Below, one piece after another: positions 1 through 64,000 of a DNA stretch of 64,000 nucleotides; position 1 is the stretch's first letter; every line of letters begins with the position of its first letter. The position numbers and the translations under genes are program-made. Under the pieces are notes generated by a model. That model did no database searches. It was given only the letters and a program-made list of their open reading frames with translations, and had not been told where the DNA came from. The stretch is from the NCBI GenBank assembly GCA_964035575.1, contig OZ037865.1, positions 620,001 through 684,000 on the forward strand, in the 5' to 3' direction. The stretch comes from Rhynchopus sp. YZ270_cl-10. Its lineage: Eukaryota > Euglenozoa > Diplonemea > Diplonemida > Diplonemidae.

Positions 1-1043
1 AAATTTTGACCAAGAACCTCTCAAAAACATCGTGGGGGGTGGTTTTCATGCCAGAGGGGGATCACATGCACCCCAAATGGTGGAATTCCAAAAAAAAAAA
101 AAAATTGCCCATGATTGGTACCAGCCCCACCAATTCCTTAAGGAGTTAAATTCCGATTTTTTTCATTTTTTTTGCGATTTTTTTGCTCAAAAATTGACGA
201 TACCCTGTTTTCGGGGCAAAACTCTCTAATTTTGGGCAGTTCCGTGTGAAAATATGCAAAAATAGTCAAAAATTGGAAAATCGTTAAGGAAATCGTTAAG
301 GAAAACCCTTAAGACTTAACGTGGGGTACCAATCACAGACAATTTTTTCATTTTTGACGTCTAGGCTCTCCTGGGCCCGAAAAATGGGTCAAAACCGACC
401 TACAAACAGTTTTCCACACGATATGTGTCACATTTTCGGGTCAGATTCACTTAGAAATGCATTTTTATCGAAAACTGAAAAAAGTGGGTTTGTATCACCC
501 ATTTGCAGGCCTGACGCTAACTTTTGGGTTTTTGGGAAATCGTGGGATGATGGTCGAATATGGGGGGGGGGGAAAGCTAAAAAAAATTTTCCCGCGCCTG
601 TTTTTTTGACCTCACGCAACACTCCACACCATTGACAAAAAACACACGATTTTTATTTTTTGAAAACTTGGTCAGCCCCGCCGCCAGGATTTTGGGTTTG
701 AAAAAGTTCTGTTGACGGTCCAAAAAATATTTTTCGCGCTTCGCGCGAAAACCCCTGCAAAGCTCCTTCTCGTGAGAGACGCATGTTCCCCAAGCCCGGT
801 CAGAGTTCCTCCGAATCAGCGACATTTGCTCTTTCCCTGTGCATTGTACTCTTCGGTGGCCAGTACAGGTGGCCGTCCAGAATCCGGATTGGGTGTCAGC
901 CTTCTTATCGGTAAAGTCATGGTACCCAAAGGTTCCTGGCGAAGCCACGGTACGCAACATTTCTAAAAAATGTTCCCATAAAATGGAACTGCGTTGGTGG
1001 GATACATGCTTGCGCCGCAGGCGCACGGTACGCAACTTTTTCC
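1..1043. other. Gene-free AT-rich repeat border
   Basis: No convincing gene. The stretch is rich in A and T runs and carries TTAAGG-type motifs near 140-320. At about 508-525 it has a copy of CAGGCCTGACGCTAAC that returns inverted near 2635-2655, so an element may span roughly 500-2667 around the satellite; the exact left end is not clear. At 920-965 lies a copy, inverted relative to those near 20940 and 22680, of a dispersed repeat containing GCGTACCGTGGCTTCGCC. Confidence 0.5.
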
Positions 1044-2450
1044 CATCATGTCATCATGCCATCATGCCATCATGCCATCATGCCATCATGCCATCATGCC
1101 ATCATGCCATCATGCCATCATGCCATCATGCCATCATGCCATCATGCCATCATGCCATCATGCCATCATGCCATCATGCCATCATGCCATCATGCCATCA
1201 TGCCATCATGCCATCATGCCATCATGCCATCATGCCATCATGCCATCATGCCATCATGCCATCATGCCATCATGCCATCATGCCATCATGCCATCATGCC
1301 ATCATGCCATCATGCCATCATGCCATCATGCCATCATGCCATCATGCCATCATGCCATCGTGCCATCATGCCATCATGCCATCATGCCATCATGCCATCA
1401 TGCCATCATGCCATCATGCCATCATGCCATCATGCCATCATGCCATCATGCCATCATGCCATCATGCCATCATGCCATCATGCCATCATGCCATCATGCC
1501 ATCATGCCATCATGCCATCATGCCATCATGCCATCATGCCATCATGCCATCATGCCATCATGCCATCATGCCATCATGCCATCATGCCATCATGCCATCA
1601 TGCCATCATGCCATCATGCCATCATGCCATCATGCCATCATGCCATCATGCCATCATGCCATCATGCCATCATGCCATCATGCCATCATGCCATCATGCC
1701 ATCATGCCATCATGCCATCATGCCATCATGCCATCATGCCATCATGCCATCATGCCATCATGCCATCATGCCATCATGCCATCATGCCATCATGCCATCA
1801 TGCCATCATGCCATCATGCCATCATGCCATCATGCCATCATGCCATCGTGCCATCATGCCATCATGCCATCATGCCATCATGCCATCATGCCATCATGCC
1901 ATCATGCCATCATGCCATCATGCCATCATGCCATCATGCCATCATGCCATCATGCCATCATGCCATCATGCCATCATGCCATCATGCCATCATGCCATCA
2001 TGCCATCATGCCATCATGCCATCATGCCATCATGCCATCATGCCATCATGCCATCATGCCATCATGCCATCATGCCATCATGCCATCATGCCATCATGCC
2101 ATCATGCCATCATGCCATCATGCCATCATGCCATCATGCCATCATGCCATCATGCCATCATGCCATCATGCCATCATGCCATCATGCCATCATGCCATCG
2201 TGCCATCATGCCATCATGCCATCATGCCATCATGCCATCATGCCATCATGCCATCATGCCATCATGCCATCATGCCATCATGCCATCATGCCATCATGCC
2301 ATCATGCCATCATGCCATCATGCCATCGTGCCATCATGCCATCATGCCATCATGCCATCATGCCATCATGCCATCATGCCATCATGCCATCATGCCATCA
2401 TGCCATCATGCCATCGTGCCATCGTGCCATCGTGCCATCATGCCATCATG
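1044..2450. repeat. 8-bp satellite (ATCATGCC)n, about 175 copies
   Basis: Almost perfect tandem array of the octamer ATCATGCC. Rare variants carry ATCGTGCC (near 1357, 1845, 2197, 2325 and several in a row near 2413-2433). Because 8 is not a multiple of 3 and the unit has no stop in any forward frame, all three forward frames stay open and repeat MPSCHHAI; this is a satellite artefact, not a protein. The flank at 2451-2635 contains degenerate relatives of the unit on the other strand (GATGATGG, GTTGATGG), suggesting the array grew from a motif already in the element arm. Confidence 0.97.
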
Positions 2451-2683
2451 CACCCCACGTGGCATGATGGTGGCATGATGAACGGAAAAAAAAATCTCCA
2501 AAAAACGTGGGATGATGGCATGATGGCCTGCCAAACAACGCAGAAAAAAAAAGGGTATTTTTGGTGGGTTGATGGTGGGATGATGGTTTATGGTCGGGGG
2601 GGGAAAGCCATTTTCCGTGGGTTGATGGTTGATGGTTAGCGTCAGGCCTGACCCATTTGACCGCCCCTAGGGGGGGGGGGGTA

Positions 2684-4086
2684 GGGGGGGTCACATCCCA
2701 TGTTAAAAGTGAGGACACCGACCAAAAAAAATTTTTTTTGAGAAAAAAATGGACATCACCCTGAAAAACCAGAAAATATGGTCCCCAGGTGACCTACAAT
2801 TCAATTCCGCCTGGTTTTGGACACTTCTGAGCACTTGTGGGGGTCTAATTCGGATTTTTCAAAAAAAAAAAAACGGCCTGGGACAGGGTTTGTACTTTGG
2901 CACCTTTCAAATCGGGGTACAATCAAAACCCATTAAAAACACCGTTGGGACGCATTGAGAGGGCGGGAAAAGTGCCGGGGGCACTGTATAGGCGGTTCTA
3001 CGCCAAGTCCGGTCTAAAAGCCTTGTGTAGGCGCAGTGGAATGGCAGTAAAGGCAAAGCGCCGTATCCACTGTGGAATAGGCCTGCTGAAGGTGTCCTCA
3101 GAGGCGATTCTGCAAGTCCTGGGGAGATTGAGTTTAAGAAAACACATGAAAAGGGGAGGAAAGTGATGTGTGTGGCATTGGGCCTCCCACGCGTCCTCCT
3201 CGCGGGTCATTGCGCACGGCTTGTCGTCAAGCAGTCTGGCCTTGCCATGTTGGAGCAGTGTGCCTAAGTTCCCAATACGGCGTTCCTTGCCCTTGTGAGC
3301 TTTGAGGACGTCTCGCTCTTGCCGCTATATTTTGTGGCGTGCCTGTCCGTGTTCACAAGGGATGTCTCTTTCCTCCCACAGTAATCTGGGTGTGGGGTCT
3401 GAAGAAGACAAAGAAGACGAGGCAGATGCGGGGTGGTGCTGTAGTCGAGTCTATGACTGGATATCCATATACGTGTCTAGTACACGGCTATTGTAGACTG
3501 AACTGCAAAACCAAGGGGGGAATTGGGCATTGCAATATCTGGAAAGTCATACGAGGTGTTTTTTTCCGCAAGGGAAGGTACCCTGAGGGACCGGGTGAGG
3601 CAGTGACGGCAGATCTGCTCGATAATTTACACCTGACTAATTTTCCTCCCTAAATTGATCACTCCCTGGCCTATTAATGGTGTGGGTACCTAAGCGCGTG
3701 TATACATTGGTCACTACGACCCACAAAATACAGATGCCAGGTGACCGTCTTGTCTTCTTTTGGCTGTATTCAAACGCACTTAGATGACATTAGTCAAGAT
3801 GTATCCTTTACTTCCTAAAATATGAGTCATGGGCTGTTGCCATGGCCATATCTCGTTTATGTGCTAAAAAATAGGAATAAGCAAGGTACAGACCCTGTCC
3901 CAAGACCCCTTTTTTTTTCGGAATTTTGATTTTCTGGTCACTTCCGGTCACTATTTTTGGTATTTTTGGGCCTCCAGGACGTTTTCTAGGGGATCTTGGG
4001 TAGTGACTTGTGGGGTCGGACACCGCGCTGCGCGTAGAATTCAAAAACCCTGAAAAAGTGCATTGTCCTCCCCTTGTGACCCCCCC
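2684..4086. mobile_element. TA-flanked foldback element (TAGGGG class)
   Basis: Bounded by TA at 2682-2683 and 4087-4088. Left end GGGGGGGTCACA matches the inverted right end. Inner inverted pieces also match, for example GGGACAGGGT near 2881 with ACCCTGTCCC near 3893. A 12-G tract and a second TA (2668-2669) precede it, giving CCCCTA, then G's, then TAGGGG. No coding capacity is convincing. It is one of a class whose members all begin TAGGGG and end CCCCTA. Confidence 0.6.
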
Positions 4087-4088
4087 TA

Positions 4089-5099
4089 GGCATAGGTGCC
4101 CGCCGAGTCGTTTTTGGGCGAGTTGTCGGAACTTTACGATTTCACCTAACAACTCGCCCAAAAACTCGGACAACTCGGCCACAACTCGCCCTATACTCGG
4201 CACAACTCGCCCTATACTCGGCACAACTCGGCCACAACTCGGCCACAACTCGCCCATTTTTACAGGCAAAAACATACAGGGATGGGAGGTGACGTTGTAA
4301 GGTTACACACATGTAACGTTGGTACAACACATAATCTCAAGAAAAACAACCAGGGCTAAGGCCAAACGCCACTCATTACATGCACCTTGTCATATGACTA
4401 GTCATAGGTGGTAACTAGGTCGTGGTGGTCCATGGGCCACCGTGCACACTCACGGTTTTTGGTAATTGCTGGGGGGAATGGGATATACTCCGTACATGGA
4501 TACCCACACAGAACACACGGTTCCCCAGACATCTGTCAGGCAATCACTGATTCACTTCACACAGGTCGGGCAGGCGCTGCCTGCCCATCCTCTTTTCCTG
4601 TCTGCTATCGATTCCAGGTTCACAACGTTCACACGTTTAGTCAAAATGCTTTGGGCGACGACTTCCTTTGGGATACACAAAACCACACAAAGCGCACATT
4701 CACAGACCAGCTGTGAAGCGTGGGATGCACAAGATAAAACGTGATGTGGTGTACCTGTGTACCTGTGTACCTGTGTACCTGTGTACCTGTGTACCTGTGT
4801 ACCTGTGTACCTGTGTACCTGTGTACCTGTGTACCTGTGTACCTGTGTACCTGTGTACCTGTGTACCTGTGTACCTGTGTACCTGTGTACCTGTGTACCT
4901 GTGTACCTGTGTACCTGTGTACCTGTGTACCTGTGTACCTGTGTACCTGTGTACCTGTGTACTTGTGTACCTGTGTACCTGTGTTTTTGTAGCCATAAAA
5001 AATCCCAAAAAAAAACAACTCGCCCAAAAAAAATGGGCGAGTTGTTGGCCGAATTTGGGCGAGTTGCCGAGTTGTTTTAACTCGCCGGGCACCTATGCC
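4089..5099. mobile_element. Foldback element A, copy 1 (GGCATA-capped)
   Basis: Flanked by TA on both sides (4087-4088, 5100-5101). Termini GGCATAGGTGCCCG are inverted at the right end with one mismatch nearby. The left arm (4110-4260) repeats ACTCGCCC/ACTCGGCC and the right arm (5017-5090) repeats the same motif inverted. Between them lies a core of about 600 bp with no credible gene, and an 8-bp satellite at 4748-4984. A second copy is at 15719-16746, nearly identical. The core recurs inverted inside an unrelated-ended element at 12848-14890. Confidence 0.88.
4748..4984. repeat. 8-bp satellite (GTACCTGT)n in element A copy 1
   Basis: About 29 copies of GTACCTGT, one variant GTACTTGT near 4961. 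The second copy of the element has about 35 units at the same place (16354-16631), and the related core at 13469-13500 has only about four, so the array has expanded in place. Confidence 0.95.
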
Positions 5100-5114
5100 T
5101 AGGGGGGGGGAATA

Positions 5115-5901
5115 GGGGCGGTCATATCCTGTATTAAAAGTGTGAGAAAATGACATTTTTCAAAATGTTGTCAAAAGCGATTCTAAGGTAAAAAAAAGTA
5201 GAAAATCCACCCCACAGGCCCAAAAAAATGTGGTGTGCCCCGTTTCCCACCCTTTTTGTGCCTCTCAGGTACCCAAATCTCACTTTTTAAAAAATTGCCT
5301 ACATGTGGTACCTGAGTGCCCCCCTGGTTTGCCCCTTCAGGTTGACTATGAAACAGAAAACACCCCAATATGGCCCAGAACATACAGCAAAGGGTATATT
5401 TCACCCCCAAAACCCCACAGGAGACCCACAAAACCGTTACTGGGGTGTTTCGTGGCACCTGTTGGTGCTCAAACCTCATAAAACCTGAAACACCGGTCAG
5501 GCAGGGAAAATAGGCCAAAATAGGCCAAAATAGCCTGAAAATGGCCTAAAAACGCCAATATTTTATTTCAAACACCCAGAAAGTTGCAGAAACCCGATTC
5601 CAGGGTGGTCCTGGGCACCTGTGGGGGCGCATGCCCCATAAAACATCAAAAAAACGGTGTGGAACCGGTGTGGGAGGGTGTTTTTGCAAATTGCCCACAA
5701 ATTGCCTGCCTCAGGTACCACATGTAGGCAATTTTTTAAAAACCGCGATTTGGGTCACTGAGAGGCACAAAAAGGGTGGAAAGCGGGGCACACCACATTT
5801 TTTTGGGCCTGTGGGGTGGATTTTCTTGGTTTTTACCCTTTTTGTGGGGGTTTTGGGCATTTTTGAAAAATGTCATTTTCTCACATAGATATGACCCCCC
5901 C
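5115..5901. mobile_element. TA-flanked foldback element (TAGGGG class)
   Basis: Bounded by TA at 5113-5114 and 5902-5903. Left end GGGGCGGTCATATC pairs with right end GATATGACCCCCCC. The inverted arms continue with TGTGAGAAAATGACATTTTT and its complement near 5862-5886, and with a roughly 130-bp stretch at 5200-5325 that is inverted at 5705-5830. No gene. Nine G's separate it from the end of element A. Confidence 0.75.
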
Positions 5902-6112
5902 TAGGCATACATGGTAAGCGAACAAAAAATTCGCTTTATTCGCTTTTGGTTCGCTTTTTTATTCGCTTTATTCGCCGGCGAATAAAGCGAATAAAGCGAA
6001 CCAAAAGCGAACGAAAAAGCGAACAAAAAGCAACGTATTTTTTGTCAAGTCTAGTGTGTCGAGTCTAGTCCCCCGAGATCCCCCAATACCCGCAACGACG
6101 CCAAAATAAGGC

Positions 6113-6481
6113 TACTGTACTGTACTGTACTGTACTGTACTGTACTGTACTGTACTGTACTGTACTGTACTGTACTGTACTGTACTGTACTGTACTGTAC
6201 TGTACTGTACTGTACTGTACTGTACTGTACTGTACTGTACTGTACTGTACTGTACTGTACTGTACTGTACTGTACTGTACTGTACTGTACTGTACTGTAC
6301 TGTACTGTACTGTACTGTACTGTACTGTACTGTACTGTACTGTACTGTACTGTACTGTACTGTACTGTACTGTACTGTACTGTACTGTACTGTACTGTAC
6401 TGTACTGTACTGTACTGTACTGTACTGTACTGTACTGTACTGTACTGTACTGTACTGTACTGTACTGTACTGTACTGTACT
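6113..6481. repeat. 5-bp satellite (TACTG)n, about 74 copies
   Basis: Uninterrupted pentamer array. The complement reads as repeating YSTVQ in all minus frames, which is not a protein. Confidence 0.97.
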
Positions 6482-6489
6482 CCCAATCC

Positions 6490-6636
6490 CCTGTGTATAC
6501 TGTGTATACTGTGTATACTGTGTATACTGTGTATACTGTGTATACTGTGTATACTGTGTATACTGTGTATACTGTGTATACTGTGTATACTGTGTATACT
6601 GTGTATACTGTGTATACTGTGTATACTGTGTATACT
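6490..6636. repeat. 9-bp satellite (TGTGTATAC)n, about 16 copies
   Basis: Nonamer array. Its complement GTATACACA is the same unit that fills 53451-54032 in a different element 47 kb away. Confidence 0.95.
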
Positions 6637-6882
6637 CAGTACTCAGCACCCACTAGCTCTCAGTAAGCTCTCACAGCCTGTTACGTGTCCCACGGAGACG
6701 ATCATAGATCACCCAAAGGCGAATAAAAGGCGAATAAAGCGAATAAAAAAGCGAACCAAAAGCGAATAAAGCGAATAAAGCGAATAAAAAAGCGAACCAA
6801 AAGCGAATAAAGCGAACTTTTTATTCGCTTTTTTGGAAAAGCGAATAAAGCGAATTTTTTGTTCGCTTACCATGTATGCCTA

Positions 6883-7922
6883 GGGGGGGGGGAGCAGTGA
6901 GACCCTTTTTTCTGTCACACCCCCCAAAAAATCATGAAAAAGTGTAAAAAAAATATCCGAAAACACAAAACCACCCCAGAAAACACATTTGTGGGACTAT
7001 TTCTTACGTTTTGGTGCCTTTTTGGCACTTTTTGGCACTTTTTTTCTCGATTTTTCGACACTTTTTGTCGCGTTTTCACCCAAATTCCCCCTTTTCAGAG
7101 GGGATTTGATACAAGGCGATTTATCAAAAAATTCAAAATTTTGAAATAGCCCAAAACAAGAGGAAAAGTGGTTTTTTCCAGTCATATGTGTGCACGGAGT
7201 GATTTCCGTGGGGTTTTGGAGCCAAAAGTCCAGTTTTTTTCATGTCTTTGCTGAAAATTTTGAATTTTTTTTATACACAAACCACATTTTAGCCGGGAGG
7301 AAGAAGTGTGACAGAAGTGTGACATCGGAGAGGTTTCGAGCCAGAGGTCACCAAAATGGGCAAAACCATCTGAAAACAATTTTTTCCACCCCCAGTGGGG
7401 TCCGGCAATCACTTTCGAGTGGTTTTGGGGACTTATGTGAACCTGTGGACAATTTTTTTGGGGTTTTTATGTGTGTAAACATGCTAAGAAGTGAGGGCAG
7501 TACTGCTTTTTTAAGTGTTTCAGACACTACAGAATACATCTGGGGCCCACACAGGACCCCTAAAAGCTGCAAAAACCATACATTTCCACCCTGGGACCCC
7601 ACCGGATGTGGACCGAGGTGGTTTTCGGGTGCTTAGAAGGCCTAATGTCTCCTCAAATATTTTTTTTGAAAAGTGTTGAAAATTGACCCAATAGCGTTAC
7701 GCGAGCGTTACGCATTTTTGGCCTTTTTTTCACAAAAAACCGATTTTTTTTAATCAGGAAAGTCTCTGTAGAGGTCGTCAGGTGGTTTAATGGGATATTT
7801 GGGTGATCCCCAGGGCGATTTGCGGCCAGGTACGACCTTTTTGGTGGATTTCTTCACCTAAATTTCAAAAAAATGGGTTTGTGACAGTATTTGTACAGGG
7901 ATTTATACACCACTGACCCCCC
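6883..7922. mobile_element. TA-flanked segment, TAGGGG class, weak inverted ends
   Basis: Lies between TA at 6881-6882 and 7923-7924. Left end GGGGGGGGGGAGCAGTG and right end CACTGACCCCCC are a short inverted match. I could not see long inverted arms, so it is assigned to this class by position and ends only. No convincing gene. Confidence 0.4.
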
Positions 7923-9331
7923 TAGGCATACATGTCATGCGAAGAGATTCTTCGGATTCTTCGCATTTTCAAAAATCCCAAAAATTCTTCGTATTTTCTT
8001 CGTATTTTCTTCGCATATTCTTCGCCTACTTCGCATTCTTCGCATATTCTTCGCATTTTCCAACATGCGAAGAATATGCGAAGAATATGCGAAGAATGCG
8101 AAGTGCATATTCCGTGCACACCTCTTCCTCTTTTTTTCTGTGATTTATGTCCCACCTTACTATTTTTGTTTTTAAAACGCTGACGAGAAAAACACAATAC
8201 ACACGAGATATAAATATTTTGGCATTGAATGGCACGTGCACGTTTACGAACTGAGCCATGATTGCCCTTAGAGTCCCACGGTAACACGTGCAAAATCATA
8301 GAGTTTTTTTGGCTGTTAAAAAGGCTGGGGTATAAAGAGGTCGCGTGATTCGTCGAGCGGTTGTGAACCGCCTCCGTTCTCTTACGGTACGGAACACCCA
8401 CCTCCTACCCTTTGCATGAGCTCGACTGCGTTTTAGCACGTTTCAACTACTCTTTTTTCTCGTTCTGTACCCAGAACAACCTCCTCTCCAAGCAGCAAAC
8501 CCCACCCCTGACCAGGGGAAGCCTCCTGGGCCCATAAGCGGAACTATTTACTCACTGATCCTCTCATATGTGGATGGATGGATTTTTCAAATGTATGTTC
8601 GCAACTCCCATAAAAAAGTAGCGCACCGTGCGCCTGCGGCGCGGACAAAATTTGGTTTTGCGAATCCTAAATATTTTTTGCTAGCTCGTGTGGTTGATGA
8701 GCGAGAACGAAACCAAATCGATAGCAACGCCTCGTGCACTAGCTAAAACACTTGAATGGTCACAGAACACAACGCAGTGCATGGTTTTGTGGGTTGTTTT
8801 TGCCCACAGAAGTACCCCTGTGCGGCCTAGACCTGGTTCTAGCACCCCAGAATCGCGTTTCCCAGTCCATATAGCCGGGTATGGGCCCAAAAAGCCACCC
8901 AAAAAGGCGAAAATCCCGGTTTTTGGTGAAAAACGCCTGTTTTGCCCACAGGGTACTTAAGGAACGCACGTTTCTAAAGCATTTCCCACGTAAACTCGCG
9001 ACACGAAAATAGGAATTAAAAACAAATCTCTCACAGATCTGATTTGGTGATTCGCATTTTTGAGGCCCAATCTTTCCAACGCCGAAAAAATCTTACACTT
9101 TGGTGCATTTTCGGGTGGGTGCACCAGGAGGGTACTGGGAGGGCAGCAAGCTTAAAAACCTAAACACAAGTGTTTAGGAATTACGAGCGGTAGCCCACAG
9201 CTCTACCCTATCCATGATATAGTTTGGCTGTGATAATGTGCGATTTATGGCACAATCTTTGAAATGTTGCGCACATGGCTTCAACAGAAAAGTTTGACCC
9301 TTTGCCTCTCCACTCTGTGGCTGGAAGGGAG

Positions 9332-9561
9332 CTGAGAATAAGCAGGGTCCCGGGTACTGTCCCAGGACTAGAACTAGGACGGGTACTGGTCACTGGGTAC
9401 AGTCCCAGTCCTAGGGACTGGGAATACCCCTCCATCCATGCCCCAGCCTCCCGCGCCCGGGTCCCTGACCCGCTTTCAGGCGTTTTCACAGCGTTTTCGA
9501 CATATTGTGCCCAGTCCCACTGAGAATAACCGGGTCCCGGGTCCCCAAGTCTTATTCTCAG
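9332..9561. mobile_element. Small foldback inside element C
   Basis: Starts CTGAGAATAAG and ends CTTATTCTCAG. Near the left end the sequence GGGTCCCGGGT follows and recurs near the right end. About 230 bp with GGGTACTG/CAGTCC-type internal repeats and no coding content. No target duplication was found, so mobility is inferred from the inverted ends alone. Confidence 0.45.
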
Positions 9562-9595
9562 CCATGGCCTCCCGTCAAGGAAAAATCAGGCACTG

Positions 9596-9732
9596 CAACG
9601 TCAATATTCAATAATATGATCAATATTTCAATACTATTGAAATATTGACAGTTTTCAGTCAATATTATTGATACTTTCAATATTCAATCAATAATATTCA
9701 TCACCAAATCAATATATTGACGATATTCAATA
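9596..9732. repeat. AT-rich AATATTGA repeat patch
   Basis: Irregular direct and inverted copies of TCAATATT/AATATTGA. It lies near the inner edge of element C's right arm. Function unknown. Confidence 0.7.
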
Positions 9733-10141
9733 TATTTATGAAGCCATGTCTGTTGTTTTCTTTTTTATACAGTAAGGTGGGGCAAAATATCACAGAAAAA
9801 AGAGGAAGAGCTGTTATGGAGGAGCACAAAAAAGAGCAAAACAGACAAACGAATATAGTAAATTATTTTCCAAACGTATTGCATACTCGTTGAAAATTTA
9901 AAGGAAACGGCGTGAATAAAAGAAAAATGCAACTTATTTCCCAGTGCGATCATCTGCACCTTAGCACTTTCGATCCCTTTGTGGGCAAAGTATTGGTGGA
10001 AAAAATTCTTCGCATTTTCTTCGCATATTCTTCGCATTTTCCGAATGCGAAGAATATGCGAAGAGGAATACGAAGAAAATACGAAGAATCCGAAGAATCT
10101 CTTCGCATGACATCTATGCCTAGGGGGGGGGGGGGGGGGTA

Positions 10142-12442
10142 GGGGATACGACTCCAGCCATTTTGGCTGGGACCAAACGCACGGAAAATTCATTTGGCAT
10201 TATCTGGCCATCTCCAAGGCAACTGCGGGTGAAAAACACCCTCAGAGTGGGTCACAGGGGGCCTGTGGGTCGAAAAACGACCCAGAAGCCACCCCAGAAT
10301 ACAAAAAAATTTTTTCACGTTTTGGCCACTTTGGGCAAAATAGCGATTTTTCGAGAAAAAAATCAAAAACCGGGATATTTTTTGACATCACAAAGCCTCC
10401 TTTGGCACAAATATACCCCAAAAGTGGCCTGTGAGTCCATTCCAACCTGTTTTGGACATATTTGACACTTTTGGAAGTGTTTTTTTGGTGTTTTTAGGTC
10501 AAAAAAATGCCCAAGACGTCCCCAAGACATCCCCAAGACACTTTGCACACCCCCTGTTACGGTCATATTTTTTTCGTTTTTTTGCCTGAAACCCCCAAAA
10601 TACCCCTCCCGGACCCCACATAGTCCCGAATATCCATCACACACCCACTCAGAGTGAGTAGAAGCACCCAGGGCGTTCGCCCCGGGGCGAAAAATATTTT
10701 TTTTCGTTAAAAAAATCTTTTCCTGAAAAAATGACATTTTATTTCGCCCCAGGGCTTCGCCCCACCGGGGCGAAACCCTGTATAAATAAATAAATAAATA
10801 AAAAAAGGGGGAAAAATTTTATTGTTCACTTTGTCAAAATCTCTTTGTTTTTCTCTTTGTCTATTTTTCCTGCATTTTTTATTCTCTTCTTTGTACTTTC
10901 TTTTGTTTTGGTTGTTGTTAGATAAGCTCAATCGCCTATCGAGTTCTGTGAATAGCACGGAACTCCTTTTCATGTGTATCCATGGAAATCAGTATCATAT
11001 GTGATACCGGGGAGAGAAAAATTGGAGGTAAAAAATTTTGAAAAAAGGTGTCGTTTGAGAAAAACAAACAAACGGACGCGCTGTGTGAAAAACGAGTGTT
11101 TCTCTGCGCGTGATATTTTGTGGGGAAGAATAAAACATTATGAAAAAAGCTCGTTGCGTTCCCACTATCGTTTCCGCTGCGCTCTCACTAGCGTTCCCAC
11201 TCCATTCGGTTTTCTCTTACTTAAAAAAAGAGAGAGAGAGAGATTTCTCCCCACCACCCTGTAGACCCCCCCGGAGGGGGGGTCGCAGAGGGGTGTCCAC
11301 TGTACTCAAAATCATCCGCAAACCCGCCTGCTGTGAGAGGAAGTTTCCCCAGCACTCCCGCTCGCTCCTCAATCCTGCAGTCTGCTGAAGGTGTACCGTA
11401 CCCCCTGTTATAGAAGGTGTCACTGCTCGTGTCAACTCTATCTTCAATGGCAGAGAGTTGAAAATAATCAAAATAAGGATGAAGTCTCATATGACAGATG
11501 CCTCTCTCTTGTACATCTGCTTGATTAAACAACACAAAGAGACCCTCAGTGAGGGGGGATTGATGAAATTCTCCATCGTTTTGCTGGTTTTAGTATCAGG
11601 AAAGTGCAGCTGTAATATCACTTGTGCTGGGGAAGGGATCACGCGCAAATCGCAAATTTTTTTTTGACCATTCAGTACCAGGGATTCACCCCACGAACTA
11701 ACTTCTCTCCGGCGGGAAAATTTTTTTTGACCTATTTTAAGCACTAGTAAAAAAACGAAAATTTCGGGGGTTTTGGCATTTCGCCACGATCAGGAAAAAA
11801 CGATGGCGATAGCGAACGCCCTGGAAGCACCCCAAAAAAAATATTTTTTAAAGCCCTTCAACTTCAACATGGATGCTGCCGAAACTGAAGCACAATTTTA
11901 GGGCTTTAAAAAATATTTTTTTTGGGGTGCTTCTACTCACTCTGAGTGGGTGTGTGATGGATATTCGGGACTATGTGGGGTCCGGGAGGGGTATTTTGGG
12001 GGTTTCAGGCAAAAAAACGAAAAAAATATGACCGTAACAGGGGGTGTGCAAAGTGTCTTGGGGATGTCTTGGGGACGTCTTGGGCATTTTTTTGACCTAA
12101 AAACACCAAAAAAACACTTCCAAAAGTGTCAAATATGTCCAAAACAGGTTGGAATGGACTCACAGGCCACTTTTGGGGTATATTTGTGCCAAAGGAGGCT
12201 TTGTGATGTCAAAAAATATCCCGGTTTTTGATTTTTTTCTCGAAAAATCGCTATTTTGCCCAAAGTGGCCAAAACGTGAAAAAATTTTTTTGTATTCTGG
12301 GGTGGCTTCTGGGTCGTTTTTCGACCCACAGGCCCCCTGTGACCCACTCTGAGGGTGTTTTTCACCCGCAGTTGCCTTGGAGATGACCAGATAATGCCAA
12401 ATGAATTTTCCGTGCGCAAAAAATGGCTGGAGTCGTACCCCC
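10142..12442. mobile_element. Long foldback element F, interrupted by a hAT element
   Basis: Lies between TA at 10140-10141 and 12443-12444. Left end GGGGATACGACTCCAGCC, right end GGCTGGAGTCGTACCCCC. Arms of about 550 bp are nearly perfect inverted copies and meet at a short loop near 11855-11895. The left arm is split at 10668 by a 1,155-bp hAT element; the uninterrupted right arm shows the pre-insertion sequence. A relative, partly truncated, is at 31499-32575. No gene. Confidence 0.88.
10669..11823. mobile_element. Non-autonomous hAT-type element, copy 1
   Basis: Begins CAGGGCGTTCGC and ends GCGAACGCCCTG, flanked by a perfect 8-bp target duplication GAAGCACC (10661-10668 and 11824-11831). 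Terminal CAGGG and an 8-bp duplication are hallmarks of the hAT superfamily. It carries no transposase; the interior has an ATAAATAAATA patch near 10787 and no credible gene. An inverted copy with its own 8-bp duplication is at 21026-22246. Confidence 0.93.
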
Positions 12443-12444
12443 TA

Positions 12445-12663
12445 GGCATAGTGTGCAGACGAACAAAATGTTCGTCGATGTTCGTCGTGGGGGGAAAAAA
12501 AATTTTTGTTCGTCGATGTTCGTCGTTGTTCGTCGTGGGTTGCCCTTGTGGCAGGGACCTGTTCGTCGATGTTCGTCGATGTTCGTCGACGAACATCGAC
12601 GAACAAAACCGACGAACATTTTGTTCGTCGACGAACCAAAAATGTTCGTCTGCACACTATGCC
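12445..12663. mobile_element. Minimal foldback element D (GGCATA-capped)
   Basis: 219 bp between TA at 12443-12444 and 12664-12665. Termini GGCATAGTGTGCAGACGAAC are a perfect inverted pair. The arms are little else but copies of GACGAACATC and its complement. It is the smallest member of the GGCATA class and shows the minimal architecture: cap plus arrayed private motif. Confidence 0.9.
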
Positions 12664-12665
12664 TA

Positions 12666-12703
<38 letters not shown>
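12666..12703. repeat. 38-bp G homopolymer
   Basis: Uninterrupted run of 38 G directly after the TA at the right end of element D. Shorter G tracts follow the right ends of other elements (2670-2681, 5102-5110, 10123-10139). Confidence 0.95.
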
Positions 12704-12704
<1 letters not shown>

Positions 12705-12847
12705 GCCCTCCACCCTTCAAAAGAACACAACATGAGGTCTTCAAAAATGCAGCGTGCTTAGGGGTGGCATCAAAACAAAAAACGCGGACAATGTCCGCGT
12801 TTTTGGGGAATTTCAGACCCCCCCCTCCCCCCCCCCAAAACGCGGAC

Positions 12848-14890
12848 ACCACGGTCTAGTCAGGGGGACGACTAGTGCCACTACTAGTCGTAACGACTAG
12901 TGTAAACCACTACTAGTGCCACTAGTAGCACGACTAGTGGCACTAGTCGTACGACTAGTCGTACTACTAGTGTACTAGTCGTACGACTAGTCTACTGGTA
13001 GTGCTACCAGTAAACTGGTAGGGATACAGGCTACAAAACTTATGCAAACTGAGGGGTTTGATACACAGTGATCTCAAGATCCTCCACGTAGCTACCACGT
13101 AACTCTAGCTCTCGATTCGCACCCCCTCCCACCCCAATCACACTAGCTGCCATACAGGACAATATCGGCAGCCCACAAACAACGGCCTTTGTGGTGTTTT
13201 GTGTATAAACACGTTGGTTGTATGGCCAATCCATGGTCACATGGGCACCATCGTTTGTGGCCCACGCACGCTTTTTAGGCCGCGAATACGCTTTTCGAGC
13301 CGCACAAACCAGGATGTGGGCCATTTTAAAAAGTTTTTGGCTGGTTTCCGCCACCAAAACCCTAGAAAGTAGCTTTTATTTGTTGGTCGTTTGGTGCTAT
13401 GGGAAATCAGTCAACGACCTGTCAATATCGGGGGGGGTCATTTTTTAATAGTACTTTGCCATTTTTTCAGGTACACAGGTACACAGGTACACAGGTACAC
13501 CACATCACGTTCTATCTTGTGCATCCCAGCTTGAACGACTCTTTGCCGCTTCACAGCTGGTATGTGAATGTGTTCACAGACCAGCTGTGAAGCGGCAAAG
13601 TAGAAATCATCCTCAGCTTCGAGGGGCTCAGGGCTGTGTGACGCTGCTGATTTCGACACGTTGATCGCGCTTTGTGTGGTTTTGTGTATCCCGAAAGGAG
13701 TCATCACCCAAAGCATTTTGACTGAACGTCTGAACCTGGAATCGATAGCAGACAGGAAAAAGAGGATGAGCAGGCAACGTCTGCCCGACCTGTGTGAAGT
13801 GAATCAGTGATTGCGTGACAGATGTCTGGGTAACCGTGTATTCTGTGTGGGTATCCATGTACGGAGTATATCCCATTCCCCCCGGCAATTGCCAAAAACC
13901 GTGAGGGTGCGCGATGGCCCATGGACCACCACGTCCTAGTTACCACCTATGACTAGTCATATGACAAGGTGCATGACCAGTTACACGATAAGACTAACTA
14001 ACGACAAGACCCCTGTATGTAATGAGTGGCGTTAGGCCTTGTCATTTGACAGGGGTCTTGTCATTGTTTAGTCTTGTCATGCAACTAGTCGTTGTGGTGC
14101 AACGGACCCGTTGGGGGGCACCCAAATACACGACGATGAAACCAGAACCCCCATAAATTTCACGACGATTTTTGAGGATTTTTTAGGTCTTACCAGAAAT
14201 CAGCGCCGAAAGCTGCCCAGTACCACCCCCAAAACCATTGTACCACTACCTGATACCACATGTAACTTACATGTAGTACATGTTATATTACATGTACTAC
14301 ATGTAACAAAAGTTCCATGAATACCACATGGAACACCCGTTACTTCAGTCGTCGTGTACCCTGAGGGTCCGTATGGGCCACCGTGTGTCTGTGTGTGTGT
14401 CCCTCCAAAAAATCGCTTAGGGCCGTTAAAAAATGACCCCCCCTTATGGCAACGACCTGTCAGCGACCTGTCAATATCGACCCTCCCCGGAGCACCATCG
14501 TTACTTTTATGTTTTGGTCAGCAAAATCACTCGTACACAACCTGAGGGTACGTACCAGGGTGCGGTTGCCAGGTCTCGAAGCCCCGGAGTAGGGTAATCA
14601 CACCAGTAAAGTATTAGTATCAAACCCCCAGTTTGTATAAGTTTTGTAAATAATTTTGTTTTTGTCCACAATCTGTCTGCAGGGACTTCACAAGAAGCCT
14701 TTGTACTGTGCTTTCACTTGGAATATACCTGTAGCACTACCAGTACACTAGTAGCACGACTAGTACACTAGTCGTACGACTAGTCGTACGACTAGTGGGT
14801 ACTAGTCGTGCTACTAGTGTACACTAGTCGTAAAACACTAGTCATTTCGGCTAGTCGTGCTACTAGTCGTCCCCCTGACTAGACCGTGGT
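12848..14890. mobile_element. Foldback element M with CTAGTCGTACGACTAG arms
   Basis: Ends ACCACGGTCTAGTCAGG and its complement, inserted into L's CGCGGACATT (GGAC is repeated at 12844-12847 and 14891-14894; because C/G also pair outside, the duplication could be GA instead). Arms (12862-13010, 14735-14870) are arrays of ACTAGTCGTACGACTAGT. A second inner inverted pair lies at 13040-13060 and 14610-14640. The core at about 13469-14030 is the element A core in reverse orientation, with only about four units of its satellite. Confidence 0.87.
14267..14306. repeat. 40-bp ACATGT palindrome
   Basis: Nearly perfect palindrome built of ACATGT/GTACATGT motifs around a TATA centre, inside element M. 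Role unknown; it could extrude as a cruciform. Confidence 0.8.
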
Positions 14891-14959
14891 GGACATTTTT
14901 TGTTTTTTTTTCCCCTATTTTTTGCTGGTTTTTGGGTGACGGGGTGCAAATTCGTGACC

Positions 14960-15640
14960 CAAAACACAGTTTTTTGGCATTTCCGGAATCCGTCCAGAAA
15001 GTGGTGGGGTCAATCTCGAAAATTGGACAATTTTTTGACCACTTAAATTTTTGAAAATATGAGCCCGGTCACTAATACGTGGGGCCCATTTTCGGCCAAA
15101 AAATGCTGCTGAAAAAATTTTTCAGGTGAAAATTTTTCAGCCCCAAAACATGCCGCGATTGGCATTTCCGGGATCTGTCCGCGCTGTGGTGGGGTCAATT
15201 TGCCGAAATGGCCAAGTTCTTGGTTTTGGTCAAAATGAGTGTGAGGTAAAGGGGCCAAGGTAAATCCCACAACCCAGATTTTCTCTCTCTGATGCTGAAA
15301 CCATGAAAATGTGCAAAAACACCGGCATTTGCATTTCCGGAATCCGTCCGTTCTGTGGTGGGGTCAATTTGCCAAAATGGACAAGTTCTTGATTTTGGTC
15401 AAAACCCGTCAGTGTAAGGTAAAGGGGTCCAAGTGTTTGCCTGTAGAAGCACATGGTAGCAGGGGTTTAAGGGCCCCCCATTCGTGTACATTTTGCAAAA
15501 AAACGCGGGCATCTTGTATTTTTTATTTTGCCCGAAAACACCGGCATTTGCATTTCCTGAATCCGCCGGTTCTGTGGTGGGGTCAATTTGCCGAAATGGA
15601 CGAGTTTTTATAAATTTTGGTCAAAATCGTGTACAACCCC
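14960..15640. repeat. Tandem of four dispersed ~75-bp repeats
   Basis: Four head-to-tail copies, starting about 14970, 15160, 15325 and 15545, of a unit reading GGCATTTCCGGAATCCGTCC, then GTGGTGGGGTCAATTTGCC, then GGACAAGTTCTTG. Single copies occur at about 18737-18812 and 21843-21905 (minus), 34797-34850 (minus) and 53359-53445 (plus). A diverged version is at 22425-22500 and in the arms of the palindrome at 36904-37227. No open frame is conserved. Confidence 0.85.
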
Positions 15641-15718
15641 AGTGAAGAAAAAAATTTTCGAGGAAAAAAAAACCCCAAAATGTCCGCGTTTTCTGGAATT
15701 TCAGACCCCCCCCCTCTA

Positions 15719-16746
15719 GGCATAGGTGCCCGCCGAGTCGTTTTTGGGCGAGTTGTCGGAACTTTACGATTTCACCTAACAACTCGCCCAATACTCGGAC
15801 AACTCGGCCACAACTCGCCCTATACTCGGCACAACTCGCCCTATACTCGGCACAACTCGGCCACAACTCGCCCATTTATACAGGCAAAAACATACAGGGA
15901 TGGGAGGTGACGTTGTAAGGTTACACACATGTAACGTTGGTACAACACATAATCTCAAGAAAAACAACCAGGGCTAAGGCCAAACGCCACTCATTACATG
16001 CACCTTGTCATATGACTAGTCATAGGTGGTAACTAGGTCGTGGTGGTCCATGGGCCACCGTGCACTTTTGGTAATTGCTGGGGGGAATGGGATATACTCC
16101 GTACATGGATACACACAGAACACACGGTTCCCCAGACATCTGTCAGGCAATCACTGATTCACTTCACACAGGTCGGGCAGGCGCTGCCTGCCCATCCTCT
16201 TTTCCTGTCTGCTATCGATTCCAGGTTCACAACGTTCACACGTTTAGTCAAAATGCTTTGGGCGACGACTTCCTTTGGGATACACAAAACCACACAAAGC
16301 GCACATTCACAGACCAGCTGTGAAGCGTGGGATGCACGAGATAAAACGTGATGTGGTGTACCTGTGTACCTGTGTACCTGTGTACCTGTGTACCTGTGTA
16401 CCTGTGTACCTGTGTACCTGTGTACCTGTGTACCTGTGTACCTGTGTACCTGTGTACCTGTGTACCTGTGTACCTGTGTACCTGTGTACCTGTGTACCTG
16501 TGTACCTGTGTACCTGTGTACCTGTGTACCTGTGTACCTGTGTACCTGTGTACCTGTGTACCTGTGTACCTGTGTACCTGTGTACCTGTGTACCTGTGTA
16601 CCTGTGTACCTGTGTACCTGTGTACCTGTGTTTTTGTAGCCATAAAAAATCCCAAAAAAAAACAACTCGCCCAAAAAAAATGGGCGAGTTGTTGGCCGAA
16701 TTTGGGCGAGTTGCCGAGTTGTTTTAACTCGCCGGGCACCTATGTC
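15719..16746. mobile_element. Foldback element A, copy 2
   Basis: Near-identical to 4089-5099, flanked by TA (15717-15718, 16747-16748). It differs by satellite length (16354-16631, about 35 units), a few short indels in the ACTCGGCC arm, and a T for C in the right cap (TATGTC). It sits inside composite L, immediately left of the foldback at 16749. Confidence 0.88.
16354..16631. repeat. 8-bp satellite (GTACCTGT)n in element A copy 2
   Basis: About 35 perfect units; longer than in copy 1. Confidence 0.95.
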
Positions 16747-16748
16747 TA

Positions 16749-17942
16749 GGGGAGGGTCACTGTACTCGATAAATGCGATTTTTCCGATTTTGATCCTCAG
16801 AACCGCAGAAGTCCCCGAAAACTATACCAAACCACCTAGGGGACCCAAAAAACGCACCAGCGCCCCAGTTTTGACACAGAAACACTCAGATGATGTCTGA
16901 AATGCAATTTTTAAAAAATGCCTACAGAACTTGTACCTGCCCACCCCCCGTAGATAGAGCAAATCACACATCCATCACGCCTCAGTGTGGGCCAGGGGCC
17001 AGAAAAGCCCCCAAAGCCACATATTTTCACCCCAGAACCTATCCCGAGGGGTACCCAGGCTGTTTCGGGGTGTTTAGAGGGACTTGGTGGAACTTAGAAC
17101 CATGTTTCAAAAAGGGTACAAGTACTGTGCCAAGGGTTTTCCCACCCTAAGGTATCTGAAGCCGTCAAAAAACGTGAAGTAGGCAATAAATCAAAAAATA
17201 CCCCCTGAGGTCAAAAAAACCACACCATAGGCCCATTTGGACCCCAAAAATCGAATTCCGCCCGGTTTTGGGCACTTTTGACCACTTCTGAGCGACTTTT
17301 TTGCGTTTTTTAAAAGTGACCACCAACTTGTACCTGCCCACCCCCCCTGTAGATAGAGCAACTCACACATCCATCACGCCTCAGTGTGAGCCAGGGGCCA
17401 GAAAAGCCCCCAAAGCCACATATTTTCACCCCAGAACCTATCCCGAGGGGTACCCAGGCTGTTTCGGGGTATTTAGAGGGACTTGGTGGAACTTAGAACC
17501 ATGTTTCAAAAAGGGTACAAGTACTTGGTCCCTTGAGAGGGCAAACCCTTGGCACAGTACTTGTACCCTTTTTGAAACATGGTTCTAAGTTCCACCAAGT
17601 CCCTCTAAACACCCCGAAACAGCCTGGGTACCCCTCGGGATAGGTTCTGGGGTGAAAATATGTGGCTTTGGGGGCTTTTCTGGCCCCTGGCTCACACTGA
17701 GGCGTGATGGATGTGTGAGTTGCTCTATCTACAGGGGTGGGCAGGTACAAGTTCTGTAGGCATTTTTTAAAAATTGCATTTCAGACATCATCTGAGTGTT
17801 TCTGTGTCAAAACTGGGGCGCTGGTGCGTTTTTTGGGTCCCCTAGGTGGTTTGGTATAGTTTTCGGGGACTTCTGCGGTTCTGAGGATCAAAATCGGAAA
17901 AATCGCATTTATCGAGAGATTTAACGTGCAGTGACCCTCCCC
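16749..17942. mobile_element. Foldback element E (TAGGGG class)
   Basis: Between TA at 16747-16748 and 17943-17944. Ends GGGGAGGGTCACTG and CAGTGACCCTCCCC. Arms of about 400 bp (16749-17150 and 17530-17942) are inverted copies, the left having lost about 11 bp near its tip. A third, direct copy of the inner arm lies at 17305-17525, so the arm has been duplicated in tandem. No gene. Confidence 0.85.
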
Positions 17943-18087
17943 TACCCCCCCCCCTCCCCCCCCAAAAACGCGGACATTGTCCGCGTTTTTTGTTTTGATG
18001 CCACCCCTTAATAAGCCCCCTGCATCATGCCAGACATAGTAAACATCTAGAGCGTACCCCGACAACATCCTTGACAACACAGTGACC

Positions 18088-18537
18088 CTATCCACCCGCA
18101 TACCTTCCACGGAACTCCATCGGCGATACAGGGAAGTTGTGTGGCTGCTGCTCATGGTCGGAGGAGTCTGAGAAGTGGAAGGGGGCAGCCATGGGGTTGA
18201 GGCCGTGCGATGACGGCACACGCGAGGGGAACCGCTGCGGCTGCGGCTGTGGGGGCGCGCAGTTGAGCTGCGTGAGCGACATGTCGAGCTCCTGGTTCTT
18301 CCTGACAAGCGAGTTAAGCTCCTCCATAAGCGCAGCAACCTGGAGGGCCGAGCTCTCTTCGTGCGACATCGCAGGGGCACCTCCCTCGTTCACATCGTGC
18401 GTCTTCCACTCAATGTCCATCTCCACAGCCTCCAGGCTCTCCAAATCACCCGGTACAGACGCGCATTCGACACGCACAGCCTCTTCCGCCTCACGCTCTC
18501 CCCACACAGGACAGCTGTTGCTACGGCAGCGGGACAT
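18088..18537 (-). CDS. Hypothetical protein, possible 5' exon of a broken gene
   Basis: 149 residues, acidic, with coding-like composition and a short predicted coiled coil around residues 62-90 (AALMEELNSLVRKNQELD). Pro/Gln-rich after it. No family recognised. Near the 3' end, on the minus strand, the sequence AAG|GTATGC at about 18104 looks like a splice donor, and the reading frame stops 14 bp later. Composite element L begins 80 bp beyond. So this may be the first exon of a gene whose intron received L, or the stump of a gene cut off by it. Start chosen as the first ATG. GC content is much higher than in the neighbouring repeats. Confidence 0.5.
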   Translation of the reverse strand: MSRCRSNSCPVWGEREAEEAVRVECASVPGDLESLEAVEMDIEWKTHDVNEGGAPAMSHEESSALQVAALMEELNSLVRKNQELDMSLTQLNCAPPQPQPQRFPSRVPSSHGLNPMAAPFHFSDSSDHEQQPHNFPVSPMEFRGRYAGG

Positions 18538-18540
18538 TGT

Positions 18541-19235
18541 AAAAGAAAAGGGAAAAGGAAGAGGAAGAGGAAGAAGAGGAGAAAAACGCGTGGGGGTGTT
18601 GTGTGGTGTGTTGTGGCGCTAACCGAAAAAAGTAAGACAAAAAGGTGGGAAAAGATTTGTCAAAAGATCAGGCCTGTGGGGGGAAGGGGTTTTTGATAAA
18701 TAAATACTTTTTTAAAAGGATCACTTGGCCCTTCACCATACACTGATGTTGACCAAAAGCCAAGAACATGTCCATTTCGTCAAATTGACCCCACCACAGC
18801 GCGGACGGATTCCAAAAACCCCACAAACTAGCTTCTCCAGGTCTTTCGCGCGCGAAGAACGTTTTCCGCCTCACCCCCCCTAAGGTCAAAAAAACCGGTT
18901 CCTAAAAAAACTCTGAAAAAAACAAAACAAAAAAAATATTATTGAGATGGACCTACCGGGAGTGAAAAATACGGAAGTAACAAAGTGGAATGGCATGAAG
19001 CATGCAAGCGGAATGTGAAGTGATATGAAGTGAAGGAAAGAGAGTTGAAGTGAAGGACACGCAGAGAGCACAAGAGGAACTGTGCCCTTGATCCGACCCC
19101 AAAGAAGTGTCCAATGAAGGTGGGTGGTACAGTGGGGATGATTTCTTGCTCACTCAACAAAACACTACTCGACCCGCCCAAACACACAGAATAATCCTAA
19201 CACCCCAATTCCCACTCCCGCTTTCTTTACTGCCC
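18541..19235. other. Intergenic stretch with one dispersed repeat
   Basis: Purine-rich tract (GAAGAGGAAGAGG) just upstream of the 18537 start, a minus-strand copy of the 75-bp dispersed repeat at about 18737-18812, and A-rich sequence. No gene seen. Confidence 0.5.
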
Positions 19236-20387
19236 CTAAAAACCAACGTCACCTAGTCTGCTGCGTACAACGTTGCTACACTTGGCCATTCCGTCGACTT
19301 TCGACAACATTTTGCAGTCGGAGAGAAAATAGGCACCAATCGTGGTGACTGCTTGCAGGCCGGTGAAGTCCACTTCCGACAACGTTGTGCAGTTGAAGAG
19401 AAACCTATCACCAATCGTGGTGACTGCTTGCAGGCCGGTGAAGTCCACTTTCGACAACGTTGTGCATTTGGAGAGAAAATAATTACCAATCGTGGTGACT
19501 GCTTGCAGGCCGGTGAAGTCCACTTCCGACAACGTTGTGCAGTCAAAGAGAAAATTGGTACCAATCGTGGTGACTGCTTGCAGGCCGGTGAAGTCCACTT
19601 CCGACAACGTTGTGCAGTTGAAGAGAAAATAGGCACCAATCGTGGTGACTGCTTGCAGGCCGGTGAAGTCCACTTCCGACAACGTTGTGCAGTTGAAGAG
19701 AAAATCATCACCAATCGTGGTGACTGCTTGCAGGCCGGTGAAGTCCACTTTCGACAACGTTGTGCAGTCGGAGAGAAAATAATTACCAATCGTGGTGACT
19801 GCTTGCAGGCCGGTGAAGTCCACTTCCGACAACGATGCGCAGTGGGAGAGAAAATAATTACCAATCGTGGTGACTGATTGCAGGCCGGTGAAGTCCACTT
19901 TCGACAACGTTGTGCAGTTGTAGAGAAACCCGCCACCAATCGTGATGACGCAGGGTAATACAGGCAGGTGCAGTGTGATGCCACAGTTGTCATCCACATT
20001 GGGTACGCAACTGAAACCAATGCGCGCTACGTCACTACGTGAGAAGAAGTCTTCTGGAATCTCAGTCACAACTTCTGCCTGAAGAAGCAAGCTGGCCACC
20101 TTCGGATCCTCCACCTGCCGCAACCTTTCTACTGTGATGTTTGTCTCACCCAATGCATGAAGAGCTGATATGGCTTCGTACTTCGTCGTTTTCGTCAACA
20201 CGACTGTGTCTCCAGCACTCAGTTCTGTGATGTCCTCTCCTTCCTCCTTCCCTCCGAAGCCCATGCGGAAGCTGTCTTCGCACAACCCTGTTGCAGACGC
20301 CACCTTCTGCCGCATCGTCTCCGTTGTGTCGTTCTCACCCACCTCCATCACGAAGTCCTTCCCCAAGCCCTGAATAGTCAGTTCCAT
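19236..20387 (-). CDS. Ubiquitin-like / BspA-type leucine-rich repeat protein
   Basis: 383 residues. Residues 1-75 look like a ubiquitin-like beta-grasp domain (starts MELTIQGLGKDF; TMRQKVASATGL helix region; DTVVLTKT final strand). After a linker, residues about 140-365 are BspA-type (LRR_5) repeats. Eight repeats of 25 residues contain VDFTGLQAVTTIG and a FL.(N/D)C turn. The DNA repeats every 75 bp with few changes (for example at 19356, 19431), so the array is young. The repeat face usually binds proteins or surfaces; the actual ligand is unknown. Start: the ATG at 20387 begins the beta-grasp domain. An in-frame ATG at 20501 would add 38 residues of untypical sequence. No signal peptide is seen, so probably cytosolic. 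Confidence 0.82.
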   Translation of the reverse strand: MELTIQGLGKDFVMEVGENDTTETMRQKVASATGLCEDSFRMGFGGKEEGEDITELSAGDTVVLTKTTKYEAISALHALGETNITVERLRQVEDPKVASLLLQAEVVTEIPEDFFSRSDVARIGFSCVPNVDDNCGITLHLPVLPCVITIGGGFLYNCTTLSKVDFTGLQSVTTIGNYFLSHCASLSEVDFTGLQAVTTIGNYFLSDCTTLSKVDFTGLQAVTTIGDDFLFNCTTLSEVDFTGLQAVTTIGAYFLFNCTTLSEVDFTGLQAVTTIGTNFLFDCTTLSEVDFTGLQAVTTIGNYFLSKCTTLSKVDFTGLQAVTTIGDRFLFNCTTLSEVDFTGLQAVTTIGAYFLSDCKMLSKVDGMAKCSNVVRSRLGDVGF

Positions 20388-21017
20388 TTTATGTGTCTCT
20401 TGATGTATCTCTGCGGGTGGGTTGTTGGGTAAGGAAGAGCTTTTACAGGGGGGTAGCTTAATAAGAGGGGCGCCGCTCTTATTCGGCGTGCCCAATCGCA
20501 AAGTATTGGGCTTTCCGAGCTTTCGGGGTCAACTTGGGGGGCCCTGTTCAAAACCTTAAGCCTGAGGCAAGAAATTTCCCTCGGGCAATAAATTTCCTCA
20601 GGAAATAAATTTCCTTCCGGGATATGCACCTGGGGAACTGGGTTGCATCCTGTACCTATATTTTTTTTTTGCCTGCGGCGCCATTTTTCATTTTTTGCTC
20701 CGCAAAAAAGGGTTCGTTGAGTGACTCTGGTGTCAGGGATTACGCTCCACGTGTGGAACGTATGGAAATCCATACGTGAATTGTTTTTGAAAAGGTGGAA
20801 TCAATACGTGTCCATATGTAGGTAATTTGGGTTTTGGATTGAGGCTGGGGAGAAACTTTCGTTTTAGAAAAATATGGAAGTAAAATTTACGGAACTGGGT
20901 GATAGTATTACCAACAAAAGTGCCATTTTATGTCGATATTTTAAAGAAATGTTGCGTACCGTGGCTTCGCCAGAACCTTTGGGTGACATGACCCCGTCCA
21001 TCTCCCATTTTTTTGAT
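20388..21017. other. Upstream region of the LRR gene, dispersed repeats
   Basis: Contains a GGCGCCGC-rich hairpin near 20470, the motif GCCTGCGGCGCC near 20673 (inverted relatives at 24600 and 24700), GGAACGTATGGAAATCCATACG near 20757, and the GCGTACCGTGGCTTCGCC repeat at about 20954-20971. No gene. Confidence 0.5.
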
Positions 21018-21025
21018 ATAACAAC

Positions 21026-22246
21026 CAGGGCGTTCGCTATCGCCATCGTTTTTTCCTGATCGTGGCGAAATGCCAAAAAACCCGAAATTTTTGCTTTTTT
21101 TACTAGTGCTTAAAATAGGTCAAAAAAAATTTTCCCGCCGGAGAGAAGCTAGTTCGTGGGGGTGAATCCCTGGTACTGAGTGGTCGAAAAAATTTGCGAT
21201 TTGCGCGTGATCCCTTCCCCAGCACTAAAACCAGCAAAACGATGGAGAATTTCATCAATCCCCCCCTCACTGAGGGTCTCTTTGTGCTGTTTAATCAAAC
21301 AGATGTACAAGAGAAAGGCATCTGTCATATGAGACTTCATCCTTAGTTTGATTATTTTCAATTAACTAAAACGTCTCTCTGCCGTTGAAGGTTGACACGA
21401 GTAGTGACACCTTCTATAACAGGGGGTACGGGACACCTTCAGCAGACTGCAAGATTGAGGAGCGAGCGGGAGTGCTGGGGAAACTTCCTTCACGGCAGGC
21501 GGGTTTGCGGATGATTTTGAGTACAGTGGACACTGTGGACACTCTGCGACCCCCCCCGAACGTACATGACGTAGCGCACATAACGTGCGTACGTAACGTA
21601 CATAACGTAGCGTACATAACGTACATGACGTAGCGTACATAACGTAGCGTACGTAACGTACATGACGTAGCGTACATGACGTAGCGCACATAACGTACAT
21701 GACGTAGCGTACATAACGTAGCGTACGTAACGTACATGACGTAGCGTACATGACGTAACGTACATAACGTAGCGTACGTAACGTACATGACGTAGCGTAC
21801 ATAGCGTGCGTACGTTCATGCGGCCAGATTTGACGAAATTTAATGTGCCAAGAACTTGTCCAATTTTCGAAATTGACCCCACGGTGGAAAGATCAGTGAT
21901 CCGAAAATGCAAATAACAGCACTTTTGGCCACATTCTCCACACGGGTGTAACATTCCCTGTACAAAAGGCTCACGACCCCTATTCGCAAAAGGGGACGTA
22001 GCGCGTAGCGCCACCCCAAAATCAGGGTCAATTTGCGAAGGTATGCCTCCGGGGGGGGTCGACAGGGTGGGGGGGAGAAATCTCTCTCTCATTTTTTTTT
22101 TCCCCCCTTTTTTTTATTTATTTATTTATTTATACAGGGTTTCGCCCCGGTGGGGCGAAGCCCTGGGGCGAAATAAAATGTCATTTTTTCAGGAAAAGAT
22201 TTTTTTAACGAAAAAAAATATTTTTCGCCCCGGGGCGAACGCCCTG
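21026..22246. mobile_element. Non-autonomous hAT-type element, copy 2 (inverted)
   Basis: CAGGGCGTTCGC...GCGAACGCCCTG, flanked by the perfect 8-bp duplication ATAACAAC (21018-21025, 22247-22254). It is the reverse complement of 10669-11823 over most of its length. It has an extra block at about 21560-22044, absent from copy 1, that contains a degenerate CGTACATAACGTAG array and a dispersed 75-bp repeat; the block sits in the CCCCGGAGGGGG site still whole in copy 1. Confidence 0.93.
21560..21825. repeat. Degenerate ACGTAC-rich tandem array
   Basis: Irregular alternation of CGTACATAACGTAG, CGTACATGACGTAG and CGTACGTAACGTAC. Part of the block inserted into hAT copy 2. The repeating peptide in the minus frames (RYVMYAT) is an artefact. 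Confidence 0.9.
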
Positions 22247-22254
22247 ATAACAAC

Positions 22255-23042
22255 TTTTCCGGCTTTGAGCGTACAAACAAAAGACCCGATCTTTTTTCCC
22301 AGTTCTTTCGAACTTTCACAGCCCTTCTCATCCAACTTTGCCAGGGAGAGCGCGCGCGAGGTTTTTAATTGTTTTTGATTAGAATTGTACGTGTTGAAAA
22401 TCCACACGTACAAGTATTTCGGTGCTCCGGAGCCTGTGCGTGCTGTGATGGGGTCACTTTGCTCTGAGAAATGAGTATTTTTGACCTAAAATGCATGTAT
22501 CAGTTTTTACAGGCCATTTTTCAGGTGTTTCTGTGCAAAGTATGGTCGCTACTTGACTTCTGAAGGAAAAGGGCAAAGTGAACGTGGGGGCAGTTTGCCT
22601 AGCTGCGAAGCTTACATCATTCCCGCGACATAGTTTGGCTGTAAAAAAAAGGTGCAATTTTAAGCGCATTTTTTTAGAAATGTTGCGTACCGTGGCTTCG
22701 CCACGAGTTTAACACTGAAAAGATGGGGAATATTCTTGAATGCGCTGTTGCCCTGTTTCTCAGCAACAAGCGTCACAGGTTCAAAAGAAAACGGAGGTGT
22801 TCCTGCTGATGGCGGAGGAGTAGGAAGACTTCGCTCCCCCCGTATTTGTTTCCGGAATTGAGCTTCTGAGGACCTTTTTCGCGCGAAGCGCGAATATTTT
22901 TTTTTTTTTTTTTTTGCCAAAAAGAAAGAAATTGGGCGTGGTATTCTAAAATTTTTCGGGGAAAACGGCATATTTAGCGATAAGTATGAATAGATAGAAG
23001 TGGGGGGAAGGGGTGGGGGTTAGGATACGATGTGTAGAGAAA
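22255..23042. other. Gene-free stretch
   Basis: Diverged dispersed repeat at about 22425-22500 (GTGATGGGGTCACTTTG), GCGTACCGTGGCTTCGCC near 22685, a CGCGCGAAGCGCG palindrome near 22879 beside an A/T tract. No gene. Confidence 0.5.
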
Positions 23043-23086
23043 AGTTTATAAGATGAACCTAAGACTCTCTGTGCGTAATCACCCTT
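23043..23086. repeat. Intergenic hairpin element, copy 1
   Basis: TATAAGATGAACCTAAG, then a loop, then a degraded return arm (GCGTAATCACC). One of at least six copies; see 26044, 55171, 55654, 57964 and 58884. Confidence 0.6.
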
Positions 23087-23127
23087 AATCACATTCGTTA
23101 TCGCGGAGCAACTGCTGCGCTGGTTTC

Positions 23128-23363
23128 CACAAGCTTGTTGTCAGGGATGATTTCTTTTCCCCAGCCGGATATCGTAATTTTGGCTCATACGATGTAGTGT
23201 TCGAGCATGCATGGGTACGTAAAAAACTGGGGGACGGTCGTAGCTATCAGTCGGGTGCGCCAATGGACCGGCCCCGTGAAGAGGAGATGGCAGATGCGGG
23301 AAAATGGGTTGTGGATCCCAAGGAACTTGCACACACATTGGAGCTTGTTCAAGACGATGTGTA
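23128..23363 (+). pseudogene. Coding-like fragment, unknown family
   Basis: A plus-strand frame of about 78 codons without a start reads like protein (for example SYDVVFEHAWVRKKLG and VDPKELAHTLELVQDD) and ends at TAA in 23362-23364. A GTAAGG donor-like site overlaps the end, and TTCCACAAG or TTGTCAG could be an acceptor at its start, so it could be one exon of an intron-bearing gene or a relic. It is the only plus-strand host-like coding signal here besides the stretch at 26517-27211 and the relics near 50243 and 54700. I do not recognise it. Confidence 0.3.
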
Positions 23364-23364
23364 A

Positions 23365-24180
23365 GGTGAAGGCCCGCTCCCTAATAGTGGAGCCCGGAGA
23401 ACGTATACTCTATACTCCGTGGAAAAGTATAATATGGGGGAAATATCTCTGTCTGGCAGACACTCGCTTTGGCACGCACTTTGACGACTTCAGCGACAAT
23501 TCGTTTATTGTTGCGATTTGTGGCATTGGAACTGCAACAAATTGCAAAGCCTTGCGATAGCCTTCTTTTGTTTGAGGAAACCTGTTCATTCATCGGCAAC
23601 TGCCGCCCAGAGGGTGGAGGGTGCGTCCACGGTGTAAAATGGGGGGGACGTTTTTTTTTGGTTTTTGCATTTTTTCCCAACTTTTCGTTCTGTCGATTGC
23701 GCTTTGTTTTTTTTTGTGTGTTATGGTTGTCTTTTTTTTAAAGCAAAACATTAGCCGCTGTCTGTCCTTATTATGCAGCAGCCAATGCGCTGTTAGTCCA
23801 CCCCCCCACCCCTGTCCTCTAAAAAAACCCCCCCTCCTCCCTCCTCCCTTCTCGCTCCTCTCTCCGCCAGCCAATATTCGTATAGCTGTTACAAGTTAAC
23901 TCGTCTCTTTCCCAGATGAAGGCTAGAAAATAAAACAAAAAAAAAAAAAAGGTGTCTGAACCTAATAGAAACTGAAAAGTGCCAATAAAAGGCAAAATGT
24001 GAGGAGGTGTTTGATCATCTCAAAAAAGAAAAGAAAAAGAGAAAAAAACAAAAGTTATTTTGAGATAAATTTAAAACCCTGTGGTCAAGTGGTCACGATT
24101 CACCTAAGAAATGCTCTCAAAAGGTGTGGGTCATACGCCATTCAAATAAGACCGGAAGTGAGAAAAAAAAAATCAATTCT
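23365..24180. other. Gene-free low-complexity stretch
   Basis: T-rich, then C-rich (CCCCCCCACCCC near 23800; CTCCTCCCTCCTCCC near 23835), then a long A run near 23937. No gene supported. Confidence 0.5.
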
Positions 24181-24187
24181 CAGGAAG

Positions 24188-24949
24188 CAGGGCTCTCAAG
24201 ATCCTCCACGAAAAAAGCAGAATTTTCGAAATGAGGAGGATTTTATTTTGACAAAAAAACCCCCCAAAAAAAAATTTTTCCCCCCGCAACAAGCGGTCGT
24301 CGCGCGCTTCGCGCGCGCCTCCCTGACAGCCACAGAGCGGAGAGGCGGGTCAATTTTGCGAGATAATAAAAAACGGAAATCTAATCCTTTCTCTTGCACC
24401 ATACGCTCCACGAACCGTACAAAACCAATACGTCTTCCAGAAGCAGGGGCTGATGCAACGGCGGGTAATTTTAAAAAAACGGCAAAAGTTTTGCAGCTTT
24501 GGTCAAGTTGTATTTTTTGGCTGCAAAATGCAAGGGTATCCAAAGACATTTCCAACTCTATTTTTTTGCGGAGCAAAAAAATTAATATAAATGGCGCCGC
24601 AGGCGAAAAAAAATTAGGGTACAGTGTAAGAATGCTTCCTTTTACACCACAGAATCACTCAACGAACCCTTTTTTTGAGTAGCAAAAAATGAAAATGGCG
24701 CCGCAGGCAAATTTTTTTTAAGGTGCAGCCCTGGACGGGTGCATACAGGCTCGGGAAAATATTGGCTCCCTCGGGGGAGACAAAGTGACTCCCCACTATA
24801 AAACCCCTAGGAGGATAATCCTCCACCCGAGCCCGCCAAAAAAAAAAAAAAAAATGGAGGAAATCCTCCACCAAAAAAGCCTGAAAAAAAAAAAAAAAAA
24901 GCCCCTGGAGGAAATATCCTCCCCTACGTGGAGGATCTTGAGAGCACTG
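24188..24949. mobile_element. Non-autonomous hAT-type element with GGAGGA palindromes
   Basis: Ends CAGGGCTCTCAAGATCCTCC and (reverse complement of the right end) CAGTGCTCTCAAGATCCTCC, flanked by a perfect 8-bp duplication TCAGGAAG (24180-24187, 24950-24957). The right subterminal region has three palindromes of the form GGAGGA-spacer-TCCTCC (about 24811, 24856, 24907), likely transposase-binding sites by analogy with other hAT elements. The interior includes a CGCGCGCTTCGCGCGCG palindrome near 24301. No transposase. Confidence 0.9.
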
Positions 24950-24957
24950 TCAGGAAG

Positions 24958-26040
24958 ACCTTTTTTTCAAAGAAAGAGCAAAGAAAAAAAACAACTTGAA
25001 AGTGCTGTGGGGAAAAGAAAAAAGGAAACAACGCAACTACAATTCCACGGCTGTGACAAAAGCGAAGTAGAGTTGGAATACAAAGCCCTCTTTTAGTGTA
25101 CCTTGGTACATGACCGACTGTACTGGGGGTGGACACCCAACCATTTCGCGGTTTTACATCAGAGAAGTTGAAAGTGCAAACACCTCGCCAGCGTACACCG
25201 GCGGACGCACTGTTACTCAAAAATGCACTGTATCACAGACCTGCTGTGGGCTCCCTCTTTGGCGGAAGAACGGAAGAAAGATCACAATATTAATGCGTAA
25301 TCCGTTGTGGGAAGGTGTTGTGTTCGTATTAATTGTTGTTTCTAGCTAGAAATCGCGGGCAAGGGGGTCTCGCCAGTGGGATGAGGGTTAACCATGAATG
25401 ATCAGATCTGGTTGTCCAAGTTCAACCAGGGGAATCGGAATGGGGACATAGAAGAGAGAATGAAGTCTTGAAAAGATAAATGAATCTCGCTAAAAAAAAG
25501 AAAAAGAAGAAAAAAAAACACAGATCACAACAAAAAGGAATAGCACAAAAATACACAATTTATTTTTGTTGCTGTGGTTTTTTTTTTTTTTTTTCGGTGT
25601 TCTGTTGTTTCTGAATGGAAAATTGGGGGTTGGCGAGCAATTTTATTTTTGGACCCAAAAAAAAGAAAAAAAAAAGTAACAGTTCTCAAAAAAAAGGATA
25701 AAATTTGTAAATTTTCCAAAAAAAAAAAGTGACACCCACCCCATTGCGTTGGTACAGTACAACGATGCATTCGTCGCTTCCTCTGTGGAAATGAAGCTGG
25801 TGTTATGAGAGACGATTGTTCGTTTTATTTTATTTTCCTTTTTTTTTTTTTTGGAAAAGCAAGCCGAACAGAAACACACCAGTAACAACCAGTGCAACTC
25901 TGTGTTGCTCTTTTTTGAGAGAAAAAAAAAAATGAAATGTACATAGGGTCAGAGAAGAAAAACAAAAACCGCACCGTTTAAAAAAGAGTAGTTGAAACTA
26001 AAACGCATCTCTGTTGAGAAGAAGAAAAAAAATGAAAAGT
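24958..26040. other. Intergenic stretch with recurring modules
   Basis: A/T-rich with long homopolymers (25577-25595, 25845-25853). Holds module X (TTGGAATACAAAGCCCTC near 25075) and module Y (GTGCAAACACCTCGCC near 25170), which recur in the same order near 58665-58840. No gene. Confidence 0.5.
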
Positions 26041-26043
26041 TTC

Positions 26044-26078
26044 GAAGATGAACCTAAGCCTCTCATGCTTAGACACCT
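26044..26078. repeat. Intergenic hairpin element, copy 2
   Basis: GAAGATGAACCTAAG, loop CCTCTCATG, CTTAGACACC. Stem CTAAG/CTTAG extended by partial pairing of GATG with CACC. Confidence 0.75.
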
Positions 26079-26516
26079 AAAGAAAAATAGTAATGGAAGT
26101 TAGTCAGAAAACCCGAAATGAAAAGAGAGAGAAAAAAAAAATGTGGGAGAAGGCAGACAGTTTAGATGACATCATTACATCAAGCGTACTCCCCTGATCT
26201 CTGTTCGCTGTCTCCCGCTATCACAGACACAGCGTATAGAATAAGAGCGAACCGTCTTCAAGTCCTACGGCCATGATCTGTGTGGGGAAGAGGTGTTGAA
26301 TGGTGAAGTTAAAGTGAAGAGATGAAAACCCCCTGATGGCAGATTACTAACAGCACAATGCTATTTAAGCCCCTGAGGGGTGAAGACTTTTCTGTGCTCA
26401 AAAATAAAAAAATTTGTTTGATTGTGGACTGCTATCACTAGATAGCCACGGTTTTTCTTCACAGGATCCTTAAAAGAGAGCAAATAGAAGGAGTACACTT
26501 TGCAATAGGTGTGGAC

Positions 26517-27211
26517 TCAGAAATAAGAAACTGTAGTTGTTGATGCAGGCATCCACGTACGATGCCAGCCATCTAGATGAGAGCACAAACAAAAATAAAA
26601 GTTGAACGTGCAAACATCTCGAAGACATCGGCAGACACAGGCTCCCCCAGAGACTCCTCGAGCGCTCTCGAGCAGCGTTCTTCCCCGCAACGGCGGCTTC
26701 CTGGCTGAGGAAACGTTTACGCATGCCCATGGGCATGCGCAAACGTTCTGCACCACCAGAAAGAAGGCCATTTGTAAAAAAACGGCACAGTTGGCCAAGG
26801 GCCACAATGTGGACGACGCCATATTTGTGAGTCCGGAATTGGTCGTGTTTCGGACGCTGGACAAACACGTGGTCCCATACCCCACAAAACGGGCACCATT
26901 CGTGTCTGCAATGTGCCGTCTGTTCGCGTTGGACACCCCCCAAACGGTCGCGCAAATGATGGCTTCCGGCAAGACTGCCCCGTCCAATGGGGAAACACAA
27001 CGTGTTTCTCAAACCCTCGGGAACGGCCCAAAAGAGGAATGAAATGAGGGCCATGACAGCCCTTGTGAAGCGGCAGACGCAGTGTCCCAGCCTTGGTCCT
27101 GTCTACCCAGACCAAGTCGCCGCAAAAGATGCAGCGAGCTTGACAGGCAGACAGCAGCTCCCAGAGCAGAGTTTCCAGGGAAATAGCTCCATATACCGAA
27201 TTATGCGACAT
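26517..27211. pseudogene. Coding-like region, strand uncertain
   Basis: GC-rich relative to its surroundings. Both strands give protein-like frames. Plus: 26602-27042, 146 residues, with KKTAQLAKGHNVDDAIF and FALDTPQTVAQMMAS. Minus: two frames with Cys pairs (CIFCGDLVWVDRTKAG and HEWCPFCGVWDHVF) that would need a frame change. I cannot tell which is real, and no family is recognised. Probably a relic. A near-perfect 36-bp palindrome lies at 26722-26757. Module Z (GATGCCAGCCATC) and module Y precede it at 26559-26640. Confidence 0.3.
26722..26757. repeat. 36-bp palindrome AACGTTT.CGCATGCCC
   Basis: AACGTTTACGCATGCCC is followed directly by ATGGGCATGCGCAAACGTT; only one base pair fails to match. 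No loop. Confidence 0.85.
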
Positions 27212-27221
27212 CGCATAATTC
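27198..27221. repeat. Perfect 11-bp stem hairpin
   Basis: GAATTATGCGA, two-base loop CA, TCGCATAATTC. It lies about 690 bp before the transposase start and could mark an element end, though no target duplication is visible. Confidence 0.75.
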
Positions 27222-27562
27222 TGGATTTTTTGGGGGGAAAAAAAAAAAAAAAGAGGGGATTTTTGGCAGGCCTTTTTCTAAATCCGGTCCCCGTCCCCAG
27301 ATTTGGGAAAATAAATTTTTTTCCCGCACTTTTTTTCCCGCCGTCTCTACTGCGTTTTAGGGGTTCACAGGGGCTCAGAGGAGCCCGAGAAAAAATACCA
27401 CGTGTCTGGATGAGACCGCTCGTGCAAAATAACCAGTTTTCGGGGGAGGGGAAAAAAAAAAGTCGATGGGTGCCGGAGCCAGAACGCCCCCCCCCCCCAC
27501 CCTGGAACTCTCAACTTACAAAGTACTACAATGAAATACAATACAAAACAATCAGAGTAGCA

Positions 27563-27593
<31 letters not shown>

Positions 27594-27706
27594 CAAACTT
27601 CCAATCCCCCACCCCTGGAAGACAACAGTTTTTAACCGCCCGCCCCACCCCGACGCCCGAGTACAAGACATACACCGACAGGATTTACTTTGCCTTCTTA
27701 TTATCG
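27222..27706. other. Leader region of the transposase element
   Basis: A-rich and C-rich tracts and an ACAAAAACAAAAC run at 27560-27600. No gene; the left end of the transposon was not found. Confidence 0.4.
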
Positions 27707-27880
27707 CTACGCTACCTACGCCACCTACGCCACTTCCGCCACCTACACCACCTACGCCACTTCCGCCACTTCCGCCACCTACGCTACCTACACCACCTAC
27801 GCCACTTCCGCCACCTACACCACCTACGCTACCTACACTACCTACGCCACTTACGCCACCTACGCTACCTACACCCCTCT
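27707..27880. repeat. 9-bp minisatellite (CTACGCCAC)n
   Basis: About 19 degenerate units (CTACGCCAC, TTCCGCCAC, CTACACCAC). In frame with the transposase it would encode YATYATSAT; I treat it as untranslated because the conserved sequence begins after it. Confidence 0.85.
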
Positions 27881-27887
27881 TCTCACA

Positions 27888-30800
27888 ATGGTTGCACACT
27901 CCGCCGCCGTCCCGGGAAACTTCTGGGCATTTGATGCGGCACACAGCGCCTCCCAAAAGAGGAACAAGGCTGTTGCCAGCCCCGCCCGCTCCCACAGCTT
28001 TATCGCCACCCTCCAACTCCTCGCAAGCACTGTCCTCCTCCTGTGCTGCTCCGACTTGAGGGAATGTCTCCAGTGGACGAGACGGGACGAGGAAGAAGAG
28101 GAGGTGTCATCCCCTACCTGCGCCTGGCTCAAACGGCTGCAGAAGAGCTGTGACACCACGGCGGCGATTGTGCGCCGTCAGATGAAAGAAGACGGGCATC
28201 TGGGCATGTTGACGGAGTGCCAGGGAGCTGACCTCCACTGTTGTGACAGGTGCGGGTACAGCAGATCCCCCGTGGTGCCAACCGGCATTGTTCGCCTTCG
28301 TGTCGAGCCCGACCAGAAGGTACAACGTCACTTCAACGAATCGAAGGAGACGTGCCCGCATTGCCAGCAAGTGAGGACAACCCAATTTGTGTTCTCCTCG
28401 CTACCGCGACTCTTGTTTGTGGAGACGTCTCGCTTTGCGGCTGATGGGAAAAAGGGGGGGCATGCGACATTGGCACCCTCTGTCTTGTTGGCGACACAGT
28501 CTTCGGAACTCGCGGACGTGCGGGAAGTGGGGGTGGAGAGTGACGCAGAACCGGTGCTGCTCGACGTGGCTAAGGAGACACAGCGTTACCGTCTTGTGGG
28601 GGTTACCTCGGCAAAGAGTGGGATGGTCATCGGCAAAGCTGTGTGGGAAACAATCGTGGCAAGAAAGCATGACGGGGAGATGAGGTGGATCTCCATCACC
28701 GACACAGAGTGCAAACTCGCAACCGCTTCCCCCTGCGTAAGGTCGTCAAAAAAAACAGAGCTCTTTTTGTACGCAATTGCTGGGGAAGTGGAGGGGTACG
28801 ACGTCGACGCCGAACTGCGCACGGAAGCAGAACCGGAAGCACCATCGCAACCTTCGTCCCCTCTTGCAACATCCACACCCACACTGACCCCCATGCCGTA
28901 CGCTTACACCGTGGATTGGTATGACGGAACAGAGAGTGCAGAAGTCGCATGCTTCGACAGCCGGGGCAGAATGCCAGCATTCTGCACGAGTATGCAACTG
29001 GCCATCGACACCTCTTCGTTGGTGAACAAGCCCAAGTTCAGGCTTGCGCAAGGATGGATACAAAAATGCGTGTACAGTGACCACCACTATGCGCTTCAAA
29101 TACTCTCCTGCATAACCGCAAGCACGCCACCTACGACACCAACACGAACAACCGCCCGTGCTCTGTTGCAGAAGATCGTCGAAGCTGACATCCCCATGCC
29201 ACTGATATCGGTGAAAGAAGAGATCCGGGTTGTGTGCGAAGCGCTAGGGAAGCCCCGACGTTCCGACGAGAAGTTCCTGAAAGACGAAGTACTCAGTGCA
29301 CGAGTTGTGGAGGCCGCTGTGCGGATGATACAACGCACTTCCGGAGTCACTGTTTCGTTTACGTTGTATTCTTCAACAAACAGTGCGAGCGTGCCGCTCT
29401 TGCTCCCCGGCGTCCTTGCCCGCCACCCCCTTCGCCTGCTGTTTGACACTATGGATTCCCGTTGTGTAGTTCTGCTTGCAAAAAAAACGAAAGAGCAGGC
29501 ATCGGGGTCAAGGATAAACGCTATTGCCAGGTTGCAACGCACGCAGGTGGACCTCGCATTCGGCGAGAAGAAGGAAGAAGAGGTGAAGGTCTCTCTCCAA
29601 GATCTTTCATTCTTGGTGAAAGTGCATGGCAAGTGGAGGTGCAATATTTGCGCAGCAGCACTGCCAGCACTCGTTGCAGAGTACTCAGATACTCATAACG
29701 GACTCGTCTACGCCCGCGGTGAGGGGCAAGATGAGTCGACCGACGCTCGTCTCGCGAAACGCTTGAACCGCCATGCCACCAGCACCCTACACAACAGGGC
29801 GGTGGAACACCAAAAAGACACGCAGACGACGCAGACCACTACAGCAACACCCACTTTGCAACCACTACAACGCCGACCCACCCCACAGCCTATTGCACGC
29901 CACCGTATTCGTGCAACAGATGCGCAGAAGCGCTCGCTATTCAACCTGACGCTGAATGTGGCAACGGCAACCACACGTGGAGAAGGTCTCAGGGGGGTTC
30001 TTGACCGGATCAGGGACGACGAAATCAAGGGATTGGACGTTCTTGTGTCTCACAGGTCGTGGGGAATAGCGAAGGAGATCCAGTCCATCATTTATGACAC
30101 GACTATTGCAAAAGTGATCGCAGAAGTGAGGGCGTGCAATTGTGTTACGCTGAAAACCGACGCAACGACGTATGGCGACATCGACCTCGCTCTCGTCTCT
30201 GTGAGAGGGTTGCGGAGGTCTACTCGCACCCTTCATGATTGGTTGATCGGGGGTGTGGATATTGTGCGGAACACGGCAGAGGTGAACAAGGACGCTCTTG
30301 TTGACTTGTTGGGGTCGCTGGGTTTGCTCGCTTGGGCGAAACGGAGCGTGCGTGGCTTCGCGGCCGACAGGGCGTCTGTGATGGTGCTTTGTCGGAAGCA
30401 GCTGGAAGTATCGTTGGGCATCATTTTGATTGACATTTCGGATGGAGCCCACCTGCATGCTCTCGCTGTGGGTTCCGTTCGAAACACCCGGGACTACACC
30501 GCGCTGAGGCGGTGCATGAACCAATGGTTCAGCTTCTTTAAGTCTGCCTCGAGGAAGAAAGCTCTGAAACTTGTGCAGAACACAGTGGTGGCTTTTCCGA
30601 GAGACCACAAAGTGAGGTGGGCAAACGCCACATTTCGGAGGATTACTGCAGCACTGACCAACCTGGAGCCCTCCATCGCCGTCGTCGAGGCACAAGTACC
30701 CCCTCCACCATTCTTCCACACCATCCGTGAGGACGATTTTGCGCTGCGTCTGAGCATTGCTGGTGATATTTTCGATGTCTGCAGCGCCTCGAGTGAGGCG

Positions 30801-31592
30801 CTTCAAAATCAGTCTCTGTCGCTCACGGGACTGGAGCGCGTCATGACGCACTCTAAGAACGTGCTTTTCATGTTGCAAAAATCCCCGGGTAAAAGGGAGG
30901 TGGAGATTCTGAGGCGGAACATTAACGACTCTGTTGTTGCTGAGGCGCAGTTGTGGAGGACCCGCATGTGCAAAACGATCAGGAAGAACCTGACGAGGCG
31001 GTGGGACAACTATCCGTGTCGAGCCTTTTGTTCTTTTTTTTCGACAGCGGCGGACGTCACCTCCGAGAACCTGATGGGACTCGCATCTGCACTAGGACTG
31101 GAGGCGCATGTGGTGTATGCGATCGGAATGGAGTGGTCAGTATTCAGAATGAACGTACCAGAGCTGAGCGGGGGTGCGCTCAAGTTGCACTTAATCAAAT
31201 ACGTGCTTGAGCATGACGCTGACGCTGACCGCTTGCACAACTTGCTTGAGTGCATGTTAGCGCTTTCGCCTTCTTCCGTCTTTCTGGAATGCGCCTTCTC
31301 CATTGTCAACCGACACAGAACAAAGCACCGGAAGGCATTGACTTCTGAAACCATGGTCCAGGAGCTCGTCGTGTCCCTCCATCTGCCCGATGATGTTGAA
31401 CATCGGGGCGATGTTGCGCACGAAGTGGTCGAGGCATTCCTCTCCAGGAAACCCAGGAGGTTTACGGTGAAGACCCCGACTGCCCTCAGCAAGGACATCC
31501 GAAAATCCATGTTAAGGGCGACTCAGAATATGATAAAATGCAAAAAAATAGTGAAAAAGTGGCATTTTGACGGTTTTGGCCATGTTGGGTAA
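27888..31592 (+). CDS. hAT-like transposase fused to a USP-like domain
   Basis: About 1,200 residues from the ATG at 27888; upstream in-frame sequence is only minisatellite. Residues about 36-300 resemble a ubiquitin-specific protease fold: SFIATLQLLAS at the Cys box with Ser37 where Cys is expected, zinc knuckles CDRC and CPHC near 119-158, then YRLVGVTSAKSG...IGKAVW where the family has GHY, so the catalytic His is also absent. Residues about 585-640 hold a Cys2His2-type finger (CNIC ... HATSTLH). The hAT/RNase-H part follows: KTDATTYGD (Asp about 758), FAADRASVM (Asp about 827), HLHALAVG, KVRWANATF (about 911) and the dimerisation region LSPSSVFLECAFS (Glu about 1134). The protein is read as a transposase acting on DNA in the nucleus, with a non-catalytic ubiquitin-binding or structural N-domain. 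The last 30 codons, from 31499, lie in the arm of another element, so the native C-terminus is lost or altered. Terminal repeats were not found. Confidence 0.75.
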   Translation: MVAHSAAVPGNFWAFDAAHSASQKRNKAVASPARSHSFIATLQLLASTVLLLCCSDLRECLQWTRRDEEEEEVSSPTCAWLKRLQKSCDTTAAIVRRQMKEDGHLGMLTECQGADLHCCDRCGYSRSPVVPTGIVRLRVEPDQKVQRHFNESKETCPHCQQVRTTQFVFSSLPRLLFVETSRFAADGKKGGHATLAPSVLLATQSSELADVREVGVESDAEPVLLDVAKETQRYRLVGVTSAKSGMVIGKAVWETIVARKHDGEMRWISITDTECKLATASPCVRSSKKTELFLYAIAGEVEGYDVDAELRTEAEPEAPSQPSSPLATSTPTLTPMPYAYTVDWYDGTESAEVACFDSRGRMPAFCTSMQLAIDTSSLVNKPKFRLAQGWIQKCVYSDHHYALQILSCITASTPPTTPTRTTARALLQKIVEADIPMPLISVKEEIRVVCEALGKPRRSDEKFLKDEVLSARVVEAAVRMIQRTSGVTVSFTLYSSTNSASVPLLLPGVLARHPLRLLFDTMDSRCVVLLAKKTKEQASGSRINAIARLQRTQVDLAFGEKKEEEVKVSLQDLSFLVKVHGKWRCNICAAALPALVAEYSDTHNGLVYARGEGQDESTDARLAKRLNRHATSTLHNRAVEHQKDTQTTQTTTATPTLQPLQRRPTPQPIARHRIRATDAQKRSLFNLTLNVATATTRGEGLRGVLDRIRDDEIKGLDVLVSHRSWGIAKEIQSIIYDTTIAKVIAEVRACNCVTLKTDATTYGDIDLALVSVRGLRRSTRTLHDWLIGGVDIVRNTAEVNKDALVDLLGSLGLLAWAKRSVRGFAADRASVMVLCRKQLEVSLGIILIDISDGAHLHALAVGSVRNTRDYTALRRCMNQWFSFFKSASRKKALKLVQNTVVAFPRDHKVRWANATFRRITAALTNLEPSIAVVEAQVPPPPFFHTIREDDFALRLSIAGDIFDVCSASSEALQNQSLSLTGLERVMTHSKNVLFMLQKSPGKREVEILRRNINDSVVAEAQLWRTRMCKTIRKNLTRRWDNYPCRAFCSFFSTAADVTSENLMGLASALGLEAHVVYAIGMEWSVFRMNVPELSGGALKLHLIKYVLEHDADADRLHNLLECMLALSPSSVFLECAFSIVNRHRTKHRKALTSETMVQELVVSLHLPDDVEHRGDVAHEVVEAFLSRKPRRFTVKTPTALSKDIRKSMLRATQNMIKCKKIVKKWHFDGFGHVG

Positions 31593-32575
31593 AATGGCCA
31601 TTTTTGGTGAAAAAAATAAAAAAAACAGCAAAATTTCGACATCATGACAGCTGCTTGGGCACCAAACTACCCCAGGGAGGTCCTGTGAGTCCATTCCGAC
31701 CTGTTTTGGACACTTTGGGTACTTTTTTTGGCCGTTTTTTTGGTATTTTAAGGTCAAAAAACAGGTCCGAAAATACCCGGACCATACCCGGACAGTAACA
31801 TCGCAAGCTTGTAATCACTTTCTGGGTCGGTTTTTTCGTGAAAAACGGCCGAAAAGTCACTCCGGGAGCCCAGATAGTTCCAAATGTCCACCAGACACCC
31901 ATAAAAACACCTCAAAAGCATGCCAGGAAAACATTTTTAAAAACACACTTTTTTCAAAAAGGTCATCAGGCAGGTCCTATAATGACCTTTTTGAAAAAAG
32001 TGTGTTTTTTAAGACGACTTTCTGTGGTGTTTCTGCGGTGTTTGGGTGGGTGTCTGGTGGATATTTGGTACTATCTGGGTTCCCGGAGTGCTTTTTCGGG
32101 GGTTTTCACCCATTTGTGGGCCCCCATATTGGTCCAGACTGTGGGACAAACGGGGTCTTGCGATTAGTCTAGGACTATCCTAGGACGTTTTTTACCAGAA
32201 AAACACAAAAAAACGGCCAAAAAAAGTACCCAAAGTGTCCAAAACAGGTCGGAATGGACTCACAGGACCTCCCTGGGGTAGTTTGGTGCCCAAGCAGCTG
32301 TCATGATGTCGAATTTTTTGTTTTTTTGATTTTTTTCACCAAAAATGGCCATTTTACCCAACATGGCCAAAACCGTCAAAAAGCCACTTTTTCACTATTT
32401 TTTTGCATTTTATCATATTCTGAGTCGCTCTTATCATGGATTTTCGGGTCACAGGGTGTTTCTGACCCAGTTCTGGGGTGTTTTCCGACCGGAGGTGGCC
32501 TGGAAATGGCCCAATATACCAAAAATCGAAAAAGTGACAAAAATCCTTAAGGGTTCTTAAGGGAGTCGCTGCCCC
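31499..32575. mobile_element. Foldback element H (relative of element F)
   Basis: Arms of about 465 bp (31499-31965, 31980-32447) are near-perfect inverted copies meeting at a loop near 31972. Beyond the right arm, 32448-32575 matches the outer part of element F (GGCCAT...GGTCGAAAA region, GCGACTCC near the tip) and ends in CCCC-TA. The matching outer left part is missing at 31499, where the transposase frame is entered, so the left end is truncated or was lost on insertion. Confidence 0.8.
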
Positions 32576-32581
32576 TAGGGG

Positions 32582-33412
32582 CAGTGTTGGCAGAGTACGT
32601 GTCCAATTTCAAAAAGTACGTAAAAAGTACAATAGTACAATAGTACAAAAAGTACGTAAAAAGTACAAAAAATACACAAAAAGTACATCTGGGTTTGTGG
32701 CCGGGTTTGTGCAGCTGGTGTACCAGTGTGGGGGCAAAAAAAAAAGGTTTGGGGGCAGTGTTGGCAGTACGGAAAATGCTCAGTGCACAGAGCTATAAAC
32801 GGCTTCTCAAGAATGTGCGCGTGGTGGGCTCTGGGCGACCTTATGGTACTATGGTACTATGGTACTATGGTACTATGGTACTATGGTACTATGGTACTAT
32901 GGTACTATGGTACTATGGTACTATGGTACTATGGTACTATGGTACTATGGTACTATGGTACTATGGTACTATGGTACTATGGTACTATGGCCGAGTTGTC
33001 GCAACTCCGTGTGCTCAGACCACTAGTAGGCACCACCTATGATGCCTACATAGCCCAGAAGACGGCCACTTCCAGACTTCGGGCGGTTTTGAGCACTACC
33101 CCTTCCTTAGTGGGTGATTTTCCCGGGCAAAAACAAAACCCACTCTTAAGCAAATTACAAAATGACACCCCCCACTGTCGGGGACATGTCAAGGACATGT
33201 CAATATGGGCCCTCTCCGGAACACCATTGAATAACAAAAAACCTTTTTTGAGTGTGATTGGGGTGAAGAGAGGGGAAATACGGATTTTGCTTCGAATTCC
33301 CAGGGTAAAATATAGGGTCATAAAGTACGGATTTGGGCGCCAAAAAGTACGTCAAAAAGTACAAAAGTACAAAGTACAAAAAGTACAACGTACACGTACT
33401 CTGCCAACACTG
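32582..33412. mobile_element. hAT-type element I, copy 1 (no transposase)
   Basis: Ends CAGTGTTGGCAGAGTACGTG and its inverse. Subterminal regions are arrays of AAAAAGTAC. Left flank is CCTAGGGG (32574-32581). The right flank is CCTA, then element J, then TAGGGG, so the 8-bp duplication CCTAGGGG is whole once J is subtracted. Interior: an 8-bp satellite and about 300 bp of sequence sharing a CATGTCAATATGG-type motif with element M. It is an inverted relative of 37306-38165 at both ends, with a different middle. Confidence 0.9.
32841..32989. repeat. 8-bp satellite (GGTACTAT)n, about 18 copies
   Basis: Perfect octamer array inside element I copy 1. Confidence 0.95.
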
Positions 33413-33987
33413 CCTACACGACGGACTAGTTATGGCCATGACAGGTGATATGACAGGTGGTGTTACTAGTTATAAATATGACAGGTGATAATTGAATATT
33501 ACTAGTAATATGACAGGTGGTACCTGTAAAATGACAGGTGCACCTGTCATTTTGACAGGTGGTACCTGTCAAATGACAGGTGGTACCTGTCAAAATGACA
33601 GGTACCACCTGTCATATGACAGGTGTTTTTGCCGGTGGCTATTGCCTCCCAGGGAAAGGGACTCTCGAATTTTTTTTTTGCCCCCTTTTAGGGCGAATTT
33701 CGACGATTTGAGGCCATTAAAAGCAAAATTTGACACTTTTGAGCATCTATGGGGGTCTATAACGCGATTTTGCGCACCCGATTTTTCGTGGGATTTACGA
33801 AAGACAAGTCAATTTTTGACCCCAAAAAAATTCACAAAATTGCCCTCGGTGGTCCTCACCCCCACACGTCCTCAATACTGGGCGAAAAAATGCAAAAAAA
33901 TGCAAAAAAAAACGCAAAAATCGGGTGTTTGACCATCTGGGTGCACCAAATACACGGGAGTGCGGTACTAAGCCATAATCAGTCTTT

Positions 33988-34540
33988 CCGCGCTGAAGAA
34001 TCCGATGAAGAATTCTTCATTGGAAAAAAATAAAAATACAAATAAAAAAATTGAAGAGGTGGGGTGGGGCCCGAAGGGCCGCCCACCTCTTTCATCTTCC
34101 TCCCAGCCTCCTCGCCCGAGCCATCTGCCGACTATTTCCTTCCGTTGCAACCCGACCTCGGAGATGACAAGGAGTGGGGAGAAGCTCCTGGTGGATCCGG
34201 CGAAGCCGGGGACAAGCAGAGAGGAGATGAAGACGCAACTGAAGAAGGAGTACGGGATAATGCGAGTTTGTGCGACTCGCCTTCTGACCCCCTGTTTCGT
34301 CTTGCGAAGATGAGCGGGAATTTTCGTGATTGAAGTTGGTGAAGACACGTCTCCGCTCACAAGTTGTCGACGAACCCCTTGATGCACTCTTGCATGCCAA
34401 GAACCATCCCGCGAGTACCTCAGTGAGGAGGTGTCCGCAGAGCTTCTGCATCTCTTTGAATATCATAAAGATCCACCCCACCCACCACCGTGCGAAAGCT
34501 CGGACCCTTTTTAGGCCAGGAATTCTAGTTTCTCCGCCGG
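33988..34540 (+). pseudogene. Degenerate acidic coding-like stretch in element J
   Basis: Several plus frames give protein-like pieces: SFRAEESDEEFFIGKK near 33988, a 90-codon acidic frame at 34064-34333, then EYLSEEVSAELLHLFEYHKD near 34415. They are in different frames and separated by stops, so this is a relic or an intron-split gene. No family recognised; the acidic N-terminus would suit a transposase but that is a guess. Confidence 0.3.
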
Positions 34541-35235
34541 AGGCCCAGAACTTCCGGCGCGCTACGCGCGCCGGGCTCGGGACGTATTTACCTTTTATGC
34601 ACAAAATCACTATTCTTCATCAAAAATCCCGCTGCATTTTTTACAATGTACCCTAATTTTTTTTCGCCTGCGGCGCCGCACGTAGCGCGCCCGGGTTTGG
34701 GACCCCTTCTTGAATTTCGAGGGGGCGGTTCACGTTACAGTGGGTCCAGAATCGTAGTTCAATTTAACCCCGCTAAGTAACTCGACCAAAACGTGTATCA
34801 GCCAAGAACTTGTCCATTTTTTTCAAAATGACCCCGTTACAGTGAGGGTAAAAGTTTGCGGAGATGCTCGGAAAACCCGAAAAAGGCCAAAAATCCCCCC
34901 AAAAGGGAAAAACGAGAACATGTTTCGGCAGGGGGGCAGCGTGTTCTCAGAAAAATCCAAAAATCACCTGAAATCCTTATAAAAAACCTGGTGCCCGATC
35001 CAAAAAAATGGAAAAAGCCCGGGTCCCGCCCACCCCTGCAAAAATCGACTTGTACAGCCATTGCTTTGGTGTGGGCTTGTTCACACCGGGCAGAGTGCGA
35101 GTTATTCTCAGCAACACGGCCCCGCCCGGCCCCCCAGATTTTTCCCGTAAGAAAACTACCTGCGCGAACCAGGCATTTTTTGTCCTCCCTCAAGTGCTCC
35201 CTCGAACCTGGCGGGAGGGAGGGAAATAGCTATTT

Positions 35236-35750
35236 ACTGACGCAGTGGTGGGTTTGTACGTCCAATGATGTTCTCGTACCTGGAGAGTGGACCGAGTGCG
35301 AGGTATGTTTTTAACCCCCGGTTTTCACCACCCCCGCTCCCCCTTTTCGACATTGTCCCGCTCTGGATGTACGTCTCGTCTCCGGATGTAAATTGAAGCT
35401 ATTTTTTCCCGCCCAAATTAGCGACTACCAAGATTTGTGCTCCTCTATCTATCTCTTGTTGGGTGTCCGCCCCGGTACAGCCGGTCATGTACCAAGGTAC
35501 ACTGTTCACGAGAGGGTTTTGTATTTCAAGTCATTGACTCAACTTCTTTTTTTTTGTTAGTAACGTCACTTTTGTCCTCAATTTCTCTTAACAGGTACCC
35601 GAACCGACGACCCTTCATTGTGACAGCGAAGCAGTGCCGACGGACGAGCTGGTGCAAATATTTCAAAATCAGGTGGCGACCGAGACCACCCCAATTATTA
35701 TGAAACTCTTAGTCAGTCACTGCTATAGCCATTTAACCCAGGGAGCATAG
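35236..35750 (+). pseudogene. Possible two-exon 3' gene fragment in element J
   Basis: Upstream piece ends ...VLVPGEWTECE at a GAG|GTATGT donor (about 35299). A TTTCTCTTAACAG acceptor ends at 35594, and the following frame (EPTTLHCDSEAVPTDELVQ) runs to a TAG near 35750. The phases agree. This is the best candidate intron in the window, but family and upstream exons are unknown. The intron contains an inverted copy of module X (about 35488-35545). Confidence 0.35.
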
Positions 35751-36903
35751 CTAGTGCAAGAAATTCGACTTCGGGATCCGGAAAGTCTGTCCTCTGCTTG
35801 CGGAGGACTAGGCACAAGAAAATATTGCGTTCCCCCAGAAACCAATTTTTGTCACAGTAATTTTTGCCCAGGGCATGCTCTTGAAGCATGGCGGCTTGGT
35901 GTGAGAAGGGGCAGTGTGTTGTTTTGTTCTAGATTTCAACGGTTGTTAGAACGAGTCAAGTGGATGCTTATCTAAACACTGACTTTAGTACAGACCCGAG
36001 AGATCACACATGACTTTGAGGAAAGAACAAAGCAATGCATCTGTACCCGCACGCCAGGTTGTAGTTACTTCAGAATTTTCTTAAGTTTGCGCGAAAGAGA
36101 GCGGGGGCAACTCCTTTGTATCATAAGCCCGCTGTGCAGAACAAAGCGAGGAACCTTAAAACACTACCTGCGTGGTGGCTGAATTCACATCCCTTAGAAT
36201 TACCAGAATTCAGCCTTTGTTGAAGTAACGTACATACTTGTATGTGCGTGTCACGCTTCTCCATCCTTAAATGGGTGCACTGCTTCACTGCAGCGGGTAA
36301 GCCTCTCTCGACTAGTGCAAACTTAAGAATTTTCTGCTGGAACTTACCAAAATCGATTTTCTTTCACCCCAAACACCCGCAACACCCCACCTGCTACTTT
36401 GGTAGCCTGTGTTGTTGGGAGTTGGTTCTCATGTTGATCCCCAGTGTTTTGCACTGCTTCTTCTGAGCCCAACGCTGTTTGGCCTGTCGACGTAATAAAT
36501 ACGAAGACAGGGCGGCGGTGCCAACAATTTTCCGATGATGTAACGTTTATCTGATTGATTTATCGTTTGATATACCTTGTGTCCTACTTCATGCACACCC
36601 AAGAAAGGTTATTGAACGGTACTTTCAAGCGATACTTCGTTATGTCATTGGGGGTACTTGGGTACCTGGGTACCTGGGTACCTGGGTACCTGGGCACCTG
36701 GGTACCTGGTGCCTGTATTTTGACAGGTGGTACCTGTCAAAATGACAGGTACCACCTGTCAAAAAATTTCACCTGTCATTTTACTAGTAAGATCACCTGT
36801 CATGGTCATAACTAGTCCGTCGTGTAGGGGGGGGGGGGGGGGGGGTCTGGGGGCGGGAATTTTGTTACTTAGGATGGAATATTTTTTTTTTCAACGGTAC
36901 AAA

Positions 36904-37227
36904 TTGGGGTCGGAAAATTTTTTTGACCAATTTTTGCCCACAAAAAATCGAAAAAAAAAAATTTTTTTTTCCGATTCTCGGGAGACTGTGCGTGCTGTGA
37001 TGGGGTCATTTTGCGCTGAGAAATGAGTTTTTTTGGCCTAAAATGCATGTGTCAGTTTTGGGTGTATTTTCACCTAAAAACTGACACATGCATTTTAGGC
37101 CAAAAAAACTCATTTCTCAGCGCAAAATGACCCCATCACAGCACGCACAGTCTCCCGAGAATCGGAAAAAAAAAATTTTTTTTTTCGATTTTTTGTGGGT
37201 GGGAAAATTTTTTCGGACCCCCCCTTA
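36904..37227. repeat. Palindromic foldback K built of the dispersed repeat
   Basis: Arms of about 155 bp meet near 37062. They contain GTGCTGTGATGGGGTCATTTTG, a diverged form of the 75-bp dispersed repeat, and TGACACATGCATTTTAGGCC. A single-arm relative is at 22425-22510. Confidence 0.8.
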
Positions 37228-37305
37228 GGTTTTGTACAGGGCCCCCCTGTAACTTAGGGGGGAAACCGTGATTCCCAAAAAATTTTTGCTCGTTGGGGGG
37301 GGGGG

Positions 37306-38165
37306 CAGTGTTGGCAGAGTACGTGTACGTTGTACTTTTTGTACTTTGTACTTTTGTACTTTTTGACGTACTTTTTGGCGCCCAAATCCGTACTTTATGA
37401 CCCTATATTTTACCCTGGGAATTCGACACAAGAAGAAGTCCGTTTTGGCTGACCGCTGTGAAGCTGACCCGCATCCCCCCTCACTCGTGCCAGTGCGAGG
37501 GAACATTCTCCGATATGGGGTTCGTCACTTGTGCACGTCGGCACAATATGGGACCTGTGAACATTCACCGCGCCACCTCGCTGTACAAAAAACTGAGGGC
37601 GAACAGGGAGGAGTGCTGGTGAGGGAGAATCCGGAGGGGGAGAACGAACCACCGACAAAGCGGAGTAAGAAGACTGATGACGCGCCCGTAAGCGAGATTG
37701 ACTTTACTACCATTCTGTGAACCCCATAACCCCATCCCTTTTCCCCCTCCCAACTGTTCGAGGTGTAGTCATCTACCCCCTACTGTATCTCGACTTTGTT
37801 GGACCACACGTGATCACACGTGACCGACAGGAAACACCATCTCCCATTGCTTCTTGACTCCGAGGCGTCGCTGTTCGAGAACCAGGTGCCGCTGTCTGTG
37901 AACCTGCGAAGCACGCGCACATTCTTGAGAAGCCGTTCATAGCTCTGTGCACCCTCCTATTTGTACTTTTTAATCATTTTCCGTACTATACTGCCCTCAA
38001 ACCTTTTTTTTGCCCCCACACTGGTACACCAGCTGCACAAACCCGGCCACAAACCCAGATGTACTTTTTGTGTATTTTTTGTACTTTTTACGTACTTTTT
38101 GTACTATTGTACTATTGTACTTTTTACGTACTTTTTAAAATTGGACACGTACTCTGCCAACACTG
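37306..38165. mobile_element. hAT-type element I, copy 2, with transposase remnant
   Basis: Ends CAGTGTTGGCAGAGTACGTG and inverse, sitting in a G tract (at least eight G on each side, consistent with an 8-bp GGGGGGGG duplication). Subterminal AAAAAGTAC arrays match copy 1 in inverse orientation. The interior keeps the 3' end of a hAT transposase (37413-37720). Confidence 0.88.
37413..37720 (+). pseudogene. hAT transposase C-terminal fragment
   Basis: The frame through 37443-37622 reads FWLTAVKLTRIPPHSCQCEG then TFSDMGFVTCARRHNMGPVN, a good match to the hAT dimerisation region (Trp, IPP-S, E..FS..G, R-N). It stops at 37620-37622. A second frame continues with a charged tail (PPTKRSKKTDDAPVSEIDF) to 37720, so a frame change near 37610 has broken the end. 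About 100 codons remain of a protein normally of 600 or more. It shows that element I descends from an autonomous hAT transposon. Confidence 0.75.
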
Positions 38166-38178
38166 GGGGGGGGGGGGG

Positions 38179-38643
38179 TTTTTTGGACCCCATTTCAAGT
38201 AACATTGTAACATGGATTGGAATAATGGGCCTTCCCTTTCGCATAATTCCTGATTTTGGAGGAAAACCAAGCTATTTCCCTGAGAGTTTCACAAAAAAAA
38301 AACAAAAAAAAAAAAATGAAAGGGGTGATCAGTAAAACGATTGTTCCTTATAGAAGCGTGTTGAAGGCATACCTGGTTGTTCGGACTCACAGCGACACTC
38401 CGGATAGGGAACGCTGGCCCATCGGCGAATTGATGCACCAGAGACAGGCTGTTTTGTGTTTGTGTTGTTTTTTTTTGCCGTTGCTAGGTTAAAAACTATT
38501 TTTTTTTTAGATATTGCCTTGAGCGATGCAAAACCCACGCTCCTTTTTGTCCAAAAATGAAATTCATGCACTTTTCCTTTTCCTTCACAATGCCAAAAAC
38601 ACATTGAAAAAAAACCCCCCCTCAAAAACATCACAATGCCCAT
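38179..38643. other. 3' flank of the BEACH gene
   Basis: A/T-rich with poly-A tracts (38291-38318), TTTTTTTT runs on the other strand. No gene. Probably contains the BEACH 3' UTR. Confidence 0.5.
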
Positions 38644-41600
38644 CTAAACATACTCATGAGAGGACCTCAGTGTGAGACTCGACACCGCTTTCCTGTCTTC
38701 CTTGAGCATGCCCCCGCAGACGAGGAAGTGTGAGTCCTTTGTCAGCGTCATTGTGTGCAGCTTGGCGCCAACCTCGGCGGTGTGGAGCAACTTCCCGTTG
38801 AGGGAGTAGTGGAACAGGGTGCCTGCATCAGCCTTGCTGTACATGATTGTTGCCCCTGTGGCGGTGCTGGTTATGAGGTCGATGGGGTGCTTCTTCGGGT
38901 GGAGGAGGGTACGCTCATATGTTCCTTCGCTTATATTATACATGATGGCGGTGCCGTCACTGCTTCCTGAGACTATCACATCGAATGTTGGGTTGATAGC
39001 GACACACAATACCGGCTCCTCATGGCCAAACAACGTTGCCTGAAACTGCGCAGGCTGCCCCGACTTCAACCGCAACCGATACAACCGCAGCGTAGTGTCC
39101 TGCGACCCGGTCACCAAATACGAATAATCCTCACTCAACGCAAGGCACGTCACCACACCGTGATGTCCCGACAGCGTTTGGATCGCTGTCGGCGTTGAAT
39201 TTGTCCCTGCAACCAATTCACTGATAATCGCAGTATTATTCCACAACCCAGAGGAGATCAACACATGCCTCTCCGGCACCGAAGCGAAGACATAAGAGTA
39301 CATTGATGACGCGCATTTTTGAATCCCTGCCTGAAGAGGACGTGATTGGCAGGAAGGTTGCGGATCAAAATAAAAGCCTCGTCGCGATCCTACGGTACGT
39401 CGAGAGACGCCGGCAGAGAGTGAGGCACCTCCCAACGACCCTGCCATAGGGGGAAGCATATGGGCAGAGGCCTCCGCCGCAAGCAGGCCTGGTGACAAAT
39501 TCTTCTCCTCTGCGGTGCTGTGCAGGGAGGAGCTCTCTTGCGCCTTCCCCAACAGAACGCTGGCCTGCTGCTCCGTTACACTGCTCCCCGCCTTAAACGG
39601 ATGCACCACCACCGCACCCGAACTCCCTATCCCCACCAAATGCTCATGCGTTAAGTACAACTTCACCACCCTACTTTTCATAATACTGTACAACGCGCTC
39701 TGCGGAACCAACGCTGACGCCAAGGATTTGAAAGGATCGAAGATAGGGGTCACCGCATTTCTTGCAGGGTGTTTTTTGCGGAGAAGTTGTATCGGAGTTT
39801 GACCGAAATTATCGATATGCGCAACAATTCCTGGCATCAGACCGTCTTCGTCATTGCCAAGCTCTCTGGTCATTCTTTCATAGGTATATGGGTGATAGAC
39901 GTTAACTCCTTCGCGTGATGGGCTTTGTTTGTATCCAAATATCATATCAATCCAATGATGCAAATTCTGTGAGACATGCTCGGATTCCAGAGCATCTCGA
40001 TGGATCCTCACAAACTCTTGCGGACTGCTTGCCCATGCGGGAAGCTCTACCTCGCTAAACTTCCTCCCATCCTGGCGATGCCCAAACTTCACGTTGTTGT
40101 TGTTCACAAACATCTCCGGAAGGAAGAAAAACTCTGGGATCAGCTCTTTGACATCCGACGCTGCGTGCGTTACACCATGCCACATCTGAGACATAGAGTC
40201 GAACATACGGTCTGCATGATCAAACGGCCCTCCTTGCAAAATCCTACTCCCTGTAGTATACGGTTCAATGCGAATCAAATAGAAGAGAACAAAGCCGGAG
40301 TTGCTGTAGTGGCTTCCGTAATGGTAAGGCTCGCTGCCGCTGGCGTATAAAGAGTCGTATTTTTCTTGGAGGTCTTCGACGCGTGAGTCAGAACGACGGC
40401 CATCCATCCCCATACACCCCATAGGCACAGAGAGGTCGCGGTAAACGCTTTCATCCTCCAAGTCAATCTCCTTAGAGGTGTAGTCACTCAAAATCCATGG
40501 CATAACCGGGTATTGCGTCAAATCGTTCACCGAGCGCGACGCAAAATGGTTCAATGCCATGAGATATTCAAAGTTTGAGATTTCCCTTCGCACCCATTTT
40601 TCGGTCAGCTTTGACTTCTTGAAATCTGCCATCGGGTTTTTCGGGAGCTCTAATATCTTCAAAGACGCAGGGCGTGGGGCAATCTGAAAGAGAATCGTCT
40701 TCATAACCTGGACTGCGGCTTCCTTTGTGATAAAGTTGACTAAAATGGAGGTGCGGTCGGTGAATTGAAACTCCAAGGCGGAATACACCATCCGGTACCG
40801 ACGGAGGAATATCATCTCTAGGGTGTCAACAGAGAATTTATCGTCCTTCGGCTTTTCAACCAGCTTCTCGGCCTTCCCCATTTTTTGTACAATCGCAGCG
40901 TTCTCCTCATCAACGAGAAGCCATAGGTAGCGAGACGGGTTTCCACAGACCTGGAGGTTTCCACTCCACCCTTGCATCAACGTGATTAGCTCGCATGGAT
41001 ACCGCCTTCCCATTGAGGTAAGCTCGGGAACGTCTTCGACATCCTCCGCAGGCTCAGCCGCTTCATAGGGATCTGGGTTTTCTGCAGAATTTTCACGTTC
41101 AGTGGTTTCTTCTCTACAGCGGGCAACCTTTACTGCCTCAGCACGCTGTGCTTTTTCTCTATCATTCTGTGAAGCATCTGAATGATCCGTCAATTTCGGA
41201 TCTGCGCTAAGCTTTGGACGAATCTGGAAATACGGTTCCAATCCTACATCCCTCCGCGACCTACGTACCAGTCTTGTTCTTGCTGCGCTTTCGAATACAT
41301 CCTCTGTAGCCCAAACACCCCTTTGATCTGTCACAGCTGTTACCAAACTCCTCCAATGCTTTTCAGATGTGCGGTATAAATCGCGATAAATTTGAGGGAG
41401 AATCGAAGGGGGGAGCTCGAGAGGTTTTGCCGCTATTCCGGTGGTGTGTTTGAGAAGAACGTCTTTGATGCGGTCGCAGTTGCTTGCAACCTGGCGGCGG
41501 AGGGACATCAGTGTACGCTGCTTCCTTTGAATCAAATCCCCGGCCACAGCGCCGCACTCCTTTTCAATAAATCGGTTGACAGACTCCGCGCGCTTATTCA

Positions 41601-44600
41601 GCTCCAACCAAAGGGCATCCGTTGCTGTCCAATCCACCGCGGTCTCATGAAAGGTTTGAACACTGGCAGCCCATTCCGCATCAGTTCGACCCTCAGAAAG
41701 GGAAATAACCGGTTCCGTCTTGCGTGATAAAGCTTTGACAAATAGGCCCACCTTTTCAGTAGAATTTCCAAGCAGAACCTGGACAGTACTGACGCGTTGG
41801 GTGAGGATGAGGTTGAGAATAGAGAGTGTTTTTTGAACGATGCGGCCGTCTGCTCTGCTGTTGGCGTGGACTAATTCGTTTTGCGGTTGGGAATAGGTTT
41901 TGGCAAAAGCGAGAAGTGCTTGGAGTAGTGCTGTTGTGCGCATCTTCGCTTCTTTGTCCATAACTTCGGAGCTGCGTGAAAAGAGAAGTTCTTCAAATCG
42001 TTCGCGGTGCCCTTCAGAGTCACGATCATGCTTGATAATCTGCTGTGCATGGTTCAACACCCTTTTCAACCCTTCTCTCTCATTGCATCGAAGGATCGAT
42101 GGAACCGGAAACAACGATTCCCCTGGGTGATACCGCAGACACAACCTAATAAACCGAACACACAGTCTCGTCAACCCTCCTGGCCGCCCCAAGAAGGAGC
42201 GGGTTTCCTGACCGTCACCGCTACCTTTGACTGGGTATTCGGTATCCACTTCTTTGTTGTTGATTTCTGTGCTTTTGTAAAGATCTACGCAAAGAAGCAG
42301 CAAATCGAGAGAAGCCTTTGCAAGAAACCACCCCTTCCAGGTTTCCTTTTGATTCCACGCCTGCTCCGATGCTGATGACGACGCAGGGCTCGGTGTACTT
42401 CCTGGTACTGCGAGAACTTCGTTCCCCGCACTATCGACCTCGGTTAATACAATGTGCAGTTCGCGCCGTTCGACGTACTGTGGTGCTCTTCGAAGCGAGG
42501 AGGTGGATCGGTCGGTTGAAATGGTCTCATCATTTGAGCTTTTTTCAATACCAAAAGAACTGCCCAGCATGCTCGACGTCGATCTCGTTGGGTGCAGCGC
42601 TTCTAGGCCACCTGGAGATGGTGGCACCACTGCGCTTTCATGAAGCAGCGGTGCCCCCGGTGATGGTGCGGAAAGGCATTTATCGCTCCGTGCTGCAGGT
42701 GGTGACACCGCACCGTGTCCAGCCCCCTTCACGTTGACAACGGTCCAGTCTTGCTCAGCGGGGGTGTTGACAATCAATGCAGGGTTGACAGATACCTTTT
42801 CAGTTGTAGGTTTCGCCTCCTCCGCAATCTGCTTTACACCGTGCGAGAGCGTGGTGCCATAGCAAAGCAGCTCCTCCACGAAGAAGAAGAGGTACGCCAT
42901 GTTCGCGAGGATCACTGGTTTGGTTTTGTGGAGCGTGCCTGCCTCTGCTTCGGCAGTGTACTGCGCGACAATGCGCGCGAGAAGCATGTGTGCAATCTCG
43001 TATTGATCGAAGTAGAACTCCTGGGAGTCCAGCAGGGTCAGCGTTTCGTCGACACAGCGCCACCCTTTGTCCTCCTTCAGCTGTTCGAAAAAGACGCGGG
43101 AGAGTGCGTCCATGGCGGATTCGAAGACGTTGTACATCATGCCCTGCTGGTGCCGCTGCTCCCCTGTGAGGGAGGAGTCTGGGATGGGCGAGCGGTCAGG
43201 GAAGCATCGTACAAACTCGGGGGTGTCTGTGAGGGTTGCCAGCAACTCGATGACGAGAAGGTGCCAGCCGAGGTCGGCGATCTTGCTGGCGGCCGCAGGG
43301 AAGGCTTTGAGACAGCATGAGGCATCCGAGAGGAGTGTGTGCTTTACTTCAAGCGTCGCGTTGCTGATGGCAAGGCGTGTCACCACGAGAAGCGCTGCAG
43401 GCACCTCCATGTTGAGTGCAGTAATGTGTGATCTATCCTCAAGGTCGCCAAATGTATTGCCCCTTTGGGTGTCCAAAGACCTGCACGGCTTCTCGCTTGC
43501 GTGCTTGCATCCGCTAGGAAGTGTTGTGACGCGGCCCAGCATCATGGAGCGCAGGCATGAGTAGGTCTGCTCATCAAGGGGGTACTCGCTGAGGCATTCT
43601 CGGGCGACGCTGAGGCCGGAGATCTTTTCGATGCCAAGCTCGTCGCGGAGCTCCTTGCTGTACTTCATGCAGCAGCCCAAGCAGAGGACCGAGCCCTGGC
43701 GGATGAAGGCGTGTGGGTTGGAGAGGAGGTTGATGAGAATGGCGTGCCCGCCGAGCTTGAGGAAGAGCTTCACAAAGCCGCCCTTTTTGCGTTCGAGCAG
43801 TTCAAGCATGAGGTCCAGCAGGTCCGCCTGCTGCGAGGCGTCTTGCAGGGGCGACAGCAGGGAGGAGCACAGCGCTGCCACGTCCTCCTCTCTTGGCGCG
43901 TCGGTGTGCGTCAACAGCAGCTGCACCAACGTCAGCGCCTCCTGACGCAGCTGCCGGATGTCCTGAGCAGAGGACACACCCCGCTTGCCATGCAAACGCT
44001 CCCTCAGCACCGGGTCACGCAGCAGCTGCACGGGAACGTGAGTGCCCCCCCGCACCGCCTCAGCATCGAGGAAGACCGGCGTGTCGTAGTAGAGAAACCA
44101 GCAGAGCTGCTCGAGGATGAACTGCAGTGGCTTCACTGCCTTGAACTTCTTGCGTGTTGTCTCATGGCGTGCCATGCTGACAAGCTGTACAAGAACCTCT
44201 CGTAGTATTGCCGGAGACGCCTGAACCCAGATGGAGAAGTCCAGAAGCAGGTAGAGCACGCCCTCCCGCAAGACCTCGTCGGGCCAGCTCCAGATCAGCA
44301 CCGAGATGCGTTCGACGTTGCCTTTGTCAAGCAGCGGGGCAATGGAGCGGAGAAGCATGTTGAGGACGTGGGTGAGACGCCAGGCCTGCCATTCTTCAAT
44401 GAAGCGCACCTTGTCGACCTTGGAGAGGTCGCTGAGCAACGACAAAATGTTTGACACCAAAAACGGCGTGACGCGTGTCTCCTGCTTTGCATGCACAGAG
44501 GGGGTCTCTTCACTGGGCTCGGCCGTCAGCAAGGTACTTCCATGCTCACCTAAGAAAGCCAGCAGAGGGAACAACACTGGCATGCCCCCGATCGACTCAA

Positions 44601-47600
44601 GAACCTGGCTCAGACACTGCGTGATGCACAGCTGGGTACCGCCCTTCAGAATCAGTGCAGCGCTGCCGTCGTCGTGCGTGCCCAGCTTATTCATCTGACT
44701 CAAACCCATTACATTAAGCAGCAAGCATTCTTCATGAGTCTCATGCGCAACAAGAGGGTTGAACAGCATATAGATCTTCGGGCTCAGGAAGAAGTCGTGA
44801 TACACAAAGGCATGCTTCTCACGAAGCACCGCCTTCAGCTTTTGGCTGTCCTCACGCGAGAAGGACCCCATATAGCGCGGCCCCGTCTCATACATGGCAT
44901 TCGCAGTATGGTGCCCTACAGGGGAATCAATAAAGTAAATCGCACTGATCTGACCAGAAAGGTTTGTAAAGAGTGTTCTCCCCTGTGCACCCACCTGATC
45001 TGCTCCTATATACCCTGAATACCGCGTATTTGCACCAGACTTTGGATATCTCAACGATCCCTTCCATGCTTCCACTCCATCTACAAAGACACGCACCGTC
45101 TCAGACTTTCCGATAATCCTGGTTCCACAGGAATGTGTTACAAGCAAATGATACCACCGTTGCGCTTCGAACATTAAGCTGTCTATCGACACCTCTTTCA
45201 CCTCAGACCCAATCCGTACAGAAAGACAGAGACGGTTACAACGGAAGAAAGCGGAGATTGCGCTGACATCTTCTTCGGTAGTGTTCTTAGACGCCATTGA
45301 GTAGAGATGGGGGATGTACGAGCCAAGCACATCTGCTTCAGAAGGGTCACGTAACGTAGGTGGGGTGAAGCTTTCTACACGGAACCATACTGCAATGCTG
45401 TAGCCATTCGACGAAGGATACGCTGCATCTGGAATGTGAATGCCAGAGTTCACCCCAGAGAAGTCAAAGAACGCAGACGGAACGCCACGCGATACTGATT
45501 GGTTGACACTCTCTGACACCGAGTTGGCATTTGACGCACTCCCCCCAGCACTCATAATACCCAACCCCATCAACGCAGAGCCATACAGTGAGGCCCCCTT
45601 CCGCGTTTCCCCTATTGCCTTCGCTGCAGGCGGCCCCTCGCCCTTCGTCCTCCGTTCATCCCTGCTCAAACCAAGGTTCCGAAGAATCCGGATCACCCAC
45701 GGCAATAAATACACCCTTTGCGCCTCCGACTGTTCCCGCAACGCGCCGAACAACGGTTTGAGATGGCGGACCGTGATGTTATGCCGTCCAATTCTATAAT
45801 ACGCTTCGGTAAGAGGCTGCCGGATGTCCTCCCCTTCCCAATACACGAGCATGCTGATGAGGGTTTCTAGAGCACCCATTCGGGAAGCCTTTTCGAGGTT
45901 GTGGGTTGAAAACATTAGAACTGATTTGACGCGAACGGCAATGGAGGTGACAAGAGCAGTATCGGTGGCAAAGCTTGGGTGGAAGCAGAGCTGTAAAATG
46001 ATGATCAGAACACCTTCGTTTTCGATGTGCCCATCGGCACTGCCGTCAAGCAGGACGCCAAATAGCTTGTCAAAAATTTCCTTGCGAGGTTGATCCAGAA
46101 CACAGTGCAGGACATCATCAACCACCTTATGCCAGCCAATTTTCGCAGCGAATCTCTGCTTTGCGCGCACATTCCCACGCATCAACACACCAAGTGTTTC
46201 AATCACCAACATCCCCAAGCTGAAGTTCTCATCCGCAAACAACGGTGTATGCGGCACCCTTTGTATTTTCTCATTCGAGGAGCTTGGCGACATCAAATTG
46301 ACTGCTATGTTCACCTTCTTTGCGCTGGGGGGTACCGGGGCTACCTGATGAGAATGCAGCGTCGCGAGGATTTTGAAGTACGCTTCGTCCCCAAGATACT
46401 GCAGCACCTTCTTGCGTTTGCCGATGTCGGGCAGGCCGGCGGTGACCGGACCCCGCTTGATTTGCTTGAATTCTTCATTATTTAGGTCAACTAGAACGTC
46501 GCGGAGCAGTGTCAACACCGTGGTCGTAACGGTACGATCATTTGAGTTAAGACAGTGTAGAAGATCGTTGACTGCAGGGTTCAATGTTTTGTGCAGACTA
46601 CTAAAGTCCTGCCCTTCCCCAGCCTGTTTAAGCAGAAATGTAAACTGCCGGATAGCATATGGGCGAAGCGCTTCGCATTGCAGGCAAGAGAGGAGCGCGC
46701 CTATTCCGGGCATTTGAAGTGCAAGAATCTGCATGACAGGAAGCTCGTAGACTCCTTCAAACACATTCAAAATTAAATTCCGTGCAAAGACATGAGACGG
46801 CAAATCCTCTTGGGTGATCCCAACCGGAATGTCCGTTGATGCAGCCAACGCCCTTTCGGACTCCTCCTCTGTCTGCCACAATGCGGCAGGCGATGGTGCT
46901 TTGCTCCCTTTTCTCCTTCTCCCCGGAGTTGAAGGAAATGCACTGCTCGACGTCACCCTCTTCACCCCCAGAGGCGTGCCCACATCCATTGCACTACCAC
47001 CAAGCGAACCTGACATGGCAGGGATGCCAAAGTCTTCTTGTGGATGTTGTACCCCCTCTGGGGTTCCTCGCAGACTGCCTGGGAGACTTCCGTTGCCGCT
47101 GTTGGAAAGCGCGCTGCTCCCCCTGCGGAAGTTAGATCCTCCATCGGACGCAAAGCTTTCAACCCTTTTGAGTCCTTCAGACCGAGCCAGCGGGGCGCTC
47201 TTTCTGCGTCTATCGGTGTCCTTCTTCGCGTACATTATCTGCGACGACTCCATCCCTTTCATTGTCATCCACGACGGCAGCGACGACCTATGCCCTCTCT
47301 TCATCAACTTCTCCCCAAACGACATGCCACGTGGTCTTGGTTTTGTCCCTTCATTTGGCGTCATACCTATGTCACTGCCTACCTCTGAGGGGGAGAACTC
47401 CCATTCGGAGGAAACTGGTGAACCGGCTCCTGGCAGCGCAGCGGACAATGGGGTGAAGGATTGGCCACGCAGGGCGCAGACCACTTCGTGTTGCGCCTCA
47501 AATGCAAGCGAAAGGATGTTGACGAAATGTTGTGGGAAATTCAGTGAGGCGGAGGTGGGTCCAGGGGCAGAGGGGTTGTCGAGAATAGGTGCGCAGTGGA

Positions 47601-50115
47601 GTTGAATTCCCTTAGAGGTGTCGCGTTTGCGGACGATGACAAGCAAGGCTTCGGCAACGTCGCGGACGATAACACTGTTGTACCGCATATGGCGGAGCAA
47701 GGCAAGAAGCGCTGTCAGATCCGGACGGATTTCCCTCCCAACATACGTCGCAACAGAGTGAATGATATACCGCGACAACTGCTTCAAACACGTTCGAATC
47801 GCCTCTCCATGCGCCTCGCGGTTGCTTGCAGCTGCCTCCCATCGGTACCGTAGTGGATCCCTTACTGTTTTCCCTTCAATTGAGTCAAATGCTGACATAT
47901 AAAAGACGTCCGACTCTAAAAGAATTCTGTGCAATCCAAAGGAGACGAATAGGTCGAATGCGGACCGTTCTTTGCCTGAAGTTGGTGTTTTCCCTATGGA
48001 TTCAACAGGACCACGGCGGCGGGTGTTTTTATCAGACATAACGTCTCTTTCGAACTGCCGCTGAATAGAACTCAACACAATACTGAGACAGTAGAACTGC
48101 AGGTGGAAGTAGTCGCGTTGGTGGTGAAGGGCGATGAAGAGGTTCATGCTGGGCTTTTGTGGGGAAGGGTCCGGGTCGGTGCTGCTGAGCATGCTTGCGA
48201 GCGACAGAGCGTTGGTGGCAAAGGAGGACTGTGTCACTGCAGTAGGCGATTGATTCGAATAGAAGAGAAACGAAAAGACATCGAGGATGAGAAACTCTAA
48301 CTTATCGACGGTCGCCCAGAGGAGGCGCTCGTCGGTGTCAATGTTTACCCCACGAAAGGCTTCGACGACTTCGTTTCCGTTCATCTGCGTTGCAATCTGC
48401 TTTGCAACGCAAGCATGGATATGTCTCCGAATCCCTGCGCATGTATCCGACAGTTCTGTCATAAGGTCAAACAAATCATCCATCTGCTTCGGTTGGTTCC
48501 CTCTTAAAACATCCAACAGAGTCACACCATTTTGCAGCGGCGCCTCATTGATATCCGATGCATACTCAATATGAAAATACGCCTCCTCCGGCAGAATACG
48601 ATGCAAACGACAATAATTCGGACGCAAAAAATTCCCTGTCTTAATAACCTCCTCGATAGCCCCAAATGACTCCTTTCCTGTATAGTGCAATACATGCCAG
48701 ACCATCGCCTCTCCACAGGCAGTAGTAAGGTCCAATTCAACCAAGGCACGAAGCACACCAGGCATATCCTCGAGAAGCGTGACAACAATACCCAATGCCG
48801 CCAGCTGCATCGCAGAATAAAAATCCCTCCGTCTCTCTGACAGGCTATTAAGGGAGTAGTCCTCTCTGTTGAAGGTTCTTATGTCCGCTTCTTGTTGTAC
48901 ATCTGAAGCGAATCTTCCGGTTTCGACATGAATATAGGCGGTTTCTGTGGGCCATTTTAGAAGTTGTACTAGAGCCTCTCCGACTTCGCATTCAAGAATT
49001 TTATCACGACGAACTTTGTTCACTCCAGGGTCAGGCATATAAGCGTTGGGGCGTACCACAACGGAGACAGCGTTGAGGAGCTCCAGAATGGCTGTGAAGA
49101 GCTTTGCGTCGCAGGCGGAGGGTTGGGTAGGGTGTTTGGTCTGCATGTCTTTGTCGTCGTCGTCGTCGTCTTCTGTAGTGTCGCTTGGCTTGACGCAGTG
49201 GATGACATGAGTGTGCAGCATGATCAATGACCACGACATAACCTTTGCCAGAGGACTTCCCCCAGAGAGGCAAGCATCTGCTGCCTCAGAGGCCTGCAAA
49301 GGCGTTCGCAACTCTGATGTGGGTGAAAGTCTTGCCTTCTCGCTCTCAGATCCCCGCGACACAACTTTGGTGACCAAGGTGACGCATTGTCCAAGCAGAT
49401 CTACACGCAACGCAACCTGCGCGAATTTATCACTGAGCACCTCGGAGGTGCGCTTCTTCTTGGACCCCTCCGCTTCCGGGCTGTGCCCTGCTGCGCGCTC
49501 TGCTTCTAACTGTTCTCTAAGATATGCGATTGGCATAGCAAGCGGCCAAAGACTCGATACAACCGCATCAAGAAGACGTGCCAATGTAGTCAATAACCCC
49601 CCAGTAGTGACAATGAAACGAACATTGAGTGGTGATCTCGTTGCAATGTCCAAACAGGTCAGACAGGTCATGACAGCGGCGTAAGGTGGCGGTGGCGAGC
49701 TTGCGCATGACATAGTGGAGTCCACCCTTAGCAGCGCGTCTACGAGACGTGCCAGAGCTCCGCAGAGGTGGGAGAGGATGCAGAGGGGGACGGTGGGGTC
49801 AGCGGGGGAGGGTTGCCAGTCAGAGAGGACGTCGGCAAAGGCTTGTCTGAAGGCAGCCCCGGCAGGGTCCTCGCCAGTGGCAGCAGTGCCGCGTCGTGAA
49901 GGAGACAGTGGGTCCAGTGTGCGTGCCTCGGTGTCGGTAGTGTCGACAGCATCCTGCAAAGGGGTGTGTCGCCAAAGCTGGTCTAAAAGCTTTCCATGTT
50001 CATTTGTCTTCAGCCAGATCTCGTCCAGTCTTGTCTCAATCTCCAGCGCGCTCGGCTCGCGTGCCTGTGACTTCCGTGTGTCCTGACTCTCCTTCTTGAA
50101 GAATCCGAACACCAT
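38644..50115 (-). CDS. BEACH-WD40 protein (neurobeachin/SPIRRIG type)
   Basis: 3,823 residues in one exon, stop TAG. The long N-terminal part (about 60-1500) is helical, armadillo-like. A concanavalin-A-like lectin domain lies at about 1540-1745 (FDFSGVNSGIHIPDAAYPSS, YSIAVWFRVESF), followed by a second helical region. PH-BEACH is at about 3035-3145 (ELITLMQGWSGNLQVCG), and BEACH at about 3165-3450, with WVRREISNFEYLMALN (Trp about 3174), the signature NDLTQYPVMPWILSDY, and DPFKS near its end. WD40 repeats occupy about 3600-3815 (VTGSQDTTLRLYRLR, VSGSSDGTAIMYN). This order is that of the NBEA/LYST/LvsA/SPIRRIG families, large cytosolic scaffolds for vesicle traffic, membrane fission and lysosome-related organelles. 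Low-complexity Ser/Pro segments (about 945-1115 and 2420-2520) are typical linkers. Start: first ATG of the frame (MVFGFFKKE). Length is usual for the family; absence of introns over 11.5 kb is notable. Confidence 0.95.
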   Translation of the reverse strand: MVFGFFKKESQDTRKSQAREPSALEIETRLDEIWLKTNEHGKLLDQLWRHTPLQDAVDTTDTEARTLDPLSPSRRGTAATGEDPAGAAFRQAFADVLSDWQPSPADPTVPLCILSHLCGALARLVDALLRVDSTMSCASSPPPPYAAVMTCLTCLDIATRSPLNVRFIVTTGGLLTTLARLLDAVVSSLWPLAMPIAYLREQLEAERAAGHSPEAEGSKKKRTSEVLSDKFAQVALRVDLLGQCVTLVTKVVSRGSESEKARLSPTSELRTPLQASEAADACLSGGSPLAKVMSWSLIMLHTHVIHCVKPSDTTEDDDDDDKDMQTKHPTQPSACDAKLFTAILELLNAVSVVVRPNAYMPDPGVNKVRRDKILECEVGEALVQLLKWPTETAYIHVETGRFASDVQQEADIRTFNREDYSLNSLSERRRDFYSAMQLAALGIVVTLLEDMPGVLRALVELDLTTACGEAMVWHVLHYTGKESFGAIEEVIKTGNFLRPNYCRLHRILPEEAYFHIEYASDINEAPLQNGVTLLDVLRGNQPKQMDDLFDLMTELSDTCAGIRRHIHACVAKQIATQMNGNEVVEAFRGVNIDTDERLLWATVDKLEFLILDVFSFLFYSNQSPTAVTQSSFATNALSLASMLSSTDPDPSPQKPSMNLFIALHHQRDYFHLQFYCLSIVLSSIQRQFERDVMSDKNTRRRGPVESIGKTPTSGKERSAFDLFVSFGLHRILLESDVFYMSAFDSIEGKTVRDPLRYRWEAAASNREAHGEAIRTCLKQLSRYIIHSVATYVGREIRPDLTALLALLRHMRYNSVIVRDVAEALLVIVRKRDTSKGIQLHCAPILDNPSAPGPTSASLNFPQHFVNILSLAFEAQHEVVCALRGQSFTPLSAALPGAGSPVSSEWEFSPSEVGSDIGMTPNEGTKPRPRGMSFGEKLMKRGHRSSLPSWMTMKGMESSQIMYAKKDTDRRRKSAPLARSEGLKRVESFASDGGSNFRRGSSALSNSGNGSLPGSLRGTPEGVQHPQEDFGIPAMSGSLGGSAMDVGTPLGVKRVTSSSAFPSTPGRRRKGSKAPSPAALWQTEEESERALAASTDIPVGITQEDLPSHVFARNLILNVFEGVYELPVMQILALQMPGIGALLSCLQCEALRPYAIRQFTFLLKQAGEGQDFSSLHKTLNPAVNDLLHCLNSNDRTVTTTVLTLLRDVLVDLNNEEFKQIKRGPVTAGLPDIGKRKKVLQYLGDEAYFKILATLHSHQVAPVPPSAKKVNIAVNLMSPSSSNEKIQRVPHTPLFADENFSLGMLVIETLGVLMRGNVRAKQRFAAKIGWHKVVDDVLHCVLDQPRKEIFDKLFGVLLDGSADGHIENEGVLIIILQLCFHPSFATDTALVTSIAVRVKSVLMFSTHNLEKASRMGALETLISMLVYWEGEDIRQPLTEAYYRIGRHNITVRHLKPLFGALREQSEAQRVYLLPWVIRILRNLGLSRDERRTKGEGPPAAKAIGETRKGASLYGSALMGLGIMSAGGSASNANSVSESVNQSVSRGVPSAFFDFSGVNSGIHIPDAAYPSSNGYSIAVWFRVESFTPPTLRDPSEADVLGSYIPHLYSMASKNTTEEDVSAISAFFRCNRLCLSVRIGSEVKEVSIDSLMFEAQRWYHLLVTHSCGTRIIGKSETVRVFVDGVEAWKGSLRYPKSGANTRYSGYIGADQVGAQGRTLFTNLSGQISAIYFIDSPVGHHTANAMYETGPRYMGSFSREDSQKLKAVLREKHAFVYHDFFLSPKIYMLFNPLVAHETHEECLLLNVMGLSQMNKLGTHDDGSAALILKGGTQLCITQCLSQVLESIGGMPVLFPLLAFLGEHGSTLLTAEPSEETPSVHAKQETRVTPFLVSNILSLLSDLSKVDKVRFIEEWQAWRLTHVLNMLLRSIAPLLDKGNVERISVLIWSWPDEVLREGVLYLLLDFSIWVQASPAILREVLVQLVSMARHETTRKKFKAVKPLQFILEQLCWFLYYDTPVFLDAEAVRGGTHVPVQLLRDPVLRERLHGKRGVSSAQDIRQLRQEALTLVQLLLTHTDAPREEDVAALCSSLLSPLQDASQQADLLDLMLELLERKKGGFVKLFLKLGGHAILINLLSNPHAFIRQGSVLCLGCCMKYSKELRDELGIEKISGLSVARECLSEYPLDEQTYSCLRSMMLGRVTTLPSGCKHASEKPCRSLDTQRGNTFGDLEDRSHITALNMEVPAALLVVTRLAISNATLEVKHTLLSDASCCLKAFPAAASKIADLGWHLLVIELLATLTDTPEFVRCFPDRSPIPDSSLTGEQRHQQGMMYNVFESAMDALSRVFFEQLKEDKGWRCVDETLTLLDSQEFYFDQYEIAHMLLARIVAQYTAEAEAGTLHKTKPVILANMAYLFFFVEELLCYGTTLSHGVKQIAEEAKPTTEKVSVNPALIVNTPAEQDWTVVNVKGAGHGAVSPPAARSDKCLSAPSPGAPLLHESAVVPPSPGGLEALHPTRSTSSMLGSSFGIEKSSNDETISTDRSTSSLRRAPQYVERRELHIVLTEVDSAGNEVLAVPGSTPSPASSSASEQAWNQKETWKGWFLAKASLDLLLLCVDLYKSTEINNKEVDTEYPVKGSGDGQETRSFLGRPGGLTRLCVRFIRLCLRYHPGESLFPVPSILRCNEREGLKRVLNHAQQIIKHDRDSEGHRERFEELLFSRSSEVMDKEAKMRTTALLQALLAFAKTYSQPQNELVHANSRADGRIVQKTLSILNLILTQRVSTVQVLLGNSTEKVGLFVKALSRKTEPVISLSEGRTDAEWAASVQTFHETAVDWTATDALWLELNKRAESVNRFIEKECGAVAGDLIQRKQRTLMSLRRQVASNCDRIKDVLLKHTTGIAAKPLELPPSILPQIYRDLYRTSEKHWRSLVTAVTDQRGVWATEDVFESAARTRLVRRSRRDVGLEPYFQIRPKLSADPKLTDHSDASQNDREKAQRAEAVKVARCREETTERENSAENPDPYEAAEPAEDVEDVPELTSMGRRYPCELITLMQGWSGNLQVCGNPSRYLWLLVDEENAAIVQKMGKAEKLVEKPKDDKFSVDTLEMIFLRRYRMVYSALEFQFTDRTSILVNFITKEAAVQVMKTILFQIAPRPASLKILELPKNPMADFKKSKLTEKWVRREISNFEYLMALNHFASRSVNDLTQYPVMPWILSDYTSKEIDLEDESVYRDLSVPMGCMGMDGRRSDSRVEDLQEKYDSLYASGSEPYHYGSHYSNSGFVLFYLIRIEPYTTGSRILQGGPFDHADRMFDSMSQMWHGVTHAASDVKELIPEFFFLPEMFVNNNNVKFGHRQDGRKFSEVELPAWASSPQEFVRIHRDALESEHVSQNLHHWIDMIFGYKQSPSREGVNVYHPYTYERMTRELGNDEDGLMPGIVAHIDNFGQTPIQLLRKKHPARNAVTPIFDPFKSLASALVPQSALYSIMKSRVVKLYLTHEHLVGIGSSGAVVVHPFKAGSSVTEQQASVLLGKAQESSSLHSTAEEKNLSPGLLAAEASAHMLPPMAGSLGGASLSAGVSRRTVGSRRGFYFDPQPSCQSRPLQAGIQKCASSMYSYVFASVPERHVLISSGLWNNTAIISELVAGTNSTPTAIQTLSGHHGVVTCLALSEDYSYLVTGSQDTTLRLYRLRLKSGQPAQFQATLFGHEEPVLCVAINPTFDVIVSGSSDGTAIMYNISEGTYERTLLHPKKHPIDLITSTATGATIMYSKADAGTLFHYSLNGKLLHTAEVGAKLHTMTLTKDSHFLVCGGMLKEDRKAVSSLTLRSSHEYV

Positions 50116-50444
50116 CGTAGGCCGTCCGTTCTCCCTACAACTGTCGTTGCATCAAACGCCGGGAAAAAAATATCTCTCTTTTGTGTATGTGTAAAAAAGA
50201 AAACTCTGTAGTGGGGTTGAAGATGTGGGGAAGGAACAAAAAGGTTGATTGCCTGAAGAGTAGTAACTCAGCACTGCAGGAAGCTTGGGTTGGGTTTTTG
50301 CAGAAACTCGAGTCTGAAGTCTGTGGGTCGAAAGCTGCATGGGGCAAGGGTTTGAGCACCCTTCGGAGCAGGAAATGGGAGTTGAAAAAATGGGGAAGGG
50401 AGGGCAATTTTTCGGAAGAAGAAAAAGAAAAAGAAAAAAAAAAC
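50116..50444. other. BEACH 5' flank with a coding-like relic
   Basis: On the minus strand, a polypyrimidine run (50415-50445) precedes the BEACH start by about 300 bp. On the plus strand, 50243-50330 reads LKSSNSALQEAW...FLQKLESE, matching at protein level a relic at 54913-55015. Confidence 0.45.
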
Positions 50445-51191
50445 TCAGGCAGATGGTTTTTGCGCTTCGCTGTTGTTGTCGGAAGACACACGCAGCGCAG
50501 CGTTCTTCACAAGACGCGCACAGTTGTATCGGTGGTGCGTTTCACATGTCGCGTACGTGCAGGGGCGCGTGGTGCCGACCCTTCTACACCAGGAAAAGTA
50601 GCAGTGAGGTGCGTGCGTCCATTTGAGGTGTGCATGGGTGGGTGCCAGACCTGCACAGCCCGCACCCTTATCGCATGCGCGAAGCAGGTTCTGCAGCTCT
50701 CCCTGCTGCGATCGCTTTACTTGGAAGGTGTGCTTCTTGATTGCCCGCAGCACGTTCCCCTCGTTGTCCACTGGGTCCTTCTGCCGGTTCCCCAACGACC
50801 GTGCCACCTCCCGATGTATGCCGTGCTCATCCAGCAACGAGCACGCCTCCCACTTACCGTGCGTCACGTTGCATCCCGCACAGCGAATGTCCACCCTCCC
50901 ATAGGGCCCTTCCAGACACGAGAGCGACGCACCTTCTGCGTCCATGTCCGCCATGAAGCGGCCGCAAAACCCACATTCCAAAAGAACCAATTCTGATGGC
51001 AGTGTACAGTCAGGCTTCCCACTGTGGTGGACAATGTCCTCAAATTCGGTGCTTGTGTTGCTCGGTACGCGCGGTCGAGAGCGCCACAGAACTGTGTTGG
51101 CAGGCACCACCTGCTCGACAGGCGCCTCCGTTGCTGCTTCGGCAACAACTTCGCGTTCGTATGTGATGCATGGGACCCGTGTGGACTGCAT
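50445..51191 (-). CDS. Zinc-binding hypothetical protein
   Basis: 248 residues. The middle holds two Cys pairs, CGFC (about 74-77) and CAGC (about 103-106), 25 residues apart, in a pattern seen in small beta-tent zinc folds such as Yippee, Mis18 or CULT domains; the match is only to the Cys spacing, so the family is not assigned. More Cys/His pairs follow near the C-terminus (CRRVGTTRPCTYATCETHH), possibly a second zinc site. No signal peptide or membrane segment. The 5' end is about 640 bp from the phosphatase stop and the 3' end 330 bp from the BEACH start, all in one direction. Start is the first ATG; nothing decides between it and later ones. Confidence 0.55.
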   Translation of the reverse strand: MQSTRVPCITYEREVVAEAATEAPVEQVVPANTVLWRSRPRVPSNTSTEFEDIVHHSGKPDCTLPSELVLLECGFCGRFMADMDAEGASLSCLEGPYGRVDIRCAGCNVTHGKWEACSLLDEHGIHREVARSLGNRQKDPVDNEGNVLRAIKKHTFQVKRSQQGELQNLLRACDKGAGCAGLAPTHAHLKWTHAPHCYFSWCRRVGTTRPCTYATCETHHRYNCARLVKNAALRVSSDNNSEAQKPSA

Positions 51192-51829
51192 CTGCGGGGT
51201 AATGATGGGGAGGGGGATGGGGGAGAAGGGGCGGTCAAAAAGGTTGACTTTAAATACAACAGCCCTCTTGTAACAGTGTACCTTGGTGCGCCGGGTGAAC
51301 CCCTAACCCTCCTACGTTAAAAGAAAGAAAGGTTTTGAAATAACCTAGCTTCTAGCTTCTCGTACTAGTCACCAAACAGTAATTGATGCCACCTCCAACT
51401 GACCCACTGTACGATGCCAGCCATCCGGACGACAGCACAATTAAATGATAGTATAAAACACTTCTGTGAACGCAGACACAAAAAGAAAAATTCGGGGGGC
51501 GAAGGAGGGAGTGATCTTCTTTGCTTGTGTTATAAAGAGCCGAGGCACAATTCAGGCTAGTGTGGTTTGTGTTACATGAAGTGCCGTTCTCCTTGAGGCT
51601 ATGGGCGCAATCTGTCGCCCGGAAGGGAAAGGGGGGATAAAAAGCATTTCATCATCTGAAAAGAAGATGTTTGTCCAGATGAAAGCCTTTCGTATTTGGT
51701 CAACGTAATATCATATTTTTTAGAAGTGCAAACACCTCTACAGACGTAGGCACCTTGGCACAAAAAAAGGGGGGTTCAGTGGGAGCAGGTATTTTTTTTT
51801 GGTTCTTTGAGCTTGTTGCATCAAAGGGG
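51192..51829. other. Intergenic stretch with modules X, Z and Y
   Basis: Module X near 51247-51288 (ACAGCCCTCTTGTAACAGTG), module Z near 51414-51443 (GATGCCAGCCATCCGGACG), module Y near 51726-51757 (GTGCAAACACCTCTACAG). No gene. Confidence 0.55.
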
Positions 51830-52702
51830 TCAGTCAGCTTTGCTCGAATCCCTCCCATCATGCCCGCCTACACTGCTTTCTGGACGCCAGGTGTTTGCGA
51901 CTTTCCATATCCGTTTTTCATCATCTTCGGATGAACCAATCGGCACCAACTCAAAAATCTCGCAGTAGGAAACAGAGTTTAACGGCTCGGGTGCGTGGGT
52001 CAACTCTTTTACGACTGTCTTTGTAACACCTCCGTGGGTGAAGAGCACCAGGGTGACGCCGTCGTCCTCATCCTCGTCCTCCTCCCCCTCCCCCTCTTGC
52101 TCCTTCGCAGGGCCCCACTTCTCAATCAACAGAGGCAAACACCGTTCCGCCCTTTCGATCATTGTACAACGCTGCTTGTCTGGGTTCAGCTCATATCCAT
52201 CCGAATCATATTGAATATCATGCACAGGGTCGTACGTCGTGTCAATGCTTGGGTGATGCGCAACCAGGTCCCCCGCTCCAAGGAGGACCGGGGTGCAGAG
52301 CGCCTTTTTCGCGACAGACTTTTTGTGCAGGCCCAGCATGCGGTTGCGGACGGCGGTTTCGTTTTCGGCGAGGCAAGAGTCGATTAACAGAGGCTCGGTA
52401 TCAGGCGCATCGAAGGCACCGTCAAAGAAGCTTGCTGCCGTCTGCACGACCCGAACCAAAGGTGACGAAACAAAAACAGTCTTCCCCCGCTTCATGTGCT
52501 CACGGTAGTGCCTCCCCGCAGCCCGCGCCTGCTCCTTTCCCAAAGCGCTCAGTGGGGAGTCATGTGCCCGTGTCGCACCAAGAGCCCACTCAGGCCGAAT
52601 ATGGTCCAACCTCTCGCCATGTCTCAACACCAGTACACGGTTGACCCGAGCCTCCATATGAGTCACCCCAAGAACTGATAAAGCAAACAAAAGAGACTTC
52701 AT
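51830..52702 (-). CDS. Histidine phosphatase family protein, secretory type
   Basis: 290 residues. The catalytic signature RHGE is at residues 27-30 (LVLRHGERLDH; His28 is the phospho-acceptor), the second Arg lies in VSSPLVRVVQTA, and the second His in LVLFTHGGVTKTVV. This is the histidine phosphatase (phosphoglycerate-mutase-like) fold, branch 1, similar in layout to the UBASH3/TFIIIC-tau55-like phosphatases; the substrate cannot be told. The first 18 residues (MKSLLFALSVLGVTHMEA) look like a weak signal peptide; if the ATG at Met16 is used instead, the protein is cytosolic. An acidic insert (EGEGEEDEDEDDG) lies near residues 200-212. A foldback element begins only 63 bp upstream of the start, so its promoter may lie in or beyond that element. 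Confidence 0.88.
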   Translation of the reverse strand: MKSLLFALSVLGVTHMEARVNRVLVLRHGERLDHIRPEWALGATRAHDSPLSALGKEQARAAGRHYREHMKRGKTVFVSSPLVRVVQTAASFFDGAFDAPDTEPLLIDSCLAENETAVRNRMLGLHKKSVAKKALCTPVLLGAGDLVAHHPSIDTTYDPVHDIQYDSDGYELNPDKQRCTMIERAERCLPLLIEKWGPAKEQEGEGEEDEDEDDGVTLVLFTHGGVTKTVVKELTHAPEPLNSVSYCEIFELVPIGSSEDDEKRIWKVANTWRPESSVGGHDGRDSSKAD

Positions 52703-52765
52703 TCAAGTCCCTCGAGGTTCCCTGTGGGAGGGGGTGTAAAAGAAGGGTTTTTTGGCATACATTTT

Positions 52766-54532
52766 GGGGTGATCAGAGGTACTTTTTTGCAGCTCCAGTC
52801 ACAAAGAATCATGAAAAATCACAAAAAATCACAAAAAATCACGAAAAATCACAAAATCTGGAATGCGAATCACAAAAAATCACAAAAAATCACGAAAAAT
52901 CACAAAAAATCACAGAAAATCACAAAAAACACCGCGAATATGGTGATTTGGCCTGAGTGTTTGCAAGGCGTTGATCCTACACTGGGTCGTCGTCAGACAC
53001 CGTGGCAGTGTGCGGGGCAGGGGCAGATGGGCTAGCTTGTTTTATAGTCCCTGTTGTACACCACACTGTTTTGTTCTTCCTTTTTCCTTTCAACCTTTTT
53101 TATTCATTTGCTTTTTTGTTGTTGGGAGACACGCCACACGTGTCGGTTCTGTGGAAAAACAAGACACGTTTTCGCAAGCTTCATTACCGTTTTGGTTTTC
53201 TCCTCACAACAACAAAAAAACACAAAAATCTGTGGTGTGGCGCCTTAACCGATTCCCCGTGGTTCTACCGTGGTTCTACCAGTTGTCGCTCCATAAAGGG
53301 GGGGTATAGATGTTAGAAAAATTTCTTTTCTTTTTTTCGCTGGTGAGCTTTTAAATGCCGGCATTTGCATTTCCGGAATCCGTCCGGCCAGTGGTGGGGT
53401 CAATTTTCCGAAATGGACAAGTTCTCATTTTTGGTCAATTTTTCGCAGTGCACAGTATACACAGTATACACAGTATACACAGTATACACAGTATACACAG
53501 TATACACAGTATACACAGTATACACAGTATACACAGTATACACAGTATACACAGTATACACAGTATACACAGTATACACAGTATACACAGTATACACAGT
53601 ATACACAGTATACACAGTATACACAGTATACACAGTATACACAGTATACACAGTATACACAGTATACACAGTATACACAGTATACACAGTATACACAGTA
53701 TACACAGTATACACAGTATACACAGTATACACAGTATACACAGTATACACAGTATACACAGTATACACAGTATACACAGTATACACAGTATACACAGTAT
53801 ACACAGTATACACAGTATACACAGTATACACAGTATACACAGTATACACAGTATACACAGTATACACAGTATACACAGTATACACAGTATACACAGTATA
53901 CACAGTATACACAGTATACACAGTATACACAGTATACACAGTATACACAGTATACACAGTATACACAGTATACACAGTATACACAGTATACACAGTATAC
54001 ACAGTATACACAGTATACACAGTATACACAGTACACAGTACACAGTACCAAAAAAAATCAAAATCAATTTGATTCACAACTTCACACCAGTTCACAACGC
54101 CACTATGTTAACCGTGATGTTGCCATAACATTACCATGGTTGTGAACATTTGTGATCAGGTACCCCCCCGTATAGTACCATTCAATCACAAAAAATCACA
54201 AACATCTGGAATGCGAATCACAAAAAATCACAAAAAATCACAAAAAATCACAGAAAATCACAAAAAATCACAAAATCCGGAATGCGAATCACAAAAAATC
54301 ACAAAAAATCACAAAAAATCACAGAAAATCACAAAAAATCACAAAATCCGGAATGCGAATCACAAAAAATCACAAAAAATCACAGAAAATCACAAAAAAT
54401 CACGTACGCTCACAAAAAACCCAAACAAAATCATAATTTCGTTTTTGTAAGCATTTGTAACCGTTTGTAACCGTTGTGATTTTTTGTGATTTTTCTTGAC
54501 TCGAGCTGCAAAAAAGTACCTCTGATCACCCC
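52766..54532. mobile_element. Foldback element P between genes
   Basis: Ends GGGGTGATCAGAGGTACTTT and inverse. Flanks ACATTTT and ACATTTG look like an imperfect 7-bp duplication. Arms are arrays of AAAAATCAC broken by GGAATGCGAATCAC (52810-52930, 54185-54410). Inside are about 400 bp of unique sequence, one dispersed 75-bp repeat (53359-53445) and a 9-bp satellite. No gene. It sits 63 bp upstream of the phosphatase start. Confidence 0.85.
53451..54032. repeat. 9-bp satellite (GTATACACA)n, about 64 copies
   Basis: Perfect nonamer array ending in a few CAGTACA variants. Same unit as 6490-6636 on the other strand. The VYTVYT, HSIHSI and CILCIL peptides in its frames are artefacts. Confidence 0.97.
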
Positions 54533-54699
54533 ACATTTGGGAGAAAAAAAGGGGTAAAAAAAAACGTTGAGATCATGTTTGCCGTTCGCGGGTTTGTGTT
54601 TTGTTTAGAGGGAGAAGTTATTGGCTGGTTGTATATTGTCGTCCGAGAATGAGGGTGGACCCCCTTGCTGGGGTTAAAGGAAATTATCAAACACTCAAC

Positions 54700-55015
54700 A
54701 GGCAAAGCCCTCTTTGCCTACTTCGAGAAGCTCATGGCGAAGTTCCACGTTTAAAGGGGTTGAAGACCCTATCGGATGTTCATGAGGCCGTGGTGGAGAT
54801 CTGCAAGCTGCGGTACTACTTGGTAACTGAGGAGGTATCTTCCACGTAGTCATGAAATCTAACAACAGATACGGTAAAGACGCGATCGAGTGTCAGAAAA
54901 GTTCCACGATAGCTTGCAGTTGAAGAGCAGCACGTCCGCACTGCAGGAGACATGGAAGACGTTCGTGGGCAAGCTGAAGTCGGAAGACAATGCTGTGCCT
55001 GTAGCAAGGGCTTGA
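54700..55015 (+). pseudogene. Coding-like relic with a paralogue near 50243
   Basis: The second half (54913-55015) reads LKSSTSALQETWKTFVGKLK and ends at TGA; 50243-50330 reads LKSSNSALQEAWVGFLQKLE. Matching at protein level, with many third-position changes, suggests a duplicated gene fragment. The first half is another frame. Family unknown. Confidence 0.35.
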
Positions 55016-55170
55016 GCTCCCTACGTGTGGAAGTGGCGTGTGACCAAATAGCAACTAAGCAAAGTCTAAATGGGGAAGAACAGGCATTTGTCAGTCCTCT
55101 TCGTACATACGTTGGTAGGGCAAAAGGTGTGAGGAAAAAAAACCCCCCGAAAAAAAAACCAAATATAAGT

Positions 55171-55205
55171 TTTGTAAGATGAACCTAAGCTTCACAGCTG
55201 CTTGC
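55171..55205. repeat. Intergenic hairpin element, copy 3
   Basis: TTTGTAAGATGAACCTAAG followed by a diverged loop and return arm. Confidence 0.6.
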
Positions 55206-55653
55206 TGCGCAGACCTATGCATGGAGCAGAGACCGCTCCAGACAGTTTTAATTCGTATCCAGGAGACACTGACACGTTTTTTACACCACACACATAATAT
55301 GAGTATTTTGGTTTGTTCATTTTTTTCTCTCAATACGTTGCTTAGAATAGCGTCATCGCGGCTGTGCGCAAGCTCCACTATTCCCTAAAGTCAGTCTTCG
55401 TGAAGCCTCTATTGACGGGTGCGTTCTTCTGGCAAGCTCATTGCTTCAAGGGCACCTCGTTGCCCTCAGATGAGGGCTACCAAGGTGCCGATGATGACCG
55501 CGTTGGCACCGTGCGTACTTCTCTTTACTGAAACATTAAACATTACAAAGAACAAAAAAAACCTGAAAGATAGATGTGGCTTGTGCACATCAACAAAAAG
55601 TGGGCAAGGTGATCCAACTAAGCCATGCTCCGTCACCTTGACCCAAAAAACTG

Positions 55654-55690
55654 AAAAGATGAACCGAAGTCTCGTGCTTAGCCACCTTGG
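55654..55690. repeat. Intergenic hairpin element, copy 4
   Basis: AAAAGATGAACCGAAGTCTC then GTGCTTAGCCACCTT. About 185 bp past the stop of the first sulfatase, so possibly in its 3' UTR. Confidence 0.7.
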
Positions 55691-55874
55691 AAAGAAACAT
55701 AGAGGAGTAGGGCAGTCTTGGCGCATTGCGACAAAGGCTGAAAAAGTGAAGTTGGGAGTGCAAGACCACACCGGCGGATGCAGGCAACACTTTAAAAAAA
55801 AAAATGGCGACAGTTTCTCAAAAAAAGCGGTCTGAAAATCAACGAAACGTCCGGGATGGTGGGAGGGCAGCATC

Positions 55875-57416
55875 CTACTCCATCTTGCTCACCGCCTCGC
55901 GCAGCTGCTGGTGCAAAGTTTTAACGAGGTCGGCATGCTCAGGGTAGCCCGCAAGGTTTGTGCTGTACCCAGGGAAGTCAAAGTCCGTGCCTGTGTCATT
56001 ACGAAGGTCGTACAGCTCCTGACCGTTCGGGTAGTCCCAGGAGGCGTTCAGAAGGTGCTCGGTGGTGTTGTCCCACGACACCCATGTGGTGTAGCGCCAC
56101 TCAGACGTGCGCATCGTGTACCCCATGTAGTTGAAGTCGTTGGATGCAAGTGCAATTCTGCAGCAAGCGTTGTCCGAACACTGCACAGTCCTGCCATGTG
56201 AAGTCATGCCGCAACCACAGCGGCCAATCTGAGAGTGCGCCACCTTGGTGTCGAACGCTGTCGTCGAAGGGTTCTCAAAGACAGACGCAACAGACTGACC
56301 CTGCACTGAGCTCTGGATCTTGTTTGCAGGAAGCCCAGCCAGGTCGGCAACAGTTTTGTACAGGTCCACAAGCTCCATTCTCACGTCGGTCTTCTTCCCA
56401 ACAGAGCTCTCCTTCCACGGGACACGGATGAGCATTGGGATGTGAGTTGCGAGCTCGGTGTTGGTCTTCTTCGACCATTCGTTCAACTCGCCAAGCTGCC
56501 AGCCGTGGTCGGCATGGAAGATTGTGATGGTGTTGTTCTCGACACCCAGCTCCACAAGCTTGTCGAGTGCCATCCCAAGCATGTGGTCTGCGTAGGTCAC
56601 TGCTGCGTAGTACCAGCGGCGGTACTCAAGTGCTCTCTCTGTCGGGACCACGCATGCTTCGCACGTGTGAGCCTCGTCGCCGACATCGTCAGCACTTTTG
56701 TCCCAGTTGCCAGCCATGAAGGGAACGTTCGTTGGTGCGTTGGGGAACTTCGGTGGCTGCACAGCGTCACCTGGGTACAGCTCGTCTCCATAGAAGCCCT
56801 TAGGCATGCGCCAAGGGACATGCGGCCTGTGGACACCAATGGACACCCACCAAGGCTTCCCAGAGGCATGTGCAAGGTCAAGTCTCTTCAGGCCTTCGTA
56901 CAGCGCAAGGTCTTCGTCAGTGTACTGTTGCACTGATGCGTTGGTGATCCCACAGAACGCATGGCTCAGAGGGGCATCGGGGAACATGTCGCCACTCTTG
57001 CATCCCACCCATGCAGTCTGGTTCGAAGGGTACGTCCACGACTCAGGATCGTCCATGCCGTCATGGTACACCTTCCCAGCGGAAGACGTGAAGTACCCGT
57101 TGTCCTTGAAGAACTGTGGCATCGTCACCCAGTCCTCACCACCTGGTGCCTGTCTGAAGGTTGAGAGGAAGTTAAGTGCGCGTGTCCTGTCGGGACGTCT
57201 TCCACTCATGAAGGAGTTACGTGACGGTGCACAGTACGCAAAGTTCGTGTACGCATGCGAGAACAGCGTGCCCTGTGCAGCAAGCTTGTCGAGGTTCGGT
57301 GTCTTCATCTGCTTCTGGTCGTAGCACCCCAGCTGCGGCCGCATGTCGTCTGCAACCAAATGCAGCACATTCGGCATCGCTGCCGCCACACTCAGCGTTG
57401 ACATCAGCGACAACAT
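55875..57416 (-). CDS. Sulfatase, iduronate-2-sulfatase type (copy 1)
   Basis: 513 residues. Type I sulfatase: metal-site Asp23-Asp24 in VADDMRP, formylglycine motif Cys62-Ala-Pro-Ser-Arg66 (YCAPSRNSF), and late metal residues in FHADHGWQLGE. The layout with PNVLHLVADD at the N-terminus and the HDGMDDPESW segment is that of iduronate-2-sulfatases, which remove 2-O-sulfate from uronic-acid polysaccharides; the real substrate may be an algal or marine sulfated glycan. The Cys must be oxidised to formylglycine by a separate enzyme. The N-terminus (MLSLMSTLSVAAA) is a short, weak signal peptide, consistent with secretion or lysosome. Start: the ATG at 57416 is where the three paralogues begin to match; upstream in-frame sequence is unrelated between them. 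A tandem member of a three-gene array. The Cys-rich loop near residue 420 (CGCGMTSHGRTVQCSDNACC) differs most between copies. Confidence 0.93.
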   Translation of the reverse strand: MLSLMSTLSVAAAMPNVLHLVADDMRPQLGCYDQKQMKTPNLDKLAAQGTLFSHAYTNFAYCAPSRNSFMSGRRPDRTRALNFLSTFRQAPGGEDWVTMPQFFKDNGYFTSSAGKVYHDGMDDPESWTYPSNQTAWVGCKSGDMFPDAPLSHAFCGITNASVQQYTDEDLALYEGLKRLDLAHASGKPWWVSIGVHRPHVPWRMPKGFYGDELYPGDAVQPPKFPNAPTNVPFMAGNWDKSADDVGDEAHTCEACVVPTERALEYRRWYYAAVTYADHMLGMALDKLVELGVENNTITIFHADHGWQLGELNEWSKKTNTELATHIPMLIRVPWKESSVGKKTDVRMELVDLYKTVADLAGLPANKIQSSVQGQSVASVFENPSTTAFDTKVAHSQIGRCGCGMTSHGRTVQCSDNACCRIALASNDFNYMGYTMRTSEWRYTTWVSWDNTTEHLLNASWDYPNGQELYDLRNDTGTDFDFPGYSTNLAGYPEHADLVKTLHQQLREAVSKME

Positions 57417-57963
57417 TGTGCAAAAGGGATCCCTGTGGTAAATGATGTGTCGACAACACAATTCACTTGAAGGAACAAAACAAAGCACCCCCCCACTATT
57501 TTTTTCCCCCACATCTTCACAAAAAGGGTGCCCTGAACACAACGCTATACACCAACCCCCATAGCAGCGCAGTACCTGATACGCAGACAAGCTGGTATTC
57601 TAACAGCACACATGGCTACCCTGAAAGGCTTTAGTAGTGCATGTGTCCACCTGAAACACCCTTGCATGAGACGCACACTTCTTTTGATAATAAAAGGCCT
57701 TTTTTCCACTCCAAATATGCCACAAACGGCACTGCCACAAAGAAGGCCTGACACAGATAAATTCATGCACACGCGCATATTACAAATAGTGTGGACGTCA
57801 CAGCTCCTCGTCTATCGAGGAAAAAGGACAGGAACCACAACACCCGCATCTGCAAGGCGAGTGTCACACGCAGAGCTCCACGGCAGAGGCTTTCCTTTAA
57901 TGAATGAAAACACCACAGCAAAATAATCAAAACAAACGTGAAACAGTAAACTTCAAAATAAAA

Positions 57964-58007
57964 GTTCATAAGATGAACCTAAGCCTCGCGTACTTAGAAA
58001 CACCTTG
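57964..58007. repeat. Intergenic hairpin element, copy 5
   Basis: GTTCATAAGATGAACCTAAG, loop, TACTTAGAAACACCTTGG. Confidence 0.75.
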
Positions 58008-58883
58008 GAAAAAAAGTGCCCGGTGTCGTTTGGCAGCCGGGTACTTGAGAGCTAAGATGGGTACACAAAAAAGGGGGGAAGGAGGGGGGGAAAAAACGAC
58101 CGTAGTTACAAAAACAACGGGCATTTGCAAAAACACTCTGGACAACATTGCATTGCAACAACCTTGCGCGAAGAGGGTTTGGGCCAAGGCTTCTCATTCA
58201 CACACGAAAATAAAAAAAAAAAAACGAGCTTTTTTTTGTTCCGGTGATTTACCTCTACTTTCTTTTCAAAGAAAAAGACAGAAAAGCATCTAAGATGAGT
58301 GTGCATCTGGTGCACACGAAGGGTGAATTTTGTACCCTTGCTTGAGACAACAAAGAAACTAAAATAAAAGAAAAAAAAAGCGCGCGTTTTCGATGGATAA
58401 CAGCAGGCCAAAACCCCCGCACAGCGATTCGTTGGGACAACGTTGGTGAAGAACGATATATAAACGTTAAAATCAATTTCATATACTTTCTCTTCGAAGT
58501 GAAAGCACACATGAACGTTCATTACATTTTTTTTTCTTTTTTAATAGCATTGTGTGATGACAAGACTCGCAGCGCCTTCGTCGCCAACAAAGACCCCCAA
58601 TAGACGAACGACTTGGGGTACGAAAAAAAAATGACTTCAGGAAAAAAAATAAAAAGAAAGTTGACTTGATAATACGAAGCCCTCTCTGTGACAGTGTTAC
58701 CTTGAGAAATGAAAACACGAAATTTTCGTCGATCTCTCTACAAGTTGCTGCGCTTTGTTTTTTTTTAATTATCTTCCTGAAAGTAAATTGATGAAAGTGA
58801 CGTTGAAAGTAGCAAACGCCTCACCGTACATCGGCGGACGGCAAAAAATTAACGATCACATCTTGAAAAATGAAGAGAAAATG

Positions 58884-58926
58884 TTTGTAAGGTGACCTAA
58901 GCCTAAGCCTCTTGTGCTTAGTCACC
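58884..58926. repeat. Intergenic hairpin element, copy 6 (best stem)
   Basis: On the minus strand: GGTGACTAAGC, loop ACAAGAG, GCTTAG(GCTTAG)GTCACC; about 11 bp of stem with a duplicated GCTTAG. It begins about 135 bp past the sulfatase-2 stop. Confidence 0.8.
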
Positions 58927-59061
58927 GTACTACATCATGGCGGTGTACAAACGCCAGAGAGGGGTGGTGAGAGGAGGTATTCGAAGGGAGGAAGACATTA
59001 AACAAATCAATATGGTGACACAATCAGTCAAAGCAGTCCAGGGAAGACAGACCACGCGGTC

Positions 59062-60603
59062 CTACTCCATCTTGCTGACCGCCTCGCGCATCTGCTGGTG
59101 GAGGGTTGCAACCACATCTGCGTGCTCAGGGTAGCCCGCAAGGTTTGTGCTGTACCCAGGGAAGTCAAAGTCCGTGCCTGTGTCGCCACGAAGGTCGTAC
59201 AGCTCCTGACCGTTCGGGTAGTCCCAGGAGGCGTTCAGAAGGTGCTCGGTGGTGTTGTCCCACGACACCCATGTGGTGTAGCGCCACTCAGATGTGCGCA
59301 TCGTGTACCCCATGTAGTTGAAGTCGGTCGAGTTGAGCTCCGTTCTTGCGCACGCGTTAATCTTGCACTCCACAGTCCGCTCCGGGCCGTACATCCGGCA
59401 TCCACAGCGGCCAATCTGAGAGTGCGCCACCTTGGTGTCGAACGCTGTCGTCGAAGGGTTCTCAAAGACAGACGCAACAGACTGACCCTGCACTGAGCTC
59501 TGGATCTTGTTTGCAGGAAGCCCAGCCAGGTCGGCAACAGTTTTGTACAGGTCCACAAGCTCCATTCTCACGTCGGTCTTCTTCCCAACAGAGCTCTCCT
59601 TCCACGGGACACGGATGATCATTGGGATGTGAGTTGCGATCTCGGTGTTGGTCTTCTTCGACCATTCGTTCAACTCGCCAAGCTGCCAGCCGTGGTCGGA
59701 GTGGAAGATTGTGATGGTGTTGTTCTCGACACCCAGCTCCACAAGCTTGTCGAGTGCCATCCCAAGCATGTGGTCTGCGTAAGTCACTGCTGCGTAGTAC
59801 CAGCGGCGGTACTCAAGTGCTCTCTCTGTCGGGACCACGCATGCTTCACAGTTGTGAGCCTCGTCGTGAACGTCGTCACCAATGTTGTCCCAGTTGCCAG
59901 CCATGAAGGGTACGTTCGTTGGTGCGTTGGGGAACTTCGGTGGCTGCACAGCGTCACCTGGGTACAGCTCGCTTCCGTAGAAGCCGACAGGCATTCTCCA
60001 CGATGTGTGAGGCCTGTGGACACCAATGGACACCCACCAAGGCTTCCCAGAGGCATGTGCAAGGTCAAGTCTCTTCAGGCCTTCGTACAGCGCAAGGTCT
60101 TCGTCAGTGTACTGTTGCACTGATGCGTTGGTGATCCCACAGAACGCACTGGTGAGTGGTGGCTCAGGAAACCAGTCACCCTCCTTGCACCGCACCCATG
60201 CAGTCTGGTTCGAAGGGTACGTCCACGACTCAGGGTCGTCCATGTGGTCGTGGAACACCTTCCCAGCGGCAGACGTGAAGTACCCGTTGTCCTTGAAGAA
60301 CTGTGGCATCGTCACCCAGTCCTCACCACCTGTTGCCTCTCTGAAGGTTGAGAGGAAGGTGAGGGCACGTGTCCTGTCGGGAAGTCTTCCACTCATGAAG
60401 GAGTTACGCGACGGTGCACAGTACGCAAAGTTCGTGTACGCCTTTGAAAACAGCGTGCCCTGTGCAGCAAGCTTGTCGAGGTTCGGTGTCTTCATCTGCT
60501 TCTGGTCGTAGCACCCCAGCTGCGGCCGCATGTCGTCTGCAACCAAATGCAGCACATTCGGCATCGCTGCCGCCACACTCAGCGTTGACATCAGCGACAA
60601 CAT
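59062..60603 (-). CDS. Sulfatase, iduronate-2-sulfatase type (copy 2)
   Basis: 513 residues, colinear with copy 1 and nearly identical through long blocks (residues 1-85 and most of 250-410). It keeps the same catalytic set (Asp23-Asp24, Cys62-X-Pro-Ser-Arg66), with FHSDHGWQLGE in place of FHADHG, a change outside the ligating residues. Variable patches: KEGDWFPEPPLTSAF after the NQTAW segment, NIGDDVHDEAHNC, and the loop CGCRMYGPERTVECKINACA. The extra Cys pairs suggest secretion. Start at 60603 by alignment with the other copies. Upstream sequence (1.08 kb to copy 3) shows no shared promoter motif. Confidence 0.93.
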   Translation of the reverse strand: MLSLMSTLSVAAAMPNVLHLVADDMRPQLGCYDQKQMKTPNLDKLAAQGTLFSKAYTNFAYCAPSRNSFMSGRLPDRTRALTFLSTFREATGGEDWVTMPQFFKDNGYFTSAAGKVFHDHMDDPESWTYPSNQTAWVRCKEGDWFPEPPLTSAFCGITNASVQQYTDEDLALYEGLKRLDLAHASGKPWWVSIGVHRPHTSWRMPVGFYGSELYPGDAVQPPKFPNAPTNVPFMAGNWDNIGDDVHDEAHNCEACVVPTERALEYRRWYYAAVTYADHMLGMALDKLVELGVENNTITIFHSDHGWQLGELNEWSKKTNTEIATHIPMIIRVPWKESSVGKKTDVRMELVDLYKTVADLAGLPANKIQSSVQGQSVASVFENPSTTAFDTKVAHSQIGRCGCRMYGPERTVECKINACARTELNSTDFNYMGYTMRTSEWRYTTWVSWDNTTEHLLNASWDYPNGQELYDLRGDTGTDFDFPGYSTNLAGYPEHADVVATLHQQMREAVSKME

Positions 60604-61686
60604 TTTATTTTTTGACAATGGCTTCTGAAGTGGGGTGGGATGAGGTGTTTCTTCAACTCGTTTAAAACAAATACAAAAAGTTACCACTTTATTTTAGTTG
60701 ACTACACAAGAGCGCCAGCTGCGGCTCCTCACTGCAGCGGGCATTGAGTGAACATTATGCCCTACAGCTGTACCCCATTTGACCTCCACTGTTCCTTTTC
60801 CTTTTTTCTTTCTTCTGTTCCTCTTGTTTCCTCACCTACGCACAGTGATGTATGAGGTCGCTGTACCGATTCGTCCCATAAGTTTTCATATACATTCTTT
60901 CACATCGAAAAGAACGCAAAGAGTCCCCAAAAAATGGGTGGATTTATTCACGTATTTGATGCAGTCACGTAAAAAACCCCCATTTGGGGTGGGAACAAGA
61001 TGCATAAAAAAATAAATTGTGAATTCACAAAACGAGAAAAAAAAACACACAGCATCATAAAAATAAAGCGAAACAATAAACGGTTACAAGCCGGAGACAA
61101 CCGAAAAGAACCAGAGCTAAACAAACAAAAATTTAAAGATGACGAAAAAAACCTCCCCACACACACACACATACCCTGTCCCCCACTCACAAACACGCAC
61201 ACAACACGTAAACACAGCGTCCCTTGCGATATCACTTACCACACTGGAATCTTGACCCCAAACGTAAGAGAACAGCATTAAAATGGAACTGGGAGGGGGT
61301 CGAGGGTATTTAAAAAAGCACGAACTTGGGTGTCCAAAGTACATTCGGTGAAAAGAAAAGTTGGCGAATGGTGCCGTGTCATTTACAATGCAGATGTACT
61401 AAAGAACACTCCGTGACAAGGGCCGTTGATAGGTGTTGATGTATGACAATGCCGACGAAGTCCATTTACCTCGTTACGACTGGATCTCAACACAACAAGT
61501 GGCAGGAACTGCCCTCATGCATGCCACACAGGCCCAAGCATGTGATCTAAAATACGGTCCGGAATCAGGGGAAGGAAATGGTACGAAGGATCCTGCAGGG
61601 GGAAGCACACGGTAACAAAGGATCCTTGAAAAGGGGGGAGTCAGGGTTGGGCAGGGGCAGGAAAAGGTTGCTGCGTGAGTGAGGTT
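60604..61686. other. Intergenic stretch between sulfatases 2 and 3
   Basis: A-rich; a CACACACACACA microsatellite near 61160. A 60-codon plus-strand frame at 61433-61615 has protein-like composition but no support. No gene called. Confidence 0.5.
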
Positions 61687-63231
61687 CTACTCCATCTTGG
61701 TCACCGCCTCGCGCAGCTGCTGGTGCAAAGTTTTAACGAGGTCGGCGTGCTCAGGGTAGCCCGCAAGGCTCACGCTGTAAGCAGCGGAGTCAAAGTCCGT
61801 GCCTGTGTCGCCACGAAGGTCGTACAGCTCCTGACCGTTCGGGTAGTCCCAGGAGGCGTTCAGAAGGTGCTCGGTGGTGTTGTCCCACGACACCCATGTG
61901 GTGTAGCGCCACTCAGATGTGCGCATCGTGTACCCCATGTAGTTGAAGTCGGTCGAGTTGAGTGGTGTCTGGCCGCACGCCCCCAACGCGCATTGCACAG
62001 TGCGTCCAGGTGAACGCATGTAGCATCCACAGCGGCCAATCTGAGAGTACGCCACCTTGGTGTCGAACGCTGTCGTCGAAGGGTTCTCAAAGACAGACGC
62101 AACAGACTGACCCTGCACTGAGCTCTGGATCTTGTTTGCAGGAAGCCCAGCCAGGTCGGCAACAGTTTTGTACAGGTCAATCAACTCCATTCTCACGTCG
62201 GTCTTCTTCCCAACAGAGTTCTGCTTCCACGGGACACGGATGATCATTGGGATGTGAGTCGAAAGCTCGTCGTTCGTCTTCTTCGACCATTCGTTCTGCT
62301 CACCGAGCATCCAGCCGTGGTCGGCATGGAAGATTGTGATGGTGTTGTTCTCAACACCCAGCTCCGCAAGCTTGTCGAGTGCCATCCCAAGCATGTGGTC
62401 TGCGTAGGTCACTGCTGCGTAGTACCAGCGGCGGTAGATCACGGAACGGTCAGCAGGGACAGGGCACACTGCACAGATGTGGGCCGGGTCGGTGATGGCG
62501 TCCGAGCTGTTGTCCCAGTTGCCGGACATGAAGGGAACGTTCTCGGCTGCCAACGGGAACTTCGGTGGCTGCACAGCGTCACCTGGGTACAGCTCGTCTC
62601 CGTAGAAGCCGACAGGCATTCTCCACGATGTGTGAGGCCTGTGGACACCAATGGACACCCACCAAGGCTTCCCAGAGGCATGTGCAAGGTCAAGTCTCTT
62701 CAGGCCTTCCGACAGAATGACGTCGTCATCCGTGTATGTCACCTCAGATGAGTTCGTGATTCCGCAGAACACGTGCTTGTCGATCGGTGCCGGAGGAACT
62801 GTGTCGCCGCTCTTGCAGTTGATCCACTTGCTCTGGTTCGAAGGGTACGTCCACGACTCAGGGTCGTCCATCTTGTCGTGGTACACCTTCCCAGCGGCAG
62901 ACGTGAAGTACCCGTTGTCCTTGAAGAACTGTGGCATCGTCACCCAGTCCTCACCACCTGGTGCCTGTCTGAAGGTTGAGAGGAAGTTAAGTGCGCGTGT
63001 CCTGTCGGGACGTCTTCCACTCATGAAGGAGTTACGCGACGGTGCGCAGTACGCAAAGTTCGTGTACGCATGCGAGAACAGCGTGCCCTGTGCAGCAAGC
63101 TTGTCGAGGTTCGGTGTCTTCATCTGCTTCTGGTCGTAGCACCCCAGCTGCGGCCGCATGTCGTCTGCAACCAAATGCAGCACATTCGGCATCACTGCCG
63201 CCACACTCAGCGTTGACATCAGCGACAACAT
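61687..63231 (-). CDS. Sulfatase, iduronate-2-sulfatase type (copy 3)
   Basis: 514 residues with the same catalytic set (Cys62 motif YCAPSRNSF). It is the most diverged copy in the middle: NQSKWINCKSGDTVPPAPID replaces the NQTAW patch, SSEVTYTDDDVILSEG replaces the ASVQQYTDEDLALYEG stretch, and the CXXCXVPADRSV segment and loop CGCYMRSPGRTVQC differ. Long blocks on each side are nearly identical to copies 1 and 2. Start at 63231 by alignment; the frame is open 86 codons further up, but that part is unrelated to the paralogues and includes a Lys/Arg-rich run from a (CTTTTT)n microsatellite. Confidence 0.93.
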   Translation of the reverse strand: MLSLMSTLSVAAVMPNVLHLVADDMRPQLGCYDQKQMKTPNLDKLAAQGTLFSHAYTNFAYCAPSRNSFMSGRRPDRTRALNFLSTFRQAPGGEDWVTMPQFFKDNGYFTSAAGKVYHDKMDDPESWTYPSNQSKWINCKSGDTVPPAPIDKHVFCGITNSSEVTYTDDDVILSEGLKRLDLAHASGKPWWVSIGVHRPHTSWRMPVGFYGDELYPGDAVQPPKFPLAAENVPFMSGNWDNSSDAITDPAHICAVCPVPADRSVIYRRWYYAAVTYADHMLGMALDKLAELGVENNTITIFHADHGWMLGEQNEWSKKTNDELSTHIPMIIRVPWKQNSVGKKTDVRMELIDLYKTVADLAGLPANKIQSSVQGQSVASVFENPSTTAFDTKVAYSQIGRCGCYMRSPGRTVQCALGACGQTPLNSTDFNYMGYTMRTSEWRYTTWVSWDNTTEHLLNASWDYPNGQELYDLRGDTGTDFDSAAYSVSLAGYPEHADLVKTLHQQLREAVTKME

Positions 63232-64000
63232 TTTCGTTAGTATATCCTGAAGAGAGGGTTGCGAATTGTTCATGGGATGGGGGTACGGGCAAAAGGCCAT
63301 TTCTCTTTTTCTTTTTCTTTTTCTTTTTCTACGGTTTATTCCTATGACACAACCACACAACACCGCCTCTCTAGGCAACGGGCTTCCATCACAAAACACC
63401 CACCCTGGTTTGGTGAATGATGTCTTTGCCAACTCTTTTTTGACTGCCCCCTGAGTATTTAATCCCATTTTTGCCTTGTTGTGGGTCAAGGGAATCTCGG
63501 ACTTTTGTCAGTACAGTAAAGTACAGCACACCACCACACACCCCGCCCCGCCTCCCCCGCATCACCCACAAAAAAAAAAACAAAACAAAAAGCTTGAGAA
63601 AACATCCAGCATCATTGAAGAGGCTGCTTGCCGCTGAAACGGATTGGCTATTGCTTGCTATTGTCTTTGACATTTCCCCCACACAGATTTCCCCCACAAT
63701 TCGTGTACCACAGGATCTACCCATCCTGATTGCGCTAAGGCATTGAGGTTGCACCGCACGATAGCGGAGAAAATAAGAAGGATTTGGATAATCCTAACTT
63801 TATAAGATAAACGTGAAGAATGGTGTCCCATCAACCTACACCTCCAGAAACAAAAAAGAAAAAAAACAATGGAACAAATGAAAACAATACGTGATAGGGT
63901 ATTTAAACCCCTTTTCTAACGAAAAAAAAAAAAGCGAACGTCGCAGAAAAAAAACCCCCCCCTCTCTCCCGTGCCCCTACGCACCTCGATATAATTCACG
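63232..64000. other. 5' flank of sulfatase 3
   Basis: (CTTTTT)n run at 63301-63330, A-rich tracts, and a weak hairpin-element relative near 63797-63830 (TTTATAAGATAAACGTGAAG). No gene seen. Confidence 0.5.

What the first reader, a model, noticed from the sequence alone, without database searches (positions are those of the whole stretch)
2668..17944. A chain of foldback elements joined by single TA dinucleotides in CCCCTAGGGG palindromes
Reading left to right, elements abut with only TA between them at 4087-4088, 5902-5903, 6881-6882, 7923-7924, 12443-12444, 15717-15718 and 16747-16748; at 5100, 10121 and 12664 a G tract follows the TA. Two end classes alternate: GGGG...CCCC and GGCATA...TATGCC. 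Each GGCATA element sits at the junction CCCC-TA-GGGG that two GGGG-class ends would form, and 2668 shows such a junction without an insert. This looks like a self-propagating landing platform: ends of one class create the target for the other, so arrays grow end to end. TA duplication is known for Tc1/mariner elements, but the long private-motif arms and the platform arrangement are not something I can match to a described family.
Basis: partly seen in the sequence, partly recalled or inferred. Interest (0 to 1): 0.85.

Follow-up and report, generated by a model that had tools for sequence, protein, structure and literature searches.

The report
Poly-G transposons create another transposon's target

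Summary
(1) "GGCATA...TATGCC" elements are CATA...TATG elements with a 6-bp target duplication. CCTAGG is the commonest target; being a palindrome it mimics "GG caps + TA". Of 53 copies fetched with flanks, 47 have an exact 6-bp duplication, 17 of these not CCTAGG; the window's own fifth element has TCTAGG on both sides. (2) "GGGG" elements end in TA (TAGGGG...CCCCTA) and sit in G or C homopolymers (7 of 9 pairs). Eight paralogous empty copies of one occupied site have a bare G11-21 run with no TA. Such an insertion makes one CCCCTA|GGGG junction. So a one-way landing platform is supported; TA duplication and Tc1/mariner are not. (3) Long CATA members encode a transposase with weak hAT resemblance; window element 12447-12661 is a deletion derivative of one. 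A TAGGG-ended family carries a hAT domain; the one copy read ends at a G-run. hAT membership of the CATA class is unproven. The pieces have precedents; the combination is the new part.

The parts
2664..2673 (.). Empty CCCCTAGGGG junction: end of an upstream TAGGG-class element (TA 2668-2669) against a G-tract
2670..2681 (+). G12 homopolymer between two TAGGG-class ends (target remnant)
2682..4088 (.). TAGGG-class foldback element (TAGGGGGGGTCACA...TGTGACCCCCCCTA)
   Evidence: ends read directly
4085..4090 (.). Left 6-bp duplication CCTAGG of CATA element 1
4091..5097 (.). CATA element 1 (1007 bp), arms of AACTCG motifs
5098..5103 (.). Right 6-bp duplication CCTAGG of CATA element 1
5113..5903 (.). 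TAGGG-class foldback element (TAGGGGCGGTCATATC...GATATGACCCCCCCTA); G9 tract 5102-5110 and AA lie outside its left end
5906..6878 (.). CATA element 2 (973 bp), arms of ATTCGCTT motifs, flanked by CCTAGG 5900-5905 and 6879-6884
6883..7924 (.). TAGGG-class element, right end CACTGACCCCCCTA; left end unclear (G10 tract 6883-6892)
7927..10118 (.). CATA element 3 (2192 bp), arms of CTTCGCAT motifs, flanked by CCTAGG 7921-7926 and 10119-10124
10123..10139 (+). G17 homopolymer (target remnant)
10140..12444 (.). TAGGG-class element of the family TAGGGGRTACGACTCCAGCC (451 ends in the genome), inner 492-nt perfect inverted repeats
12447..12661 (.). CATA element 4 (215 bp), internal-deletion derivative of the 4573-bp coding element at C5 (L027); flanked by CCTAGG 12441-12446 and 12662-12667
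12666..12703 (+). G38 homopolymer (target remnant)
12759..18010 (.). Probable outer TAGGG-class element (TAGGGGTGGCATC...GATGCCACCCCTTA) into which further elements are nested
   Evidence: (I20)
15721..16744 (.). CATA element 5 (1024 bp), same family as element 1; flanked by TCTAGG on both sides (15715-15720, 16745-16750): the 6-bp duplication visible inside the window
16747..17944 (.). TAGGG-class foldback element (TAGGGGAGGGTCACTG...CAGTGACCCTCCCCTA) inserted in a C-tract (left C9 15706-15714 beyond element 5, right C10 17945-17954)
37306..38165. Separate hAT-type remnant CAGTGTTGGCAGAG...CTCTGCCAACACTG inside a G-tract of the repeat whose empty copies are

Best explanation
[quoted passage not shown] Tier 1 (TAGGG class) has ends TAGGG...CCCTA and inserts into G/C homopolymers. 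The tract survives on both sides, so it stays a target. One junction per insertion reads CCCCTA|GGGG. Tier 2 (CATA class) has ends CATA...TATG and private foldback arms. It prefers TA-centred targets, best CC-CCTAGG-GG, makes a 6-bp duplication, and therefore accumulates at tier-1 junctions and at other CCTAGG-rich repeats. Repetition of the two steps builds the chain. Shown: 6-bp duplication, homopolymer insertion with TA inside the element (one family), coding CATA members with the same ends. Inferred: that the encoded proteins do the moving, that tier 1 is hAT (hidden duplication probably 8 bp), that tier 2 is hAT-like, and that non-coding copies are moved in trans.
For: 6-bp duplication: 47 of 53 fetched copies exact, 30 CCTAGG and 17 other; among 23 copies not CCTAGG on both sides, 17 exact against mean 1.6 and maximum 8 when right flanks are dealt out anew 20,000 times; after merging sites with the same flanks 40 of 46 exact, 14 of them not CCTAGG; window element 5 TCTAGG/TCTAGG. 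Inner and outer letters agree in 16 of the 22 printed deviating cases, which a fixed GG cap would not give. Target: T 53/53, A 52/53, the five bases before and after mostly C and G, 38-48 of 53. Homopolymer: 7 of 9 paired insertions have at least 8 G or C on both sides, same base on both; G-runs and C-runs occur with either internal orientation; a tenth pair agrees; 8 empty sites for the site filled in L112/L113. Association: 12 of 66 family-a ends on C1-C7 have a TATGCCTAGGGG site within 60 bp, 0.05 expected. Coding: L027 853-aa frame without stop, 4573 bp, CCTAGG both sides; window element 4 matches its two ends at 95.6% and 98.0%. L029: two copies 99.94% identical over 3459 bp; 16 listed copies with an uninterrupted 507-aa frame. 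PF05699 weak in 3 of 3 relatives (E 0.061, 0.0074, 0.068), in overlapping stretches. TAGGGCAGTGC-ended family: 27 of 28 exact ends lie 598 or 615 bp from one of 34 listed copies of a hAT-domain exon; the one end read with its outside abuts G33.
Against: Six of 53 copies lack an exact duplication. Five of 53 CATA copies have neither outer CC nor outer GG and 17 have one side only, so tier-1 junctions are not required. Profile comparison of the CATA transposase with two hATs of this genome found nothing (probability 0.2%; three and two sequences only); no chain named hAT was among the matches to solved structures. Tier-1 duplication length cannot be read in a homopolymer. The poly-G flank of the TAGGGC family was read in one copy only. 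L118 has TTA instead of TA and L124 lacks the left tract. No coding member of the TAGGG families seen in the window was found. Homopolymer lengths may be assembly errors. No transposition was observed.
Confidence: 0.75

Rival explanations
1. One reading: both classes are TA-duplicating Tc1/mariner-like foldback elements with caps GGCATA and GGGG.
For: In the commonest CCTAGG context the strings fit.
Against: 6-bp duplications that differ from CCTAGG (17 of 53); TA absent from 8 empty homopolymer sites; frames of coding CATA members give weak hAT and no Tc1/mariner Pfam match.
Confidence: 0.03
2. The CATA class is not hAT but another or undescribed superfamily with 6-bp duplications (IS3EU also makes 6-bp ones).
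For: Only sub-threshold PF05699 matches; no profile match to two in-genome hATs; one close relative (P0005, 43% over 77%) and one weak match (P0006, E 3.8e-6, 18% of the query) in the protein search, which scored 7993 candidates; only P0005 with the profile.
Against: Landmarks of hAT transposases as I recall them are in order in the alignment: D (two sequences; P0002 starts after it), D, C..H..N and TRW in 3 of 3, SVT.VD..FS in 3 of 3 and the following KNKR in 2 of 3. Families with 6-bp duplications filed as hAT6 exist, and IS3EU ends TAYGG..CCRTA differ (PMC12730594, passages).
Confidence: 0.3
3. Tier 1 is not hAT; TAGGG-ended foldbacks are moved by some other transposase and only share the homopolymer niche.
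For: No coding member was found for the families seen in the window; L126 and L127 have no stop-to-stop frame above 159 aa.
Against: A TAGGGCAGTGC-ended family is tied to a hAT-domain exon in 27 of 28 ends and ends at a G-run in the one copy read; a CAGTG-ended hAT-type remnant sits in a G-tract of the same repeat.
Confidence: 0.35
4. The chain is a segmental or recombinational product (palindrome-mediated duplication), not serial insertion.
For: Elements 1 and 5 are near-identical and arms are palindromic; some insertion sites share flanks, for example L048, L053, L074.
Against: Each CATA element of the window carries its own matching duplication, and one is TCTAGG while four are CCTAGG.
Confidence: 0.05

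Closest known systems
hAT superfamily, hAT6 and Buster groups (PMC12730594, passages; PMC3517528, passages)
   Same: hAT6 families make 6-bp duplications; Buster duplications are TA-centred (nnnTAnnn); MITEs by internal deletion; here landmarks in order and a weak C-terminal domain match.
   Different: Ends CATA...TATG, C/G-rich palindromic target, long foldback arms of private motifs, transposase too diverged for a confident hAT match.
MuTAnT, Mutator-like elements targeting TA microsatellites (PMC4486113, abstract)
   Same: A DNA transposon with a coding member and short non-coding ones that inserts into simple repeats so that the repeat flanks the element.
   Different: Here the repeat is a G/C homopolymer, ends are TAGGG, and the insertion makes a new target for another element.
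[quoted passage not shown]
   Same: One mobile element targets the end of another.
   Different: Bacterial IS1111 family; there the target lies in the host element's end. Here it is composite: element end plus homopolymer.
Tc1/mariner MITEs (recalled)
   Same: TA at the junctions.
   Different: TA is not the duplication.

Membership tests
Tc1/mariner | 2-bp TA duplication | tested here: not met
   Exact 6-bp duplications in 47 of 53 CATA copies; no TA in 8 empty tier-1 sites
Tc1/mariner | DDE transposase of that superfamily in coding copies | tested here: not met
   No such Pfam match up to E 1 in 6 frames of three long CATA elements
hAT (CATA class) | Transposase with hAT C-terminal dimerisation domain | tested here: inconclusive
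   PF05699 below cut-off in 3 of 3 relatives; hhalign to two in-genome hATs negative
hAT (CATA class) | 8-bp duplication (5, 6 and 7 bp groups known) | tested here: inconclusive
   6 bp here; a canonical hAT of this genome shows 8 bp, GGAAACTC; hAT5, hAT6, hAT7 are described
hAT (CATA class) | RNase H fold with inserted alpha-helical domain | not tested
   Structure job for P0005 was still unfinished at the last request
hAT (TAGGG class) | YAGNG-type terminal repeat (rule recalled) | tested here: met
   TAGGG at the ends of family a, of the window elements named in parts and of L134
hAT (TAGGG class) | hAT transposase in a coding member with the same ends and target | tested here: inconclusive
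   TAGGGCAGTGC family: PF05699 over cut-off, 27 of 28 ends at a fixed distance from it, G-run outside in the one copy read; none found for the families of the window
hAT (TAGGG class) | 8-bp duplication | not testable with these tools
   Target is a homopolymer, so the duplication is hidden
IS3EU | 6-bp duplication and ends TAYGG..CCRTA | tested here: not met
   6 bp met, ends CATA...TATG do not fit (definition)

The most novel reading that the evidence does not exclude
The CATA elements are an undescribed transposase lineage whose target preference has been shaped by the junctions that poly-G-targeting transposons create, so that one transposon group continuously builds habitat for another in the same genome while regenerating its own: a two-species transposon ecology with readable target chemistry.
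Probability: 0.3. Interest if true: 0.7.

Novelty: new variant of a known kind. Interest (0 to 1): 0.55.

Why it matters
It turns a puzzling array into a simple rule: homopolymer insertion keeps its own target alive and makes a palindrome that a second transposon prefers. That is a natural case of target construction between transposons, and a caution that a palindromic target can hide the real duplication length and make two bases of target look like element caps. If the transposase proves to lie outside hAT it would also be a new superfamily.

Tried and rejected
A TA duplication (Tc1/mariner) was considered first, then a 3-bp TWA duplication (PIF/Harbinger) for the GGGG class because of CTTAGG and CCTAAG junctions (L092 to L095); both fell to the 6-bp test and the empty sites. 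A coding TAGGGG member was sought in two long family-a copies (L013 with L126, and L127): no stop-to-stop frame above 159 aa in L126 and L127. Seven hAT loci of the genome were read in part: L128 is a canonical hAT; L129 and L130 to L133 showed no clear TAGGG end by eye; L134 did.

Literature: no paper held CCTAGG with target site duplication and transposon (0 papers). Searches for homopolymer or poly-G targeting and for nested or arrayed MITEs and foldbacks listed nothing that matched by title and start of abstract; only listings were seen there. The library holds open-licence papers only. The organism was not identified. The structure prediction of P0005 never finished.

Arms: a YTCG core was chosen after looking at the arms. 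In 10 of 12 arms tested at most 1 of 500 random stretches of the window (18100 on) had as many; in L026 399 and in L045 44 of 500 did. Against first-order Markov resampling only 1 of 12 arms (L037) exceeded the maximum of 500, so this stays a suggestion.

Sampling: searches list 82 of 82 and about 100 of 174 places. The 53 copies are the 37 short pairs among the places listed (the window's own pair and L027 apart), the 9 short pairs, and 7 of its 21 long pairs, of which two (on C2 and C80) were picked because one search had shown a deviating target. Without those 7 the count is 40 of 46 exact, 15 of them not CCTAGG (rows). Of the 15 family-a pairs listed up to C4:779345, both ends were read in 9 plus 1 (L013/L126), one end in 2; 3 were not taken, two of them beside CATA sites.
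Full report
What is there. The window is part of a 152.4-Mb genome in 126 contigs. The junction strings of the finding are present. TATGCCTAGGGG occurs 836 times genome-wide against 2 for the reversed pattern. The empty palindrome CCCCTAGGGG occurs at 555 sites against 147 for its reversal.

The CATA class. CCTAGG is a palindrome, so "TA duplicated, cap GGCATA" and "CCTAGG duplicated, cap CATA" give the same string there. Copies in other targets decide. I fetched 53 copies with flanks (how they were chosen is in Tried and rejected). In 47 of 53 the six bases on either side of CATA...TATG are identical; 30 are CCTAGG and 17 are others such as ATTAGG, CCTATG, CTTAGG, CCTATT, CCTACG. Among the 23 copies that are not CCTAGG on both sides, 17 match exactly, against a mean of 1.6 and a maximum of 8 in 20,000 re-pairings. 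After merging sites with the same flanks, 40 of 46 match, 14 of them not CCTAGG. Six of 53 do not match exactly (L051, L054, L059, L088, L090, L091). Of 22 printed cases where an inner or outer dinucleotide deviates, 16 agree across the element.

Target preference. At the 53 sites T is 53/53 and A 52/53; C prevails to the left and G to the right. By category 23 lie beside a G or C run of at least 8, 5 in an AGTCC..GGACT repeat, 3 have CC and GG only, 17 have one side and 5 neither. The strict CCCCTAGG/CCTAGGGG form holds in 22 of 53. So the palindrome is a preference, not a requirement.

The TAGGG class. One family (GGGGRTACGACTCCAGCC after the TA) has 451 ends in the genome; among the places listed most pair about 1.2 kb apart. 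Both ends of nine copies and one end of two more were read. In 7 of 9 pairs the TA is followed outward by a run of at least 8 of G or C on both sides, the same base on both. One pair (L118/L119) has TTA after a C-run on the left; one (L124/L125) has neither TA nor tract on the left. A tenth pair (L013/L126) has C12 and C21. Both internal orientations occur with G-runs and with C-runs, so the tract belongs to the target and not to the element. The flanks of L112/L113 recur elsewhere without an insertion: eight copies of TTTGCTCGTT-G(11 to 21)-TTTTGGACCCC, no TA inside, one with an extra T. The right half of that repeat also borders another TAGGG family (L017), and in the window the repeat is filled by a CAGTG-ended element (37306-38165). 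Hence TA is the element's terminal dinucleotide, and the duplication, whatever its length, is hidden in the run.

How the chain forms (inference from the above). Insertion of TAGGG...CCCTA in a G-run gives G(n)TAGGG...CCCTAG(n): one junction is CCCCTA|GGGG, the best target of the CATA class. The run persists, so more TAGGG elements can enter. In the window five junctions carry a CATA element and the one at 2664 does not. On contigs C1 to C7, 12 of 66 listed family-a ends have a TATGCCTAGGGG site within 60 bp, 0.05 expected by chance. I saw nothing to suggest that CATA ends attract TAGGG elements, but made no separate test of it.

Coding members. L027 is a 4573-bp CATA element with CCTAGG on both sides and an 853-aa open frame; an identical frame lies on C11. 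The window's 215-bp element 4 matches its two ends at 95.6% and 98.0%, so it is an internal-deletion derivative. L029 holds two 3.46-kb copies 99.94% identical whose 507-aa frame is 38% identical to the L027 protein; 16 listed copies have that frame of 507 aa without a stop, and an upstream 174-aa piece lies next to many of them, with short introns between as I read the DNA. Near-identity points to recent activity. L026 (7773 bp, CCTAGG on both sides) codes for other proteins, one with a weak C2H2-type match, possibly cargo. The protein search gave one close relative, P0005, 43% identical over 77%, and one weak match.

Is it hAT? Pfam's hAT dimerisation domain is matched below its cut-off in 3 of 3 relatives in overlapping stretches, and landmarks of hAT transposases as I recall them appear in order in the alignment. 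A profile comparison with two hATs of this genome was negative, with very few sequences on either side. hAT groups with 5-, 6- and 7-bp duplications are described (PMC12730594, passages); Buster duplications are nnnTAnnn (PMC3517528, passages). I hold "works like a hAT" as likely and "is a hAT" as open. For the TAGGG class, a family whose last exon carries the hAT domain over cut-off (34 listed copies of that exon) ends TAGGGCAGTGC: 27 of 28 exact ends lie 598 or 615 bp from it, and the one copy whose outside I could read abuts G33. No coding member with the ends found in the window was seen.

Arms. Each CATA family has arms of its own short motif; many share a TCG core, but that was noticed afterwards and the test is weak. 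This resembles subterminal binding-site arrays of transposases (recalled), which would explain why arms are private while the four terminal bases are shared.

Known or new. Each piece has a precedent: 6-bp hATs, MITEs by deletion, targeting of simple repeats (MuTAnT, PMC4486113, abstract) and targeting of another element's end (IS5075, PMC8269217, abstract and passages). I found no description of the combination in the searches named in Tried and rejected.

Noticed in passing
window:12848-14890: A third foldback element, ACCACGGTCTAGTC...GACTAGACCGTGGT with arms of ACTAGTCG motifs, apparently flanked by GGAC on both sides (4 bp, one copy). Its interior is about 91.5% identical, inverted, to part of the interior of CATA element 1, so different arms enclose the same core.
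   Followed up: partly
L128:454-3824: Canonical hAT, 3371 bp, ends CAGGGTCCTCAACC, 8-bp duplication GGAAACTC on both sides, 954-aa open frame; 27 of 139 rows have a 954-aa frame. It lies inside a stretch with CACATGATAGGGT repeats.
   Followed up: partly
L010:1509-1548: A CATA miniature of only 40 bp, a bare hairpin with both caps, between CCTAGG and CCTAGG.
   Followed up: no
L024, L058, L060, L079, L098 to L101: A repeat with AGTCCCCCTAGGGGGACT that hosts several CATA insertions: 5 of the 53 copies.
   Followed up: partly
L026:688-8460: CATA element of 7.8 kb with different coding content (748-aa frame with a weak C2H2-type match, 389-aa frame) and arms without the TCG core; possibly a carrier of other genes.
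   Followed up: no
window:55875-63489 (-): Three neighbouring sulfatase frames; before them a histidine-phosphatase frame (51830-52702) and a 3823-aa BEACH/neurobeachin-like frame (38644-50115).
   Followed up: no
window:1042-2455 and 6110-6640: Long simple repeats (8-bp TGCCATCA-type units; 5-bp GTACT units, then GTGTATACT-type units) beside or inside the elements.
   Followed up: no
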